Positions 1-64,000 of a stretch of DNA of 64,000 nt are shown here, piece by piece. This DNA comes from Hemileia vastatrix (lineage: Eukaryota > Basidiomycota > Pucciniomycetes > Pucciniales > Zaghouaniaceae): assembly GCA_030280995.1 (NCBI GenBank), contig JASXTE010000008.1, forward strand, positions 186,001 to 250,000, in the 5' to 3' direction. Both the position numbers and the translations under genes were made by a program. Position 1 is the stretch's first letter. Each line of letters opens with the position of its first letter. The notes beneath the pieces were generated by a model, which made no database searches, was not told the DNA's origin, and saw only the letters and a program-made list of their open reading frames with translations.

Positions 1-856
1 TCTTGGCCAGGACTAAATTTTATTCACTTTCTTCTTGGACATAATCCTACCCTCTCTACATACCACATGACCTAAAATCTCTAAAGCTGGCACACAACAT
101 GAAAATTTTGAACCCAAAATAGTTTAACCAGCTTCTTCAATTCTAAAAAAGTTCCTCTCTAAAGTGACTGCATACTCCCAGATGAATTTTTGTATCCCTG
201 GGTTCTCCTCCAACACTTCATTATCATAATCTGTTGAAGGTCCTTTAATTCCTCCATTTTCAATAAAGATTCCAGAATATTGAGGAATTTCATCTTGAAG
301 AATCCAAGCCATCTGAGATTGATAAACAGCAACTGAATTTGTTGCTCCTTGAGGTCATGTTTATAAGCAATTTTTCCAAAACCTTTAATTCCCTTATCCA
401 TCATAAAATCACCCATAAAAAAAGTTGGCAGTTTATCCTTTTGCTGGAGGACCGGAATCGAATTATCAAAAAAATTATTTTTTTGTGTTTTAATTATACT
501 TAGATTTTTTATAGAATTTTGATGAAATAATTGCAGTTTACCCTCTTGCTGGAGGTCAGAAGATAAACCATTCCAATTTTTATTCAACATAATATTCCCC
601 ATCTTCCCTCTTGATCCATTCTTGAATGCAATCAAAAATCTTGACAGAGAAGTGAGACAAACCAAAAATTTGAAAACATAATAACAATTTAACATATTAT
701 TAACAGAAAATAATAGAGAATCCACTTGAATTATCTCCAAGTGAGCTGACCTATTTCAATCTGGGATCTCATCCTGGGGAGAGATTGAAACATTAGAGTG
801 ATCAGCCCCTACTACCCCAAAAAATGAGGGTCACCTATATTCCCCTCTAAACATAA
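1..856 (-). pseudogene. pol remnant of family A (RT piece fused to pol N-terminal region)
   Basis: Positions 312-124 encode a stretch matching the RT palm region of the plus-strand copy (32417 onward), including the segment that holds its FIDD catalytic motif; here the aspartates are replaced (FIEN), so it would be inactive. Upstream homology continues to about 360 and then switches to sequence matching about 30600-30730 of the plus copy, so the core of RT motif A is deleted. Positions 741-856 match about 30182-30280. Stops interrupt every frame. Recognised only by comparison with the better copy in this window. Confidence 0.75.
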
Positions 857-3361
857 TTAATCAGAAGCCTTCCTTTTAATACGCCACTTCTTGGTGCATA
901 AAAAACAATGACACATAGTGGTAATCCCTGGCCGTGTTTCCCAACCTTCTTCTCCAGGAGGTTCCAACCGCATATGAAGCCTTCTCATATTATCCCATGT
1001 AATCTCCAAACTAATGCCCATACCAGCTTGATAACTAATCCGGGCCTCAAAAAAAACAAAAAAAGGACCACCAAGAACAGTTTTAACCGCCTCTCTGGCC
1101 ACATAGAAATGAACCTTTCCAACTGATCTACCAACACATAACTTAACATGCTCTGCTGTACCCATCAGCTCAGTAGCATGCCCTCCAATACCTCTGAGGT
1201 TTCCCCCAGTTCCAGATTTAATAGGCAGACCAATACTGGTAGCCTTCTAGAAAGAAAAAAGATTAATTTGAGACCATGAATCAACCAGTGCCTTAACCTC
1301 TCTACCATTGAGAGTAACCATCAAATAGCCTAAAGGTGCAGAAAAAATGAGTTTCTACCTCCTCACCAAACTTCTCCACATTTTCACATATATATTCCAC
1401 CTCTCCTGTGACACTCTTCTCCTTTTCAGATGCTTCTTCTGCTTTTCTGCAAGGGTTGGACTAATCATAAATAATTTGCCTTACTATAAAGGGATTTGAA
1501 GTTAATTTAATCTTCCTAAAACTATTTCCATCTCATTTTCTTGTCCAGAAACATTGGGCCTCTCATATTGAGCCTTAGATTCTGTTACCTAGGCCCTGGG
1601 CACCTATTGGGGACGAAAATTGCCATCTTCACCCCCCATAATCACATCTTCACTACTAGTAACCCTAACTCCATCACCAGCTACTTTCACTAATCCAGAT
1701 CCATCACTGGTCCTCCTTACCCCTTCCATAGGAGTAGGACCACTAAAACTTGGTCTGGGGAGAGATGCCAAAGGGAGATCCTCCTCAGAATCCAAATCTT
1801 CATCCACTGGCATAGGCTCACCATTTAAATCCAACTTTCCAAAACTAGGAGGCCCCATATCAGCCATCCCCTTCTGCATATTATAAATTTTGTCCTTAGA
1901 GTAAGGTTTCTTTTCCAACTTTTAAATTTCTTCCTTTCCCAGTTTAGCCCTTAATTGGCTATGTATGCTACTCTTAGCTTTAGTAGCAGCTGCTCTTCTA
2001 GCAGCATTGACATGGTATTCACCCACCATACAACTTTCCTCTGCCCTAACTACAGAGGATAACTCCAAACCACAAAATGAAGTTGAGAATGTGGCCGTAT
2101 TTACCTCTTTAAATTTTCCTTTAACTACCTTCTACACATCTTTACCATCACCAACTTTACCACCTTTATCATTTTCTTCATCACCACCAGGTAACTCTTC
2201 AAGCCTGGTCCTTTTTCCCAAATACATATTCCTCCTAACCAAATACAAGGGAGCTTGACCTTCACTGAGCTTGATGAAAGATCCATCAGGGAATTTATAA
2301 ACCTTTCCATCAAAGTTTACTCTATCAGCATCCAAGTCCCTATCCAAAAAATAATATTGTCCAGCTTTGTGTCCCCTCCTATTACAATAAGAGTACACCC
2401 TGGACTCGCCATATCCACCTCTAAAACCATTTCCACCATTACCATTACCATTACCATAGCCATTAAATCCATAATTCCTCCTCTCATGACCTCTAGATTG
2501 GTAAGAAGAAGAAGTGGAAGTTGAAGCCACAGGTGCTCTATTGGCTTTTTGAGTCTCTTGAACAAATATCTTTAATTGTTTAGTTAAATTGGCCAAGTGA
2601 TTGACCATCTTGTTATCTACATTTCCCTCAACTTTAGCAACAGGCTGTCCCATCTGAGCCTTCTTGGCTTCTTGAAGTTGAATCATTATATATTTATTTT
2701 CAGCCAATACTTCATTAACCTTGCTAACATATTGAATACAAGATTCTTGATATTTGTCCAGTGCCATGAGTTTTAAGTAGCCTTATATGTTCTCCTTGAT
2801 GATCTCCAAAGCTGGTAGTTTCTGTTCACCATTAGGCAGATCCTTCATCAAATTTTTCCTAGACAGTACTTTTAACACATCCATCCTAATATCCCTAGTA
2901 AAAGAAGACCAGAATAGATCCTTGGCCTGATTTTCATGGCCCAATTCCTCCACCAAAATCAGATATTCCACCACTTCATCAAACTTTTCACATAACTTTT
3001 TGAAGTCCACCATATTAGAAACACCACCTTTAGCTTTCCAATCACTTACAATCTTATTGAGATCCATAATAGTATACCTGACACACCATCTATCAACCAT
3101 CTCTTTTGAAAACCTTATCCAATCAAACCTTTTATAACCCTCCATAGCAATGACCTCCTTTTCCACCTCTCTGTCAACAATAAAAAACCTGATCTGCTTT
3201 ACCATATCCAGTTTAGTAGCTCCATCCACCTAAGAAGCAGCCTCATATCTGCTCAAAAACCATTTAACTTCTTCCCCATTAAAAATGGGCCCATCCCAAG
3301 AAACAATCCTAACTGATGGTGTCATAGGAAGAGACACACCAGATCCAGCACCAGAAGACAT
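857..3361 (-). pseudogene. gag-protease remnant of family A
   Basis: The start is the ATG near 3361, which matches the gag start of the plus copy (26922). Segments 3229-2783, 2767-2132, 1918-1604 and 1165-857 align in order with the gag and protease parts of that protein but lie in shifted frames. The zinc-knuckle region (about 2380) has kept the central Cys and His while the first and last Cys have become Tyr, so nucleic-acid binding would be lost. The DSG-type protease motif region near 1260 is broken by a stop. This is a dead copy, useful for reconstructing family history. Confidence 0.8.
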
Positions 3362-3514
3362 CCTAATAGATTAGATTAAAGATAAAGTGTTCCAATAAGT
3401 GAGCCTCTTTCAGGCTAAGATAAATAAATCGATAAGAGTTTCAGAAAGCAAGCCTCTTGCAGGCTAAAAGTCCAAGTATCAAGTAAGTTCTTTTAAAAGC
3501 TAGAGAAATCCATA

Positions 3515-3531
3515 CCCCAAGTTGCGCGCCA
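3515..3531 (-). other. Primer binding site of family A, minus copy
   Basis: On the minus strand the sequence next to the LTR end reads TGGCGCGCAACTTGGGG. It occupies the position of TGGTGCCCAACATGGGG beside the 5' LTR of the plus copy, 4-5 nt after the terminal ACA. A TGG start is typical of a site pairing with a tRNA 3' CCA. The tRNA species was not identified. Confidence 0.6.
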
Positions 3532-3535
3532 AAGA

Positions 3536-3936
3536 TGTAGGCAGACTCTTACAGTCGCCTTGCTGTAAGTAGAATCCAAAGGAGTTGAATAATCAGAGAT
3601 AACCCTGTCCCTCTAAATGAATTTGTGAGTTTTTTACATCAATAAGCTTAAAGGTCTACTTGATAATAATAAAGAATGAAAACCTGTCTTATTAACACTT
3701 GTTAGGATGATTGAGAGGCTCTCCTATGCAAAACAACTGAAATTTAATAATAAAGTTACACCAGAAACAATATTTTAAAAGAAAGAAGTTTTAATGTCTT
3801 TAGATTTTAATAATTTTTGAAAACAGATACTATAAATGAGTCCCTGGAGTTGAGACCTTTCTAATGATACCCTATATGTTAATGTTTAAGAGTTGTTGAG
3901 TAAAATATTTAAAGTGTTAAATAAAATTGTTATATT
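3536..3936 (-). repeat. Family A LTR, 3' part (split)
   Basis: Reads on the minus strand into the terminal CCTACA and matches the last part of the LTRs at 25239-26608 and 36330-37718. The other part of this LTR lies at 8924-9738, beyond the Harbinger insertion. Confidence 0.75.
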
Positions 3937-4317
3937 AGGGGGTATCAATGTTGACTGATCCGCAATTAAATTAATTGTGGAAAATAATCTGCATACCCCA
4001 ATTATCTTCTGCAATTATTTTTGCTAATAATTGGGTTGTTAGACACTTTACGTGTCAATGTTCACCTCTTATCCAATATTTTTTTACTCAATTTTTCATA
4101 ACCACATCTTGGACAATTTTCTGTCATAACCACATGTTGCACAACTTTCTGCCATAACCATATCTTGCACTACTCTCTTGATATGCCTTCTACCATGCTG
4201 AGCACTCCCATACTCATCCCATCTTGTTCATTCTATCTGCTCAGAATTTCTCCCCATTTTATCTCACTCTCTCATCTGCTTGTTTCTGCTCCTTTTCATC
4301 TTCATTTATATTTTAAC

Positions 4318-5720
4318 ATGCCTTGTCGTCCTAGATCCTCTCAAAGGGAGCCATCAACCAGTTGTTCTTCAAATCCCACTACTCCCTCTTTCCCCCACTC
4401 AGCCGAGAAATCTAAGACAGTTCAATTAAAAAATATGATTATCTCATTCTTATCAACTGGCTGAAAATCAGATCCTGCTATGATTCTTGTTTTGGTACTG
4501 AGTATTCAACTAGAGTAGGACGGCCCCCAGCATAAAAAAATAATGGCTATCTTTTAATGGCAAATGAATTACGGAATAAGACCAAGGGAAGGATTGATCT
4601 TTTACCTAAACAGATTTCTGAACGCTTCAACCATTACCAAGCCAAATACAAGAAGGCAAAGGCTCTTTCATCTTCCACTGGTTTTGGGGTTACCGACATT
4701 GATATAACTAAGGGTATCAAATCCATAGACGATAAACTTGATTCTTTATGTCCTTACTTTAAAGAGATGGATGCGATTTTTGGAGAGCGAGCCAATGTTA
4801 ATCCTGTAAACATGTTGGATGGAGAAGATCCTATCTCCAAACATGATGTTGAAGAAAATCTTTTACCATCCTCTTCCTCCACTCAAGCCTCACATCATTT
4901 GAATGAGACATATCTAGATAGCTTTTCTGTAGATCCTATAGGTGATTTAACCCATCCAAATCTAACTCAGGTCTGTCTCTTTTTTCTTTTATCTTATCAT
5001 TTCTATTTTTTATTTACTTATCTTTTTCTTATTTCTTAAAAGGCTGATGAACAAACCCAAGATCCTCAATCAACTGAGTCTGGAGGTAGTGACAATGATA
5101 AGGAAGAAAATATGACCTTGAACAAGAAGCGTAGGGCTTCAAGTAGTCTAAATTTCCACTCACAAAGAAGACAAAAAAGTGATACTTCATCACAAAACCC
5201 TTTTTTGTCTATGTAAAAATTTTGAGAGAAGCGTAATTCTGGTAAGTGATACCATACCTCTTATTACTTTACTCTACTTTTCTTCCACTTTATACTAATT
5301 TTTATTATCACTCTAGAACAAGTAGAAATTGCTAAAGAGACTCTAAGCTTTGAAAAGAAGAAATATGAGCTCTCTTTAAGGAGGGATGATAGGCTAAAAG
5401 ATTTGGAAGAGAGGAAGTACAAGCTCTCTTTACAGAAGGATGATCAGGCCCAAGATTTGGAGGAGAGGAAGTACAAGCTCTCTTTACGGAAGGATGGTTG
5501 GGCCCAAGATTTGGAGGAGAAGAAGTTTGAGTTAACTCTAAGTATTTAAAAATCAAAAAAAGAGGAGAAAACACTCGAACATCAAAACATATTAGAGCAG
5601 ATGAAATATAAGTTTGATCATGAAGAAAATTCCAAAAAGAAAAATTTCTTGATAGAGTGTTTTATAGCTAATAAATCTGTTGAGGAAATTGAAATTTTAA
5701 AGATATTTTTGGATGACTAG
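4318..5720 (+). pseudogene. Harbinger ORF1, Myb/SANT-like with C-terminal coiled coil (degenerate)
   Basis: The probable start is the ATG at 4318, followed by a Ser/Pro-rich leader. The best-kept part (4557-4970) contains basic KTKGRID and NHYQAKYKKAK stretches, then STGFG and a CPYFKEMD motif followed by FGERANVNP. This is the pattern of the Myb/SANT-like ORF1 proteins that accompany Harbinger transposases in rust fungi and help the transposase bind DNA. Two introns can be proposed (about 4971-5040 and 5241-5316). The 3' part (5330-5720) encodes three repeated KYKLSL-type units followed by a Lys/Glu-rich helix, probably a coiled coil. Stops near 4462 and 4513 and others downstream inactivate it. 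A better copy of the N-terminal part is at 21998. Confidence 0.65.
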
Positions 5721-5884
5721 TTTGTTTTATTTCTCTCACACTTCAACTGTTCATATTTATTTGTACATAAAATTTACAATAATTTCTTGTATTTCATTAC
5801 TCTATCAATCATTACTTGAATTTTTGTATTTTAATGTTAAATATTCTTTTTTTAAATAAAATTTTCATGTCTCCTTTGAAAATT

Positions 5885-6300
5885 TGACGATCCCCCACCC
5901 CTGGTTTTTTTGAAGTAAGGGGTTGGTATCACCAAAATTCTTTCATGTCATGAATCTTGAAAGTCTTATATGAAACTTTGCCTTAACTACCCCCTGCATT
6001 TTACCAGTATCCCAAAAATTCTTACATGTCAAGAATTTCACAAGTCTTATAAGAAATTTTGGCAAAACCTCCCATGGATTTTATTGAAGTAAGGAACGGG
6101 TATCACCAAAATATTTACAAGTCAAAAAAATTCTATATCTGTTTTAAAAAATTTGCAATACTCTCCCCTGCATTTAATTGAAGCAAGGGGTGGGTATCAA
6201 CAAAATTTTTCTAAGTCATCAATTTCACATGTCAGATTTGAAAATTTGGCAATACCCCCCCCCTGCATTTTATTGAAGTAAGGGGTGGAAGTCATCTAAA
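5885..6300 (+). repeat. Tandem repeat, about 85-115 bp unit
   Basis: About four to five units share a core of the type CCCCTGCATTTTATTGAAG, then TAAGGGGTGGGTATCACCAAAA and AAGTCATCAATTTCACATGTC. The same units recur at 13795-13950 and 23670-23820, always just 3' of ORF1, so they belong to the Harbinger family. Confidence 0.7.
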
Positions 6301-6886
6301 TTTAATACTTTTACATAAATTATTAAATAAATATCTAATATATATCAATTTCCCTAGTTTAAAGTAATGACAATTCCTCAAGTCAAAATGCAGATCAAGT
6401 CTAGAAACTAAGTTTGGGACTTTCCACAGGTATAGGCTAGAGGAACCCCATGAAACAAATAAATGTTATCATGATTACCTGTTATAAAACCAAAGGTTTT
6501 TGGCTCATCACATTACTTGAAAAAATTGATAAATATGAAATATTTATTAATAATTTATGAAAAAATATAAATTTTTTGATGACAACTCTAATCCCCATAC
6601 TTTTTAGGGAAATGCTGGATCTTTGTTACTATCAATTCTGTAACGGTGATAAGACAATAAGTTTGCTATGTTTCAAACCATATTGAGGCTGACTTACCAA
6701 TAGTGAAATATTTTTAGTCCTCGATTTTGGGCCCAGTTGAGTGTATGAGGTCAATATGCATCCGTAAAGAGATATCTTTGAGTTCAAAATGTTTTTTTAA
6801 ATAGGTACCCCAGAGAAGAACAAAATTTAGAGTCAGAATGATGATTGGCTATAACAAACTTACTAGATGAAATGAAGACAATATTT
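6301..6886. other. Harbinger internal non-coding sequence
   Basis: Positions 6301-6600 match 13945-14245 and 23810-24110 of the other Harbinger copies. After about 6600 the similarity ends, marking the point where foreign sequence replaces the Tet-like gene tail seen in the other two copies. No gene was seen. Confidence 0.5.
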
Positions 6887-7765
6887 TCATGCATGCACAT
6901 ACAATATAGAAGTAAGATTAAGACAATCTAGAAAAGAAAAATTGTGGTGGTTGGGGTGTCCGGAACAATAGACACCAGGTGCAACCATAGCAAAACCCAT
7001 AAGTGGAACCAAAACTTCCAAGCCAGGATTGGAATGTCTTGATGGTCCAAGAGCAGACAGTGTGTCACAGGGAGAAGAAGGAGCAGGAGAAGGAGGATGA
7101 GGAGGATGAGCAGTTGTTGCGGATGATATTGCTGTTCTTGAGGATGTTTCTATGTTGTGCCAGATATGAGTGTTGCTGTTGAAGGAGACTGCGGTTTGGA
7201 ATATGAAGATACTTGAGAGTGGGGTGGATTCGAAATTGAAATCAGCCAAGACACATTAACAGGTTGAGTAGGATATATCTTGGAAATTTGACATTGTGGC
7301 TCATCAGGTGGAATACAGTAAGACGTGATGGATGCCACTTCTGCAGGAACACAGAAAAACAATAAAACTTGATGACTTGATTATATTCTGGAGTGAATAT
7401 CAAAGATGCAGCCTCTAAAAACAAGTAAGGCTTGATTATATACGCAGAAGTGTGTGATTAATTTTTTGGAGATAGAGCAATAGCTAAACATTTAAATTGA
7501 TGCAAACTTATCAAATCGTCTGTCCAGGAAAATAAAATAATCCAAATTTTTGTGTTAAAATATGAGTGAATTCAAAAGAAACAAAATAGTAAACCACCTT
7601 CTTGACTTCAATGGCTGATACACTTCTGGCTCTCTAATGGCCCATGATTTTGGTACTCGACTTAAAAACAAAAGTATTGCCAGCACGATCACGTGGGCTA
7701 AGCCAAAGGAAACATAGAAAAACAACTTGGATTGAACAACGGCTGAACTATCTGCTTTCTGTCAT
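6887..7765 (-). pseudogene. Captured gene fragment with exon-intron structure, membrane protein of unknown function
   Basis: Read on the minus strand, about 7765-7600 is an open exon with a clear hydrophobic helix (LFFYVSFGLAHVIVLAILLFL). It is followed by an intron-like stretch ending in a T-rich tract and TTTTTAG near 7420, a short exon (7419-7383), and an acceptor TTCCTGCAG near 7342. The next exon includes the motif YPTQPVNVSW. A Pro/Ser/Thr-rich stretch follows (about 7150-6990). No similarity to transposon proteins was seen, and the other Harbinger copies have different sequence here. The best reading is a host gene piece captured with its introns. Product and true boundaries are unknown. 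Confidence 0.35.
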
Positions 7766-7916
7766 ACTTGCAATAATAAAGTTTTATTGTTGGGAGAATG
7801 GGGACTAACAAAGAAAACGGATGTTTAACCAACTCACAATAGAAAACATGCAAAATGTGTCTACATAAAAGGATGGCTTAAATCAGTATGATGTTAATTA
7901 AGCTTGAAGAGGTGAA

Positions 7917-8490
7917 TTTTGTGGCAAGGGGGTGGAGGAGGAGGTGGAGGTGGTGGCAAAGAGGGGGAGGAGATGGTGGTGGCAAGGAGGAGGGGGTGGT
8001 GGTGGTGGTGGTGACAAGGAGGAGGAGGAGGTGGTGGTGGCGAGGAGGTGGTGGTAGTGGTGGCAAAGAGGAGGAGGTGAAGGTGGTGGCGAGGGGGTGG
8101 TGGTGGTGACAAGGAGGAGCAGGAAGTGGTGGTGGTGGTGGCGAGGGGGTGGAGGTGGAGGAGATGGTGGTGGCCAGGAGTTGGAGGTGGTGGTGGTGGT
8201 GAGGAGGTGGTGGTAGTGGTGGCCAAGAGGAGGAGGTGAAGGTGGTGTCAAAGAGAAGGAGGTGAAGGTGGTAGCAAGGAGACGGGGGTGGTGGAAAAGA
8301 GGAGGAGGTGGTGGGGAGGGGGTGGAGGTGGAGGTGGTGGCAAAGAGGAGGAGGTTGTTGCGAGGAGGAGGTGGTGGTGGAGGTGGTAGGGAGGGGGTGG
8401 AGGAGGAGGTGGAGGTGGAGGTGGAGTTGGTGGAGGTGGAGGTGGAGGTGGAAAGGAGGAGGAGGAGGAGGAGGAGGTGGAGGTGGTGAA
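7917..8490 (+). repeat. GGTGGN purine-rich simple-sequence array
   Basis: About 570 bp made almost wholly of GGTGG, GGAGG and GAGG runs on the plus strand with hardly any C. All long open frames here are artefacts (Pro/His/Leu-rich or Arg/Trp/Gly-rich). It lies where the transposase sits in the autonomous relative. Confidence 0.9.
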
Positions 8491-8559
8491 TAAAGTAGCA
8501 TAAATAAACTAAAAAGATGGGTAAAAAATGATAAATAATGAGGTCAGTGGAAGGTGTAG

Positions 8560-8920
8560 GTGATGAGTGGGAAGTGGGAATTCACCGCCAAATGTGCAGT
8601 TGGGGTGTGTAGATAGAAAAAAAACTTAAGTGTTCACCACCAAAATTATGTAGCATAGAGTGAGGAGAGACTTAAGGATGGCATCAACAATTATAAGTCA
8701 TTTGACTTTCTTAAAAATCCATCATGGATGTGATGAGTTTGGGATCAGGAATTAGGAATGGAAATTGGGGTGTAAGGGGCAGGATAATGTTTTATTGTGC
8801 ATTCCTTATCCACTAGCCCTGGGGCAAGTGGATAAGAATCTTCTGCAATTAATAATGTCGGATCCGGGAAAAAAAAATTCCTGATCCCTAATTGCAGATC
8901 CCTGAACATTGATATCCCCT
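8560..8920. repeat. Harbinger right-end block of element 1
   Basis: This block matches 40915-41266 over almost its whole length, including the start region of the transposase gene, a subterminal hairpin with arms TATCCACTAGCCC and GGGCAAGTGGATA (about 8807-8837), and the terminal inverted repeat. It shows that element 1 derives from the transposase-bearing family. Confidence 0.75.
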
Positions 8921-8923
8921 ATT

Positions 8924-9738
8924 ATAAGGGTATTATAAATGATTAATTATTTTGTTGAAAAAAGAAAAATATGAATAATGGATTTTATCCTTCAAAAAGA
9001 CCCATCTAATCAAAACTAAAATCAAAAAAACATGTAGAAGACTAATATTCTCCCCTTCTATCTGATTCTCCTACTTCAGAACTTTCCAACAATACCCTAC
9101 ATGCATAGGATCTAAAATAAACTATTGATCTAACAAGCGTAATAAATTCTAACCAAATTTTGCCACAATAGCCAAACTTTTCTGCAGTGACCAAACTTTG
9201 CACTGGTGATCAGACTTTTCTGCAGTGACCAAACTTTGCACTGGTGATCAGACTTTTCTACAGTGACCAAAATTTGCACTGGTGATCAGACTTTCCAATT
9301 GTGAGCAAATTTTGCCACAATGAGCTCTTTTTGCCATAATTAGCTAATTTTTCCATAATGAGCTAATTTGGCCAGAGTGAGCTAAATTTGCCACAGTGAG
9401 TTAAATTTGTCACCATGACCAAACTTGGCCACAATGACAGAATTTTTCCAGTACACTTGGCTTTTGCACCGGAAAATCACCGGAGAGCACCAGAGCGCAC
9501 CCGAGCGCACCAGAAAAAAAGTGGCCATTCCAAGAGCACACTTCATTCACCAAAAATACAAATCCATAAAACCATCAAATCACAAAAGAAATAAAACATA
9601 TAACCATTCAAAAACACCAAAAATCAACCCAAAAAAGTCCAATTAACTCCCTTCAACCAAATTAACACCTGGTAACACCATGATCTTCTTCCAACCAAGT
9701 TCCAATAAAATTTTAACCTAAGTGGCCTACCCAGATTT
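8924..9738 (-). repeat. Family A LTR, 5' part with internal tandem repeats
   Basis: Continuation of the LTR split by the Harbinger insertion. It contains about 270 bp (9160-9430) of 20-43 bp repeats built from CCAAACTTTGCACTGG and CTTTTCTGCAGTGA. The same repeats are in both LTRs of the plus copy (25610-25880, 36700-36990). Similarity to the LTR start fades at about 9738, a few bases before the expected terminus. Confidence 0.75.
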
Positions 9739-9748
9739 GGAAAGACTT

Positions 9749-9891
9749 AGCGGGATAATGCTTTCTTGTGGATTCCTTATCCACTAGCCCCAGGGCTAGT
9801 GGATAAGCATCTTCCGCAATTAATAATGTTTGATCCTGGGAAAAAAAATTCCTGGTCCCTAATTGCGGATTGGTCAACTTTTATTCCTCCT
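9749..9891. mobile_element. Harbinger right-end fragment
   Basis: A 140-bp piece matches the ends at 8780-8920 and 41125-41266. It includes a subterminal palindrome with 15-bp arms (CTTATCCACTAGCCC and its complement) and a terminal CCTCCT followed by ATT. The rest of the element is missing; the family A LTR abuts it on the left. Confidence 0.6.
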
Positions 9892-10200
9892 ATTATAGAC
9901 ATGGATAAGCTTATATGTATGCATAAACCTCATAAATCAAATAAACATTATAAATCAATTATTAGCATATAAAGATATTTTAAAGCTCTTTTAAATTGAT
10001 CTTGTCTTTATATCAGCTATAAATAAATTTCTAATTTTTACCACTAGTCCACACCAGCCCAATATTGTGAGTTAAAAATTGAGTATAACAGTTTTATTAT
10101 TATTTCCCTGAGGTTCAATCTATAAATCATTTATTATTAACTAGTAGGACCATTAATATTTATTATTAAGTCATATGTAAGTACTAGCATACACTGACAG
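9892..10200. other. No gene seen
   Basis: AT-rich sequence between the Harbinger end and the first copia similarity. It is not similar to the presumed copia LTR at 17108-17590, so the copia 5' end seems lost. Confidence 0.4.
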
Positions 10201-12745
10201 AATCTATCTTTGTCCTTGAAAGTGGTTCTACAAACTATATTTAAAAAAACAAATCATATTTTCTAACTTAATGAAGCAAAATCTTCCTTTTATTTTAAAG
10301 ATGATTGAAATTTACCCTCTAAAGGAAGCAGATTAGTCATGCTTTCCTCATAAAATCAGTGAACCATCATACACAACTTGTTTCTCATACCCTCACCCAA
10401 AGTCAACCTGATCAGTATGGGATCTTTAAGGAAAAAACATAGTAGAATGAAATTGACTATCACTAATAATAAATTTTATATCAAGACCAAATCTGGTTTC
10501 AGATGTGCTGGAGAGTTTATAGACAATTTACTTGTTCTCAAAGATTTTTCTCAATGGCAAGTTTTACTCTACAAATGTTTCTTTTCTTTCAGTTTCAAAA
10601 AGTTCTGTCACTTTGGATAACAGACTAGATAACCCCAGTAAGGCTGTCATGGACCATATCCAAAAGAAAAGAAATTTTCAATCCATCAGACTCTCTTGAC
10701 CAATTCTTTGAGCTATCTTTGATTCAAAAAAATCATTCACATCCATTTCCAAGTACAATACCAAAAAGATACTTACCCACATGAATGTATTCTATCAGAC
10801 CTAAAAGAAAAATATATTTGCCTTCACTTGGAGGCTGTTTCAATAAATTTAAATTGGCTAACTTCTTTAGTTCCTATTATTTTTTCTACATCCTAAGAAA
10901 TAAAGAAATAATTTTTTGGCTTTCTAACACTTTAAGAAACCAATTGAATTAAATTTAAATTCTAAAAATTGTAATCTAGTTGATGATAGTGGTGGAAAGT
11001 ACTGCAATTAATATTTTAAAAACTACATTTATGATGATGGAATTCAAATGCACATCACTTCCCCTTATACACCAAGATTAAATCCTGTTTCAAATGAGCC
11101 TAAAAAAAAACCACCAATGAGAAATAAAAGGCACTTATCTTTCATGCCAATCTTCCTCCAGAATTATGTGCTAAAGCTGTTACAACAGCTTTGTATCTCT
11201 ATAGCTAAACTACTACAAAAAATCAAAGCATGCTCTCACCCTATGAAAAAAATATTGTTACTCCACCTATAATATTATATTTACACAGTTTTAGATGTAG
11301 AACATACTATTTAATACCCAAGAAACTGTGGCAAGGGAATTTTGACTCCTCTGAAAATCATCTTATTCTCATAGTTTATGATGATAAAATGAGTTTCTAC
11401 ATATTTCTAGACTTAAAAAACCACTCTATTACCTACTCCTATGAAATAGTCATCAATTATACTGAGTTTCAGTATCTTAAAATCTGGACCTCACACTCTG
11501 AACTCCTAAAAATTCCTTTCCTTTTTATAACTGAGGAGACTGAAGATACAACTTTTTCTAGCAACTCAAATGAGTCACCTCCAGAACATGACCAAATTAA
11601 ATTCCCTCCTGAAAAAAACTCTCCCAAGCCAACCATTGATTTCTCAGAGTCTGAATTGGCTAAGAAGAAAAATATTCTGAGGATGATTCATTGTAAAACA
11701 CTCCCTGTTCCCAAAAGATTCCCATATATACCCAAAGATCAACCTCCTCCTCAAGAAATAAACTCTGACATATCTCCTAACAGCATCATTGAACAACCCT
11801 TTTAACAGAAACTACCCAATAGGATGCATCATATCTCTACTATTCTTCTTTCAGCAGAGGTTATAGTTCCCACTACTTACCAATCACCCATATTGGGCTC
11901 TGAAGCTGAAGTCAGGATTGAGGCTATTTATTCCAAAATTTATAAAATTAAAAAACACCAAGGTTGGGAAGTAGTGAAAGAACTACCTGGTGCAAAAAAA
12001 ATTGCAGATAAATGGGTATTCACTGTAAAAGAAAGTGAGGAAGGAGAGAGTTCAAAATTCAAATCCTGATTGTGTGCTAAGGGATTCATAAAAAAAGAAG
12101 GAATTAATTATTTTAACACCTTTTCTCCCACTGGCTGCCTCTCCACCTTTGCACTCTCCTGTCTCTTGCAACCCAACACCAATTTAGAATGGAGCATATG
12201 TATGTGAAAAGTGCTTCCTTTTGTAATGTTACATTAGAAGAAGAAGTCTACATGAAAACACCCCCAGGTATACCTACCAACACAGAAAAAATTAATGATA
12301 GAGTACTGAGACTCAAGTATTCAATTTATGGCCTGAAAAAATTTACTAGGTGATGGTCCAAGGAGATTAAAAGTTTCTTTTCCTCAATTCATCTTAATCT
12401 TTTATCTGCAAACCATTGTCTGTTTACATCATCCAATACTTAAAATACTACCTTCATTTATCTACATGTAGATGATCTTGCAGTATTTAGAAAAGATCTT
12501 ACTGATATAAAAAAATAAATTCAAAATTTAAAATGAAATTTCTAGGGCCCTTGAAATATTTCCTTAGAATTAAAATTGTTTCTAACCCACAAACTTCCAG
12601 CATTCATCTCTCCCAAACAAGATTTATCCCTAACCTCCTCAAGGAATACAATATTACCTCCTGAAAGGCTGTATCAACAACACTTCCCCATTTTCAACAG
12701 GTTCCCATTACTCCAATTGAGATTAAAAATTTCTAGAATCCAAAT
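10200..12745 (+). pseudogene. copia pol, part 1: protease/GAG-pre-integrase, integrase and RT remnants
   Basis: Around 10380-10560 the phrase PSPKVNLISMGSL is the usual copia stretch after the protease. Integrase remnants occupy about 11040-11800 and carry an acidic Ser/Pro-rich linker at the end. RT begins at about 11940 with GWEVVKELPGAKKIADKWVF, continues through LCAKGFIKKEGINYF and FSPTG, and has its catalytic motif HVDDLAVF at about 12473. Stops and frameshifts occur throughout, for example at 12067-12069. The sequence stops at 12748, where the Harbinger-like remnant enters, and the frame picks up again at 16412. Confidence 0.7.
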
Positions 12746-13329
12746 ATTAGGGGTTGTCAGTTCTGGAAATTCTGCACTTAAATTAAGTGAGTATTTCAAA
12801 CTAAATCAGCACTCAAATTTTGAAAAGAAGTCACTTATTTCAAATATGGCTTTAATTTATGACTTCATATCAGCAATTTTTTCCTGGTTTTTACTCAACC
12901 ACATGTAAGCCACATCATTGATTCCTTTCCCACTCCATCTCTGTCACATGGGACACTCAGACTACAATCCTCTCCTTATAACACACCCATCACTGAGATT
13001 TAAAAAATTTTATTGTAAAGTTTCAACAAGGGATGTTTTTTTCCTTCTTTTTTTATATTTTCAACCTCTTAATCTATTTTCTTGTAACATAAAATTTTCA
13101 TAATGCCTCCCAGTAAATCCAACACTCAAAAGGCAACCCAAAAAAAGCTTCATCACCAAGGCCTTCACATAATGTGACCCCTCACCTGAGAAATCGAATT
13201 CTGTAAGCTAAGAAAGAAAGATAATCTCATCATTATCAAAAAAATCAAAATTAAATCAAATTATGATGCATATTTTTGATGTGAGAAGTTGAGCCAAATC
13301 AGATGTCCACCTTCATCAAAGGTCAATGG

Positions 13330-13570
13330 CTTTTTGTTTATGGAAAATGAAGTAAAAAAAAGACAAAAGGGAGAATTGACATCAATACTAAGCAAAAAAA
13401 GGAGAGGTTAAAAAGTTATGAATCAAAGTATAAAAAGGCTCATTTTTCTTCCGCTTCCACTGGCTTTGGTATTGATGATTATGATTTGGAGAATGGAATT
13501 AGTACTGTTTCCAAAAAGCTCAATGTCATGTGCCTTCTCTATGAGGAAATGGATATTCTTTTTTGGTTCC
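13330..13570 (+). pseudogene. Harbinger ORF1 fragment, third copy
   Basis: This fragment carries KTKGRIDI, SKYKKAHF, STGFG and a MCLLYEEMDILF stretch, in the order seen in the copies at 4557 and 22220. It is truncated on both sides; the following sequence at 13770-14245 is the Harbinger repeat block. Confidence 0.6.
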
Positions 13571-14269
13571 TGATTTAATAGTTACTTTCAATCTTATCAA
13601 AAATATTAATATCATAAGAATCTGATAACACAATTTGTCCTTACTTGACTCTAAAATATTGCTCATTTGGAATTTAAGATGGTAAAATAATACTGACACC
13701 TGTGCAGAGATCCTCATCACCAACATAATTTTATCACCTCACCACCAGTTTGCATTTCTAAATAAGTCTAAGTCAAAAAAATTCTATATCTATTTGAAAT
13801 ATTTGGAAATATCCTCCCCTGCATTTTATTGAAGCAAGGGGTGGGTATCACCAAATTTTTCTAAGTCATCATTTTTCCATGTCAGATTTGAAAATTTGGT
13901 AATACCTTCCGCTGAATTTTATTGAAAAAAGGGGTGAAAATCACAAAAATTTAATATAATTGCATAAATTAATCAATAAATAAATAAGATAAATCAAATT
14001 AACTTTTTTGAAAGTAATGACAATTCTTCAAGTCAAAAATTCAGATCAAGTCTAGAAACTAAGTTTGGGACTTTTCACAGGTATAGGCTAGATGAAGCCC
14101 ATTAAACAATTTGATGCTATCATGATTACGGTCTATAAAACACAAGGTCATTGGCTCATTACATTAGTTTAGTAGATTGAAATATCAGATTTATTTATTA
14201 AAATTTATGAATAAATAAAAAATATTTAATGACTTTAAAAATCCCCAAAAAAATTTTATCTAACTAAAG

Positions 14270-14350
14270 GATTATGAATTTATAAATTTTACCTTCTTTT
14301 TTCACCTTGATGATTTGATGGACTAACTTTTGAATGATCTGATAAGAGCA
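14270..14350 (-). pseudogene. Tail of a Tet-like 2OG oxygenase gene
   Basis: On the minus strand this encodes a stretch of the form CCSYQIIQKLVHQIIKVKK. It aligns with GCSFQISKKLIYQITKVKKE at 24120-24190 in the better copy. It shows that this third Harbinger copy once carried the same cargo gene. Confidence 0.45.
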
Positions 14351-14530
14351 GCATGAATGAGTGAGGGGTTAGACATTTGAAAATGGTAAGAAAAAGAAAA
14401 AAATACACCTTGATAAAAGGGAAGAATAATAAGTAAAGAGAAAGGTAGTTTTAGGAATCTGGAAGGATAAATGCATGATATAAATGCTATGATATGCATT
14501 ATGAAATAAAAAAAGTGAAATTTGGAAAAA

Positions 14531-15180
14531 AAGGCTCAACTTTAAAGGTCAATATCTTATCAACCACTGAACCAGTTTCAAATTGGCTTGTTGGAAATGA
14601 AAGATAGGCTTCAGAAATATCTTCAGCTAAAAGGAAAGTAGATTTGAAAAAACCTTACCCCAATTCTAAATCTACTTTTCAAATTGCACAAAAACTTGAA
14701 AATTGATGATGAGAATTCCAACAAGAGGAAGATAAAAGACTAGATAATAATCAGATAAGAGTTTCAGAAGCCTTATTTTCTAATTATGTAATATAAAATC
14801 ATGAAATAAATTAATTGAAATTCAGAAAAAAAGGCTCAACTTCAATGCTCAAGATCTCAGCAACAACTGAACTTAATTCAAACTTGTTTGTGAGAAATTA
14901 AAGATAGGCTTCAAGATAATATTCAGTTATATGAAATGTTATTTAAATAAACCTAATGCTAATTTTTAATATGAAAATTTTAAAGAAAAAAATGCTAAAA
15001 TTTAAAGGTCAATATCTCAGAAACCAAAGAACCAAATTTAAATCTGTTTGTGGGAAATTAAAGACAGCCTTCAGAAGAATCTTAAGTCAAAAAGAGATTA
15101 TTTTTGAATAAACTAAACCCTAATTCCAAGTCAGATTTTCAAAATTTTACAAAAACTTGAAAAATGATAATAAAAATGAC
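14531..15180 (+). repeat. Three diverged direct repeats
   Basis: Units begin near 14531, 14832 and 14993 with the phrase GCTCAACTTTAAAGGTCAATAT or a close variant. They share AGATAGGCTTCAGAA and, in the first and third, ACAAAAACTTGAAAA. Unit lengths are uneven. No coding potential was seen. Confidence 0.6.
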
Positions 15181-15833
15181 AAAATGAAGAGTTTAATAAG
15201 TCCACTATTATCTAGATATGAGTCCTACATATATTTAAGTATCAAATTTTCATAGAAAGAAAGAGATATGATATAGACATGAAAAAAAGGAGAAGAAACG
15301 TACCTTGATTGAAAGGTAAGTAAAATATAGTGAGAAAGAGTGATTTTGGAATTTGTGGAGAATTGGATATGGAGAAAGTGAAATGCTTAAAGAATGTGCA
15401 ATTTATGTGTTAAGATGACATGGTACCAAAAAGATGTGAAATTCGGGAAAGGAGGAACAATGACCATTCCAAGGAAGTATAAAAATTAGGATGATGAAGC
15501 TAAAAAAATAAAGAAAAGAGGGAGAGAAGAAAAAAGGTTAATTTTACTTTTAAAATCAAAAAATAAAGACTTACTAAAAATTTAGATACAAATAAAAAAA
15601 TCAAAAAAATATAATTAGAAAATATATATGTAAAAATAAAAAAATGACTTACCTGGAGGGATGAGTTAAGAAAACAATTGACTTCAAATTATTTGAGGGA
15701 TGAAAGAGGAGAGGAAGAAATAGATATGAGTGATGAAAGAAAAAAAGAATGACTGAAAAATTATGCAATTGCGTAAAGTATGAAATTTCAAGTTGAGTTG
15801 ATGAAGGAGAACAAGAAACTTAAAAAAATGAGA
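15181..15833. other. AT-rich Harbinger interior without a visible gene
   Basis: Contains A-rich runs. The stretch at 15630-15790 matches 39350-39480, just downstream of the transposase of the full-length relative, in the same orientation. Confidence 0.4.
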
Positions 15834-16167
15834 CTATAACAGAAAATTTAAAATCAAAGTCAATATGCAAATAATAAAAACCACTCTAAGGAAAAATTCC
15901 TGAGAAGTCCTGAAAAACTGTCTAAAACTAGGTACAGATAGGTAATGAAGTGTTTTGATGGTATACTTGAGACTTTCTTGGAAGAAAGTAATGTTTCCTG
16001 GCCATTTTTGATAAAAAAAAATCTTCTTCAAGATCATACTCAGAATTGCAATCAGAGTCCAAGAGGAAATCAAGAGCTATGAAATTCATTGCTTGATGTA
16101 GCTTATCACAATTTGAGAGTGAGGAAGGAATGACTCTTATACAGTATGAAATGTAAATTATGTACAA
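15834..16167 (-). pseudogene. N-terminal fragment of a Harbinger transposase
   Basis: Minus-strand reading gives an acidic segment (SDCNSEYDLEEDFFLSKMA), then YFLPRKS and further residues in shifted frames. An acidic lead followed by an Arg/Tyr-rich stretch is usual at the start of rust-type Harbinger transposases, and the position next to the right terminus agrees. The catalytic region is deleted. Confidence 0.45.
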
Positions 16168-16411
16168 TATTTTGAGTTATGAAGTGTTATTCTGTGGAGT
16201 TCTGTGTATGAATGGGATGATGCAGACAAATCAATCAAATGGGACTTTATGGTGAAATCAGCACTTTTGGTTGAGATAGTGCAGATTTGAGTGAAATAAG
16301 TGACTTATTTCATTTTTAAATCCACCAGTGTTGGGGATAGTGTGTTTTGGAAATCTGCACTTAAATCAGTATTGATTTTTAGGTGTGGATTTTCCAGAAC
16401 TGACACCCCCT

Positions 16412-17100
16412 ATAAGCTACCAAAATTCAATTGGATATATCAACCACCTGGACCAATTCTCCTATCCCAATTTAGCCTTCACTGTTGGATAACCTATCAA
16501 CACCTTGAGAATCAAGGTATAGTCCACTGGATTGCACTGAAACATACCCTTTGTTATCTCACTGTTATTTCCCATCTCTCTTTACACTATTCAAAATCTT
16601 CACTTCCTTCAGAACAAATTAGGTCATCATTCCTGGTCCCTGACAACTGGTTATGTGGAATCTGATTGGGCTGGATTTCTAAGCACTTGTTGCTTAGCCA
16701 CTGGGTATATCTTTCTTTTGAATGGAGGATCCATTGCATGGAAAGCAAAAAATCAACAAAGCCTCTCTCTTTCACTTTCAGAAGCAGAATATAAGTCTTT
16801 CACAACTGAAGGGAAAAAAGCTATCTGGATGATCTATTTATTTGAGTCACTCCATTTACCCATTACCCTACCCCTATTTATCTTTGGGATCAACAAAGGT
16901 GCCATAGCCCTATCACAAAATCCAGTGTTCCAAGCTCAAAATACACACATTGAAGAAAAATACCACTGGATATGAAAACAAGTCCATGGAGGAAAAATTA
17001 ACATTCCTAATACTCTCACTTTTCAGAAGCTAGATGACTGTCTCACCAAATCTACACCTAGTAGAGCTCTCCACTAATCTTTGAAATCTTGTGTTCTACT
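16412..17100 (+). pseudogene. copia pol, part 2: end of RT and RNase H
   Basis: Starts with KLPKFNWIYQPPGP, the region after the RT catalytic motif. It runs into RNase H at 16655-16975, with ESDWAGFLSTC (a copia RNase H motif with W in place of the more usual second A/D context), SIAWKAKNQQSLSLSLSEAE (SxSSxEAE-like) and NKGAIALSQNP. There is a frameshift near 16660 and a stop at 16974, after which the final IEEKYHWI continues to a KLDDCLTKS tail. It matches part 1 in family and orientation, which supports one element split by insertion. Confidence 0.75.
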
Positions 17101-17107
17101 GCATGTA

Positions 17108-17590
17108 GCACCCAAGACAGGAGGGTATTAGATTGAGTGTCTTTCCATACTTCTTACACTACCAACTATGTTTATTACACAGTGTGGCATAAAAAATCAA
17201 TTTGGTAGTTATTGTATATCATACATTACTTACTCCTCTCACCTCATTAGTTCAATAATACTATTCTCATATCACTAGCACAAATGTCTGTATTTACACC
17301 CCCTGAAAATTTTAATCCAGATTAATGCTTATTTATTTAATCTTGAGTACTTTTTCCCCACTTACCTGCAGTTGGAAAAACAACCTCACTACTAGATATA
17401 AAGGACTCATCATTTTCCTTTTATATACAGTAAGGTTTTCTCTGCTCTAGGTAAGTCATCATTCTATTTGTACCATTTTATAATTCTCTTATTTACCCTC
17501 ATAATACCATTAGGTATATTCCCTTCTGATTCATTGAGGTTTAGCTGCATCATAGCTTACTTGGAGTCCATTTCCTACCTATAAGTTGTA
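17108..17590 (+). repeat. Probable copia 3' LTR
   Basis: Follows a purine-rich tract (GACAGGAGGG) directly after the RNase H tail. It contains a promoter-like AGATATAAAGG at about 17395. Ends are not defined because no second LTR is available for comparison. Confidence 0.4.
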
Positions 17591-17599
17591 CAATTCCAA

Positions 17600-19900
17600 T
17601 AAAGTAAGGGGTGACTTAATGACGCAAAGTAAGTATCTGTAATTAAAAATTCTTACAGCTAATTGGAAGAAAATTGCAGTTTTCTGCGAGTTTTCTGGGC
17701 TCCCAGCTCCCAAAAAAAATGTCTGCAGGTCAGCTGAAATGCTATATCCAATTGAACGGATATGCAATTAGCTTCCCCAGCCATTTTGACACCACCACCC
17801 ACCTTTCTCCCCCTGCTTTCCATTTCTCTTTCTCCAATTTTCATTGAACCTACCAATTTCATTTGATTCATCAATTTTTTCATTCAAACACCTTGAAATC
17901 ACACTTCTTCAAGGTCTCTTTTTATTTCTTCTCTCTCAGGTAAGTATTTTTTCCCTTTTCATCATAATCTTTCTTATTTCTATTTTTTTATCTTTTTTTT
18001 GGTTCTCAGTTCCTCTGAACTGTTAAACATAAATTTTTCTTCTTATTATTTATCTTCTGCCTTAAACTTAAACTTATGTAACTTGTTTTTCAGGACTATG
18101 AATTTAGCCAATGTATTTGTCAGCCAGGCCACTAGACTTACCCAGTGAAATAATTAATTATTTACTGGATGAAGCCGCACCTTATCATTTTAATTATTAT
18201 TTAATTATAATTTAGTTACATTAAAATTAGTTATAATAAATTAACTAATTACAGAATGATAAAATTAAATAAATAATTAAAATTAAAATATAAAATTGTC
18301 ACTTATATTTTTCTCTAACACCGTGCTCATTTGACAGGTTGGAAAAAATAAAAATTTATATTAAAAAATAGATTTTAAGTTAAAATAAGATTTTAATATT
18401 CAAATAATATTAAATATATACAAAAAATTCAAATTTCTTATTTGGAATTGACTTCTACAGTAAATATTAAATAAATTGATGTATTTCTGACATACTCTGT
18501 AAATACATCTTTTTGACGCCTTCTTTTTAGAATAACTTTATTATTTGAAAATACTCCTTCTGGAATATTCTTTTCTCTCTCTCATACTACTGTTTTTTGA
18601 ATTTGATTTCCATGCTTTGTCTCTCCTTTGCCTATATAAGGCCTCTCTTTTGGTTGTTTTTTAATCATTCCTTTACTACATTACTTTATAAAAACATTAA
18701 CAAATCAAACACTTATTCTTATAATCTATAGCATTAGTATTTACAATACGTAACTCTAATATATAATTTATATCAATATTTTAATCATACCTCTTTTAAA
18801 TTGAGTAAAATAATCATCCTATATTTAAGAGATACGTACAAATTTGTTGAGAGTCCATTTAAACCTTCAAAATCCTCGTAAAAACTTCATACCAATCTTC
18901 TAGACCAAAAGGGTACCTTGACAGTATTAAACAATGAAAATTCAGTATCTGAATATGATTATGTCAATCAATCCCAATACTCCCGGATTACAGAATTGTC
19001 TAATCTAGTTCCTCAAATCAGTCAAAATGGTTGCTTTGAAATAAATATTATTATTGATTTTCTATTCCATCTGGAAGCTTGCTGTGATGATTCAAATTCT
19101 TAAAAACAAAAATTACAAAAAAATTATTAGAAAGTTACTTCTGAAGAAAGAAAACTGCAGTTCATTTGGCTAAAATGGAACAGTAGTTTTTAAGAATTAA
19201 AAATGCTACTATTTTAGTAATCAAAGAAGAAGAAAACAATGATCTCAGTTATGTTGTACAAAATCTTGAAGAGAAAAGAAAGATTACCTGGCTTTTCTGA
19301 TTCCAAAATTTTAGTCAAAGAACATCAGGCCAAAAGAGATGTGTTACTGATGACAAATCATTTAGTCAGATACTTGATTCTGCCAAAAAAGCTCCCAACC
19401 TTGAACATCTCATTATAAGTTTTGAGAAACTGACCCAAGACATGCTGAACATGTAAGTATTTTGGCTACCCCTCTTTTTTTATAACTTTTTTGAACACAA
19501 AATTTATTCTAGAAAAAAGAAATTTACCAAGACATAAAACAAATGATGCTTGCCTAAATTTGGACTCGACCCCATCTGTTGCTCTGACTCCAACATTTGG
19601 AGATATAAATAGTGCTCAATATCATGAAAATCTGCAAGTTATTTCAGCTTCACATATCCCACTTCCCAACCTTTCTCGATTGCTTGAAACAAATGTGGTT
19701 GTCAATCCTGAGAATTAAAGACAGTAATTTGTCCTCACTCCTGACCAAGCCTGTATGTGGGCTAAAGAAATGGTGATTTTTCTTGCTCAGATGAGTGAAA
19801 AGGTGAATTTGGCGGCTGGCGAATTGATGAATACTGGGTGTTTTAATTTTTTTTTGATATAAAGCTATTCAATTACTGTACCATTTAAAAGCAGGTGTTT
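17600..19900 (+). repeat. Unrecognised gene/element, plus-strand arm of an inverted pair
   Basis: The arm holds a gene-like stretch with a 5' intron donor at 17939 (CAGGTAAGT) and acceptor TTTTTCAG at about 18094. An ATG follows (MNLANV, then NNENSVSEYDYVNQSQ). Later segments include LDSTPS-TPTFGDINSAQYHENLQV (19560-19650) and LSRLLETNVVVNPEN. A near copy runs in the opposite direction at 21682-19917. A solo LTR interrupts codon 7 region at 18118-18923. Stops after VNPEN and elsewhere show decay. I do not recognise the protein; the two-copy state in a transposon region suggests a mobile element gene. Confidence 0.55.
18118..18923 (+). repeat. Solo LTR, family C type
   Basis: An 806-bp LTR runs from TGTCAGCCAGGCCACTAGAC to CCTTGACA, flanked by the perfect 5-bp duplication GTATT (18113-18117 and 18924-18928). 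It contains a promoter-like GCCTATATAAGG at about 18633. Its reverse complement, of identical length, is at 29375-30180, and a related LTR is at 50955-51751. Confidence 0.9.
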
Positions 19901-19916
19901 TTGGAGGCTTTAAAAA

Positions 19917-21682
19917 TTTTACCTCTTAAAGGTTTTGTCTCTTAAAAACACCACACCCAACAAAAAATTAATTAATTTATAGAAATAAAAAATGAGCAAA
20001 AAAATCACCATTGATTTAGCCCACAAAAAGGCTAAGTTTGGAGTGAGGACAAAGTACTGTCTTGCATTCTCAGGATTGTCAACCACATTTGCTTCAAGCA
20101 ATCTAGAAAGTTTGGAATGTGAGATATGTAAAGCCAAAATAACTTGCAGATTTTCATGATATTGAGCGCTATTTATTGCTCCAAAAGTTGGAGTAGGAGC
20201 AAAAGATGGGGTGGAATCCAAAATTTGGCAAGCATGATTTTTTTAGGTCTAGGTAAATATCTTTTTTCATGAATAAATGAGGTGTTTAAAAAAGGTATAA
20301 ACAAAAAGAGGGGAGCCAAAATACTAACATGTCTAGCTGGTCTAGGGTAAGTTTCCTCCAAACATATAATGAGATGTTAAAAGTTGGGAGCTGTCACGTG
20401 CCACGTGACACTCAAGGCGAAAGCAGCTCATTAAATCAATAATATCGAGTCCTAAATCTATACTCGAAGCGCAGAAAGCAATTCTCCATAGCAACTGCGA
20501 TTTTCCTTTGTGTACTTACTATTTAACTGCGCTAGCCTAAACTCTAAATCTAAATTAGTCAATCTCCCAATAGGGTGCCTTAGTCTCCTTTTCAATAAGC
20601 GACGCACAGTGCTAGGTTCATCGAAATAGTACAGTAGTAGTTTTTTCATTAAAGTTTTGTTAATTAATTAAAAAGGGGTAAATTGAGCATGGACGGATAT
20701 TTAGCGAAGAGGGTCTAAGTGTATGTTATTAATGGTCAATGGTATGGGAATGGTGCGATGGAAGGGAGGTCAATGCGAGGAGGAACAAAGGATATAAAAG
20801 GGTTGGGAATTTTGGTTCAATATTCCTTAGAATTAAATTATAAATCGTATTTACATTAATAGTGGTAAATCTTTAAAGTTAAAACATTGTTATTGTATCT
20901 TTCTTTCAATTTCTCAATATTCATTTCTAAATCCTAAATATTTGATTATTGAGTTTCCAACCCTTCGTGAGATCTTAAGAATTCCTATTACCTTTGAAAC
21001 TATTTTATAATTCTTCTCAAACGAATCTCGAACCTGTAGTTCTTACTTCGAGTGACCTTCAAATCACTTCCTCGAATCATTCCTCTGTGCCTCGAAGAAG
21101 TTTCTAAATCTCTCATCTCACTTTCAGGAACATCCTCGACCTTGTGCGTAGGTCGTCCGGTGACAGGAGCTTTTTTGGCGGAATCAATTATCTGACTAAA
21201 TAATTTGTCAACATTAACACATCTCTTTTGGCCTGATGTTCTTTGACTAAAATTTTGGAATAAGAAAAGCCAGGTAATCTTTCTTTGCTTTTCAAGATTT
21301 TGTACAACATAACTGAGATCATTGTTTTCTTCTTCTTTGATTACTGAAATAGTAGCATTTTTAACTCTTGAAAACTACTGTTCCATGTTAGCCAAATGAG
21401 CTGTAGTTTTACTTCTTCAGCGGTAAATTTCTGATAATTTTTTGGTAATTTTTTTTTTTTAGAATTTGAATCATCACAGAAAACTTCCAGATAGAATAGA
21501 AAATCAATAATAATATTTATTTCAAAGCAAAAATTTTGACTAAATTGAGGCACTAGATTAGACAATTCTGTAATTTGGGAGTCTTGGGATTGATTGACAT
21601 AATAATATTCAGATACTGAATGTTCATTGTTTAATACATTGGCTAAATTCATAGTCCTGAAAAATAATTTACATAAGTTTAC
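19917..21682 (-). repeat. Unrecognised gene/element, minus-strand arm of the inverted pair
   Basis: This is the reverse-complement partner of 17600-19900. The first exon (21697-21341) carries MNLANVLNNEHSVSEY, and the later segment (20221-19919) carries TPTFGAINSAQYHENLQV and SRLLEANVVDNPEN. It is open over longer stretches than the plus arm. A different solo LTR (20392-21165) splits it, and its upstream part is cut off by the Harbinger terminus at 21686. Function unknown. Confidence 0.55.
20392..21165 (+). repeat. Solo LTR, separate family
   Basis: A 774-bp LTR begins with the palindrome TGTCACGTGCCACGTGACA and ends GTCCGGTGACA. It is flanked by the perfect duplication GGAGC (20387-20391 and 21166-21170). 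A TATA-like GGATATAAAAGG lies at about 20789, with the usual LTR promoter spacing. Confidence 0.9.
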
Positions 21683-21997
21683 ATTAGGGGGTATCAATGT
21701 TGACCAATCTACAGTTAAATTAATTGCAGATAAAAATCATTATACCCCAATTATTTTCTGCAATTATTTTCGCTAAAAGTTGGGTTATTAGACCTTTTAC
21801 ATGTCAATTTTCACCTCAATCTGACATTTTTATCTCCAATTTTTCATAACCACATCTTGGACAACTTTCTGGATGTGCCAGCCTCCCTACCTTACTGCGC
21901 ACTCCCATCCTGTCTACTCATTCTATCTGTTCAAAACCCCTCCCCATCTCATCTATTTATTTCTTCTCCTTTTCATCTTCAAATAACCCAACATTCC

Positions 21998-23351
21998 TCA
22001 TCATCATAGATCTTCTCAAAGACAGCCTTCCCCCAGTTGTTCTTCAAATCCCATTACTCCCTCTTTCTCCCGCTCAGCTGAACAATAAATGACTTTTAAA
22101 CTAAAAAAAGACGATCATCTCATACTTATCAACTTGCTAAAAATAAAAACTAAATATGATTCTTGTTTTGGTACTGAGAATGCAACTAAATTAGGGCAGC
22201 CCCCTGCATCAAAAGTCAATGGCTATCTTCTAATGGCCAATGAATTACAAAATAAGACAAAGGGAAGGATTTATCTTTTGCCTAAACAGATGTCTGAACA
22301 TTTTAAGCATTACCAAGCCAAATACAAGAAGGAAAAGACTCTATCATTTTCTACTGGTTTTGGTATTACTGACATCAATATGAGTAAGGGCATAAAAATC
22401 CATAGATGATAAACTTGAATCTCTATGTCCATACTTTAAAGAGATGGATACTATTTTTGGATAGCAAGCTGATGTTAATCCTGCCAACATGTTTGATGGT
22501 GAAGATTCTATCTCCAAAAAAAATTTTAAAAGAAATATTTTCCCATCCTCTTCATCCACTTAAGCCTCTCCTGTTCTAAATTCAACTAATCTAGGTAGCT
22601 TTCCAATAAATACTTATGGTGATATAAGCCAACATGATCCCACTCCAGTGAGTTTTTATTTCTTGTCTAGTTGTTTTATTTTTTTGTTTTTCAAAAGGGT
22701 AATAAAGAAACCCAGGTTCCTCAAGCAAGTGAGTATGAAGGTAGCATCAATGATGAAGTGGAAAATGTTACATCCAAAAAAAATAAAAAACCATCAACTA
22801 CTTTGAATTTTAACAGTCATAGAAAGCAAAACAGAGAGAGTTTTTCCCAAACCCCTTTTTCTTCCATTGATGACTTTCTGGAAAAAAGGTGAATCTGGTA
22901 AGTGATAGCATACCTCTTAATAATTACGTGATCTTTTCTTCTCTTTTTTTTAATATTCCTTTTCACTCTAGGTAAAGTTAAATTTGCAAGAGATACTATC
23001 AACTTTCAAAAGAAACAATACAAGCTCTGTTTACAAAGGGATTATAGGGAAAAGACTTGGAAGTGAAGAAATTTGAGCTTTCTTTACAAATGGATGAGAG
23101 GGCACATGACTTGGTGGAGAATAGATTCAAGCTTTCTTTAAAGAGGGATGAGAGGGCACATGATTTGGAGGAGAAGAAATTCAAGATAAAGAAAGAGGAG
23201 AAGGATCTTGAGTACAAATTCCTATTGGATCAAATAAAACTAAGTATCAACTTGAAGAAGGTTTAAAAAAGAAATATTTCTTTAGATATTGTGATAAAGC
23301 TAATAAATCTATTGAGGAAATTGAACACTTAATGATAATCATTGATAACTA
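21998..23351 (+). pseudogene. Harbinger ORF1, Myb/SANT-like with coiled coil (second copy)
   Basis: The best stretch (22089-22409) has LLKIKTKYDSCFG, then GYLLMANELQNKTKGRI, HYQAKYKKEK and STGFG. This is the DNA-binding half typical of ORF1 proteins that partner Harbinger transposases. Later exons are 22680-22895 (KKNKKPSTTLNF) and about 22985-23351. The last encodes Lys/Glu/Leu-rich repeats (KFELSLQMDERAHDL, RFKLSLKRDERAHDL), likely a coiled coil for dimerisation. Donors near 22895 (GGTAAGTG) and acceptors near 22974 fit short introns. Frameshift at about 22400 and stops at 22561 and 22892 suggest it is inactive. It runs towards the minus-strand Tet-like gene. Confidence 0.65.
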
Positions 23352-24110
23352 GTTTTTTTATTTCATTTACAAAGTTTTCTTGATAGAATGCATTAAACCT
23401 AACAATCAATCCTTGGAACACACTCCTCACTGAGATTTCAAACATTTTTTGCAACATTTTAGATTATTTGTTTGTTTGGTTAAATTAATTTTGTTTTCTT
23501 TCTTTTTGGTGATAATTTCATATGCACCGACTTTTTAAAGGTCTTGATTCTAGATAATTTTATTTTGAAAAATTTGAAAAACTCATACATTTTTTCTTTT
23601 TAACATTCAAATCATTAAATTTACTTTCTAGATACAGCTAAGTCAACAAAACTCTAGATCTGTTTTAAAAATTTAGCAATAACCTTCCCTGCATTTTATT
23701 GAAGTAAGGGGTGGGCATCACCAAAATTTTTCTAAGTCATCAATTTCACATGTCACATTTGAAAATTTGGCAATACCCTCCCCTGAATTTTATTGAAGTT
23801 AGGGGTGAAAATCACCAAAATTTAATATGATTACATAAATTAATATATATATAACTAATTTATATCAATATCTTTAATTTTAAAGTCATGACAATTCATC
23901 CCACCAAAATGTAGACCAAGTTTAGAAACTAAGTTTGGGAATTTCCAGATGTATAGGCAAGATGAACCCCATGAAACAATTTAATTTTATCATGATTATC
24001 ATTTATACAACTCAGAGTTTTTGGCCCATTACTTTATTTTAGGAATTTGAAATATAAGAGTTATTTATAAAACATTTATTAAAAAATAAAAAATATTTGA
24101 TCACTCTACT
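23352..24110. repeat. Harbinger tandem repeats and spacer
   Basis: Two or three units of the GAAGTAAGGGGTGGGCATCACC repeat at 23670-23820 are followed by AT-rich sequence. The whole block is shared with 5885-6600 and 13795-14245. It separates the convergent ORF1 and Tet-like genes; no gene was seen. Confidence 0.6.
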
Positions 24111-24115
24111 AATCC

Positions 24116-25238
24116 TTATAAAGTTTTTTTATATCTGTTAAACTTACCTTCTTTTTTTACCTTGGTTATTTGGTAAATTAATTTTTTACTGATTTGAAAA
24201 GAACATCCAAAATGTGTGAATTGTTGACAAGATTCCAAGCCATGTAGAGCTTTGGTTGTTTGATGATGCTCCTGAGAAGAGTTCAAAATTGTTTCAATCA
24301 CACCATTTCCCAAACCAAAATCAATCAGGCACTAATGGTCTGGAAAATATAAGACATGTCCTTTGAGTTTAGCTGGAGATGGTATATGTTGGCAAGTTAT
24401 CAGATTGATATATGAAAAATTCCAAAAGTAAGATAATAGGTGTCATTTATATTGATATAAATCTTATTATGGAATCCTTAATGAGTAATAATAACATTTG
24501 AAAATAAAAGATATTTGTGGGTGATATCTTCCCATTTGGAGTCACACCAATTTGGTATTCTAACTTTGGTTTCAAGTTGATGATTTTTTTCAAAAGCTTT
24601 ATTACAGAGCTTTTTGAGTCAATGAGCAAGAAAAGAGTTAAAGGATGGTAGAGTGTCCCCTAAGTGAAAATCTTCATCTTTTTGAGCTTTAGTGATATTC
24701 TTGAGCAATGAACATATGCCTATATAAATGAAATAATTGAAATGATATTAAGAATGGAAAAAAAATTTTAGACATACTAAGAGAATATCCTTTAACAAAA
24801 CCTGGTCTCCAACCAAATCCAATCATGATACCACCCAACAAATTCGTATTCCTTATAGGTAAGCGAACCAAAGCTATTTGATAATGAGTTATGATAAGAT
24901 CTGAGAGTTGATGAAAAGATTCATCTTTTACACCATCAAATGAATGAACTTCCAAAATGAATCGAGCCTTATAAGTATTACTGATAGCTGCAACAACTCG
25001 ATCATCTCCAAATTTGGTTAAATATTTGATATCTTCTGGTAATTTTTTTGGATATTGATATTTTTTATCTACTTTAGTTTTATGAAAAAAAATGTTTGGG
25101 ATATGACAAAAATAACTTTCACAGAGAATTTTTTTTTTCAGATATATTTTCTTCTGATAAAACTGATAATCTTTAATATTTTTGATGATTTAAATGATGA
25201 ATTTTTTTTTCAGATATCTTTTCTTCTGATAAGACCAA
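24116..25238 (-). pseudogene. Tet-like 2OG-Fe(II) oxygenase, C-terminal main part
   Basis: The minus-strand reading starts beside the retrotransposon and goes through KKLPEDIKYLTKFGDD, then LGGIMIGFGWRPGF. A 58-nt intron follows (24777-24720, GTATGT to TATATAG), and the second exon resumes in frame with KNITKAQKDED. Further on are a decayed HxD region (YININD, then LTFGIF at about 24440), GHVLYFPDH in another frame, and ALHGLESCQQFTHFGCSFQI with SKKL (24230-24150). The same order and the same phase-1 intron occur in the gene at 58384. This is the family fold of Tet/JBP-like enzymes that oxidise 5-methylcytosine or thymine. Iron-binding residues are damaged and several stops are present, so the copy is inactive. 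Its N-terminal part is at 37719-37945. Confidence 0.65.
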
Positions 25239-26608
25239 TGTGGTGTTCCAAATCTGGGTAGGCTACTTAGGTGAAAATTTGATTGGACCTTGGTTGGAAT
25301 AAAATCATGGTGTTAGCAGGTTTTAATTTGGTTGAAGGGAGTTAACTGGTTTTTTTTGAGTGGATTTATGGTGATTTTTGGATGATTTATGGTGATTTTT
25401 AGGAGGATTTATGGTGTTTTGGAATAGATATATGATGGTATTCCTATTTTTATTTGATGGTTTCATGGATTGGGTATTGGTTTTGCTGGATTTTCTAGGG
25501 CTCTCTTGGTATTTTTGGTGGATGCAGTGTGCTCATGGAGTAGCCATTTTTTTTTCTTCTGGTGCGCTCTGGTGCGCTCCGGTTTGCTCCAGTGATTTTC
25601 TGGTGAAAAAGCGAAGTCACTGTGGCAAAGTTGGTCATTGTGGCAAATTTTGGTCATTGGTGCAAAAAGTCTGGGCACTGTGGCAAAGTTTGGTCACTGC
25701 AGAAAAGTCTAGGCACTGTGGCAAAGTTGGGTCACTGCAGAAAAGTCTAGGCACTGTGGCAAAGTTTTGTCACTGCAGAAAAGTCTGGGCACTGTGGCAA
25801 AGTTTGGTCACTGTAGAAAAGTCTGATCACCAGTGCAAAGTTTGGTCACTGTGCCAAAAGTTTGGCTATTGTGGAAAAATTTGGTTAGAAATTTATTATG
25901 CTTACTAGATCAATAGTTTATTGTAGATCATATGCATGTAGCATATTTTTGGAAAGTTCTGGAGCAGGAGAATCATATGGGGAGGAGTGAATCTTAGTCT
26001 TCTACATTTTTTTTGTCTTTTAGTTTCGATAATAAGGGTCTTTTTTGATAATTAACAATAATTAAAATATAACAACAATTATAATAAAAAATATCAACAT
26101 GTAGGGTACCATTGGATAGCTCTCATCCTTGGTGACTCAAATTTATTTCTTTTCTTATAAAATTTATTAAATAAAAGTATAATAAAGAACACTCTTTAAT
26201 TTTGGTGGGTAACTGGGTAAATCTGGGGCAGACCTTTAATAAGGCAACTTTGAACAGATCATCCCGAGGGTAGTTTCTGGGGTACTTTACTGTACTTTTC
26301 AGTCTCTGGGGAAAGTGTTGCGGCTTGTTCTAAGTATTTGCTGTGACTTGTATCAGTGTAATCTGGTATTAGGTATTTGTTTTGGGGGTGTAATCATTTA
26401 TTGCACTTATTTTTATTTCTATATTATAGGTTTCCAACACTTTCAAAGTCTTTATCTCAGATTTTCAACTTATCCAACTCTTCAAGCAGATCTTCAAGCT
26501 TAGTTAATTGAATCTTACATTTACTTAGAGGGACAGGGATTTTTTTTTGTTTTTACAACTCCCTTGGATTCTGCCTGCAGCAAGGTGAATGTAGGAGTAT
26601 ACTCTACA
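25239..26608 (+). repeat. Family A 5' LTR
   Basis: 1370 bp, with about 270 bp of internal repeats (25610-25880) made from AAGTCTGGGCACTGTGGC and AAAGTTTGGTCACTG. Ends with ACTCTACA followed by the primer binding site. Confidence 0.9.
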
Positions 26609-26612
26609 TTTT

Positions 26613-26629
26613 TGGTGCCCAACATGGGG
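26613..26629 (+). other. Primer binding site of family A
   Basis: TGGTGCCCAACATGGGG begins four nt after the LTR. It differs at three positions from the site of the minus copy. The matching tRNA was not identified. Confidence 0.65.
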
Positions 26630-26921
26630 TTTGAATTCTCTAGCTTCTGAAGAAACTTACTTGTTGGACTTCTGGATTTTGGTTTTCTGGTTGTTAGATT
26701 TTGATTGGTTGGTTATTAGGTGATTCTGGTAACTGGCTGAGCCAGTACAAGATCTGTGGTAGTAGGGATCTAGGTATATGGCTTAACACTTGCTAGATCT
26801 GTTGTTTTTTTTTGTTTGTTGTTTTATCCTAGTAAAGGGCTGAACCCTTGTAGGATATTGTCGGTTTTCTGGTAAAGGGCTGAACCCTTACAGATTTTAT
26901 TGGTTTCTGGTGTTTTTTGGG
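26630..26921 (+). other. Family A leader
   Basis: Untranslated leader with no gene. It holds two copies of a small hairpin, AAGGG-CTGAA-CCCTT (about 26834 and 26874), a possible packaging or dimerisation structure. The role is inferred. Confidence 0.5.
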
Positions 26922-29374
26922 ATGTCGTATCCATCTGGTGCTGGTGTTATTGCTGCTGCTGCTGATGGTGTCAGGCCTTCAGTAAGGATTAAAACTTGGG
27001 ATGGGCCCAAGTTTGTTGGTGATGATGTTAAGTGGTCTTTGGGCAGATATGAGGCTGCTGCTGGAATTGATGGGGCTTCAAATTTACATATGGTGAAGCA
27101 GGTTATCTTTTTCATTGGTGATAGGGAAGTTGAGAAGGAGATTACTGGTATGGAGGGTTATAAGACTAGGGATTGGAAAAGGCTTAGTAGGGAAATGGTG
27201 GACAAATGGGGAGTCAGATATTCAATGGTGGATTTAAATAAGGCTGTTGGAGAATGGCAAGTGCAGGGTGGAATAACTTCTTTGGTGAGTTATAGGAAAT
27301 TTGTTGGTAGTTTTGAAACTGTGGTGGAATATCTGGTGGAGGTAGAGGAATTGGCTCATGAAAATGCAGTCAAAGATTTATTTTGGTCCGCTTTTGGGAG
27401 GGATGTTAGGATTGATGTGTTAAAGGAGTTGTCTAGGAAGGGTTTGATGAAAAACTTACCTAATAGGGAACAGAAGTTGCCTGCTGTTAAGGTGGTTAAA
27501 GAATTGGTGGAGTCTCACCTCAAGCTTTTGGCTGTGGACAGTTATCAAGAAACCTGTACACAGTATGTCAGCAAAATTAATGAAGTTTTGGCTGATAATA
27601 GCTATATTATGAAGAAGGCTCAGGAGGCAAGAAAAGCTCAGTTGGGGAAACCGGTTTCTAAGGTGGATGAGAATGTGGATAAGGAGATGGTGGATCAATT
27701 GGCTGACTTAACAAAGAAATTGAAAATTTTTGTTCAAGAAACTCAGAAGGCCAGCAGGGTTTCAGAATCTTTCTCATCATCTTATTCAAGTAGAGGTTAT
27801 GATAGGAGGAATGGTGATACTGTTAATGTTTGGATTTGTTCCTACTTCAACCGGAAGGGACATAAGTCTAATGATTGTTGGTCTTTGAATAGGGATCAGG
27901 CTGCTGGTAGAGTAAAATTTGATGAAAAGGTATTTAGGTTTCCTAATGGATCTTTTATCGAGCCCAGTGAAGGTCAGGATCCTTTGTATTTGGTGAGGAG
28001 AGATAGTATGGGTGAAAAGAGAGCTAGGTTTGAGGAATTGCCTACTGAGGCTTCTTATGGTACTGGAAATAATTCTGGAGATAAGGGGAAGGAAAAAGAG
28101 GTTAGTAAGACTACTTTTTCTACTTCATATGGTAATTTGGAGTTAGTAAAGGTTGTTAAGGCGGATGGTGAGTTTATGGCTGGTGTATATGATGTGGAGG
28201 CTTCTAGGAGGGCGGCTGCTTCTAAAGCTAGAAGCAGTATTTCTAATCAGTTAAGGTCAAGAAGTGGAAAGGCGGATTCTAAGAAGGCTGAAGATCCCAA
28301 GAAGATTTATACGCCTGAAGAGATTTGTCAGATGCATAAGGGGATAGCTGATATGGGTCCCCCTAGTTTTGGTGCTTTTGATCTTAATGGTGATCCTATT
28401 CCTTTGGATGATGGTCCAGATACAGAGGAGGATGTGCCTTTGGCTTATTTGCCTAGGCCAAGTTCTTGTGTGCCAATAGAGGGAGTTAAAGCTACTGTTG
28501 ATGGTTCTGGTTTAGTCTCTGTGGATGGAAAGGTTCATGGGGATAATTCTAATGTGGAAATGTGTGATGTTGTTGGTAATGTGGGACCTCAGGAGTCTTC
28601 TAGGGCAAAGGTTGCTAGGAGTAAGGCTCATTATGAGAGGCCAGTGGTTTCTGGTCAAGAGAATGCTATGGATGTTGTTTTGGGAAGGGTGAATCAGCTT
28701 CAGATTCCATTATCTTTGGGTGAATTGTTCACTATTAGTCCAGCCCTTGCTGAAAATCAGAAGAAGCATTTGACTAGGAGAAGAGTGGCTACTGGTGAGG
28801 TGGAGTATATGTGTGAAAATGTGGAGAAGTTTGGTAAAGAGGTGGAGACTCATTTTTCTACTCCTTTAGGATATTTGGTGGTTTCTTTAAATGGCAAAGA
28901 TGTGAAGGCATTGGTTGATTCAGGCTCACAAATAAATTTAATTTCATTGGATCAAGCAACTAGTCTGGATTTGCCAATTAAAGCTGGTTTTGGAGGAAAT
29001 CTCAGAGGGATAGGTGGGCATGCTACTGAGTTGATTGGTAAAGCAGAGCATGTAAAGTTAGGTGTAGGTGGAGCTGTTGGAAAAGTTCATATTTATGTGT
29101 CTAGAGGAGCTGTGAAGACAGTTTTAGGAGGGCCATTTTTGATGGATTTTGATTCCAAGATTGGTTATCAGTCTGGTGTTGGGATTAGTCTGGAGATTAC
29201 TGGGGAGGATATGAGGCGGTTACATATGAGGTTGGCACCCCCAGGTGATGAAGGTTGGGAAACTAGGCCTGGTGTTTCTGCATCTTGTCAGTGTTGCACT
29301 TTCATTAGGAAGAGAAAAGACTTGAAGTCCTCTTCTGGTGTATTTGAGGATAGTGGTGATCATTTGTTGGTGAC
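26922..29374 (+). pseudogene. gag-protease of family A, long open frame cut by a solo LTR
   Basis: The ATG at 26922 (MSYPSGAG) is chosen because the other copy starts at the same point. The capsid-like region covers about residues 1-210. Next comes a zinc-knuckle region near 27836 (CSYFNRKGHKSNDC) in which the second Cys of the CCHC box has become Phe. A Ser/acidic linker follows, then an aspartic protease with VDSGS near 28915. The frame is open for over 810 codons, unusual in this decayed window. The solo LTR enters at 29375; without it the frame would end within a few codons (TAG at about 30199). Its tail is conserved with 1165-857 of the minus copy. Confidence 0.8.
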
Positions 29375-30180
29375 TGTCAAGGTACCCTTTTGGTCTAGAA
29401 GATTGGCATGAAGTTTTTACGAGGATTTTGAAGGTTTAAATGGACTCTCAACAAATTTGTACGTATCTCTTAAATCTAGGATGATTATTTTATTCAATTT
29501 AAAAGAGGTATGATTAAAATATTGATATAAATTATATATTAGAGTTACGTATTGTAAATACTAATGCTATAGATTATAAGAATAAGTGTTTGATTTGTTA
29601 ATGTTTTTATAAAGTAATGTAGTAAAGGAATGATTAAAAAACAACCAAAAGAGAGGCCTTATATAGGCAAAGGAGAGACAAAGCACGGAAATCAAATTCA
29701 AAAAACAGTAGTATGAGAGAGAGAAAAGAATATTCCAGAAGGAGTATTTTCAAATAATAAAGTTGTTCTAAAAAGAAGGCGTCAAAAAGATGTATTTACA
29801 GAGTATGTCAGAAATACATCAATTTATTTAATATTTACTGTAGAAGTCAATTCTAAATAAGAAATTTGAATTTTTTGTATATATTTAATATTATATGTAT
29901 ATTAAAATCTTATTTTAACTTAAAATCTATTTTTTAATATAAATTTTTATTTTTTCCAACCTGTCAAATGAGCACGGTGTTAGAGAAAAATATAAGGGAC
30001 AATTTTATATTTTAATTTTAATTATTTATTTAATTTTATCATTCTTTAATTAGTTTATTTATTATAACTAATTTTAATGTAACTAAATTATAATTAAATA
30101 ATAATTAAAATGATAATGTGCGGCTTCATCCAGTAAATAATTAATTATTTCACTGGGTAAGTCTAGTGGCCTGGCTGACA
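29375..30180 (-). repeat. Solo LTR nested in family A
   Basis: 806 bp, reverse complement of the solo LTR at 18118-18923 with few differences by eye. Flanked by GTGAC (29370-29374) and GTGAA (30181-30185), a duplication with one mismatch. The minus copy of family A reads straight through this point (about 805-825), which gives the empty site. Confidence 0.9.
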
Positions 30181-30185
30181 GTGAA

Positions 30186-31652
30186 CCTTCTTTTTTAGGG
30201 TAGATAGGACTGATCAGTCTAGTGCTGTAATCTCTCCTCAAGAAGAAATCCTGGATTGCAGTAGGTCAGCTCAAGTGGAATTTCCAATTTTTGTAGATAA
30301 TATTACTTTATTATGTCAATTTTTGTCAAATTATTTGTCTGGTTTCAGTTTTTTTTCAAGTTTTTCTCTCAAGTTATTTCAAGTTCTGAAGATGTTTTAG
30401 GGAAAATTTTGTTGGAGCAGAAAAGTTTTGGAGTGGTGGCAAATGGGTCTAAAAGTAAGTCCTCCCAAGTGTGCACCGCTAGGGTTTCTTCTACACCTTT
30501 CAAAAACATTACCATGGCCACACATGTAAGCATTAAGGACACCCCTGGTTGTTTTTCTAGATATAGCAAGAAACCATTAGACAATTTTCAAGAAAAAATC
30601 TCAAGATAACTGAAAATCAGCAAAAAAAATATTTATGTAAAGATGTTGTCAGTAGGAAGGAGCCTACTTGGTTTACTGGTGGCCTCCAGCAAGAGTATAA
30701 ACTGCACAATAATTCTCAACTAATGTCTCATTCTGATTTCTCTCATGAAAAATTGAAAATGCAAAATAAATTTCTGAATAACAAAAAGCAAGAAAAAGTG
30801 TTTGTTGGTTTGGGTTCTGTGATGTGTGGTGATGATTTGGTTGGTGGTTTTGTTAGCAACACTTGTGTTTCTGTGTCCAGTTGCAGAAGAGAGTTACTCC
30901 AGCATGAAGATAAAGGAATGACTTTCTAGCTTCTGGTGGGGCCGTCACTGCAGTGCAGGACCTATGTGAAGGTAAAATGGACTGTTTCTGTGATGAGAAT
31001 CCTGAACCTAATGATGATATTTATTTCCCTAGGGGTATTTTTGATTTGGTTGCTGATTTGGGTACTGGTCAAGTGGATGAGCAGAATTCGGTACGGAAAA
31101 GTTTTGGAGTGGTGGCAAATGGGTTTAAAAGTAATTCCTCCCAATTGTGCACTGCTAGGGTTTCTTCTACACCTTTCAAAAACGTTAACATGGCCACACA
31201 TGTGAGCATTGGGGACACCCCTGGTTTTTTTCTAGGAATAGCGAGAAAAAATTGGACAAAAATCAAGAAAAAAATCTCAAGATAAATGAAAATCAACAAA
31301 AAAATTATTTATTTAAAGATATTGTCAATAGGGCTGAGCCTAATTGGCATGCTGGTAACTTCCTGCATGAAGATAGACTGCCAAATTTTCATACTTTTGA
31401 TTATTCTTTTCATATTTATAAAAATAAAAATCAAATTAAAAATTTTCTGCATAATGAAAAACTAGATAACAATATAATAATTCTGTTTCTAAAAACTTTA
31501 ATAAGTCTTTTTCAAAAAATAAAAATAAAAATTAAACTGATAAAATTTCTTTATCTGATTCTAATAATTCTTTTTGTAAAAATTCTGTTACTCTTAATTC
31601 TGATGAAGATGAAGATTCTGTTGATGAAAGGAGCTCAATTCCTCAAGTACAT
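30186..31652 (+). pseudogene. Family A region between protease and RT, with a direct duplication
   Basis: Only short, shifted open frames are present. A block of about 190 bp is repeated (30415-30605 and 31090-31280), each with SFGVVANG and CTARVSSTPFKN. Asn/Lys-rich AT-biased sequence follows (31400-31620). The role is unknown; it may be a linker that precedes RT in this family. Confidence 0.55.
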
Positions 31653-34600
31653 GTGGAAGTGGAAGCAGCAAAATATAAGAAGGCTGCTGTGAAAGTTAAA
31701 TCAATCAATGAAGTGCTTCCAACTGGATTGAATTCGTCGTTGAAGAGACCACTTTCTTCAAGAGATCCATATGAAACTCCTTTAAGAAAGAATCCACCTG
31801 AATTTTCTGAAACGTCAAGAATTACTTTTGATAGGATTGGTGTTTTAAATTTTGGGCCAGAGGGTTGGTTATCTGGTGAGGAGATGAATTTGTTGCTGGA
31901 TTTGATGGTGTTTAGGGAGAAGGCTATTGCATTTGTGGAAGAAGAGAGGGGTGTTTTAAAGCATTCTTATGGTGAAACTTACAAGATTCCAGTTGTTTGT
32001 CATGAACCTTGGCTACTCAAGCCAATTCCGATTCCTGCTGCTCTTAAAGATGATTATATTGAAGTTGTTAGGGAACGGATTAGGACTGGACTTTATGAAC
32101 AATTGTCATCAAGTTATCCAAGTCCAGTTTTCTGTATCAAGAAGCCTAATGGAAAGCTTAGAGTGGTTCATGATCTTAGGGAATTGAATAGGGTGACTAT
32201 AAAAGATGCTGGTATTCCTCCAAGTGCAGAGGAATTTGTTGATGCTTTTTCTGGAAGGGTATGTTATAGTTTGGGTGATATTATGGGGGCTATGATGAAA
32301 GAGAATTACATCCGGATTCAAGACCTCTGACAACTTTTGATACTCCTCTTGGACAGTTACAGCTGACTAGATTACCTCAAGGTGCTACTAATTCTGTTTC
32401 TGTTTATCAAGCACAAATGGCTTTAATTCTTCAAGATGAAATTCCACAGTATGCTGGTATATTTATTGATGATGGTGGAATTAAAGGTCCTTCAACTGAT
32501 TATGATAATAAAGTGTTTGAGGAGAATCCAGGTATTAGGAGGTTTCTTTGGGAGTATGCAGTAACTTTCGAAAGGATTTTGTTTAGGATTGAAAAAGCTG
32601 GTTTAACTATTTTGGGTTCTAAATTTTCTTGTTGTGTTCCAGCTTTAGAGATTCTTGGTCATGTGGTGTGTAGGGAAGGCCAACTTTTTTCAAAGAAGAA
32701 AGTCAACAAAATTCAATCTTGGCTGAGATCTAGAAACACTACTGAATTTAGAAGATTTTTGGGAGTATGTGTTTATGTTAGGATGTTTATTAGGGAATTC
32801 TCATTATTGGCTGCTCCATTGAAAAGGTTAACTAGGAAGGATGCTGATTGGGATTGGGATGAAGCTTATGAAGAAGCTTTTGTTAAGTTGAAGAAGGTGG
32901 TTGGTGAAGATATTATTCTTCATAAGTTGGATTATGGTGAAGGAGCTGGTAGGATTTATTTATCTGTTGATTCTAGTCAGCTGGCTGCTGGTGCAGTGCT
33001 TTCTCAGATGGATAAGGGTGGATATATGAGACCAGTTAGGTATGAATCTGTAGTTTTTACTGAGGTGGAATCAAGATATTCACAACCTAATTTAGAACTC
33101 TGTGGTGTGGCAAAAACTTTAAAAAAACTTCAAAATATCTTATGGGGTCAACATTTTGAACTTAAAGTGGATGCTAAATCTTTAATTCAGATGGTTAATT
33201 CACCTAGTTTACCTAATGCTCCAATGACTAGGTGGGTAGCTTTTATTCAACATTTTTCATTCGATTTAGTGCACAGGCCTGGAAAATCTTTCACTATGCC
33301 TGATGGATTGTCAAGAAGACCACCTACAGTAGATGATTCCGATTCAGAAGAGTTTGATGAAGATATACCTATAATCAAGGCCAGTACCAAGGGTGCTGAG
33401 GACTTTCCATACCTCTCCCATGAGGTTAAGCTGGCTGGTTCTATTTTTGTTGAATTTGATGAAGTTGATGATCTAGTTGATCATGAGGCTTTTGTAGATG
33501 AGGATGGTGTGGTTTTTTGGGATAATTGGAATATGGTTAATGGTGTTTATGTTTGGGATCTGAAGGTGGATAGTGGTAGCATGGAAAAATGTTTGAATGA
33601 GGTGGATTATGTGAATTTCAGAAAACAGCCAAATTCTCAGATAATGATTGCTCATTCACAAGTGGGAGATATTAGGGACAGGGAGGTTCCTTTGGATGTT
33701 ATATTATTGGATTTTTCTGATGAAATTTAGGGCCAGACTGGGTTTTATTTTTTAATTGTGAAATATTTTTTGTCTCTGGGAAAACCAGAAGAATGTGATG
33801 AAGCTGAATGGGTGGCTATCAAAAAGAAGTCACCTGGTTTTTATTTGTCTGGTAGAAGGTTGATGAAAAGAAGAAATCCAAATCCTCAAGTTGTTGTATC
33901 TCAAAGAAAAGGTGATGAATTGGTGATGAAATCTCATCATGAAGATTTAGGGCATAGGGGCTTTGGAGAAACTTATAAGCATATTGCTGATAGATTTTGG
34001 TGGCCTGGAATTAAGATGGCTGTTATATCTTGGGTTCAGTCATGTGAAGAATGTCAGAGAAGAAGTTATTTAAGGCCAAAAGAACCTGGAAATGCTACTG
34101 GTGAAAATACTATCTTTGGACGGGTTAGTTTGGATGCTGTTCACATCAAGGAAGGTAAATATAAGTACTTGATTGTGGCAAGGGATGATTTTTCTGGTTG
34201 GGTTGAGGCTGTCCCTCTTATTAGTTTATCTGCTAAAAATGTAGCAGAATTTTTGATGAAGGAATGGGTGTATAGTTACGGTGTTATGAAGTTGGTAACT
34301 GTTGATGGCGGCTCTGAGTTTGGTTCAGAATTCAAGGAAGCTGTTTCAAAAATTGGCTCAAAGGATTGGGTGGTGACCCCATATTATCCTGAAGCAGAAG
34401 GAATGGTTGAAAGGGGGCATCAAGTTATTAAGGATGCTTTGGTTAAAATGTGTGGAAAAAGTGCTGAAAAGTGGAGGCATTATTTAACCCTTGTTTTATT
34501 TGCTGACAGGATTACCACCAAGATGACAACTGGTTATTCTCCTTATGAATTAGTTTTTGGTAAGAAAGCTGTTTTACCGGTTGATCTTGAAGCTGAATCT

Positions 34601-35000
34601 TATCTTGGTGTTGATTGGGATGTAGTCAAAACTACTTAAGATTTGCTCTGTGCTAGAATTCAACAGTTAGAAAAGAAGGAGGAATATTTGGAGAAGGCAT
34701 ACAATAGGATGATCAAGATCAGGGATCAGTCTGTCAGGTATTGGGATCAAAGGTTGGCTCATAGACTCAGGAAGCCTTTGAGGCCTTGTGATATGGTGTT
34801 GGTGTATAATAGGAGTTTAGAATGTCATTGGGGGAAAATGTTTGCTGATAGATGGAATGGACCATATAGGATTAGAGAACATGTTTATGGTGGTTCATAA
34901 GTTTTGAAAGAACTGGATGGTGTTGTCTTAAAGAAGAGGGTAGCTGCTGATCAAGTGAAGAAGCTTTACCCTAGGGGCACAAAGAGTGCTGAAGTTTGAC
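31653..35000 (+). pseudogene. pol of family A: reverse transcriptase, RNase H, integrase
   Basis: RT starts with the SSYPSPVFCIKKPNGKLRVVHDLRELN region (about 32105-32185 at its core). A one-base loss in a G run at about 32284-32288 breaks the frame at motif A (GDIMG). The frame continues with FDTPLGQLQLTRLPQGATNS and the catalytic FIDD (about 32463). RNase H has SVDSSQLAAGAVLS near 32965. After an in-frame stop at 33728-33730 come an HHCC zinc finger (about 33930-34050) and the integrase triad: SLDAVH, TVDGGSEF and EAEGMVERGH. In-frame stops at 34637-34639 and 34898-34900 precede the C-terminal part. The gene is recognisable throughout but dead. Confidence 0.85.
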
Positions 35001-36319
35001 TCCAAAATGAGGATAAACTACAACATCAATCTTTTAGTAAATCTCACAGTCTTTCGAAAAATCAATCATTACTTCAATTTTAAAATTTTAATATGTGGTG
35101 AAAATATGAGGGGGAAACAAATTTTGTTAGGAGTGTTCACAGGGGAACCTTCTAGATTTTATATTGGCCAGTTTGGGAGTAATTGATGAGTTGGAAGCTC
35201 TACTCACAATTACCCCATAATGTTTGTTTCCAACCCTTCTCTGTTTCTAGTTGAATCCTGACTTTGCTTTCTGTTATATAGGTAGTCCTCTATGACTATA
35301 AACTGGAACCTTATGTCGACACAGCACAATCTTTTGGAAGTCTGGATTCAAGAATTTTGTTTTTTTTCATTTTTTTGTTGTATTGGGGTGGATGATCACT
35401 TGTGGTCTCCAATCATTTTTACAAATTGGAGGGAGCCCACCCAGTGATCATTAGTTTGTTTCCTTGATTTTCATTAAATTATCATTTTTCAAATCTTCAA
35501 ATTTTCAAAATTTAATTTTAAAAAAAAATATTTTCAAAAAAAAAAAAAATTATTATTATTTTCAAGAATAATTTGTTTTCAAAAATTTCTTTTATTTTAT
35601 ATTTTTAATTTTTCTTTTCTGTGTATCCACAATCAAGGTGCACTTTGATGTGGGTATGATGTCAGGGGTTCGGCTCATTCAAATGGCTGGGGGACATCTT
35701 TTATTTTTTTATTTATCTTTAATTTTATTTCTCTTATTCTTTTATTATATATTTATTTTATTTATTCTGCTAGTCCATCAAGACTTAAAACTGAAATTCT
35801 TTTCAAGATCATTTATGATTTGTCCTAAACTTCAAGACCGTGGAAAACTGAAGACGTCAATAAAACTAGGAATTATAATGGTCAAGATTTGAGGATGATT
35901 TCTTTTAGTTAGAAGTGTTCATTGGGGAACCTTCTAGATTTTATATTGGCAAGTATGGGGGTAATTGATGAGTTGGAAACTCTATACACACTTACCCCAC
36001 AAATTTTGTTTATATGCTTTATTGTTTATAGATTGATCTCTAGCATTGGTTTTGTGATGCAGGTCTCAGTGGAGATGAGAGCCCACTCTCTTAATTTTTT
36101 TTTGTTGGAGGTGAATAGTAGAGGAGTTTGGAGGACCTCATAACGGTGTCTAGATCATTGCAGCTCTAGCTCAGTAGGGTTTGAAGCCTACTCTTTCATA
36201 CTCAGCGGATTGAAGCATCAAAAATCAAGTGAAGTCAGCTTTAGAAGCAAAATTTTTATTGAAATGATGGTTGAAAAGTTTTTTATGTGATTCAGAATGG
36301 AATGGGGACATTCCATATT
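35001..36319 (+). other. Family A 3' non-coding region with a direct repeat
   Basis: 1.3 kb between pol and the 3' LTR with no gene. A segment of about 90 bp occurs twice (35120-35205 and 35908-35990), sharing GGGGAACCTTCTAGATTTTA and TAATTGATGAGTTGGAA. Confidence 0.6.
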
Positions 36320-36329
36320 GGAGGGAGGA
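36320..36329 (+). other. Polypurine tract of family A
   Basis: GGAGGGAGGA lies directly before the 3' LTR, the usual site for plus-strand priming. Confidence 0.75.
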
Positions 36330-37718
36330 TGTGGCATTCCAAATCTGGGTAGGCTACTTAGGTGAAAATTTGATTGGACCTTGGTTGGAAGGAAATAATG
36401 GTGTTAGCAGGTGTTAATTTGGTTGAAGGGAGTTAACTGTATTTTTTTTGAATGGATTTATGGTGATTTTTGGAGGATTTATGGTGATTTTTTGGAGAAT
36501 TTATGGTGTTTTGGAATGGATATATGATGGTATTCCTATTTTTATTTGATGGTTTCATGGATTGGGTATTGGTTTTACTGGATTTTCTAGGGCTCTCTTG
36601 GTATTTTTGGTGGATGCAGTGTGCTCATGGAGTAGCCATTTTTTTTTCTTCTGGTGCACTCCGGTGCGCTCCAGTTTGCTTCAGTGATTTTCCGGTGCAA
36701 AAGCAAAGTCACTGTGGCAAAGTAGGTTATTGTGGAAAAGTTTGGTCATCCGTGCAAAAAGTCTGGGCACTGTGGCAAAGTTTGGTCACTGCAGAAAAGT
36801 CTAGGCACTGTGGAAAAGTTGGGTCACTGCAGAAAAGTCTAGGCACTGTGGCAAAGTTTTGTCACTGCAGAAAAGTCTGGGCACTGTGGAAAAGTTTGGT
36901 CACCGTAGAAAAGTCTGATCACCAGTGCAAAGTTTGGTCACTGTGCAAAGTTTGGTCACTGTGCCAAACGTTTGGCTATTGTGGCAAAATTTGGTTAGAA
37001 AGTCATTATGCTTACTAGATCAATAGTTTATTGTAGATCATATGCATGTAGGGTATTGTTAGAAAGGTCTGGAGCAGGAGAATCTTATGGGGAGGAGGGA
37101 ATCTTAGTCTTCTACATGTTTTTTGTCATTTAGTTTTGATAATAAGGGTATTTTATGATAATTAACAATAATTAACATATAACAACAATTATAATAAAAA
37201 ATATCAACATATAGGGTACCATTGGATAGCTCTCATCCTTGGTGACTCAAATTTATTTCTTTTCTTATAAAATTTATAAAATAAAAGTATAATAAAGAAC
37301 ACTCTTTAATTTTGGTGGGAAACTGGGTAAATCTGGGGCAGACCTTTAATAAGGCACCTTTGAACAGATCATCCCAAGGGTAGTTTCTGGGGTACTTTAC
37401 TGTACTTTTCAGTCTCTGGGGCAAGTGTTGCCGCTTGTTCTAAGTATTTGCTGTGACTTGTATCAGTGTAATCTGGTATTAGGTATTTGTTTTGGGGATG
37501 TAATCATTTATTGCACTTATTTTTTTTTCTATCATATAGGTTTCCAACACTTTCAAAGTCTTTCTCTCATATTTTCAACTTATCCAACTCTTCAAGCAGA
37601 TCTTCAAGCTTACTTAATTGAATCTTACGTTTACTTAGAGGGACAGGTATTTCTTTTTGTTTTTCCAACTCCCTTGGATTCTGCCTGCAGCAAGGTGACT
37701 GTAGGAGTCTACTCTACA
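36330..37718 (+). repeat. Family A 3' LTR
   Basis: 1389 bp, aligned along its whole length with 25239-26608. Internal repeats lie at 36700-36990. Ends with CTCTACA next to Tet-like gene sequence. Confidence 0.9.
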
Positions 37719-37945
37719 CCTATTATCTTTAATTTTTTTGAATGATTTAGAAGAAGAAATTTTTTTTTCAGATATCTTTTATTCTGATGAGACTGATTAA
37801 CATTAATTTTTTTTGATGATTTAGAAGATGATTGTATTGAAGTTGATTTTGAAGAAGATGATAGAGATGATAAAGATGAAGATGATGAAGAGGATAAAGA
37901 TAAAGATGATAGAGAAGTAAGGGGTGAATCTAAAGAAGAAGACAT
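37719..37945 (-). pseudogene. Tet-like 2OG-Fe(II) oxygenase, N-terminal part
   Basis: The minus-strand ATG at about 37945 starts a Ser-rich region (MSSSLDSPLTSLSSLSLSSS), followed by Lys/Ser repeats of the form EEKISEKKI. The same repeats are found at 25110-25238 on the other side of the retrotransposon, where the gene continues. The insertion thus fell in a repetitive low-complexity region ahead of the catalytic domain. Start and frame are tentative because of frameshifts among the repeats. Confidence 0.5.
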
Positions 37946-38449
37946 TTATTTGATCTGAAAAAAATTTAAATGTCAAAAAAAAATTCAACACATATTTTTT
38001 TAAAAAAAAACTCACGTAATAATATCTTCTAAAATAAAATTTAAAGCAATATACTTTTAAAAAAAATTTAAAAAAAAATTTAAAACAAAAAAATTTTTTT
38101 AATATTTTCAGTAAAAATTATTACAAAAAAAAATACAAGAGAAAACCTGAAGCTTGGTTATAAAAAACCTTCACAGAAAATCCTGTCAAAATAATAAAAA
38201 GAATAAAAATAAAAAATAAAAAAAATTCTGTAAAAGAAAAATCAGAACAAATAAAATTAAAAAAAAATTAATTCAGTAAAATTATTTGTAAGAAAAATTA
38301 AAAATTAATATCTAAACCTTTTTTGTTTTGCAATTTATAGGGAAATTTCTTAAGAGAATGTAATAGTTTTTTTTTCTAAAAATCTGCCAAAAAAAAAAAG
38401 ATACTTTTTAGTATGTTTTTTAAAAAATAGATAACCCCTCTTTAACTCC
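37946..38449. other. A-rich spacer without a visible gene
   Basis: Long A and T runs upstream of the Tet-like gene start. Nothing else was seen. Confidence 0.4.
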
Positions 38450-39130
38450 CATTACAGTCTCCTTTCCCCCCCTTTCTTTCTCTGAAATCACCTTTAAACT
38501 CCCTCCCTCCTTTCCTCAAAACCACCCTCAAATCCCCTCCTTTTCTGTCTCAAAATCCCCCTGAAACCCCCTCCTTAATTGCTACAAAACCCCCCCAAAC
38601 TCTCCCCCCTTAGTTACCTTAAAACCCCCCATTTTACCCCTCTTTATATGTCCAAAACCCCCCTCCGTTCCCCCCCTCTTTAGCCGCTTCAACCCTTAGG
38701 TCCCAACCCCCCCCCCTTACACTCCCCTTAACCCTTCTCTAGCGCCTCCTCCTCCTTAAAAAACAATTGCTAACAATTGTTTGTTAACTAAACGATTTCT
38801 AACAAATGTTCGTTAAGAAGGAGGGGGGGTAGAGGTGGCTAAAGGGAAGTGGAAGGGGGGGAGGGGACCTAAAAAGGGGGAAGGGGGGTTTTGAGGCAGT
38901 TGAAGAGAGGAGAAGGGGGGAGTGTTGAGGCACCTAAAGAGAGGGGAAGGGGGGGTGATGAGGCACCTAAAGAGAGGAGAAGGGGAGGTCTTGAGGCACC
39001 TAAAGAGGGGGGAAAGGGAGATTTGGGACAGGCAAGGAGAATGAAATAAGGGGGTCTTGAGGAAGGTAAAGAGAGTGGAGAAGGAAAGACTTGAGGCAGT
39101 TAAAGAGAGAGGAAAAGGGGTGAAATGAGG
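38450..39130. repeat. Pyrimidine tract followed by purine tract (imperfect inverted repeat)
   Basis: About 300 bp rich in CCCCCTT/CTCC (38450-38760) is followed by about 310 bp rich in GGGGGAGG/AAAGAGG (38818-39130). The centre, AACAATTGCTAACAATTG, and the flanks CTCCTCCTCCTTAA and TTAAGAAGGAGG are inverted repeats. Confidence 0.8.
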
Positions 39131-39626
39131 AAGCTAAAGAGGGTGAAGGAGAGAAAAAAAAAGAAAAAAAAAGAGAAAAAAGAGAAAAAAAAAGTTAATC
39201 TAACCTTGAAAATAAAAAAAAGGACTTACAAAAAAAAAAACATAAAAAAAAACCAAAAAAAAAACCAAAAAAAAAGAAAAAAAAACAAAAAACCAAAAAA
39301 CCAAAAAAAAGCAAAATAAAAAAATTCATGATTAGCAAATAAAAAAAAAGACTTACCTGGTGAGATGAGTTGAGAAAATAAAAGTAACAAAAATATTTGA
39401 GTGATGTTTGAGGAGAGGATGAAAAGGATATGAGTGATGAAAGAAAAAAAAATCACTGACAAAATATGTGATCTCATGTTGAGCTGGTGAAAGAAAACCA
39501 ATGAGCCATCCAAAAAAAGATCTTCACCGTAAATTCCAAAAAAAAAATGAATATGCAACAAACCAAAATACCAAACCAAGTGAATGAAGTACACAAAGAG
39601 GAAATTTGGAGAGTAAAAAAAATAAT
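39131..39626. other. A-rich tract downstream of the transposase
   Basis: A/G- and A-rich low-complexity sequence to about 39350, then sequence shared with 15630-15790. Its apparent Lys- or Phe-rich open frames are artefacts. Confidence 0.5.
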
Positions 39627-40938
39627 TTAAAAGGATGGTAAAGAGAAATGTTGGAGAGTAATAGGCATAATGACAGAGCGCATGCTGGTTGAATGAATGT
39701 TTTGTGATTCAAGGGAGGGGAGAGCCAGTGCTGGTTCTGGATACTCTTCTTCATAAAGATCATTCCACTCATCCTTTAAATCCGCTAGGATATTGTGGAG
39801 TATAATGCAAGTCATGATCCGATGATTTGCAGTTTTAATCTCATATTTTTTTTGAAACTGGATTCTGAACTCCCAAAGTCTAGAAAATGGTCCCTTTAAA
39901 ATACCTATAGCATGTTCAATTTGTACTCTTGGTGGGAAAGGTGATATTTAATTTTAGTTTTGGGGTCATTTTCTAAGGTTGCACTATGGAAAGCATGTAT
40001 AATGTACTTCCCACTTGCATATTCTGAGTCTGTAAGGAGGTACTGAGATTCGTCAAAGTATGAGTCAGCGGTTTGACGAATCCTCATTCTTTTGAACAGG
40101 TAAGAGTTGTGACATGAACCAGGGCAGCCACTTTGAAAAGCAATAAATTTTTTATTGACATTGCATACAAGTTGAACGGCAATAGAGTATCTAGAAAGAA
40201 GATAAAAATTTAGTTTATGAAGGATGAGAAATCGGAGAAGATTTTTAAGAAACCTTTTTTTGTGATCAAAATAATGGTTGCCATCATGAGCAGGCTTGTG
40301 ACTCAAAGGTATAGTTGTGCCATCAACAAATCCTACACAACCAGGGAGACCTTCAGCTTGCATTACTTGAGAGGATTCAAGTTGCTGTTCTGGAGTTGGC
40401 CAAGCAAGTGTTTGAGACTTGAGGAAAAGGATAGAAATCATACAGCGCTTGGTGTATAATATCACAATACCATATTCTATGTTAAAGAGATTATCCAAAC
40501 GTCTTACAGCAGCACCGTTTCCATTTGAGCCAAAACGACATAGTGCAACAGCATGTTTGATGGCAGGATCACACTGTTTGTTATGGGAATTGTTATGAAA
40601 GATAGTTTGATTGGAGATGAGTTGATAAAGTTTGAAGAAAGAAACGGGAGAAGTTCTAAAAAGTTGGGTGAAGTTTAAATGAGGAATGTTGAAAATGGAG
40701 GCCAGATCATATTGGGGATCATTATAAAGATTTGGCCCCCTGGTGATGATGTAACACTTTTTGAAAAGAAAACACGTATAAACTGAGCATCTTCCAAATC
40801 AGAGTCAGATTTATAGTAATGAACTAAAAGAAACGTAATAGCATTAATTGTTGAGTGAAGTAGCTTCCTAGTAGAGAGGTGTTTCATTGTTTCTGGTGGA
40901 AGAATTATGTGATGAGGGAAGTGGGAATTCACCGCCAA
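39627..40938 (-). pseudogene. PIF/Harbinger DDE transposase (HARBI1-like nuclease)
   Basis: Minus strand, start near 40938. An N-terminal region leads to LCRFGSNGNGAAVRRLDNLF (helix-turn-helix-like, about 40540) and then the DDE nuclease. First Asp is in GFVDGTTIPLSHKPAHDG, second in LLTDSEYASGKYI, and Glu in QIEHAIGILKG (about 39920). A short intron of about 60 nt is visible near 40255-40190 (donor after HKK, acceptor TTTCTTTCTAG), restoring a KRYSIAVQ-type join. Two frameshifts, at a G run near 40735 and near 39935, break the gene. The C-terminal end carries TANHRIMTCIILHNIL and an acidic tail. Cleavage and joining of Harbinger termini is the family role; this copy is inactive but recent. 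Confidence 0.85.
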
Positions 40939-41266
40939 ATGTGCAGTTGGGGTGTGTAGATAGAAAAAAAACTTAAGTTTTTTCTACTAAAATTAAGTAC
41001 CATAGAGTGAGGAAAGACTTAAGGATGGCATCAGCAATTATGAGTCATGTGAATTTCTTGCAAATCCATCATGGATGAGATGAGTTTGGGATCAGAAATT
41101 ATGAATGTAAATTTGGGTATAAGAGGCAGGATAATGCATTATCATGGATTGCTTTTCCACTAGCCCTGGGGCTAGTGGATAAGAATCTTCCCCAATTAAT
41201 AATGGCTGATCCTGGAAAAAAAATTCCTGATCCCTAATTGTGGATCCCTGAAAATTGATACCCCCT
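40939..41266. repeat. Harbinger right end beside the transposase
   Basis: Includes the transposase upstream region, a subterminal hairpin (about 41155-41185, arms CCACTAGCCC and GGGGCTAGTGG) and the terminal inverted repeat. Matches 8560-8920. Confidence 0.8.
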
Positions 41267-41492
41267 ATTAAATACATAAAAATGTGCCATAATTTGTAGA
41301 ATATAATATTTTTTTGCAAAATTTAAATGTATATATAATTTATATAATAATGCAATTAATAAAATACTTATATCATTTCATTATGCAATATAATATTAAT
41401 TTATATACATAATAAGCAAATTTTTACACCCTCTTTCGGTTACAGTCAATTGAGATAACATTTCCTGGGCTCCTGGTATATCCTGGCTGACA
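41267..41492 (-). repeat. Family B 3' LTR stub
   Basis: Matches 50640-50892 (ends in CTGGCTGACA). It breaks off at ATT|AAATACAT, exactly where the Harbinger terminus begins. Confidence 0.8.
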
Positions 41493-41618
41493 CTCCCTTG
41501 CTCTAAAAAAACATTAAAAAAATGTTAAGATTTTTTCTTTTTATACTTTTTTAACAGAGTAGGAAGATTTGAAATTTCCTTACCAGGTATCCATGCATCA
41601 TGTTCAGATGATTTGTTC

Positions 41619-44600
41619 TTATATCTCATAAATATTCAGTACCTCTTTCAGAAGCAATAATTTTATCATTGAGAATTTTATCAATTTCTGCAGTTTCTGT
41701 GACTTCCTGAGGGTTTTTCTTAGGTCTTCCCCTTCTTTTGAGAAATAAGTCACAGTTGAAGTATAAGGTTTAAGCAAAGAAATGGAAAAAACAGCATTTT
41801 TCTTATCATATGGAGAATAGAATACAACTTCTACTGCATTATCTCCAACCATTCTTTAAACAACAAATGGTCCCACAAAAGGATCTTTCAATTTTTTGAT
41901 ACCTTGTAGATTGAAATGGACAGTAGATATCAACACTTCATCACCCTTGTTACAATGTGTATTCTTTATGGGATTTATCCTATCTCTTCTTTTCATATAT
42001 AAATGCTTTATCAATACAGCTTTGAGTACGTTTTCTGCATAGCTGTTGAATTTGCATAAAAGATTTTACACCAGGGTGCAGTTCCAACTTAGGTAATTGT
42101 TTATTGAGAATGTGAGCAGGATTATTTGGGACATAACCTAACTAAAGATCAAAAGGCTTTTCCTCAGTTACAGAATGAACAGTGCTATTATATGTAAATT
42201 CAAGACCAGGAAATATAGTGACCCAGTCAATAGTAAATCTGTCATTGTCTTTATATTCTAATCCAAAGGCACAATACCTTCCAATCATATCATCCAGAGT
42301 TTGAATAATTCTTTCAGCTAGACCATCAGTCTGAGGATGGTGAGCTGTAGACAACTTTAACTCACAGTTACAAATATCCATCAAAAAGGTCCAAACCTCA
42401 GATGTAAAATTTGGATCTCTATCAGAGATAATGGCTTTTGGAAATCCAACAATATTAAACATGTAAGTCCACCATTAGAAATCTAACTCATTTGTGGATA
42501 AATCTTTGTGTGTGGGAATAAATTTGCAAATTTTGGTGAATCTATCCACTATTTCCCAACAAGAGTTATAACTTTCTTTACCTGCTAGAGGAAGAACAGT
42601 GACAAAATCCATTTAAATGATTTGCCAAGGAGCATCAGGTGCTTCAATATTTTTTAACAATCCTGCTCTTTTACCTGTCAATCTTTACGATTTTTGACAA
42701 GAATCACAAGATTCAGCATACAATTTAGTGTCTTCAGTCATATTAACCCACCAAGCAGTCTTTTTGATTCTGATAATGGTTTTTTCAAGTTAAAAATGTC
42801 CTGCTAATGTATCATCATGACATAGTTTTAAGATGGTTTCTTTCATGGAAGGAGGGATAACAATGACATTGTTCAGTTTTCTCATGTAGTATATATAACC
42901 ATCTTCAATGGAAAACTTTCCTTTATTCAAAGAACTCTGGTACTTTGGCGGAAGAGTTTTTATCAATTTTTGGATAGAAGCATTCTTTGGATCATTAAAG
43001 ATAGTAACCAATTTATTCAACTCAGAATCTTGATCATATGAATCCAGAATTAATTGTAACAGTTCCTCTTCCATATCAACAATGAATATACCATTTATAT
43101 GTACTGTATCAACTTCAGGTACATTGGCTGGATTAGATACATCATTTGGAAGAGGTGATCTGGAAAACATATAAACATTTGAATGAACATTCCCAGCCCT
43201 GTGAATAATAGTCATTCTACCTCTGTAATCTTGAACAGCTAGTTGCCATCTTAAAATATGTCTATTAGGTGTTTTCAAGTTTAAGAGGGATTTCACAGCA
43301 CTGAAATCAGTAACTAATTCAAAATTTTGATCATCTAAATAATAATGAAGCTTTTCTAAAGCCCATACAACTGCTAAGCACTCTAATTGAGTGGCACCAT
43401 ATTTCAATTCACTTTTTCTGAAGGTTCTTGAAATATAACAGATTACTACTTCTAAAACTTTTTAATTAATAATTTGTTTTTGATGAAGAGCATCTCCAAG
43501 GCCAATAATGCTTGCATCTGTATAAAGAACAAAAGGCTTATTCAAATCTTAGAGGGAAAGGATTGGAGCTGACATTAAACATCTTTTTAATGTATCAAAA
43601 GCTCTTTGACTGTCCTTATTCTATATATAAGCTACATCTTTTCTTGTTAGTTTGGTAAGTTGTAAGGCTATGAATTGATAATACTTTATGTATTGTCTAT
43701 AGTAGCCACAAATTCCAAAAAAACTCTGTTTTTCTTTTACAGTAGTTGGTGCTGACACATTTTGGATAGCAGCAACTTTTCCATGGTCTACACATATCTA
43801 TAAGCCAGACACAACATGACCCAGGACTTTTAAGGATTGAAATTCAAATTTACACTTTTTTAAGGATAAAGTCATGTTAATTTCATCCATTTTCTGGAAG
43901 AATTAATTCAACTGTTGTAAATTTTCATCAAAAGTTTGAGAAAAAACTATGATGTCATCAATATAAACCATTAACCAACCTTCAATTATTTCTTGATGAA
44001 ATGTCTTATCCATTACTCTTTAGAATAATGAAGGGGAATTTTTAGGGCAAAAAGGCATCTTAACATATTTGTAAATTCCCATATGTGTTGCAATTAGCAA
44101 AACATTTTGGGAAGACTGTTCAAAAGGTATTTGATGATAACCTTTATTCCCATCCAGACAACTTATGAATTTTGCACCTTGATAGGTAGCATGTACAGAG
44201 CTAATTCTTGGTAAGTGGTAAATATCATCCACAGTATATGTATATAATGCTCTATAAACTCCACAAAGTCTAGCTTTATCTTTTTCATAAGAGATTAAAA
44301 CTGTAGAGATGACACAATATTTTGGTGTAAAATTTACTTTTTTAGTAATATTCATATTCAATAAAGAGGAGATATTATCTTCTATATCTTTTCTCTTTGT
44401 GGGAGAAGCAGGGTAAGGTTTTTTCTTTATGCTAGGAGGTATTTCATTTAAATTGAAGGATAGAGAAATTTCCATATCATCTTTAACCAAGTCTAACACA
44501 TGTGAACCATGAGCAAAAGCCATTGGGAAAGATGTTATTAAGGACACTAATGAATCTTTTTCTTCATCAGTTAATTGATCACCAAATGTAGCTTTTTCAA

Positions 44601-46050
44601 TTTCAGACAATAATACATTCATTTCCTCTGTTTGTCTACCTTTAAATTCGATCAAAGAATGACAAAATTTTAATAAGGGTGCAAAATGCTTTTTAGAAGA
44701 AGAAATTTTAAATTTTCTTTTCTCGTTCATTCCCAAAGTAAAACAATTATTTGCAGGATCCAGTTTAATTCCAAACATTGTTAAAATATCATTTCCAATG
44801 ATAAATAAATTGCTTAAATTTTCATTTTTCATCACAACATATTCACAAATAGCTCTGAAAAAAACACTATTATATTTGAAGAATACAATGGTTTTGTATT
44901 TGCCAATGGGACATAAAGTAGAACCATAACCTTTACATTTTTCAGATGTTATAGGTAATAATTTACATTGATAATCCTTATCTACAGAAGCAAGTTCTTT
45001 CAAAGACACTACACTTACTACAGCACCAGAGTCAAGAATAACCTCAACATTTTTACCATTAATGATAACTGGTGCCCTCAAAGGGGATATTAAAATGAAA
45101 CTTTCCATAATATCTCTAATTACTTCAGCATTTTCTACAGAAGATAAGTCAATATCACAAATATCAGACCAATTATCTAAATATTGGATATCCTTTTCTA
45201 AAACCAGAACTTCCTGATAAGACTCATGGTCATAACAGATATTGATATTACAATCACTGGAGGAATCATCAAGTTCAGCTTGAGTATTTTCAGATTCCTC
45301 ATTTTGTTCTACAAGATGAAATTTCTTGTCACAAATATGTTCTTTTTGCCATGGTTGGTTACATATAAAAAAAGTAATAGTTGCATATTTCTTTGGAGCA
45401 ACTGGGGAAGAGGGTTTACCAGTTTTTTCTGGAAGTTTTGTGAAGGGCTTTTGTTGGTCATGATAAGATTTAACAGGATAATTCCTTGGTGCATATCTAT
45501 GATTTAGTATGACTTCATTACCGATATGAATAAAGGAAGAATTATCTCTCACATGCTCAGTCATTTCCACAATCAAATCTCTCAGAGAATTTGGTAATTG
45601 ATAGAGAATTTTATCTCTCCAAAGATCATAATCCATTTTAGGATCCATGGCTCGAAGAATATTTTTAATTTTCATAAGGAAAAAGATAGGTTTTTCAGGA
45701 GAGGAGAATGCATATTTAGCATTCTCATATAATCTCTGCTAAGCAAGTCTGAATTTGGAACTACCAAATTGAATTTCAATCAAGGTTTTCCACTCTTTCC
45801 AAGTATAATGTTGAATTTCTAGTAAAACAGATTCATACCACATTAAAGCTAAATTTGAAAATAAAGAAATTAATTTAGAGATAATTTCTTCATCTGGAAA
45901 TTTAAAAGAGTTTTTCAAATTATCAATTCTCTGAAAAAATTGTTGCCAGTCAGATGAAGAGTTACCATTGAAAGTGGGATATTGATTCAGTTTGGGCCAA
46001 TTTATCTGGCTACTGGGATGGTCAATCTTTTTTTTTAAATTATTTAACAT
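41619..46050 (-). pseudogene. gag-pol of family B: capsid, protease, RT, RNase H, integrase
   Basis: From 46050 a capsid-like part (WPKLNQYPTFNGNSSSDWQQF) leads, after a break near 45730, to a long open frame (45675-44020). That frame contains a Cys/His stretch (CNQPWQKEHICDKKF), a protease site VILDSGAVVSVVS and RT with SCLDGNKGYHQIPFE. An in-frame TAA near 44020 comes before the catalytic YIDDIIVFS (43977-43950). RNase H (TDASIIGLG near 43510, then QLECLAVVWALEKLHYYLD) and a His/Cys finger follow. Integrase keeps ISDRDPNFTS and HHPQTDGLAERI (42420-42290), and there is a C-terminal tail (41852-41619). The gene order is that of Ty3/gypsy. Multiple stops show it is inactive. Confidence 0.85.
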
Positions 46051-46680
46051 TAATAATTATTTAAGTTTTGCCAGGTGTTCAGAGATTTCATTATTTACAG
46101 AAACTGCTGGTTCATGACCATTAAAAGATTTTTTGCTAGTAGCAAAAGATTTTACAGACTCATTGTCAGTTTTTTTAATGGCTGGAATATGGGGAAGAAA
46201 AGAGCTGCTCAGTTCAGGTTCCCTTCCCTTATTTTTTTACAGCTTATGGAAAGCACCCTCATCTACACCATAATTATTGATGGTTAAGGCTGAAAATGTT
46301 TCCTGCAGGTCAGACACATAGTTTATTATCCTTGGAGTTTCAGACATCTGGTCATTCATTTTTGCAAGGGATAAACTTTTCTGTCCTCAAAAACTGTGTG
46401 TTTGGTACTTAGGGAATGGAAATCAATTTTAAGCTTTTTCAACTCATTGTGTAGAGATTTATTTTCACCTTTCAATGAATAATTTTCCTCAATAAGATGT
46501 TTTAATTCACTCAAGCTTTTATGCAGATTGATATTGTTATCTGAGATAACTCTATGGTCACTCCTTTTTTGTTATTGTTGGCTAAAAAAATATTCAAGGT
46601 TTCTTTGATTTTAGAATAAGCTGTATCTTGTACAGAAGAACTCACTTTACAATGCCAGTGCAAATTATTCAATCTATCAC
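46051..46680 (-). pseudogene. Family B gag upstream part, coiled-coil-like
   Basis: Broken minus-strand frames read AYSKIKETLNIFLANNN, then a charged, Leu-rich stretch, probably a coiled coil. It is interrupted at 46681 by the inverted LTR. Confidence 0.4.
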
Positions 46681-47952
46681 TGTCAGCCAGGCTAAACCAG
46701 GAGCCCAGTAAATGGTATGTTGATCTATTGGACCTGAAAGAGGGCGTAAGAATTGCATTTGATGTATATAAATTAATATTTTATTGCATAATAAAATTAT
46801 ATAAGTATCTTATTAAATATAAGTGTTATATTTATTCTGTTGTTATATAAATTATTTATACATTTAAATTAAGCATAATATATTCTATATTCTACAATTA
46901 ATGGTGCATTTTTATGTATTTAATAATTTTAAATTAATAATTAATTAATTACAAACATATATTATAATTATATGTGTAAAATTGACTTATAATGTAATTA
47001 AATTAATTAATTAGATTTATATATTAAATAAAACTATTCATATATTATTAAACAATAATATTGGGCGCTTTTTTGACCCTTAATTGTGTCAGAAAAATTA
47101 TTAAATAAATTATAACACTTTTTTAATAACATAGTATTAAAATACCCACTTTAAAATACAAATATCATTAAATTAATTATATGTTTCATTTAAACTAATT
47201 ATTGAATTAATTACATAGTTAAAAAAATTAATTAAAATTTCTTTAAACTGGATTGAATTGATTACATGAATTTTTGGTGTGAAAATAATTCTATTTGTTT
47301 TACTTAGACCCTTTACATGTCACTATAATGTCTGTTTTGAATTATTTTACTCACTGTTCTCATGTTTCAAACTTACTTGGTCACTAATTATTTTAACTAA
47401 GTGTTTTTGGGAAATTAAGGTGGGAAAATTAGTTAATTACTCATGGGTATAGTTGAATGTCGCATGTTTTTCTCTCAGTCTCCATGTTTTAGTTCTATTC
47501 TTTTTAAATCTAGTTTCATGTTATTCCTTTTTTTAATTACTACATTGTGACACTTCAGAGGGTCCTTTGCCTATAAAAGGCTTTGGATAATCCCCTGTAG
47601 CTGCATCACTTATTATACACTCACCATTTAAACATATTTTTTTAATTATAATACATTTATTTTTATTTTTATTATTACTATAATTCTAATCTAAATTCTA
47701 TATAAGTATCTAAGGTTGCAATAAGTCTATTAGTAAGAAAAGTGTTTGAACCGCAGAAATAGTAATACTTATTTTCAATAAATATAGTATAATTTAATAA
47801 AACTCACAGTTGTGTCAAACCCAAGGAATTTTTGTTGCCTTATTTTTCTAAAATAATTATTTTTATTTAACTTTTCATTTCCCTCAACCTTTTTCCTATT
47901 TTTCCTCCTGCTTCTCTTTATTTTCTCCATCTTCTTATCCTTCTTCTAGACA
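46681..47952 (+). repeat. Family B LTR in plus orientation
   Basis: Runs from TGTCAGCCAGGCTAAACC to CTTCTAGACA and is followed by AGCGGCCAATAA, its own primer-site-like sequence. Contains GCCTATAAAAGG at about 47571. It is inverted relative to the LTR at 49641-50892. No matching target duplication was found, so it is not a simple solo LTR. Confidence 0.75.
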
Positions 47953-47989
47953 AGCGGCCAATAACTACTCTCATGTATAAATACATCTC

Positions 47990-48950
47990 TCAAATTTTTG
48001 TCATAAAATAAAGTGTATCTTTCAATATTTCTTCAGAAGTTTTCTCAATTAAGGTATAGACTTCAGGGGAAACAGAATCATTTTTAATTTCAAGAGAAGG
48101 ATTTATTAAAGAAGTAGAATTAAAATGTAAAGGTTCATCAAATGATAATTTGCTAATTGCATCATTGGGGCTACTCATTAAAGGAAGTTGTCTTTTTAAG
48201 GGGTTAACTGTTATTTCACCAGCATCCACAATATTATCTGTGGAAGAAGATTTGTTATTATACATACCAACATGTTTATCAAACAAAATACTTACCATGG
48301 AAAGGAAGGAGACTTCCCCTGTGCCTTCTTTCTTCTGCCTCCCTGATAAGGATGGGGCTGAGGTGATTGATTGTAGGTTTGTGTCCTGGATGGGCCAGGG
48401 TCTTGAGCTGTTGGCTGCTGAAAATTCTGTTGGTAATGTCTCATCAGGTAGTCCCATTTCCACTGCTCCACCTGCAGAGTGTTTGGATTTTGAGTGAAGG
48501 AGCTGGGTGCCTGATTGGGCTGAGGTTGAGGCTGAGGCTGAGAGGCTGATAAAGGAGAAGGTTGAGCCTGTTTGGTATTTAATAACTCCTGCATCTGTTT
48601 CTAGAGTGTTTCTACTCTTGCCTTGTATTTCATACTTTCTGCCTTCAGTTCTTTTATGTGACTGGAAAGGTTGTTTACTTTTTGAGTCAGATGTATCTTT
48701 TTTATTTTTATACCCTTTAGTGGATTTTCCTGATTAATATGAGGTTTTGCTTTTTCAGAGGTGTTTGTTGAGGGGGGTTTGCCACTTCTCCTTCCATTTC
48801 CATATCCTGAAGGTTTTTGTCAGCTGAATAATTTTTGTAACTTAATTTAGAAGAACCTAGAGATTCAGTGTCAACACCCACTTCAATTTCATTCACATGT
48901 AAGTTATTGATTCTGTTGGCCAAACTACTGGACATTAAAACTGTGAACAA
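47990..48950 (-). pseudogene. gag-like ORF of family B
   Basis: Minus-strand pieces (48950-48717, 48594-48292, 48463-47990) are in different frames. They include a Gln/Pro-rich segment (ASQPQPQPQPNQAP), a KWDYLMRHYQQNFQQP stretch, and HPYQGGRRKKAQGKSPSFPW, which ends like a basic nucleocapsid tail. The matching segment in family C is at about 53010-53200. No zinc knuckle was seen in this part. An internal stop lies near 48602. Confidence 0.5.
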
Positions 48951-49640
48951 AGAATAATTATTTTTTAATGATTCAAATTTGTATTTTAAAACAAAATATA
49001 ATTGATTGATTTTTTAACAAAAAAAAATTTAAATTTTTATTCAAAAATTAATTAATTAACAATAAATTTAAAAAAAATATATGTAATTACAATTGTTTAT
49101 TAAGAAATACCAATAACTATAATGGGACCAACCAACAAAGGTTTAATAAGTCAACCAAAAAAATTAATACCAAAAAATTATATTGGCAATAATGGGACTA
49201 AGCACTGAGTACTATTATGGTCAACCAGTAAATCAAAAAATATTTTAATTAAATTAATTTAATAATTTATTAAAAATTTAATGATCTTCTAGGACTAAGA
49301 GTATAACTCTATTATGGTCAACTAGGAATAAAAATTAATAAAAAATATGAACACTTACACTCAGTGAATCAGCAATTAAGCCACAATCATTGTTATTGCA
49401 ATAAAAATTTAATAACATAATTGAGAGGTGCAAAGGTTAACTTACTATAGTGATCAACAAATCACTTAAAAAGTATATATTATTTAATATATTATAAACC
49501 TAAATGGTCAAACCCAAGTTCGAAACATGGCTGCAGCAAAAAATGTTTTTTTAGGCTTGGATGGCCTGTGTGCAATGTCGTTTGTCGCAAGATGGTGTAT
49601 TATCCTTGTTCTTTGGAAAGGCCTCCAATTATTGGCCAGT
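48951..49640 (-). other. Family B leader
   Basis: No gene. Next to the LTR is ACTGGCCAATAATTGG (primer site region). Further in, on the minus strand, are repeated TGGTTGACCATAATAG-type units (about 49205-49325), comparable to the TTGAC repeats in the family C leader. Confidence 0.5.
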
Positions 49641-50892
49641 TGTCTAGAAGAAGGAGGAGGAGGAAATAGAGGAAAAGGTTTTAAAAAAGGAAAAGAAATA
49701 AAATAATAAAATAATTTTAATTATTCTAAAAGAAAAGGCAACAAGGATTCCTTTGGACTTGACACAATAATGAGGGTAATTAAATTATAATATATTTTAT
49801 TAAATAAGAGTTAATTTCAATGCATGGAAAACACTGTTATTATTAATATACCTATTGCAACCTTTAAGTAATTTATTTATTTTAATTTAGATTTATAATT
49901 CTAAGAAAATTAAATTAAACGTACAATCTTTAAAATTGTAATTAAGTAGAGTGTATAATAAGTGATGTGGCTACAGGGGATTATCCAAAGCCTTTTATAG
50001 GCAAGGGATCCTCTGAAGCGCCAAAATGAGTAATTACAAAATAGTAATAATGTAAAACAAGAATATAAAAGAATAACTAAAACATAGATATTGAGAGAAA
50101 AACATGAAACAATAAACTAAACTTGTAAGTAAGTAACCAATTTTCCCACCATAAGTTTCCAAAGCTATTAATTAATATAATCAGTAAATTAGTAAGTCTG
50201 AAACATAAGAACAGTGATAAAATAATCCAAAACAGGTATTACAGTGAGATGTATTGGGTTTAATTAAAAAAAATAAAATTATTTTCACCAAAAAATTCAT
50301 GTAATCAACTTATTCCAGTATAAAGAAAAATTAATTAATTGTTTTAACTATGTAATTTATTCAATAACTAGTTTAAAGAAAAAAATTTAATTTAATGATA
50401 TATTTAATTTAAAGTGAGAATTTGAATACCACCTTATTAAATAAGTGTTTTAGTTTATTTAATAATTTTACTGACGCAATTAAGGGTCAAAAAAGCGCTC
50501 AATATTATTGTTTAATAAGATATGTATGGTTTTATTTAATATATAAATTTAATTAATTAATTTAATTATATTATAAGTTAATTTTAAACTTATAATTATA
50601 ATATATTTTTATAATTAATTAATTATTAATTTATCTTTATTAAATACATAAAAATGCACCATAATTTGTAGAATATAATATTTATTTTGCAAAATTTAAA
50701 TGTATATATAATTTATATAATAATTCAATAAATATAATACTTATTTTATATGTATTTAATAAAATACTTATATCATTTTATTATGCAACATAATATTAAT
50801 TTATATACATAATAAGCATATATTTACACCCTCTTTTGGTTCAGGAAGATTGGCATAAAATTTACTGTGCTCCTGGTATAGCCTGTCTGACA
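49641..50892 (-). repeat. Family B 5' LTR
   Basis: 1252 bp, minus orientation, the reverse complement of 46681-47952. It contains AAGCCTTTTATAGGC (promoter core, about 49990). Ends in CTGTCTGACA at 50892. Confidence 0.8.
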
Positions 50893-50954
50893 GCGCATTT
50901 TGTATGTATTTATATTTCTAAATCAATAAATTTATTATTTAAGATTATATTATA

Positions 50955-51751
50955 TGTCAGCCAGGCTACTAGACTTATCCAGAAAAATAATTAATTATCT
51001 TACTGAGATGAAGCCACACCTTTTTAATCCTTATTAATAATTAATTGTTTACTAACTACTTATGTATTACTTACAACTAACTAGCTAAGTACAATAAGTA
51101 ATGTAAATAATTAATAAAAATAAGTATTTGTCACACATAATTTTACTCCCCAACACGGTGCTCAATAATACAGATGAGAGGGAATAAAAAAGTATTAAAA
51201 ATATGAAAAAATATAAAAAGAAGAAACTTTTCAAATTCCTTTATTTAGATTTTGTTGAATCACCATTTTAAATCAAATGTTTTGTACTAAATGTGACGGA
51301 CCAAGGGATTCTAATTTTTATTTCAAATAAAATGATACCTTTATTTACACACTATTTAGTATATCTTTTATTATTTCACATACACTTTTTATTTATTTTC
51401 TTTTTCTCACACCCTTGTATCAGGTGGTGTTAACTCTGTGTCTTTATTTCTCACATCTTTGCCTATAAAAGGCCCTCTATTTTTGTACTTTTCATTCATT
51501 CCTTACTTATTTACCAAACTTACAATATATAAATTAAATCTCTTATTACTATATTTTATAATATTAGTACTTACATCTACATAATTCTAAGATATAAATT
51601 ATACTAGTAACTGTAATCATCTCTTATTATTTGAGTAAAATAATCAAAATATTAAAGAAAATACGTACAGTGTTTTTTGAGCCCAATAAATCCACTTAAA
51701 ACCTCGTAGAACCTCCAGATTTTTCTTATAGAAAAAGAGACCCACTGACAG
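50955..51751 (+). repeat. Family C 5' LTR
   Basis: 797 bp, from TGTCAGCCAGGCTACTAGAC to CCCACTGACA, then GTTGGCGGCC. It is related along its length to the 806-bp solo LTRs at 18118 and 29375. Promoter-like GCCTATAAAAGG lies at about 51462. Confidence 0.8.
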
Positions 51752-52582
51752 TTGGCGGCCTTTCCAAATTGTTGATGGATAATCATTATCTTGAGGCCAA
51801 AGACCATGGGACCATTGCCATTGAGGTGCCTATAAGGACAAATGGACAACAAAAACGACAAACGTCATCTATCACGTGAATTATTTTTTGCTGAAAACGG
51901 GAATTGAACCGCGCTTCAATACTTAGGCTTATATATTAACTATAGTTATATATTTTTGTGGTAATTATATTAATTAATATTCGTGGGTCACTTTGCACTC
52001 TTCATACTCCACCTATTTCATTTTACTTAGCACTCTGTAAGTGGCATTAATTTGCTCATTTTACAGGAGAAGGTTTCTGGTAAATTGAAATTTATTTTAT
52101 TTTTATTTATTTTTTCCTAGTTGACAAAGATAGAGAAATTGTGTTCTTAGTCCTAGAAGTAATAATTTTTTAAAAAATTATAATTCTCAGTTGACTTTGT
52201 CCAGATAAATTAAATCTTTTTTGTTCCAGTTGACAAATTTTCCTGACAATAAAATTTTAATAATTAATAATAAAAAAAATTGTATTAAATTATTTCAGTT
52301 GAAATTAAGTCCCGCTAATTTAATAACTTTCAGTTGATTTAAATTCTGATAATTATCATAAATTAATTTGTTAGTTAAAATTTAATTTTATTTCTTCAGT
52401 TGATTTCTTTTAATCCTGGTTATAAGATTATTTTGAATTAATAAATAATTGATTATTATTTTCAGTTGATTTTTGTCCTGAAGAATTTTATATGCTTTTT
52501 ATTATTATTTTTTTTCAAAAGCAAAAATAAAACTAAGTCATCTTATTGTTTCCTTCCCTCACTTCAGGTTAAAGTTAAAAAA
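51752..52582 (+). other. Family C leader with repeated acceptor-like TTGA units
   Basis: No gene. Seven short units of the type TTTCAGTTGATTT or CCTAGTTGACAA (about 52123, 52187, 52229, 52297, 52331, 52396, 52461) precede the gag start. The last candidate acceptor is TCACTTCAG at 52568. Near the LTR is a GGGAATTGAACCGCGC phrase that resembles the antisense of a tRNA T-arm. Confidence 0.5.
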
Positions 52583-53125
52583 ATGACTGACCATGGTGTT
52601 TCTGCTGCACGTGAAGAGGAATCTGATCTGATTGATTATGATGAGGCTACTTCTGTGAGTTCTCCTTTAACTACAAAATTGGCTCAAATTAATAAATCAT
52701 TGAACCAATCAGTATGTGGAAATGGAGGAAGTGGAGATTCTGTTAGAGTCAAATGCCCAGTAACAAAAGCCTTCAATCAACCCCTCAGAAGAACTTCCCA
52801 AAGGTTTCAAAATAAAAAAAATGCCTTTACCTCAACAAGTAAAGAACCTATCCACACACATAAAGGATCTGAGGACAGAGAATTTAAGACTGAAAGCAAG
52901 AATAGACTCACTAGAAGAAAAGGTAAGAAAAATAGATGCCTTTCTTCAAGAGAAGGGGAGACCTCCTCCCCCCAGGGATCTTCCACAATTGGCTCCCCAG
53001 AAAACAGAAAAGGTGGAAGTATAAAAGTGGCAGTGGGATTGGTTAAACACCCAGTGGGATTATCTGTCTCAACAGCAGCAACCTCAGATACCTCAGGCAG
53101 GTCCGTAAAGATCAAGTCACTTTAA
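52583..53125 (+). pseudogene. gag-like ORF of family C
   Basis: The ATG at 52583 (MTDHGVSAAREEESD) follows a candidate acceptor by 15 nt and is the natural start. The N-terminal part is acidic then Ser-rich. At about 52818, in an A run, the frame shifts by one; the other frame continues as KMPLPQQVKNLSTHIKDL and RIDSLEEKVRKIDAFL, a clear heptad coiled coil, then a Pro-rich tail. Only one base separates the two halves, so this is probably a recent frameshift. It resembles the gag-like ORF of family B (47990-48950). Confidence 0.55.
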
Positions 53126-53308
53126 ACCAAACACATCCTCACCCTTATCAAGGAGGCAGAAAAAGAAAAAAAATGTCCAGATCTTTCCCAAGCCTTGGTA
53201 ATTCTGGCGGAGGGGATGAAACAATGAGACCAGTGGAGGTTGAGAAAAGTAGACAAATAACTCAATTTTCAAATAGTTTTAATTACTACTTCAATAATAA
53301 ATCCTTAT

Positions 53309-53617
53309 ATGGCTATTATTGATGAAACACTTGAGCCTGAGTTTTATGAGAATCTAGAAAGTTACTCTGTTTCTTTATTGAGAATCACTCCAGATGTATC
53401 AAAAATTCATGATGAATATTTGAGAAATATTATTTCTAAACAAAATCATATCATGAACAACATGCAATTAACTCATAAATATAATAGTTTGTTAACTGAA
53501 CAAGGTTATCAAGCATTAAGGAGTGAGTTACAGAGAGTTTCTGATGATTTGTTTCATTACAAAGAAACCCATGAAAAGAAAGTTGCTTTATGGAAAAATA
53601 TCAAAAATCACCACGCA
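53309..53617 (+). pseudogene. Second gag segment of family C, truncated
   Basis: Open frame with MAIIDETLEPEFYENLES, then HDEYLRNIISKQNHIMNNMQ and further Gln/Leu/Lys-rich sequence, likely helical. It runs into the inverted-repeat element at 53617, which supplies its last residues. No known domain was recognised. Confidence 0.45.
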
Positions 53618-54251
53618 ATATGGGGGGCGGACTTGCTAGCAAGTCCGCAACCTTGAACCCTAATTCATATCTTTTTGAGCACACATTGAGGAAGTGATGA
53701 AACCATCATGAAGAAGTATTGAATTTACTTTGAACACACCTTGAAGCTCATGTGAACACTCACTGATGAGTAAATGATTATCTGTTGAGAACATGTTGAA
53801 ATCATATTCTCAATAATTGAAACAAAGTTTCATTTTAGACAGTCCAATAAAATTTCCAAGTTGGGGTTTTCAACTTTTCAGATTATTGTTATATAAATGT
53901 TGTTTACCAAAAAAAAAAGAAAATAAGCCAATGATGCCCTAAAAAAAAATTATTATTATAAAGGTATAAAAGAAGAGTTTTACTTATAATATCTTCTCAT
54001 TCAGAATATTCTTGTAATATATCATTTTTCTCAATATTAAATAAGCAGGAGAACTTTATAATAGCTAATATACAAAAATGATTAGTGATAGACACGAACA
54101 ATTATAAATAATATGAATAAATTTTGGTGAATGAATAATAATTAAGAGGAGACATAATCTGTACAAAAATTTAAACAACCAGGAAAAAAGTGAAAATATG
54201 TTTATAATACTTGAAAATATTTTTATCTCCTCGCCCCTAACCCCCCATATT
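53617..54251. mobile_element. Small inverted-repeat element (MITE-like) with a terminal palindrome
   Basis: Ends are AATATGGGGGG (53617-53627) and its exact complement CCCCCCATATT (54241-54251); ATAT may be a target duplication. Next to the left end is a perfect 22-bp palindrome, GCGGACTTGC|TAGC|AAGTCCGC (53627-53648). No gene is present. It truncates the gag segment. Confidence 0.55.
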
Positions 54252-55493
54252 CTAATCCACTCTGAAAATTAAGGGGAAATTGTGACCCAGCCAGTATGTA
54301 TAAATTTTTGACAAGGTTATCCTAATCTCATGCTATGGAATTTATTCAATTTTTATCAGGCCATTCTCCTGTAAAGGTACCTTAACCAATTCAATGCTTC
54401 ACCTTCTCCAAACTGCCTCATAAGCCCCTTATGGACCAAAAATAATCAAGAATGTGTCATCCTCCCCTTTCCTGCTCACCAAAAACGATTCTGTGCCCTT
54501 TTGAAAGTAGCACAACAGCTTAAAGATCCCATTGACACTATAAGTCTTATCTGTCACTCTCCCACTGCCCTATTAGTTGGGGTATTTGTTTTTTCAATCT
54601 GGTAGATTTTCAAATATTGTTCCTCTCATGCAATAATCTTTGATGCTGCGGTTTTCCTTCTTTTTTTTGCTTCTTGTTATGTTACAATGCCACTGTCATC
54701 ATGTATTTACAATTAACTTCTCCATATAATTCATAACCAATTCTGGTTGAAATTGTATGAAATTGAAAGAAGATATGTCCGATATAGGAAAAATTTAAAT
54801 AAATAATTGAAGTTAATCATTGACTTACCAATGGTTATCATAAATTCTACACAAAATCATTTTTTTCAATTTTTTTTGTCATTGTTCAAACATTTTTGAG
54901 TTGGTAGTGTACATTCTATTCTACAAAATCAGAAATATTCAACTAACTATAGTTAGAAATTGAAATGTAGGTGATTAAAATTGAATTAAGAAATATTAAA
55001 TATTTTTTTTGAATTTAAAGATTTAAATATTATGCATGGATTTTTGTTTGACAGAACATCACTCTTATTTACATGCCAAATGTTTTTTGACGTTGAAATT
55101 TGCATATTATCCATCTCTGAAGTTTGCTCATTTTATTTGCTTGCCCTCACTTATTTCTATGACTGAGTCTTAATTTGATATTCTTAAATTGTCATTATTC
55201 ATCAAAAACGGACTACCTACGCTTCCTCCAACAAACTCTTCGACCCCTTGACTTGCTTCTGATCACTTCCTACAGAACCTGTCAATAATTAATTAGTAAG
55301 TTTTTTTTCTGGGTGGCTCATCAATGACTGTTTCTCTCTTTTTTTCTCTCTTTAATTATTTTTATATTGTTTCACTCTCTCATTCTCATTTTTTGGCCTG
55401 TATTTCTCTTTCATTTTCATTTCCTGCCTCTTTTTGTTTTTTATTTCGTTTCTATTCTTATATTTAGTTTGTTTAACTCCTGTCTCACTTAGT
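54252..55493. other. No gene seen
   Basis: AT-rich sequence; short Pro/Ser-coding stretches around 54360-54560 are broken by stops and not recognisable. Confidence 0.4.
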
Positions 55494-56480
55494 GCCTGCC
55501 AGACAGCTGTCATTTTAATCGCTGTCTGGCTGGCATCTTAAAAAAATTCTTATCCTGACCCTGCCAGCCAGCATACCAATTACTTTTAAGCTGGCTGGCA
55601 GGCATGTGCAAGTTTGCAAGGCACTTGCCACCCTTTTCTGGCAAGCATCACCCCCAAAAATCAATCGCTTGCTGTATGCCAGACAGAAAGTTGCTGCCTA
55701 GCTGTCTGGCATGTAGACAGCAAATCAATTGTACATCCCTGCCAGCCAGCAACAAAGTCACATCGCAGCTGGCTGGTAGGGTGATGTAGCGTTCAAGTCG
55801 ATCGATCGATCAACTTGACGGCTGCCTGACAGCCAAAAAAAATCTTTATGGATGGCTGACAGGCAGCTGTCAAGTCAATCGATCAATTGATTACCACTGC
55901 ATGCTACATCAACCTTCCAGCCAGCAAGTTAATCATTTTCTGCTGGCTGGCAGGCAAATCATCTTCTCAAATATGAATTTTTATCTCCTTCCCCTCAATA
56001 TTTTTTAAACTTGCTGACATGAAGCAAGCGAGTTGCTCAAGCAAATTGATCAAATATGATCAATTGAAATCACAACTTGCCAGCTAGCAAGCGATATGCT
56101 TTTCAGCTGGCTGGCAGGCATTTTCAGGTTTCCACAAAAGCATAGATTTGCTTCATTCCTTCCAGCAAGCTAAGCATCATATTTCCTGCCGAAAGGAAGT
56201 AGAAATTGATGCATTTCCCCAACCACTCAATCTGCTACCCTGCCAGCCAGAAACCGAATTGGTTTGTTTCTAGCTGGCATGAAATTAGGGGCTAAACAAA
56301 TCATTGATTCACCCAACCTGCCAGTCAGCTTACAAGCGATTTGCTGGCTGGCAGGTACTTGCACCTATTTTTGGCTTGCCAGCCATCTAAATATTGAATC
56401 GATGGCTGGAAAGTGGTCAAAATAATTGATTAACATTGTAACCTTCCAGCAAGAATATCATTCAAGATTGCTGGCAGGAA
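55494..56480. repeat. Array of about 13 short hairpins
   Basis: Repeated inverted repeats with arms CTGCCAGCCAGC and GCTGGCTGGCAG around loops of about 13-20 nt (for example 55561-55601, 55739-55779, 55913-55955, 56077-56119, 56318-56357). A second arm type, GCCAGACAGC with GCTGTCTGGC, occurs at 55498-55530 and 55677-55711. A longer one at 55793-55895 carries GATCGATCGATC. Loops differ while arms are kept and change on both sides. Confidence 0.8.
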
Positions 56481-56519
56481 TTTGATAGCAGGATGTATCC
56501 CCCTGCAAATAATAATGTG

Positions 56520-56735
56520 ATGATTGGTTTCCATCCAACAAAGAGTGAGTTAATTGCTAGGAAGCAAGTGATATATATCCATCACATTTTTCGACATTCA
56601 ATCTAGTAAATATAAGACTAGATGTGTTCATGGATTGTATCGATTAGCAGCAAGTGGTCTACAAGAATTTGAATTTGACCTTCCACACAGCTTAACATTA
56701 AATTTGTACCTTTTTGTGTGATAAATATGTCTATC
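56520..56735 (+). other. Possible coding fragments, unrecognised
   Basis: Two short open stretches, MIGFHPTKSELIARKQ and then CVHGLYRLAASGLQEFEFDL, have a composition unlike the surrounding AT-rich noise. They may be decayed exons upstream of the RNA array. Weak. Confidence 0.2.
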
Positions 56736-57230
56736 CTAGCTCATTCATGAAACAAGTATGATTTTTGGAGATACTTGTGGGGAATTTTTGCCTTTGCAAC
56801 TTCAGTTACTATTTTTTCTTGCGAAATTGCAAGCTGAGTGCAATTTTATAGCACCCCATCTTCTTTTTTCCGCCAGCCATCCAGAAAATATCTACCTGGA
56901 TTGCTTGAAGATATTTGGTGAATAAAAACAAACTACTATTGAAAGGTTTGAGCATGTTATTCAGGCAAATATATTTTTTGATATATGGCATGATGAAGTA
57001 CGTAAATATTACAAATAATTTTAGTGAATGAATGAATTGAATTTACATTGTTAAACGTAGTATGAGTGGTTCTGATATTGACTTGGATTTTTTTCTTCAG
57101 GTTCTGTTTCACTCATATCTATTTAATAATATTTATTGATTCAAAATTATATCATTGCGTAAATAAAGGTATGTAAAATTATTGTTTTTCCATCAAAGAA
57201 AATTCTTTAAAATTTTTTGTATTATTACAT

Positions 57231-57293
57231 GATTGAGTTCTAATGCAGCGAGCATGTTGTTAGAGCATTATTGCCCCTCTTAGTAACTCAATC
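57231..57293 (+). ncRNA. Candidate intronic structured RNA, copy 1
   Basis: Closing stem GATTGAGTT / AACTCAATC extends outward through TATTAC / GTAATA (57223-57301). Inside are TAATG / CATTA, a small hairpin CAGC-N6-GTTG, and conserved TTGCCCCTCTTAGT. It starts 62 nt after the donor at 57169. No standard box C/D or H/ACA boxes were seen. Confidence 0.55.
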
Positions 57294-57466
57294 AAGTAAT
57301 ATATACAAAAAAATGTTTTAAATAAATAAAAGATTTTGCTAATTTTTTTTAATTTTCTTTTACATGCTCTTATTTGGGAACAGAAGCTGCACGGTATAAA
57401 AGGTATGTAAATGGTTATAATTTTTAAAAATATTACTTTATAATTGTCATAATGGGAAAATATTAC

Positions 57467-57534
57467 ATGATTGAGGGCTAATGCAGCGAGCATGTTGTTA
57501 GAGCATTATTGCCCCTCTTAGTACCCTCAATCAT
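57467..57534 (+). ncRNA. Candidate intronic structured RNA, copy 2
   Basis: The core is identical to copy 1, but the closing stem is ATGATTGAGGG / CCCTCAATCAT, so TT/AA pairs of copy 1 are replaced by GG/CC. It starts 64-66 nt after the donor at 57403. Confidence 0.55.
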
Positions 57535-57720
57535 ATAATTTTTACCAGACAGATTTTCATAAAATAATGGATATATTTACTAACATTATGAATTTTGGAT
57601 GGCATTTGTTTAATGTAGGTTCAGTTATAGTTAGGGCAAATAGACGTTTTAAAAAAAGTATGTAAGTAATCTTAGGTTTTCTTCACATTTAATTTTGTAA
57701 TTTGGGGTAATATATTACAT

Positions 57721-57783
57721 GATTGATGACTGATGCAGCGATAGTGTTGTGAATTTAATATTGTTGCTCATAGTCATTCAATC
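57721..57783 (+). ncRNA. Candidate intronic structured RNA, copy 3 (diverged)
   Basis: Closing stem GATTGATG / CATTCAATC with one bulge, and hairpin CAGC-GATAGT-GTTG kept. The CATTA strand and the C-rich tract have changed, so this copy may be decaying. It starts 63 nt after the donor at 57658. Confidence 0.45.
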
Positions 57784-57967
57784 AAAAAATATTTAGACAA
57801 GAGATTGTTTAGATATAGTAATTATTTGTACTAATACTTTTTATTTTATTTTTATTTTTGTATTACAGATTTTCTTCTGTACACAACAACAACTGGAATA
57901 TTAACGAAAGTATGTGGATTTTTTTTTGTTAATTGTTCTCTTGAAGTTATGGGAATAGTAAATGTTA

Positions 57968-58035
57968 TGTGATTTATGACTAATGCAGCATGCGTGCTGT
58001 TAGAGCGTTATTGCCCCTCTTAGTCACTCATTCAT
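57968..58035 (+). ncRNA. Candidate intronic structured RNA, copy 4
   Basis: Hairpin is CAGC-ATGCGT-GCTG (a Watson-Crick pair where others have G-U), and TAATG / CGTTA keeps pairing with a G-U. The outer stem is remade (ATG-GAT / ATTCAT plus TGA / TCA). The TTGCCCCTCTTAGT tract is unchanged. It starts about 60 nt after the donor at 57910. Confidence 0.55.
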
Positions 58036-58205
58036 GCAATGATAACTTAAAAGTAATAAATTTCATTTGAGTTTTAATTAACGTTTCGTTCTTGTTTTTT
58101 TTTGGTTACAAAATAGGAGGTTGAAAATTTTTGGATTAAAATAAATTAATGTATGTCAAAGTATCATCATTTTATAACAAAAAATTGTCTAGTGTTTGAT
58201 TAGTA

Positions 58206-58290
58206 TGAAATAAAATGATTGAGGTTTAATGCAGCGAGCATGTTGTTAGAGCATTATTGCCCCTCTTAGACTCTGAATCATGTTATTTCA
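58206..58290 (+). ncRNA. Candidate intronic structured RNA, copy 5
   Basis: The core is identical to copies 1 and 2. The closing stem has an outer part unlike the others but complementary: TGAAATAA / TTATTTCA, then ATGATT / AATCAT and GAG / CTC. The core starts about 64 nt after the donor at 58151. Confidence 0.55.
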
Positions 58291-58383
58291 ACTCAAACAT
58301 TTAATTTATGTAATTTAAATGATTGAGAAGTCATATACTGACCATGAATTTATATCTGAATCGAAGTTTTAGTAGAGTAACCC

Positions 58384-59719
58384 ATGTGTGATTCAGAAGA
58401 AGACTTTGTGAGAAAGGATGGTAAAGGAAAAAATCGAGGGAGAAGGGCAGGGAAGAAAAAACATCCAAACAAAAATGGAAAAAGAAATATTATGGCAAGT
58501 AAAAAAGCAGAAGAGGGGGGAATTAGTGTAATAGAAGGAAATCTGATGTTTGGTAGACAATTGAAAGTAAAACCGATACACAAGACACAATATGGAGCAT
58601 TAAACCCACAAGATTTCAAGCAGCTGAATGAGGGAACATACTTCATCCAGCCCAGAAAAAGAGGTGTACGACCAATAATTATATCATCGATTTCGTTGGA
58701 GCAGTTAAAAATGCTCAATAAACTTGACGATACGAGACAGGCCATGAGAGATCTTCAACTTTTGGAGCATGTGGTCTCATGTAACGGACCACAAGAAAGT
58801 GGAGTAATGTTTGCTGAAGGAATTTTGATGGGATGCTTGATTCCTCTCGATTTAAGTAAGCATTTTTTCATGTTTTCCAATTATTTAAACATTAATAGAC
58901 TGTATTAGGGCAATATGTGAACAAAAATATTACAAAAGCTGAAAGAGATCAAGCAAAAAAACAATTATCAATTTTTTATAGATTTTTCTTTCAGTTGTTG
59001 TCCAAGAAGTTATATGAGGAAGCACGGGTATTGTCAAAAGAGTTAAATATACAGGGTTGGGAAGAGGAAGAGGACTCTTTTTTTGGAAATCTGACATGGA
59101 CCACGGGGATTAATGGTAATGGATACAGTAACACTCCGCACTGCGATAGGGATGGGAGTCGATATGCATTTGGGATTTGGTACCCCAAAAATACGTATAA
59201 AAATGAACTCGATGAGCGCCCATACAATAAGAATAAACCACGACAAGAAGGAGGAGAGTTTATTTTCCCAGAGTTGGAGACGAAAATAAACTTCAACAAC
59301 TGTGATGGACTATGGTTGATACTTTGGCCAGGGAATGAAGTACTGCATTACACATCAAAATGTAATGAGGAATAAGGGTTCACACGTCTGGGATCATCAA
59401 TTCAAGTTTCCAAGAAGCTATTCAATGGACTTGAAATTTTTTCTCTTCTAGGAATAGACGTTCCACAGTACATTGCAACAAAAGACAAAACAACAAAGCT
59501 AAAATTATTAAAAGAAGAAATTAGAACGACACTACAAAACGAAAATCTGGCAGATAAGGATCATGAAAAACTCATAACTTATCAGAAAAGTGTTGATAAT
59601 TCTCTTAAGAAGAAAAGAGATGGTAAGAACAATATTAAATAAAAATAATATTAAGCATTTTTTAAAAGATGAAAATACTGAGTATATCATATGTAGGTTC
59701 TGAAACTTTGAAAAAGTAG
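58384..59719 (+). pseudogene. Tet-like (Tet/JBP-family) 2OG-Fe(II) dioxygenase with one in-frame stop
   Basis: Proposed exons are 58384-58855, 58909-59622 and 59697-59719; introns of 53 and 74 nt keep the frame (402 codons before the final stop, counting the internal one). Residues 1-35 are very basic (GKNRGRRAGKKKHPNKNGKR), a likely nuclear signal. The double-stranded beta-helix core carries the iron-binding HxD (H235, D237 in NTPHCDRDGSRYAFGIWYP), GGEFIFPE, and the distal His (H304 in EVLHYTS). The 2OG-binding Arg is probably R317 in FTRLGSSIQVSKKL. A TAA at codon 313 (59373-59375) lies between H304 and R317, though the frame is open beyond it. Family members oxidise methylated cytosine or thymine in DNA; substrate here is inferred. 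Either a recent nonsense mutation or a sequence error. Confidence 0.7.
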
Positions 59720-60345
59720 TGTGAAAAGGTAGAGTAAAGTGATGGCTGTGGGTTGAAGGAACAAAATGAGGGTAAAGAATGTTATAAAAAAAGGTTATGG
59801 AGGTATGTGTATATAAGGATCTATGTGAGAGCACCAGAAAGAAATTGAATAATGAGGTTCCACTAAATTAAGAAAAGCAGTATAGAGAGAGATAGTGAAG
59901 TTTACAAAAAGCGAGTAATCATATGTAAAAGGGTTTTGTTAACAATGTATATTGATGTATTGAGACTGAAGGAGAGATATGTAGTTGATAGTGAAGTCAT
60001 TAAAATGACATAGATAGCACAAGCACAGTAACATAAAACTAGAGAATATAATAGAATCTTATGTAGATGTTAAAGTACATGGTAAAATAAATATGAAGAT
60101 GATCAAATAAGGAGATACAAAGAAAATATTATCAAGGAATTATAAATGATGAATAAATTTTCAAGGAGGTTGAAGGATGGTAAATATTAATATAGATGTG
60201 ATTATTAAGAAAATATTATTAATGATGTGATTAAAGGATAGGACCATTTCAGCAGGTAAAAATAACAGGACAGACACTGATTAACGGCTGCTGGTCAAGG
60301 CACACTTCTACAAATTTCATAAACATTTTGAATTGAAGCAAAAAT
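59720..60345. other. No gene seen
   Basis: AT-rich 3' flank of the Tet-like gene; no repeats or open frames of note. Confidence 0.4.
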
Positions 60346-60349
60346 ACAC

Positions 60350-61135
60350 ATGTTTACGCTGATCTTTGCTTTAAGATCAAGGTGCACCTTTTCAATTTTT
60401 AATAACAATGTGTTAAAAGCAAACAATATAGTGGTAAACCCACTCATGTGTACCCTGATCTTCGTGCAAAGATGAGGGTACACTTCTCAAAATCTCTGAT
60501 ACACTTTTTATCAAGGCCAATATACAATGGTGGACTCTGATGTTCGGCCAAAGATGAAGGTCCACCACTTCAAATATCACTGAACACATGGTTGCAGGCA
60601 AAAATACCATGGTGTACCCTGATCTTCGGCCGAAGATCAGGGTTCACGTCTTCAAATTTCAAGAAATATTTGAATAGGAGAAAAAACATATGTACCCTGA
60701 TCTTTGTGTGCAAATCAGGGTACACATCTTCAATTTTCACACACAATGTGTAGAAAGGCAAAAATACAATGGATGCCTCTGATGAAGGTGTTAGAAGAAG
60801 GGTCATTTATTTTCAAATTCATGAACAATTTGAATACAGGGAAAAACGAAAGGTGAACCCTGATCTTCGCGCAAAGATCAGGGTACACATCATCAATATT
60901 CATGTAGTTTTTGAATAACGGCAAAAAAACACATGTGTACCCTGACCTTTGTGCGAAGATCAGGGTTCACTTGTCTAAATCTCACATACAATTTAGTCCA
61001 GGTAAAAAATACAAAGGTGGACTCTGATCTTTTCCTGAAGATCAGGGTACACATCATTAATTTTCATGTACTTTTTGATAACAGCAAAGAAACACAAGTG
61101 TATCCCTGATCTTCGCGCGAAGATCAGGGTACACC
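60350..61135. repeat. Palindrome array, left arm of a foldback
   Basis: About ten palindromes, 75-95 bp apart, of the type GTGTACCCTGATCTTCG followed by its mirror complement. Clear ones start near 60448, 60612, 60691, 60852, 60935 and 61098. Centres are CGCG or GGCC. Between them are AT-rich segments that are not repeated within the arm but are found in reverse in the right arm. Confidence 0.85.
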
Positions 61136-61493
61136 TCTTCAAATTTCAACAACATATGAGTAGGAGTAAAAATCACAGGTGGGCATCCATCTAAAGCAAA
61201 CAACAAAGGTCAACTATTCCAAATTCAAAGATGAACACTGTTATTTTAGTTAATATAAAATAATATGATATATAGTCTTTGATTGTTAGAATTTGAAGTA
61301 ATTTTGTTCATGTATAAATTATAACAAACCAACCATGATTAATCTGCACAGGTCAAGATTTACATGTGGTTTTCGAAAGTATATTTTAACTTCACTTAAT
61401 AATCTTTCAAGGAAAATCTTACCTGCAGGGGAACATCAGATTCCTTCATTGTATTTTTGCATTATTTTAAATTATATGAAAAAAAATTTAGAG
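61136..61493. other. Foldback spacer
   Basis: Unique AT-rich sequence between the two arms; no gene seen. Confidence 0.5.
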
Positions 61494-62335
61494 GTGTACA
61501 CGGATTTTTCCCTGAAGATCAGGGTCCACTATGGTATTTTTGCCTGCAACTATCTGTTCAGAGAGGTAGACCTTCTTCACAAGCGGAAGATCAGAGTCCA
61601 CCATTGTATATTGGCCTTGATCAAAATTGTATCATAGATTTTGAGAAGTGTACACTGATCTTCGCGCGAAGATCAGGGATACACTTGTGTTTCTTTGCTG
61701 TTATTCAAAAAGTACATGAAAATTAATGATGTGTACCCTGATCTTCAGGCAAAGATCAGAGTCCACCTTTGTATTTTTTACCTGGACTAAATTGTATGTG
61801 AGATTTAGACAAGTGAACCCTGATCTTCGCACAAAGGTCAGGGTACACATGTGTTTTTTTGCCGTTATTCAAAAACTACATGAAAATTGATGATGTGTAC
61901 CCTGACCTTCGCGCGAAGATCAGGGTCCACCTTTCATTTTTCCCTGAATTCAAATTGTTCATGAATTTGAAAATAAATGACCCTTGTTCTAACACCTTCA
62001 TCAGAGGCATCCATTGTATTTTTGCCTTTCTACACATTGTGTGTGAAAATTGAAGATGTGTACCCTGATTTGCACACAAAGATCAGGGTACATATGTTTT
62101 TTCTCCTATTCAAATATTTCTTGAAATTTGAAGACGTGAACCCTGATCTTCGGCCGAAGATCAGGGTACACCATGGTATTTTTGCCTGCAACCATGTGTT
62201 CAGTGATATTTGAAGTGGTGGACCTTCATCTTCGGCCGAACATCAGAGTCCACCATTGTATATTGGCCTTGATAAAATTTGTATCAGAGATTTTGAGAAG
62301 TGTACCCTGGTCTTCGCGCGAAGATCAGGGTACAC
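61494..62335. repeat. Palindrome array, right arm of a foldback
   Basis: The reverse complement of 60420-61110 is found at about 61655-62345, with about the same palindromes in reverse order (61648, 61731, 61813, 61895, 62058, 62136, 62218, 62300). Positions 61494-61655 repeat the 62150-62310 segment. Open frames in this region are mirror pairs on opposite strands and are not genes. Confidence 0.85.
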
Positions 62336-62344
62336 TTGTGTTTT

Positions 62345-62974
62345 TTTGCTTCTATTTCAATCTGTTTTGGAATATCAATTTGGATTACCCTTAACTACCA
62401 TAATAGGTTAGAGTACACATTTTTTAATTTGAATGTGTTCACATTATTCTTTCTCTTTTCTTCATCTAATTATATTTTTGATGAGTATATTATATTCATT
62501 ATTCCTTGCCTTTGTATACTTCTATTATTATCAGGAATAACACTGCTGCTTTCTTTCTATGAATGAATATATCATTTAATCATTCGACTTATGAGTTTTT
62601 ACATTTTTTATGATTCTGTACTTCATATTTAATTGTTGATGTTTTTTCAATTACCTATTCTTCTTTTCTAACACTTTATACTCATTAAATACATTTATAA
62701 CTGTCATTTTATTTTTTAAAGTTGTTTATAATTCTTATTTCTCCATCTTTCCACACTTCATTTGCATACCTCATATTTATTATTATTCACATTTATTTTT
62801 AATCCATGTATTATAATTATTGCACATTTTACATAATTCTTGCATATTTCTTATTTCCAAATTTTTTTAATTTTTAATTTTTTTATTATTATTTTGAAAT
62901 ATTCATATTATTGTAGCTATTTACATCAATATTATATCAAGTATAGCATCTATTTATATAAATATAATCAATAT
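62345..62974. other. No gene seen
   Basis: Very T-rich sequence between the foldback and the stop of the minus-strand gene. Confidence 0.4.
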
Positions 62975-63942
62975 TTACTCTTTAATACTTGGAGTTTGAA
63001 AAAAATATGTATCAGGTTGGACTATTTTCCAATGATCCAAAAAATCAGCAGTTATTGCACGAGCTATTTCCAAGTGTGATGGCATACAGAAGTCTTTCGT
63101 GTTTGCTGGATTTTTGATAATTTTGTAAAAAAGACCTATGATGTAGCTATTGAGATTCTTCCATATACGTTCTTCTGAATTAAATGTGCAATTACTTTTT
63201 TTGCAAATACAATCAACCTGACTTATAAATGCTAAACAATCACTGATACTTGCAAATCTATAATCATGCGAACATATAAATAAACCCCTTACCCCATCTA
63301 TCAAATACATAATAAAAGGTTGAAAGTTATGATTTGCTGTGCTTTGTTCAATCTGAATCAGTGACCTTTCTTCTGCATTGTTGGATCCAGACTGAATCAA
63401 TTGTCCACCGTTTTTTTCTTTTCTTTTCCGCTTTTCTGAAGCTGTTTTCGGTTTCGCCTGTGATCTTGCATACAATGACAAGTATGACTTCAAACAGTTG
63501 GATATGACATTTTGAAATTGTAAAAGCGGCATCATTGAGTTGGTCATGGCTTTGTACTTCTTCATCTCACTTGCTGAACTCGAAATTGGTGGAGTCTTGT
63601 TCATAAGTTTGTCAATATGATCGATTAATAGAAGACTTCGTGTTACCGGATCATCATTCTCAATCATTTCGGGTGGAGGTGCCTGATGTGTTTCGTTTGC
63701 CATTAACTCTAGAGACGAGGCAATCAGTGTCGACCAGTACTGTTGAGAATGTGGGCTGACAAATTGACATCGACTAAGCAAACGAAAAAGGTGGGTTTCT
63801 GGATTTGATGTCTTCTTTTTGCACAAGTCCCCATAAGTTTCATTCAATGATTTTGCATTGAACTCGGCAAGTTTTGAAAAGTCAATTTGATCGGTCGAGT
63901 ACCATGGTTGCGCAGATTCATTTAAATCCAAAAATTGAGGGC
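62975..63942 (-). CDS. Hypothetical protein, 3' exon (5' part outside window)
   Basis: An open frame of about 320 codons on the minus strand, with no stops or frameshifts, in contrast to the rest of the window. The in-frame ATG at 63958 lies in what looks like an intron end (T-rich tract, then CTCTTATTGTAG at 63943), so the exon probably starts at 63942 and the true start is outside. Features seen are an N-terminal stretch PQFLDLNESAQPW, a basic segment KTASEKRKRKEKNGG near the middle (possible nuclear signal), and a Cys pair in DCICKKSNCTF. The rest looks helical. No family was recognised. It could belong to the element that carries the Tet-like gene and palindromes, or be a host gene. Confidence 0.55.
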
Positions 63943-64000
63943 CTACAATAAGAGTCATAAAGTTAATAAATACAAAAATTATATTTTCAATAGTGAAGAA

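What the first reader, a model, noticed from the sequence alone, without database searches (positions are those of the whole stretch)
21686..41266. A Harbinger-type transposon that carries a Tet/JBP-like dioxygenase gene
Between matching terminal inverted repeats lie ORF1 (+), a Tet-like 2OG-Fe(II) oxygenase (-) and a HARBI1-like DDE transposase (-). The oxygenase is split by a retrotransposon, but its parts on both sides share the same Lys/Ser repeats, and the catalytic part shares KNITKA, the HxD-region layout and SKKL with the gene at 58384. A third Harbinger copy (12749-16411) keeps the tail of the same gene at the same place, which argues for stable cargo and not a chance neighbour. Tet/JBP genes in basidiomycetes are known as passengers of KDZ-type transposons; a link with PIF/Harbinger is, as far as I know, not established. 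A DNA base oxidase encoded by the element could counter host methylation.
Basis: partly seen in the sequence, partly recalled or inferred. Interest (0 to 1): 0.88.

Follow-up and report, generated by a model that had tools for sequence, protein, structure and literature searches.

The report
Harbinger transposons sharing a TET cassette
In a 748-million-base genome (probably a rust fungus), a cut-and-paste transposon present in high copy number carries, in 8 of 10 long copies read from one contig, all or part of a gene of the TET oxygenase family, a block that appears to have been exchanged between two related transposon families and that would likely help the element escape DNA-methylation silencing; the pairing of TET genes with such transposons was already published in 2025.

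Summary
Confirmed, with corrections. 21686-41266 is a PIF/Harbinger-type transposon: exact 13-bp termini, ATT on both flanks, DDE_Tnp_4 transposase, Myb/SANT-like ORF1. It carries a decayed Tet-like oxygenase split by an LTR retrotransposon; better-preserved relatives exceed the Pfam cut-off for 2OG-FeII_Oxy_6. The link is stable: 8 of 10 long copies read keep oxygenase sequence, and 25 of 43 exact transposase tags have an exact oxygenase tag just downstream (chance 0.46).

The pairing is published: Kojima 2025 describes TET+ Harbinger elements ("PHISTA") in rusts, with 2-bp TA target duplications and a third protein lacking Myb/SANT. Here the duplication is 3 bp (AAT/AAT or ATT/ATT 106, AAT/ATT 3) and ORF1 looks Myb/SANT-like, so this seems another Harbinger lineage.

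Newer is the modularity. Backbones 95-99% identical hold a full oxygenase, a catalytic exon alone, or none (apparently a derived lineage, 95 junction tags). One compact 3.7-kb element with the second family's termini carries a first-family-type catalytic exon. The HxD...H iron site is conserved; the usual co-substrate arginine is histidine in 40 of 42 rows. The anti-silencing function is inferred, not shown.

The parts
21686..41266 (.). TET-bearing PIF/Harbinger-type element, family A, with nested LTR retrotransposon
   Evidence: exact termini, ATT flanks, ORF1 / oxygenase / transposase in the order of 7.1-7.3-kb relatives
21686..21698 (+). left terminal inverted repeat AGGGGGTATCAAT; flanking ATT at 21683-21685
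41254..41266 (-). right terminal inverted repeat; flanking ATT at 41267-41269
21990..22689 (+). ORF1, Myb/SANT-like, frame broken in this copy
   Evidence: tblastn to L014 ORF1, 75% and 63% in two stretches; Myb_DNA-bind_4 matched, below cut-off where shown, by 12 of 12 aligned ORF1 members
24119..24723 (-). catalytic exon of the Tet-like oxygenase, decayed (stops, HxD lost)
   Evidence: 82% and 71% identity in two stretches to the L011 catalytic exon
24761..25189 (-). 3' part of the oxygenase N-terminal exon
   Evidence: tblastn to L053, 62% over 117 aa; 76-82% to L009 and L012, 58% to L024
37712..37945 (-). Ser/Lys-rich start of the oxygenase, cut off by the retrotransposon
   Evidence: frame; similar by eye to the start of the 389-codon frame of L053
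25239..37718 (+). nested LTR retrotransposon, LTRs about 1.4 kb and 93.9% identical
   Evidence: gag-pol-like ORFs by eye
39630..40983 (-). HARBI1-like transposase gene, frame broken in this copy
   Evidence: Pfam DDE_Tnp_4 for 39908-40798; first frame by eye against L018; relative in L018 with a 454-codon frame, E=3.5e-25
3937..8920 (.). second family A copy, ATT on both flanks, internally rearranged, no oxygenase exon found
   Evidence: colinear with L016 only at 1-372 and 3515-6129
12749..16411 (.). third copy, family B termini, 3663 bp, the size class of the compact elements; degenerate
13747..14364 (-). oxygenase tail and 3' flank kept in the third copy
   Evidence: 81-82% to family-B-type copies, 76-80% to fetched family A copies, but 82.9% over part of it to window copy 2
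14734..15870 (-). linker of the catalytic-exon-only cassette type in the third copy
   Evidence: 79-80% to L016 and the six like it over about 1.1-1.2 kb; repeats D19

Best explanation
This is a high-copy PIF/Harbinger-type transposon family whose internal block, between the transposase gene and ORF1, carries in most copies read a Tet-like 2OG-Fe(II) oxygenase gene or its catalytic exon, a block that appears to be exchanged between related elements and likely helps them escape methylation-based silencing. Shown: the termini, the 3-bp A(A/T)T target duplication, the three-gene layout, the conserved iron-binding motif, the excess of synonymous change between families, and three states of the internal block (full gene, catalytic exon only, none) inside 95-99% identical backbones. 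Inferred from the sequences: that a catalytic exon of family A type now sits in a compact element with family B termini (one read; 13 more by tag and position) because of exchange or recombination. Inferred from TET biochemistry in other organisms: that the enzyme oxidises methylated cytosine on element DNA and so keeps transposase expression or terminus binding possible. Compact elements would depend on transposase supplied by others.
For: Layout: all 10 exact-terminus pairs of 5-9 kb among the first 100 listed places (contig C2) were fetched; 8 of 10 have oxygenase sequence at the same place and strand, 2 of 10 do not. Co-occurrence: of 43 exact transposase tags on C2 up to 27.13 Mb, 25 have an exact catalytic tag on the same strand 1.5-4 kb downstream, against a chance mean of 0.46 and maximum of 4 in 1000 shifts; 1 more has only the N-exon tag, 6 the TET-minus junction, 11 none. 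Genome tags with up to 2 mismatches: transposase 2171, catalytic exon 3903, N exon 1603, TET-minus junction 95; reversed-pattern controls 0. Oxygenase-anchored regions: 6 of 6 have ORF1 and 5 of 6 transposase. Family: PF20515 E=9.8e-34; the 30 loci cut out for the best PF20515 hits are all relatives of the cargo, 53-93% identical. Constraint: dN/dS about 0.08 between families A and B. Target duplication: 106 same-sense against 3. Swap: L014/L018 against L012/L016; L064, inside a family-B-bounded 3734-bp element, is 90.9-93.7% identical to 13 fetched loci with family-A-type oxygenase and 79.0-79.5% to those of family B type. CpG C-to-T changes are about 14 times other C-to-T changes per site in the six young backbones (32 of 372 against 26 of 4194 sites, summed), as expected if the elements are methylated.
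Against: No expression, methylation or enzyme data. The usual 2OG-binding Arg position is His in 40 of 42 rows, so activity or co-substrate may differ. Seven fetched family A copies show no N-terminal exon, and L064 resembles them at its catalytic exon (only 1001 bases read); such a gene may not make a working enzyme. TET-minus copies (95 by junction tag, 80 exact) spread without the gene, perhaps helped in trans. CpG decay is no lower in TET-plus than in TET-minus copies (7, 4, 9, 4 against 1, 7; too few). Eleven of 43 transposase tags have no exact partner tag; 22 of 36 family B pairs lack the exact catalytic tag, and 9 of 29 exact catalytic tags below 8.744 Mb lie outside exact pairs. The window's own decayed copy is only 80.8% identical to L064. 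DNA methyltransferase hits (8 stretches) lie on contigs C74, C228, C350 and C561 only and could not be read, so a host methyltransferase is not established.
Confidence: 0.72

Rival explanations
1. These are simply more PHISTA elements (Kojima 2025) in another rust: same TET+ Harbinger lineage, nothing new.
For: The TET+ Harbinger families of Pucciniales in that paper also have transposase, TET and a third protein. The ends here could be parsed as TA plus GGGGG.
Against: Paired flanks show a 3-bp duplication: 106 AAT/AAT or ATT/ATT against 3 AAT/ATT (ATT/AAT not counted). ORF1 matches Myb/SANT in 12 of 12 members (weakly, below cut-off where shown), whereas the third proteins in the paper are said to lack it.
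Confidence: 0.35
2. The oxygenase is a passive passenger: once captured it rides along and decays, with no role for the element.
For: Many copies have stops; the window copy has lost HxD. TET-minus and catalytic-exon-only lineages spread too. Within-group dN/dS is 0.33-0.42, not very low.
Against: dN/dS about 0.08 between families A and B; HxD...H is kept in 40 of 41, 36 of 41 and 39 of 42 rows; catalytic tags outnumber transposase tags (tolerances not equal).
Confidence: 0.2
3. Chance neighbourhood: the genome holds thousands of Tet-like genes, so some fall beside Harbinger elements.
For: 10849 first-look PF20515 candidates in the genome, 150 scored.
Against: Fixed strand, spacing and position inside termini; 25 of 43 against a chance mean of 0.46.
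Confidence: 0.01

Closest known systems
TET+ PHISTA (Harbinger) transposons of Pucciniales, Kojima 2025, PMC12730594
   Same: Harbinger-superfamily transposase, PU-type TET/JBP gene as cargo, a third protein, rust hosts, transfer of TET genes between elements
   Different: published TSD is 2-bp TA and the third protein has no Myb/SANT domain; here the TSD is 3-bp A(A/T)T and ORF1 is Myb/SANT-like; cassette states on near-identical backbones and compact elements are not described in the parts read. The sequences themselves could not be compared (supplements not held)
KDZ-type TET+ transposons (Kyakuja, Dileera, Zisupton; Iyer et al. as cited in PMC12730594)
   Same: DNA transposons of basidiomycetes with TET/JBP cargo
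   Different: other transposase family, 7-8-bp TSDs
Canonical PIF/Harbinger (two-gene: DDE transposase plus Myb/SANT ORF1)
   Same: DDE_Tnp_4 transposase, Myb/SANT-like ORF1, 3-bp TSD, very short derivatives of about 0.42-0.45 kb with the same ends
   Different: TSD is A(A/T)T, not the usual TWA (recalled); an extra oxygenase gene
TET/JBP dioxygenases (TET2, NgTET1, CcTET, CMD1)
   Same: HxD...H motif, PF20515 profile match
   Different: histidine at the position of the usual co-substrate Arg (role recalled) in 40 of 42 rows; no PDB sequence hit at E up to 1

Membership tests
PIF/Harbinger superfamily | DDE_Tnp_4-type transposase | tested here: met
   E=3.5e-25 over profile positions 1-158 of 158, L018; window 8.3e-9
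PIF/Harbinger superfamily | second protein with Myb/SANT-like domain | tested here: inconclusive
   12 of 12 ORF1 members match Myb_DNA-bind_4 at E<=1, best 4.4e-4; the scores shown, 17.5-19.4 bits, are below the cut-off of 27; fold at pLDDT 50 uninformative
PIF/Harbinger superfamily | terminal inverted repeats and 3-bp target duplication | tested here: met
   the duplicated sequence is A(A/T)T rather than TWA
PHISTA (Kojima 2025) | 2-bp TA target duplication | tested here: not met
   106 against 3 in favour of a 3-bp duplication
PHISTA (Kojima 2025) | third protein without Myb/SANT | tested here: inconclusive
   weak but consistent Myb/SANT match
PHISTA (Kojima 2025) | place in the transposase tree | not testable with these tools
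TET/JBP (Tet-like 2OG-Fe(II) oxygenase) | profile match above cut-off | tested here: met
   117.6 bits against cut-off 27, L053
TET/JBP (Tet-like 2OG-Fe(II) oxygenase) | HxD...H iron triad | tested here: met
   H 40 of 41, D 36 of 41, H 39 of 42 rows; HxD lost in the window copy
TET/JBP (Tet-like 2OG-Fe(II) oxygenase) | C-terminal Arg that binds 2-oxoglutarate | tested here: not met
   His in 40 of 42 rows, Asn and Tyr in one each; the other Tet-like gene of the window, at 58899, has Arg; the role of the residue, and that it defines the family, are recalled
TET/JBP (Tet-like 2OG-Fe(II) oxygenase) | oxidation of 5-methylcytosine | not testable with these tools
   needs an assay

The most novel reading that the evidence does not exclude
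The TET gene behaves as a selfish module in its own right: its catalytic exon, carried with its own splice acceptor, has jumped between Harbinger backbones and terminus families and persists in compact elements of about 3.7 kb that have shed most or all of the transposase, while a nearly invariant Arg-to-His change points to an altered co-substrate or product, so that these elements would spread a modified form of DNA demethylation in trans.
Probability: 0.2. Interest if true: 0.75.

Novelty: new variant of a known kind. Interest (0 to 1): 0.55.

Why it matters
Transposons that carry their own candidate DNA demethylase make the arms race between methylation silencing and mobile DNA directly testable. 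This genome adds a natural experiment: near-identical elements with a full TET gene, a catalytic exon, or none, in tens to thousands of copies by tag, so methylation, CpG decay and copy number can be compared within one nucleus. It also offers a sequence-level view of how TET genes pass between transposons, which Kojima 2025 inferred from trees and three pairwise comparisons.

Tried and rejected
Protein database: the 385-aa cargo protein had 4448 word-sharing candidates, none at E<=0.001. PDB sequence search of the oxygenase alignment: 0 hits at E up to 1; of the ORF1 alignment: 1 meaningless hit, E=0.086. ORF1 structure from a single sequence: pLDDT 50, not used, no fold search made. PHROGs: 0 of 3 proteins matched. 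The TA-duplication reading was rejected by the paired-flank counts. Host species not identified; one literature search for a 747-Mb rust genome: none of the 8 papers listed (of 103) holds that number. Helitron origin of the TET-minus insert: it has a 22-nt palindrome near its end and repeated end copies, but I saw no CTAG-type end; left open. Co-substrate change as in CMD1 (recalled): one literature search, two reviews listed, not read. Papers: PMC12730594 was seen as abstract and outline, section 3 part 1 of 3, section 3.4, section 4 part 1 of 2, the figure legends, and two passage searches; all others as search listings only. That I found no report of cassette exchange on one backbone, compact copies or the Arg-to-His change rests on the searches (open-licence papers only) and the passages.
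Full report
WHAT IS THERE. At 21686-41266 two exact copies of AGGGGGTATCAAT face each other, both flanked by ATT. Inside, from left to right, are a broken ORF1 (+), the tail and catalytic exon of an oxygenase (-), a nested LTR retrotransposon with LTRs 93.9% identical, the Ser-rich start of the oxygenase (-), and a HARBI1-like transposase (-; DDE_Tnp_4). The terminus occurs 4527 and 4521 times on the two strands against 3 and 3 for the reversed pattern, so the family is large.

IS THE CARGO A TET-LIKE OXYGENASE? The window copy is too decayed for Pfam: its catalytic exon has stops and the HxD motif reads Y.N. Relatives settle it. L053 has a 389-codon open frame, Ser-rich start included; 385 residues of it match PF20515 (2OG-FeII_Oxy_6) at E=9.8e-34, and L011 and L058 match at 2.4e-30 and 1.2e-30. 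A genome search with PF20515 had 10849 first-look candidates, of which 150 were scored, all over the cut-off; 0 of 14 control genomes rang. The 30 loci cut out for the best hits are all relatives of the cargo, at 53-93% identity. The iron-binding H, D and H are kept in 40 of 41, 36 of 41 and 39 of 42 rows, but the position that carries Arg in the other Tet-like gene of the window (58899 onwards) is His in 40 of 42 cargo rows (seven loci that repeat others were dropped, and the row of the 58899 gene was kept out of the count). That this Arg normally holds 2-oxoglutarate is recalled, not from a call.

IS THE LINK STABLE? I fetched the 10 exact-terminus pairs of 5.5-7.3 kb among the first 100 listed places, all on contig C2; pairs further apart, such as the window element, were not fetched. 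Eight of 10 contain the oxygenase between transposase and ORF1 on the transposase strand (L009-L013, L015-L017), two do not (L014, L018). Six regions centred on oxygenase hits elsewhere all have ORF1, and 5 of 6 have transposase; the sixth, L058, shows none in the 3.8 kb fetched upstream. With 28-base tags and up to 2 mismatches, the genome has 2171 transposase, 3903 catalytic-exon, 1603 N-exon and 95 TET-minus-junction tags, controls 0; tolerances across families are not equal, so these are not a direct ratio. On C2 up to 27.13 Mb, where the capped catalytic list ends, 43 exact transposase tags (5 further along the contig left out) were compared with the other tags: 8 have both oxygenase tags, 17 the catalytic tag only, 1 the N-exon tag only, 6 the TET-minus junction, 11 none; chance for the catalytic tag is 0.46 of 43, maximum 4 in 1000 shifts. 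Exact tags miss some: L013 carries the gene but counts as none.

TARGET SITE. For short derivatives in one size range I counted paired flanks: AAT...AAT 46 plus ATT...ATT 60, 106 in all, against 3 AAT...ATT (that pattern is its own reverse complement, so each is listed twice). ATT...AAT was not counted. This is a 3-bp duplication A(A/T)T next to AGGGGG...CCCCCT; a TA duplication would expect comparable numbers. In the fetched long copies 9 of 10 have equal 3-base flanks (L014 is the exception), and of four short ones (L019-L022) 3 of 4.

CASSETTE. Against L016 (catalytic exon only), L014 and L018 (no oxygenase) are 95-96% identical over the left 2.05 kb and 97% over the right 2.15 kb, with an unrelated middle. 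Against L012 (full gene), L014 and L018 are 95.3% and 97.5% on the left and 99.3% and 98.9% on the right. The replacing segment has internal repeats, a 22-nt palindrome near its end and end copies elsewhere, one at window 53608-53722, so the TET-minus lineage looks derived. In seven fetched family A copies (L010, L011, L013, L015, L016, L017, L026; L025 overlaps L011) no N-terminal exon was found. Homology between L016 and L012 resumes just before the ATATAG splice-acceptor-like sequence of the catalytic exon, so that exon seems to have been kept with its acceptor. L062 has an oxygenase only 58% identical to that of L011, in a backbone 79-89% identical to L016 at DNA level.

SECOND FAMILY. AGGGGGTGTCAGT occurs 4375 and 4442 times, controls 0 and 2. 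L059 and L060 show one such end each; L063 is grouped with them by sequence. Their transposases are about 58-63% identical to family A at protein level and their oxygenases 77-78%. Of 36 exact family B pairs at the start of C2, 14 contain the exact catalytic tag, and all 14 are 3.44-3.77 kb long with the tag at a near-constant place; 22 do not contain it. Of 15 exact family A pairs, 7 contain it. Of 29 exact catalytic tags below 8.744 Mb, 20 lie in an exact pair and 9 do not. Five family-B-type copies have the tag only with 2-3 mismatches. The 1001 bases read from inside one compact element (L064) are 90.9-93.7% identical to 13 loci with family-A-type oxygenase, 80.8% to the decayed window copy and 79.0-79.5% to family B type, with one stop in the catalytic frame; in the 30 rows listed, its first 36 bases align only with the catalytic-exon-only class. 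Only this one compact copy was read; its ends are known by position, and its transposase content was not read. The window's third copy (3663 bp) is in this size class and keeps a transposase start, the linker and the oxygenase tail.

SELECTION AND METHYLATION TRACE. Nei-Gojobori dN/dS for the catalytic exon is 0.08 between families A and B (28 and 20 pairs) and 0.33-0.42 within groups; synonymous change between families is near saturation, so 0.08 is approximate. In nine right-hand backbones (L011, L015 and L062 left out), the CpG C-to-T rate against the majority base exceeds the other C-to-T rate in every copy, as expected for methylated DNA, but TET-plus and TET-minus copies do not differ visibly. 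Methyltransferase-family hits exist (8 stretches, contigs C228, C561, C74, C350) but were not read and may be contaminants.

WHAT IS KNOWN. Kojima 2025 (PMC12730594) describes TET+ elements of seven DNA transposon lineages in Pucciniomycetes, among them 15 Harbinger families with TA duplications and a third protein without Myb/SANT, naming the Puccinia lineage PHISTA; it reports frequent TET transfer between superfamilies and proposes escape from methylation or C-to-T hypermutation. What I did not find in the parts of that text I read or in the searches named in Tried and rejected: a 3-bp-duplication, Myb/SANT-bearing TET+ Harbinger lineage, cassette states on near-identical backbones, compact copies, and the Arg-to-His change.

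VERDICT. A real, very abundant, TET-bearing Harbinger-type system; a variant of a kind already in print, with a modular cassette as its more interesting feature. The anti-silencing mechanism is the best explanation but remains inferred.

Noticed in passing
window 58381-59639 (+): A second, distant Tet-like gene (PF20515 E=4.6e-25, Arg kept). It is itself high-copy: 4956 first-look candidates, 150 scored, dozens at 96-99% identity on many contigs, so probably cargo of another mobile element not identified here.
   Followed up: partly
G000 contigs C74, C228, C350, C561: All 8 DNA_methylase (PF00145) stretches of the genome search fall on these four contigs and none on contigs known here to be tens of Mb long, such as C2, C121, C338 or C348; contamination and unplaced host sequence could not be told apart.
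   Followed up: no
window 53608-53722: A 115-bp stretch 92% identical to the hairpin-bearing end of the segment that replaces the oxygenase in TET-minus copies; similar ends occur in L033, L037, L043 and L062. Possibly an uncharacterised mobile element.
   Followed up: partly
short elements of 419-450 bp on C2 (L019, L020, L022) and the matches: Many tiny derivatives share the family A termini and 3-bp duplication (106 in one size range), i.e. MITEs of this family.
   Followed up: partly
window 25627-25895 and 36719-37025: 19-bp tandem repeats inside the retrotransposon LTRs; a related inverted array lies at 9135-9343.
   Followed up: no
window 7880-8450: GGA/GGT-rich tandem array of about 23-29 bp units inside the second family A copy.
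   Followed up: no
window 60428-61078 and 61705-62355: Pair of 651-bp inverted arms, 96% complementary, each made of about 82-bp repeats.
   Followed up: no
L010 and same-spacing copies on C2: Six of 43 exact transposase tags have the catalytic tag at 1.53-1.56 kb, the spacing of L010, whose transposase has an internal deletion of about 0.6 kb: a recurrent, probably non-autonomous subfamily that keeps the catalytic exon.
   Followed up: partly
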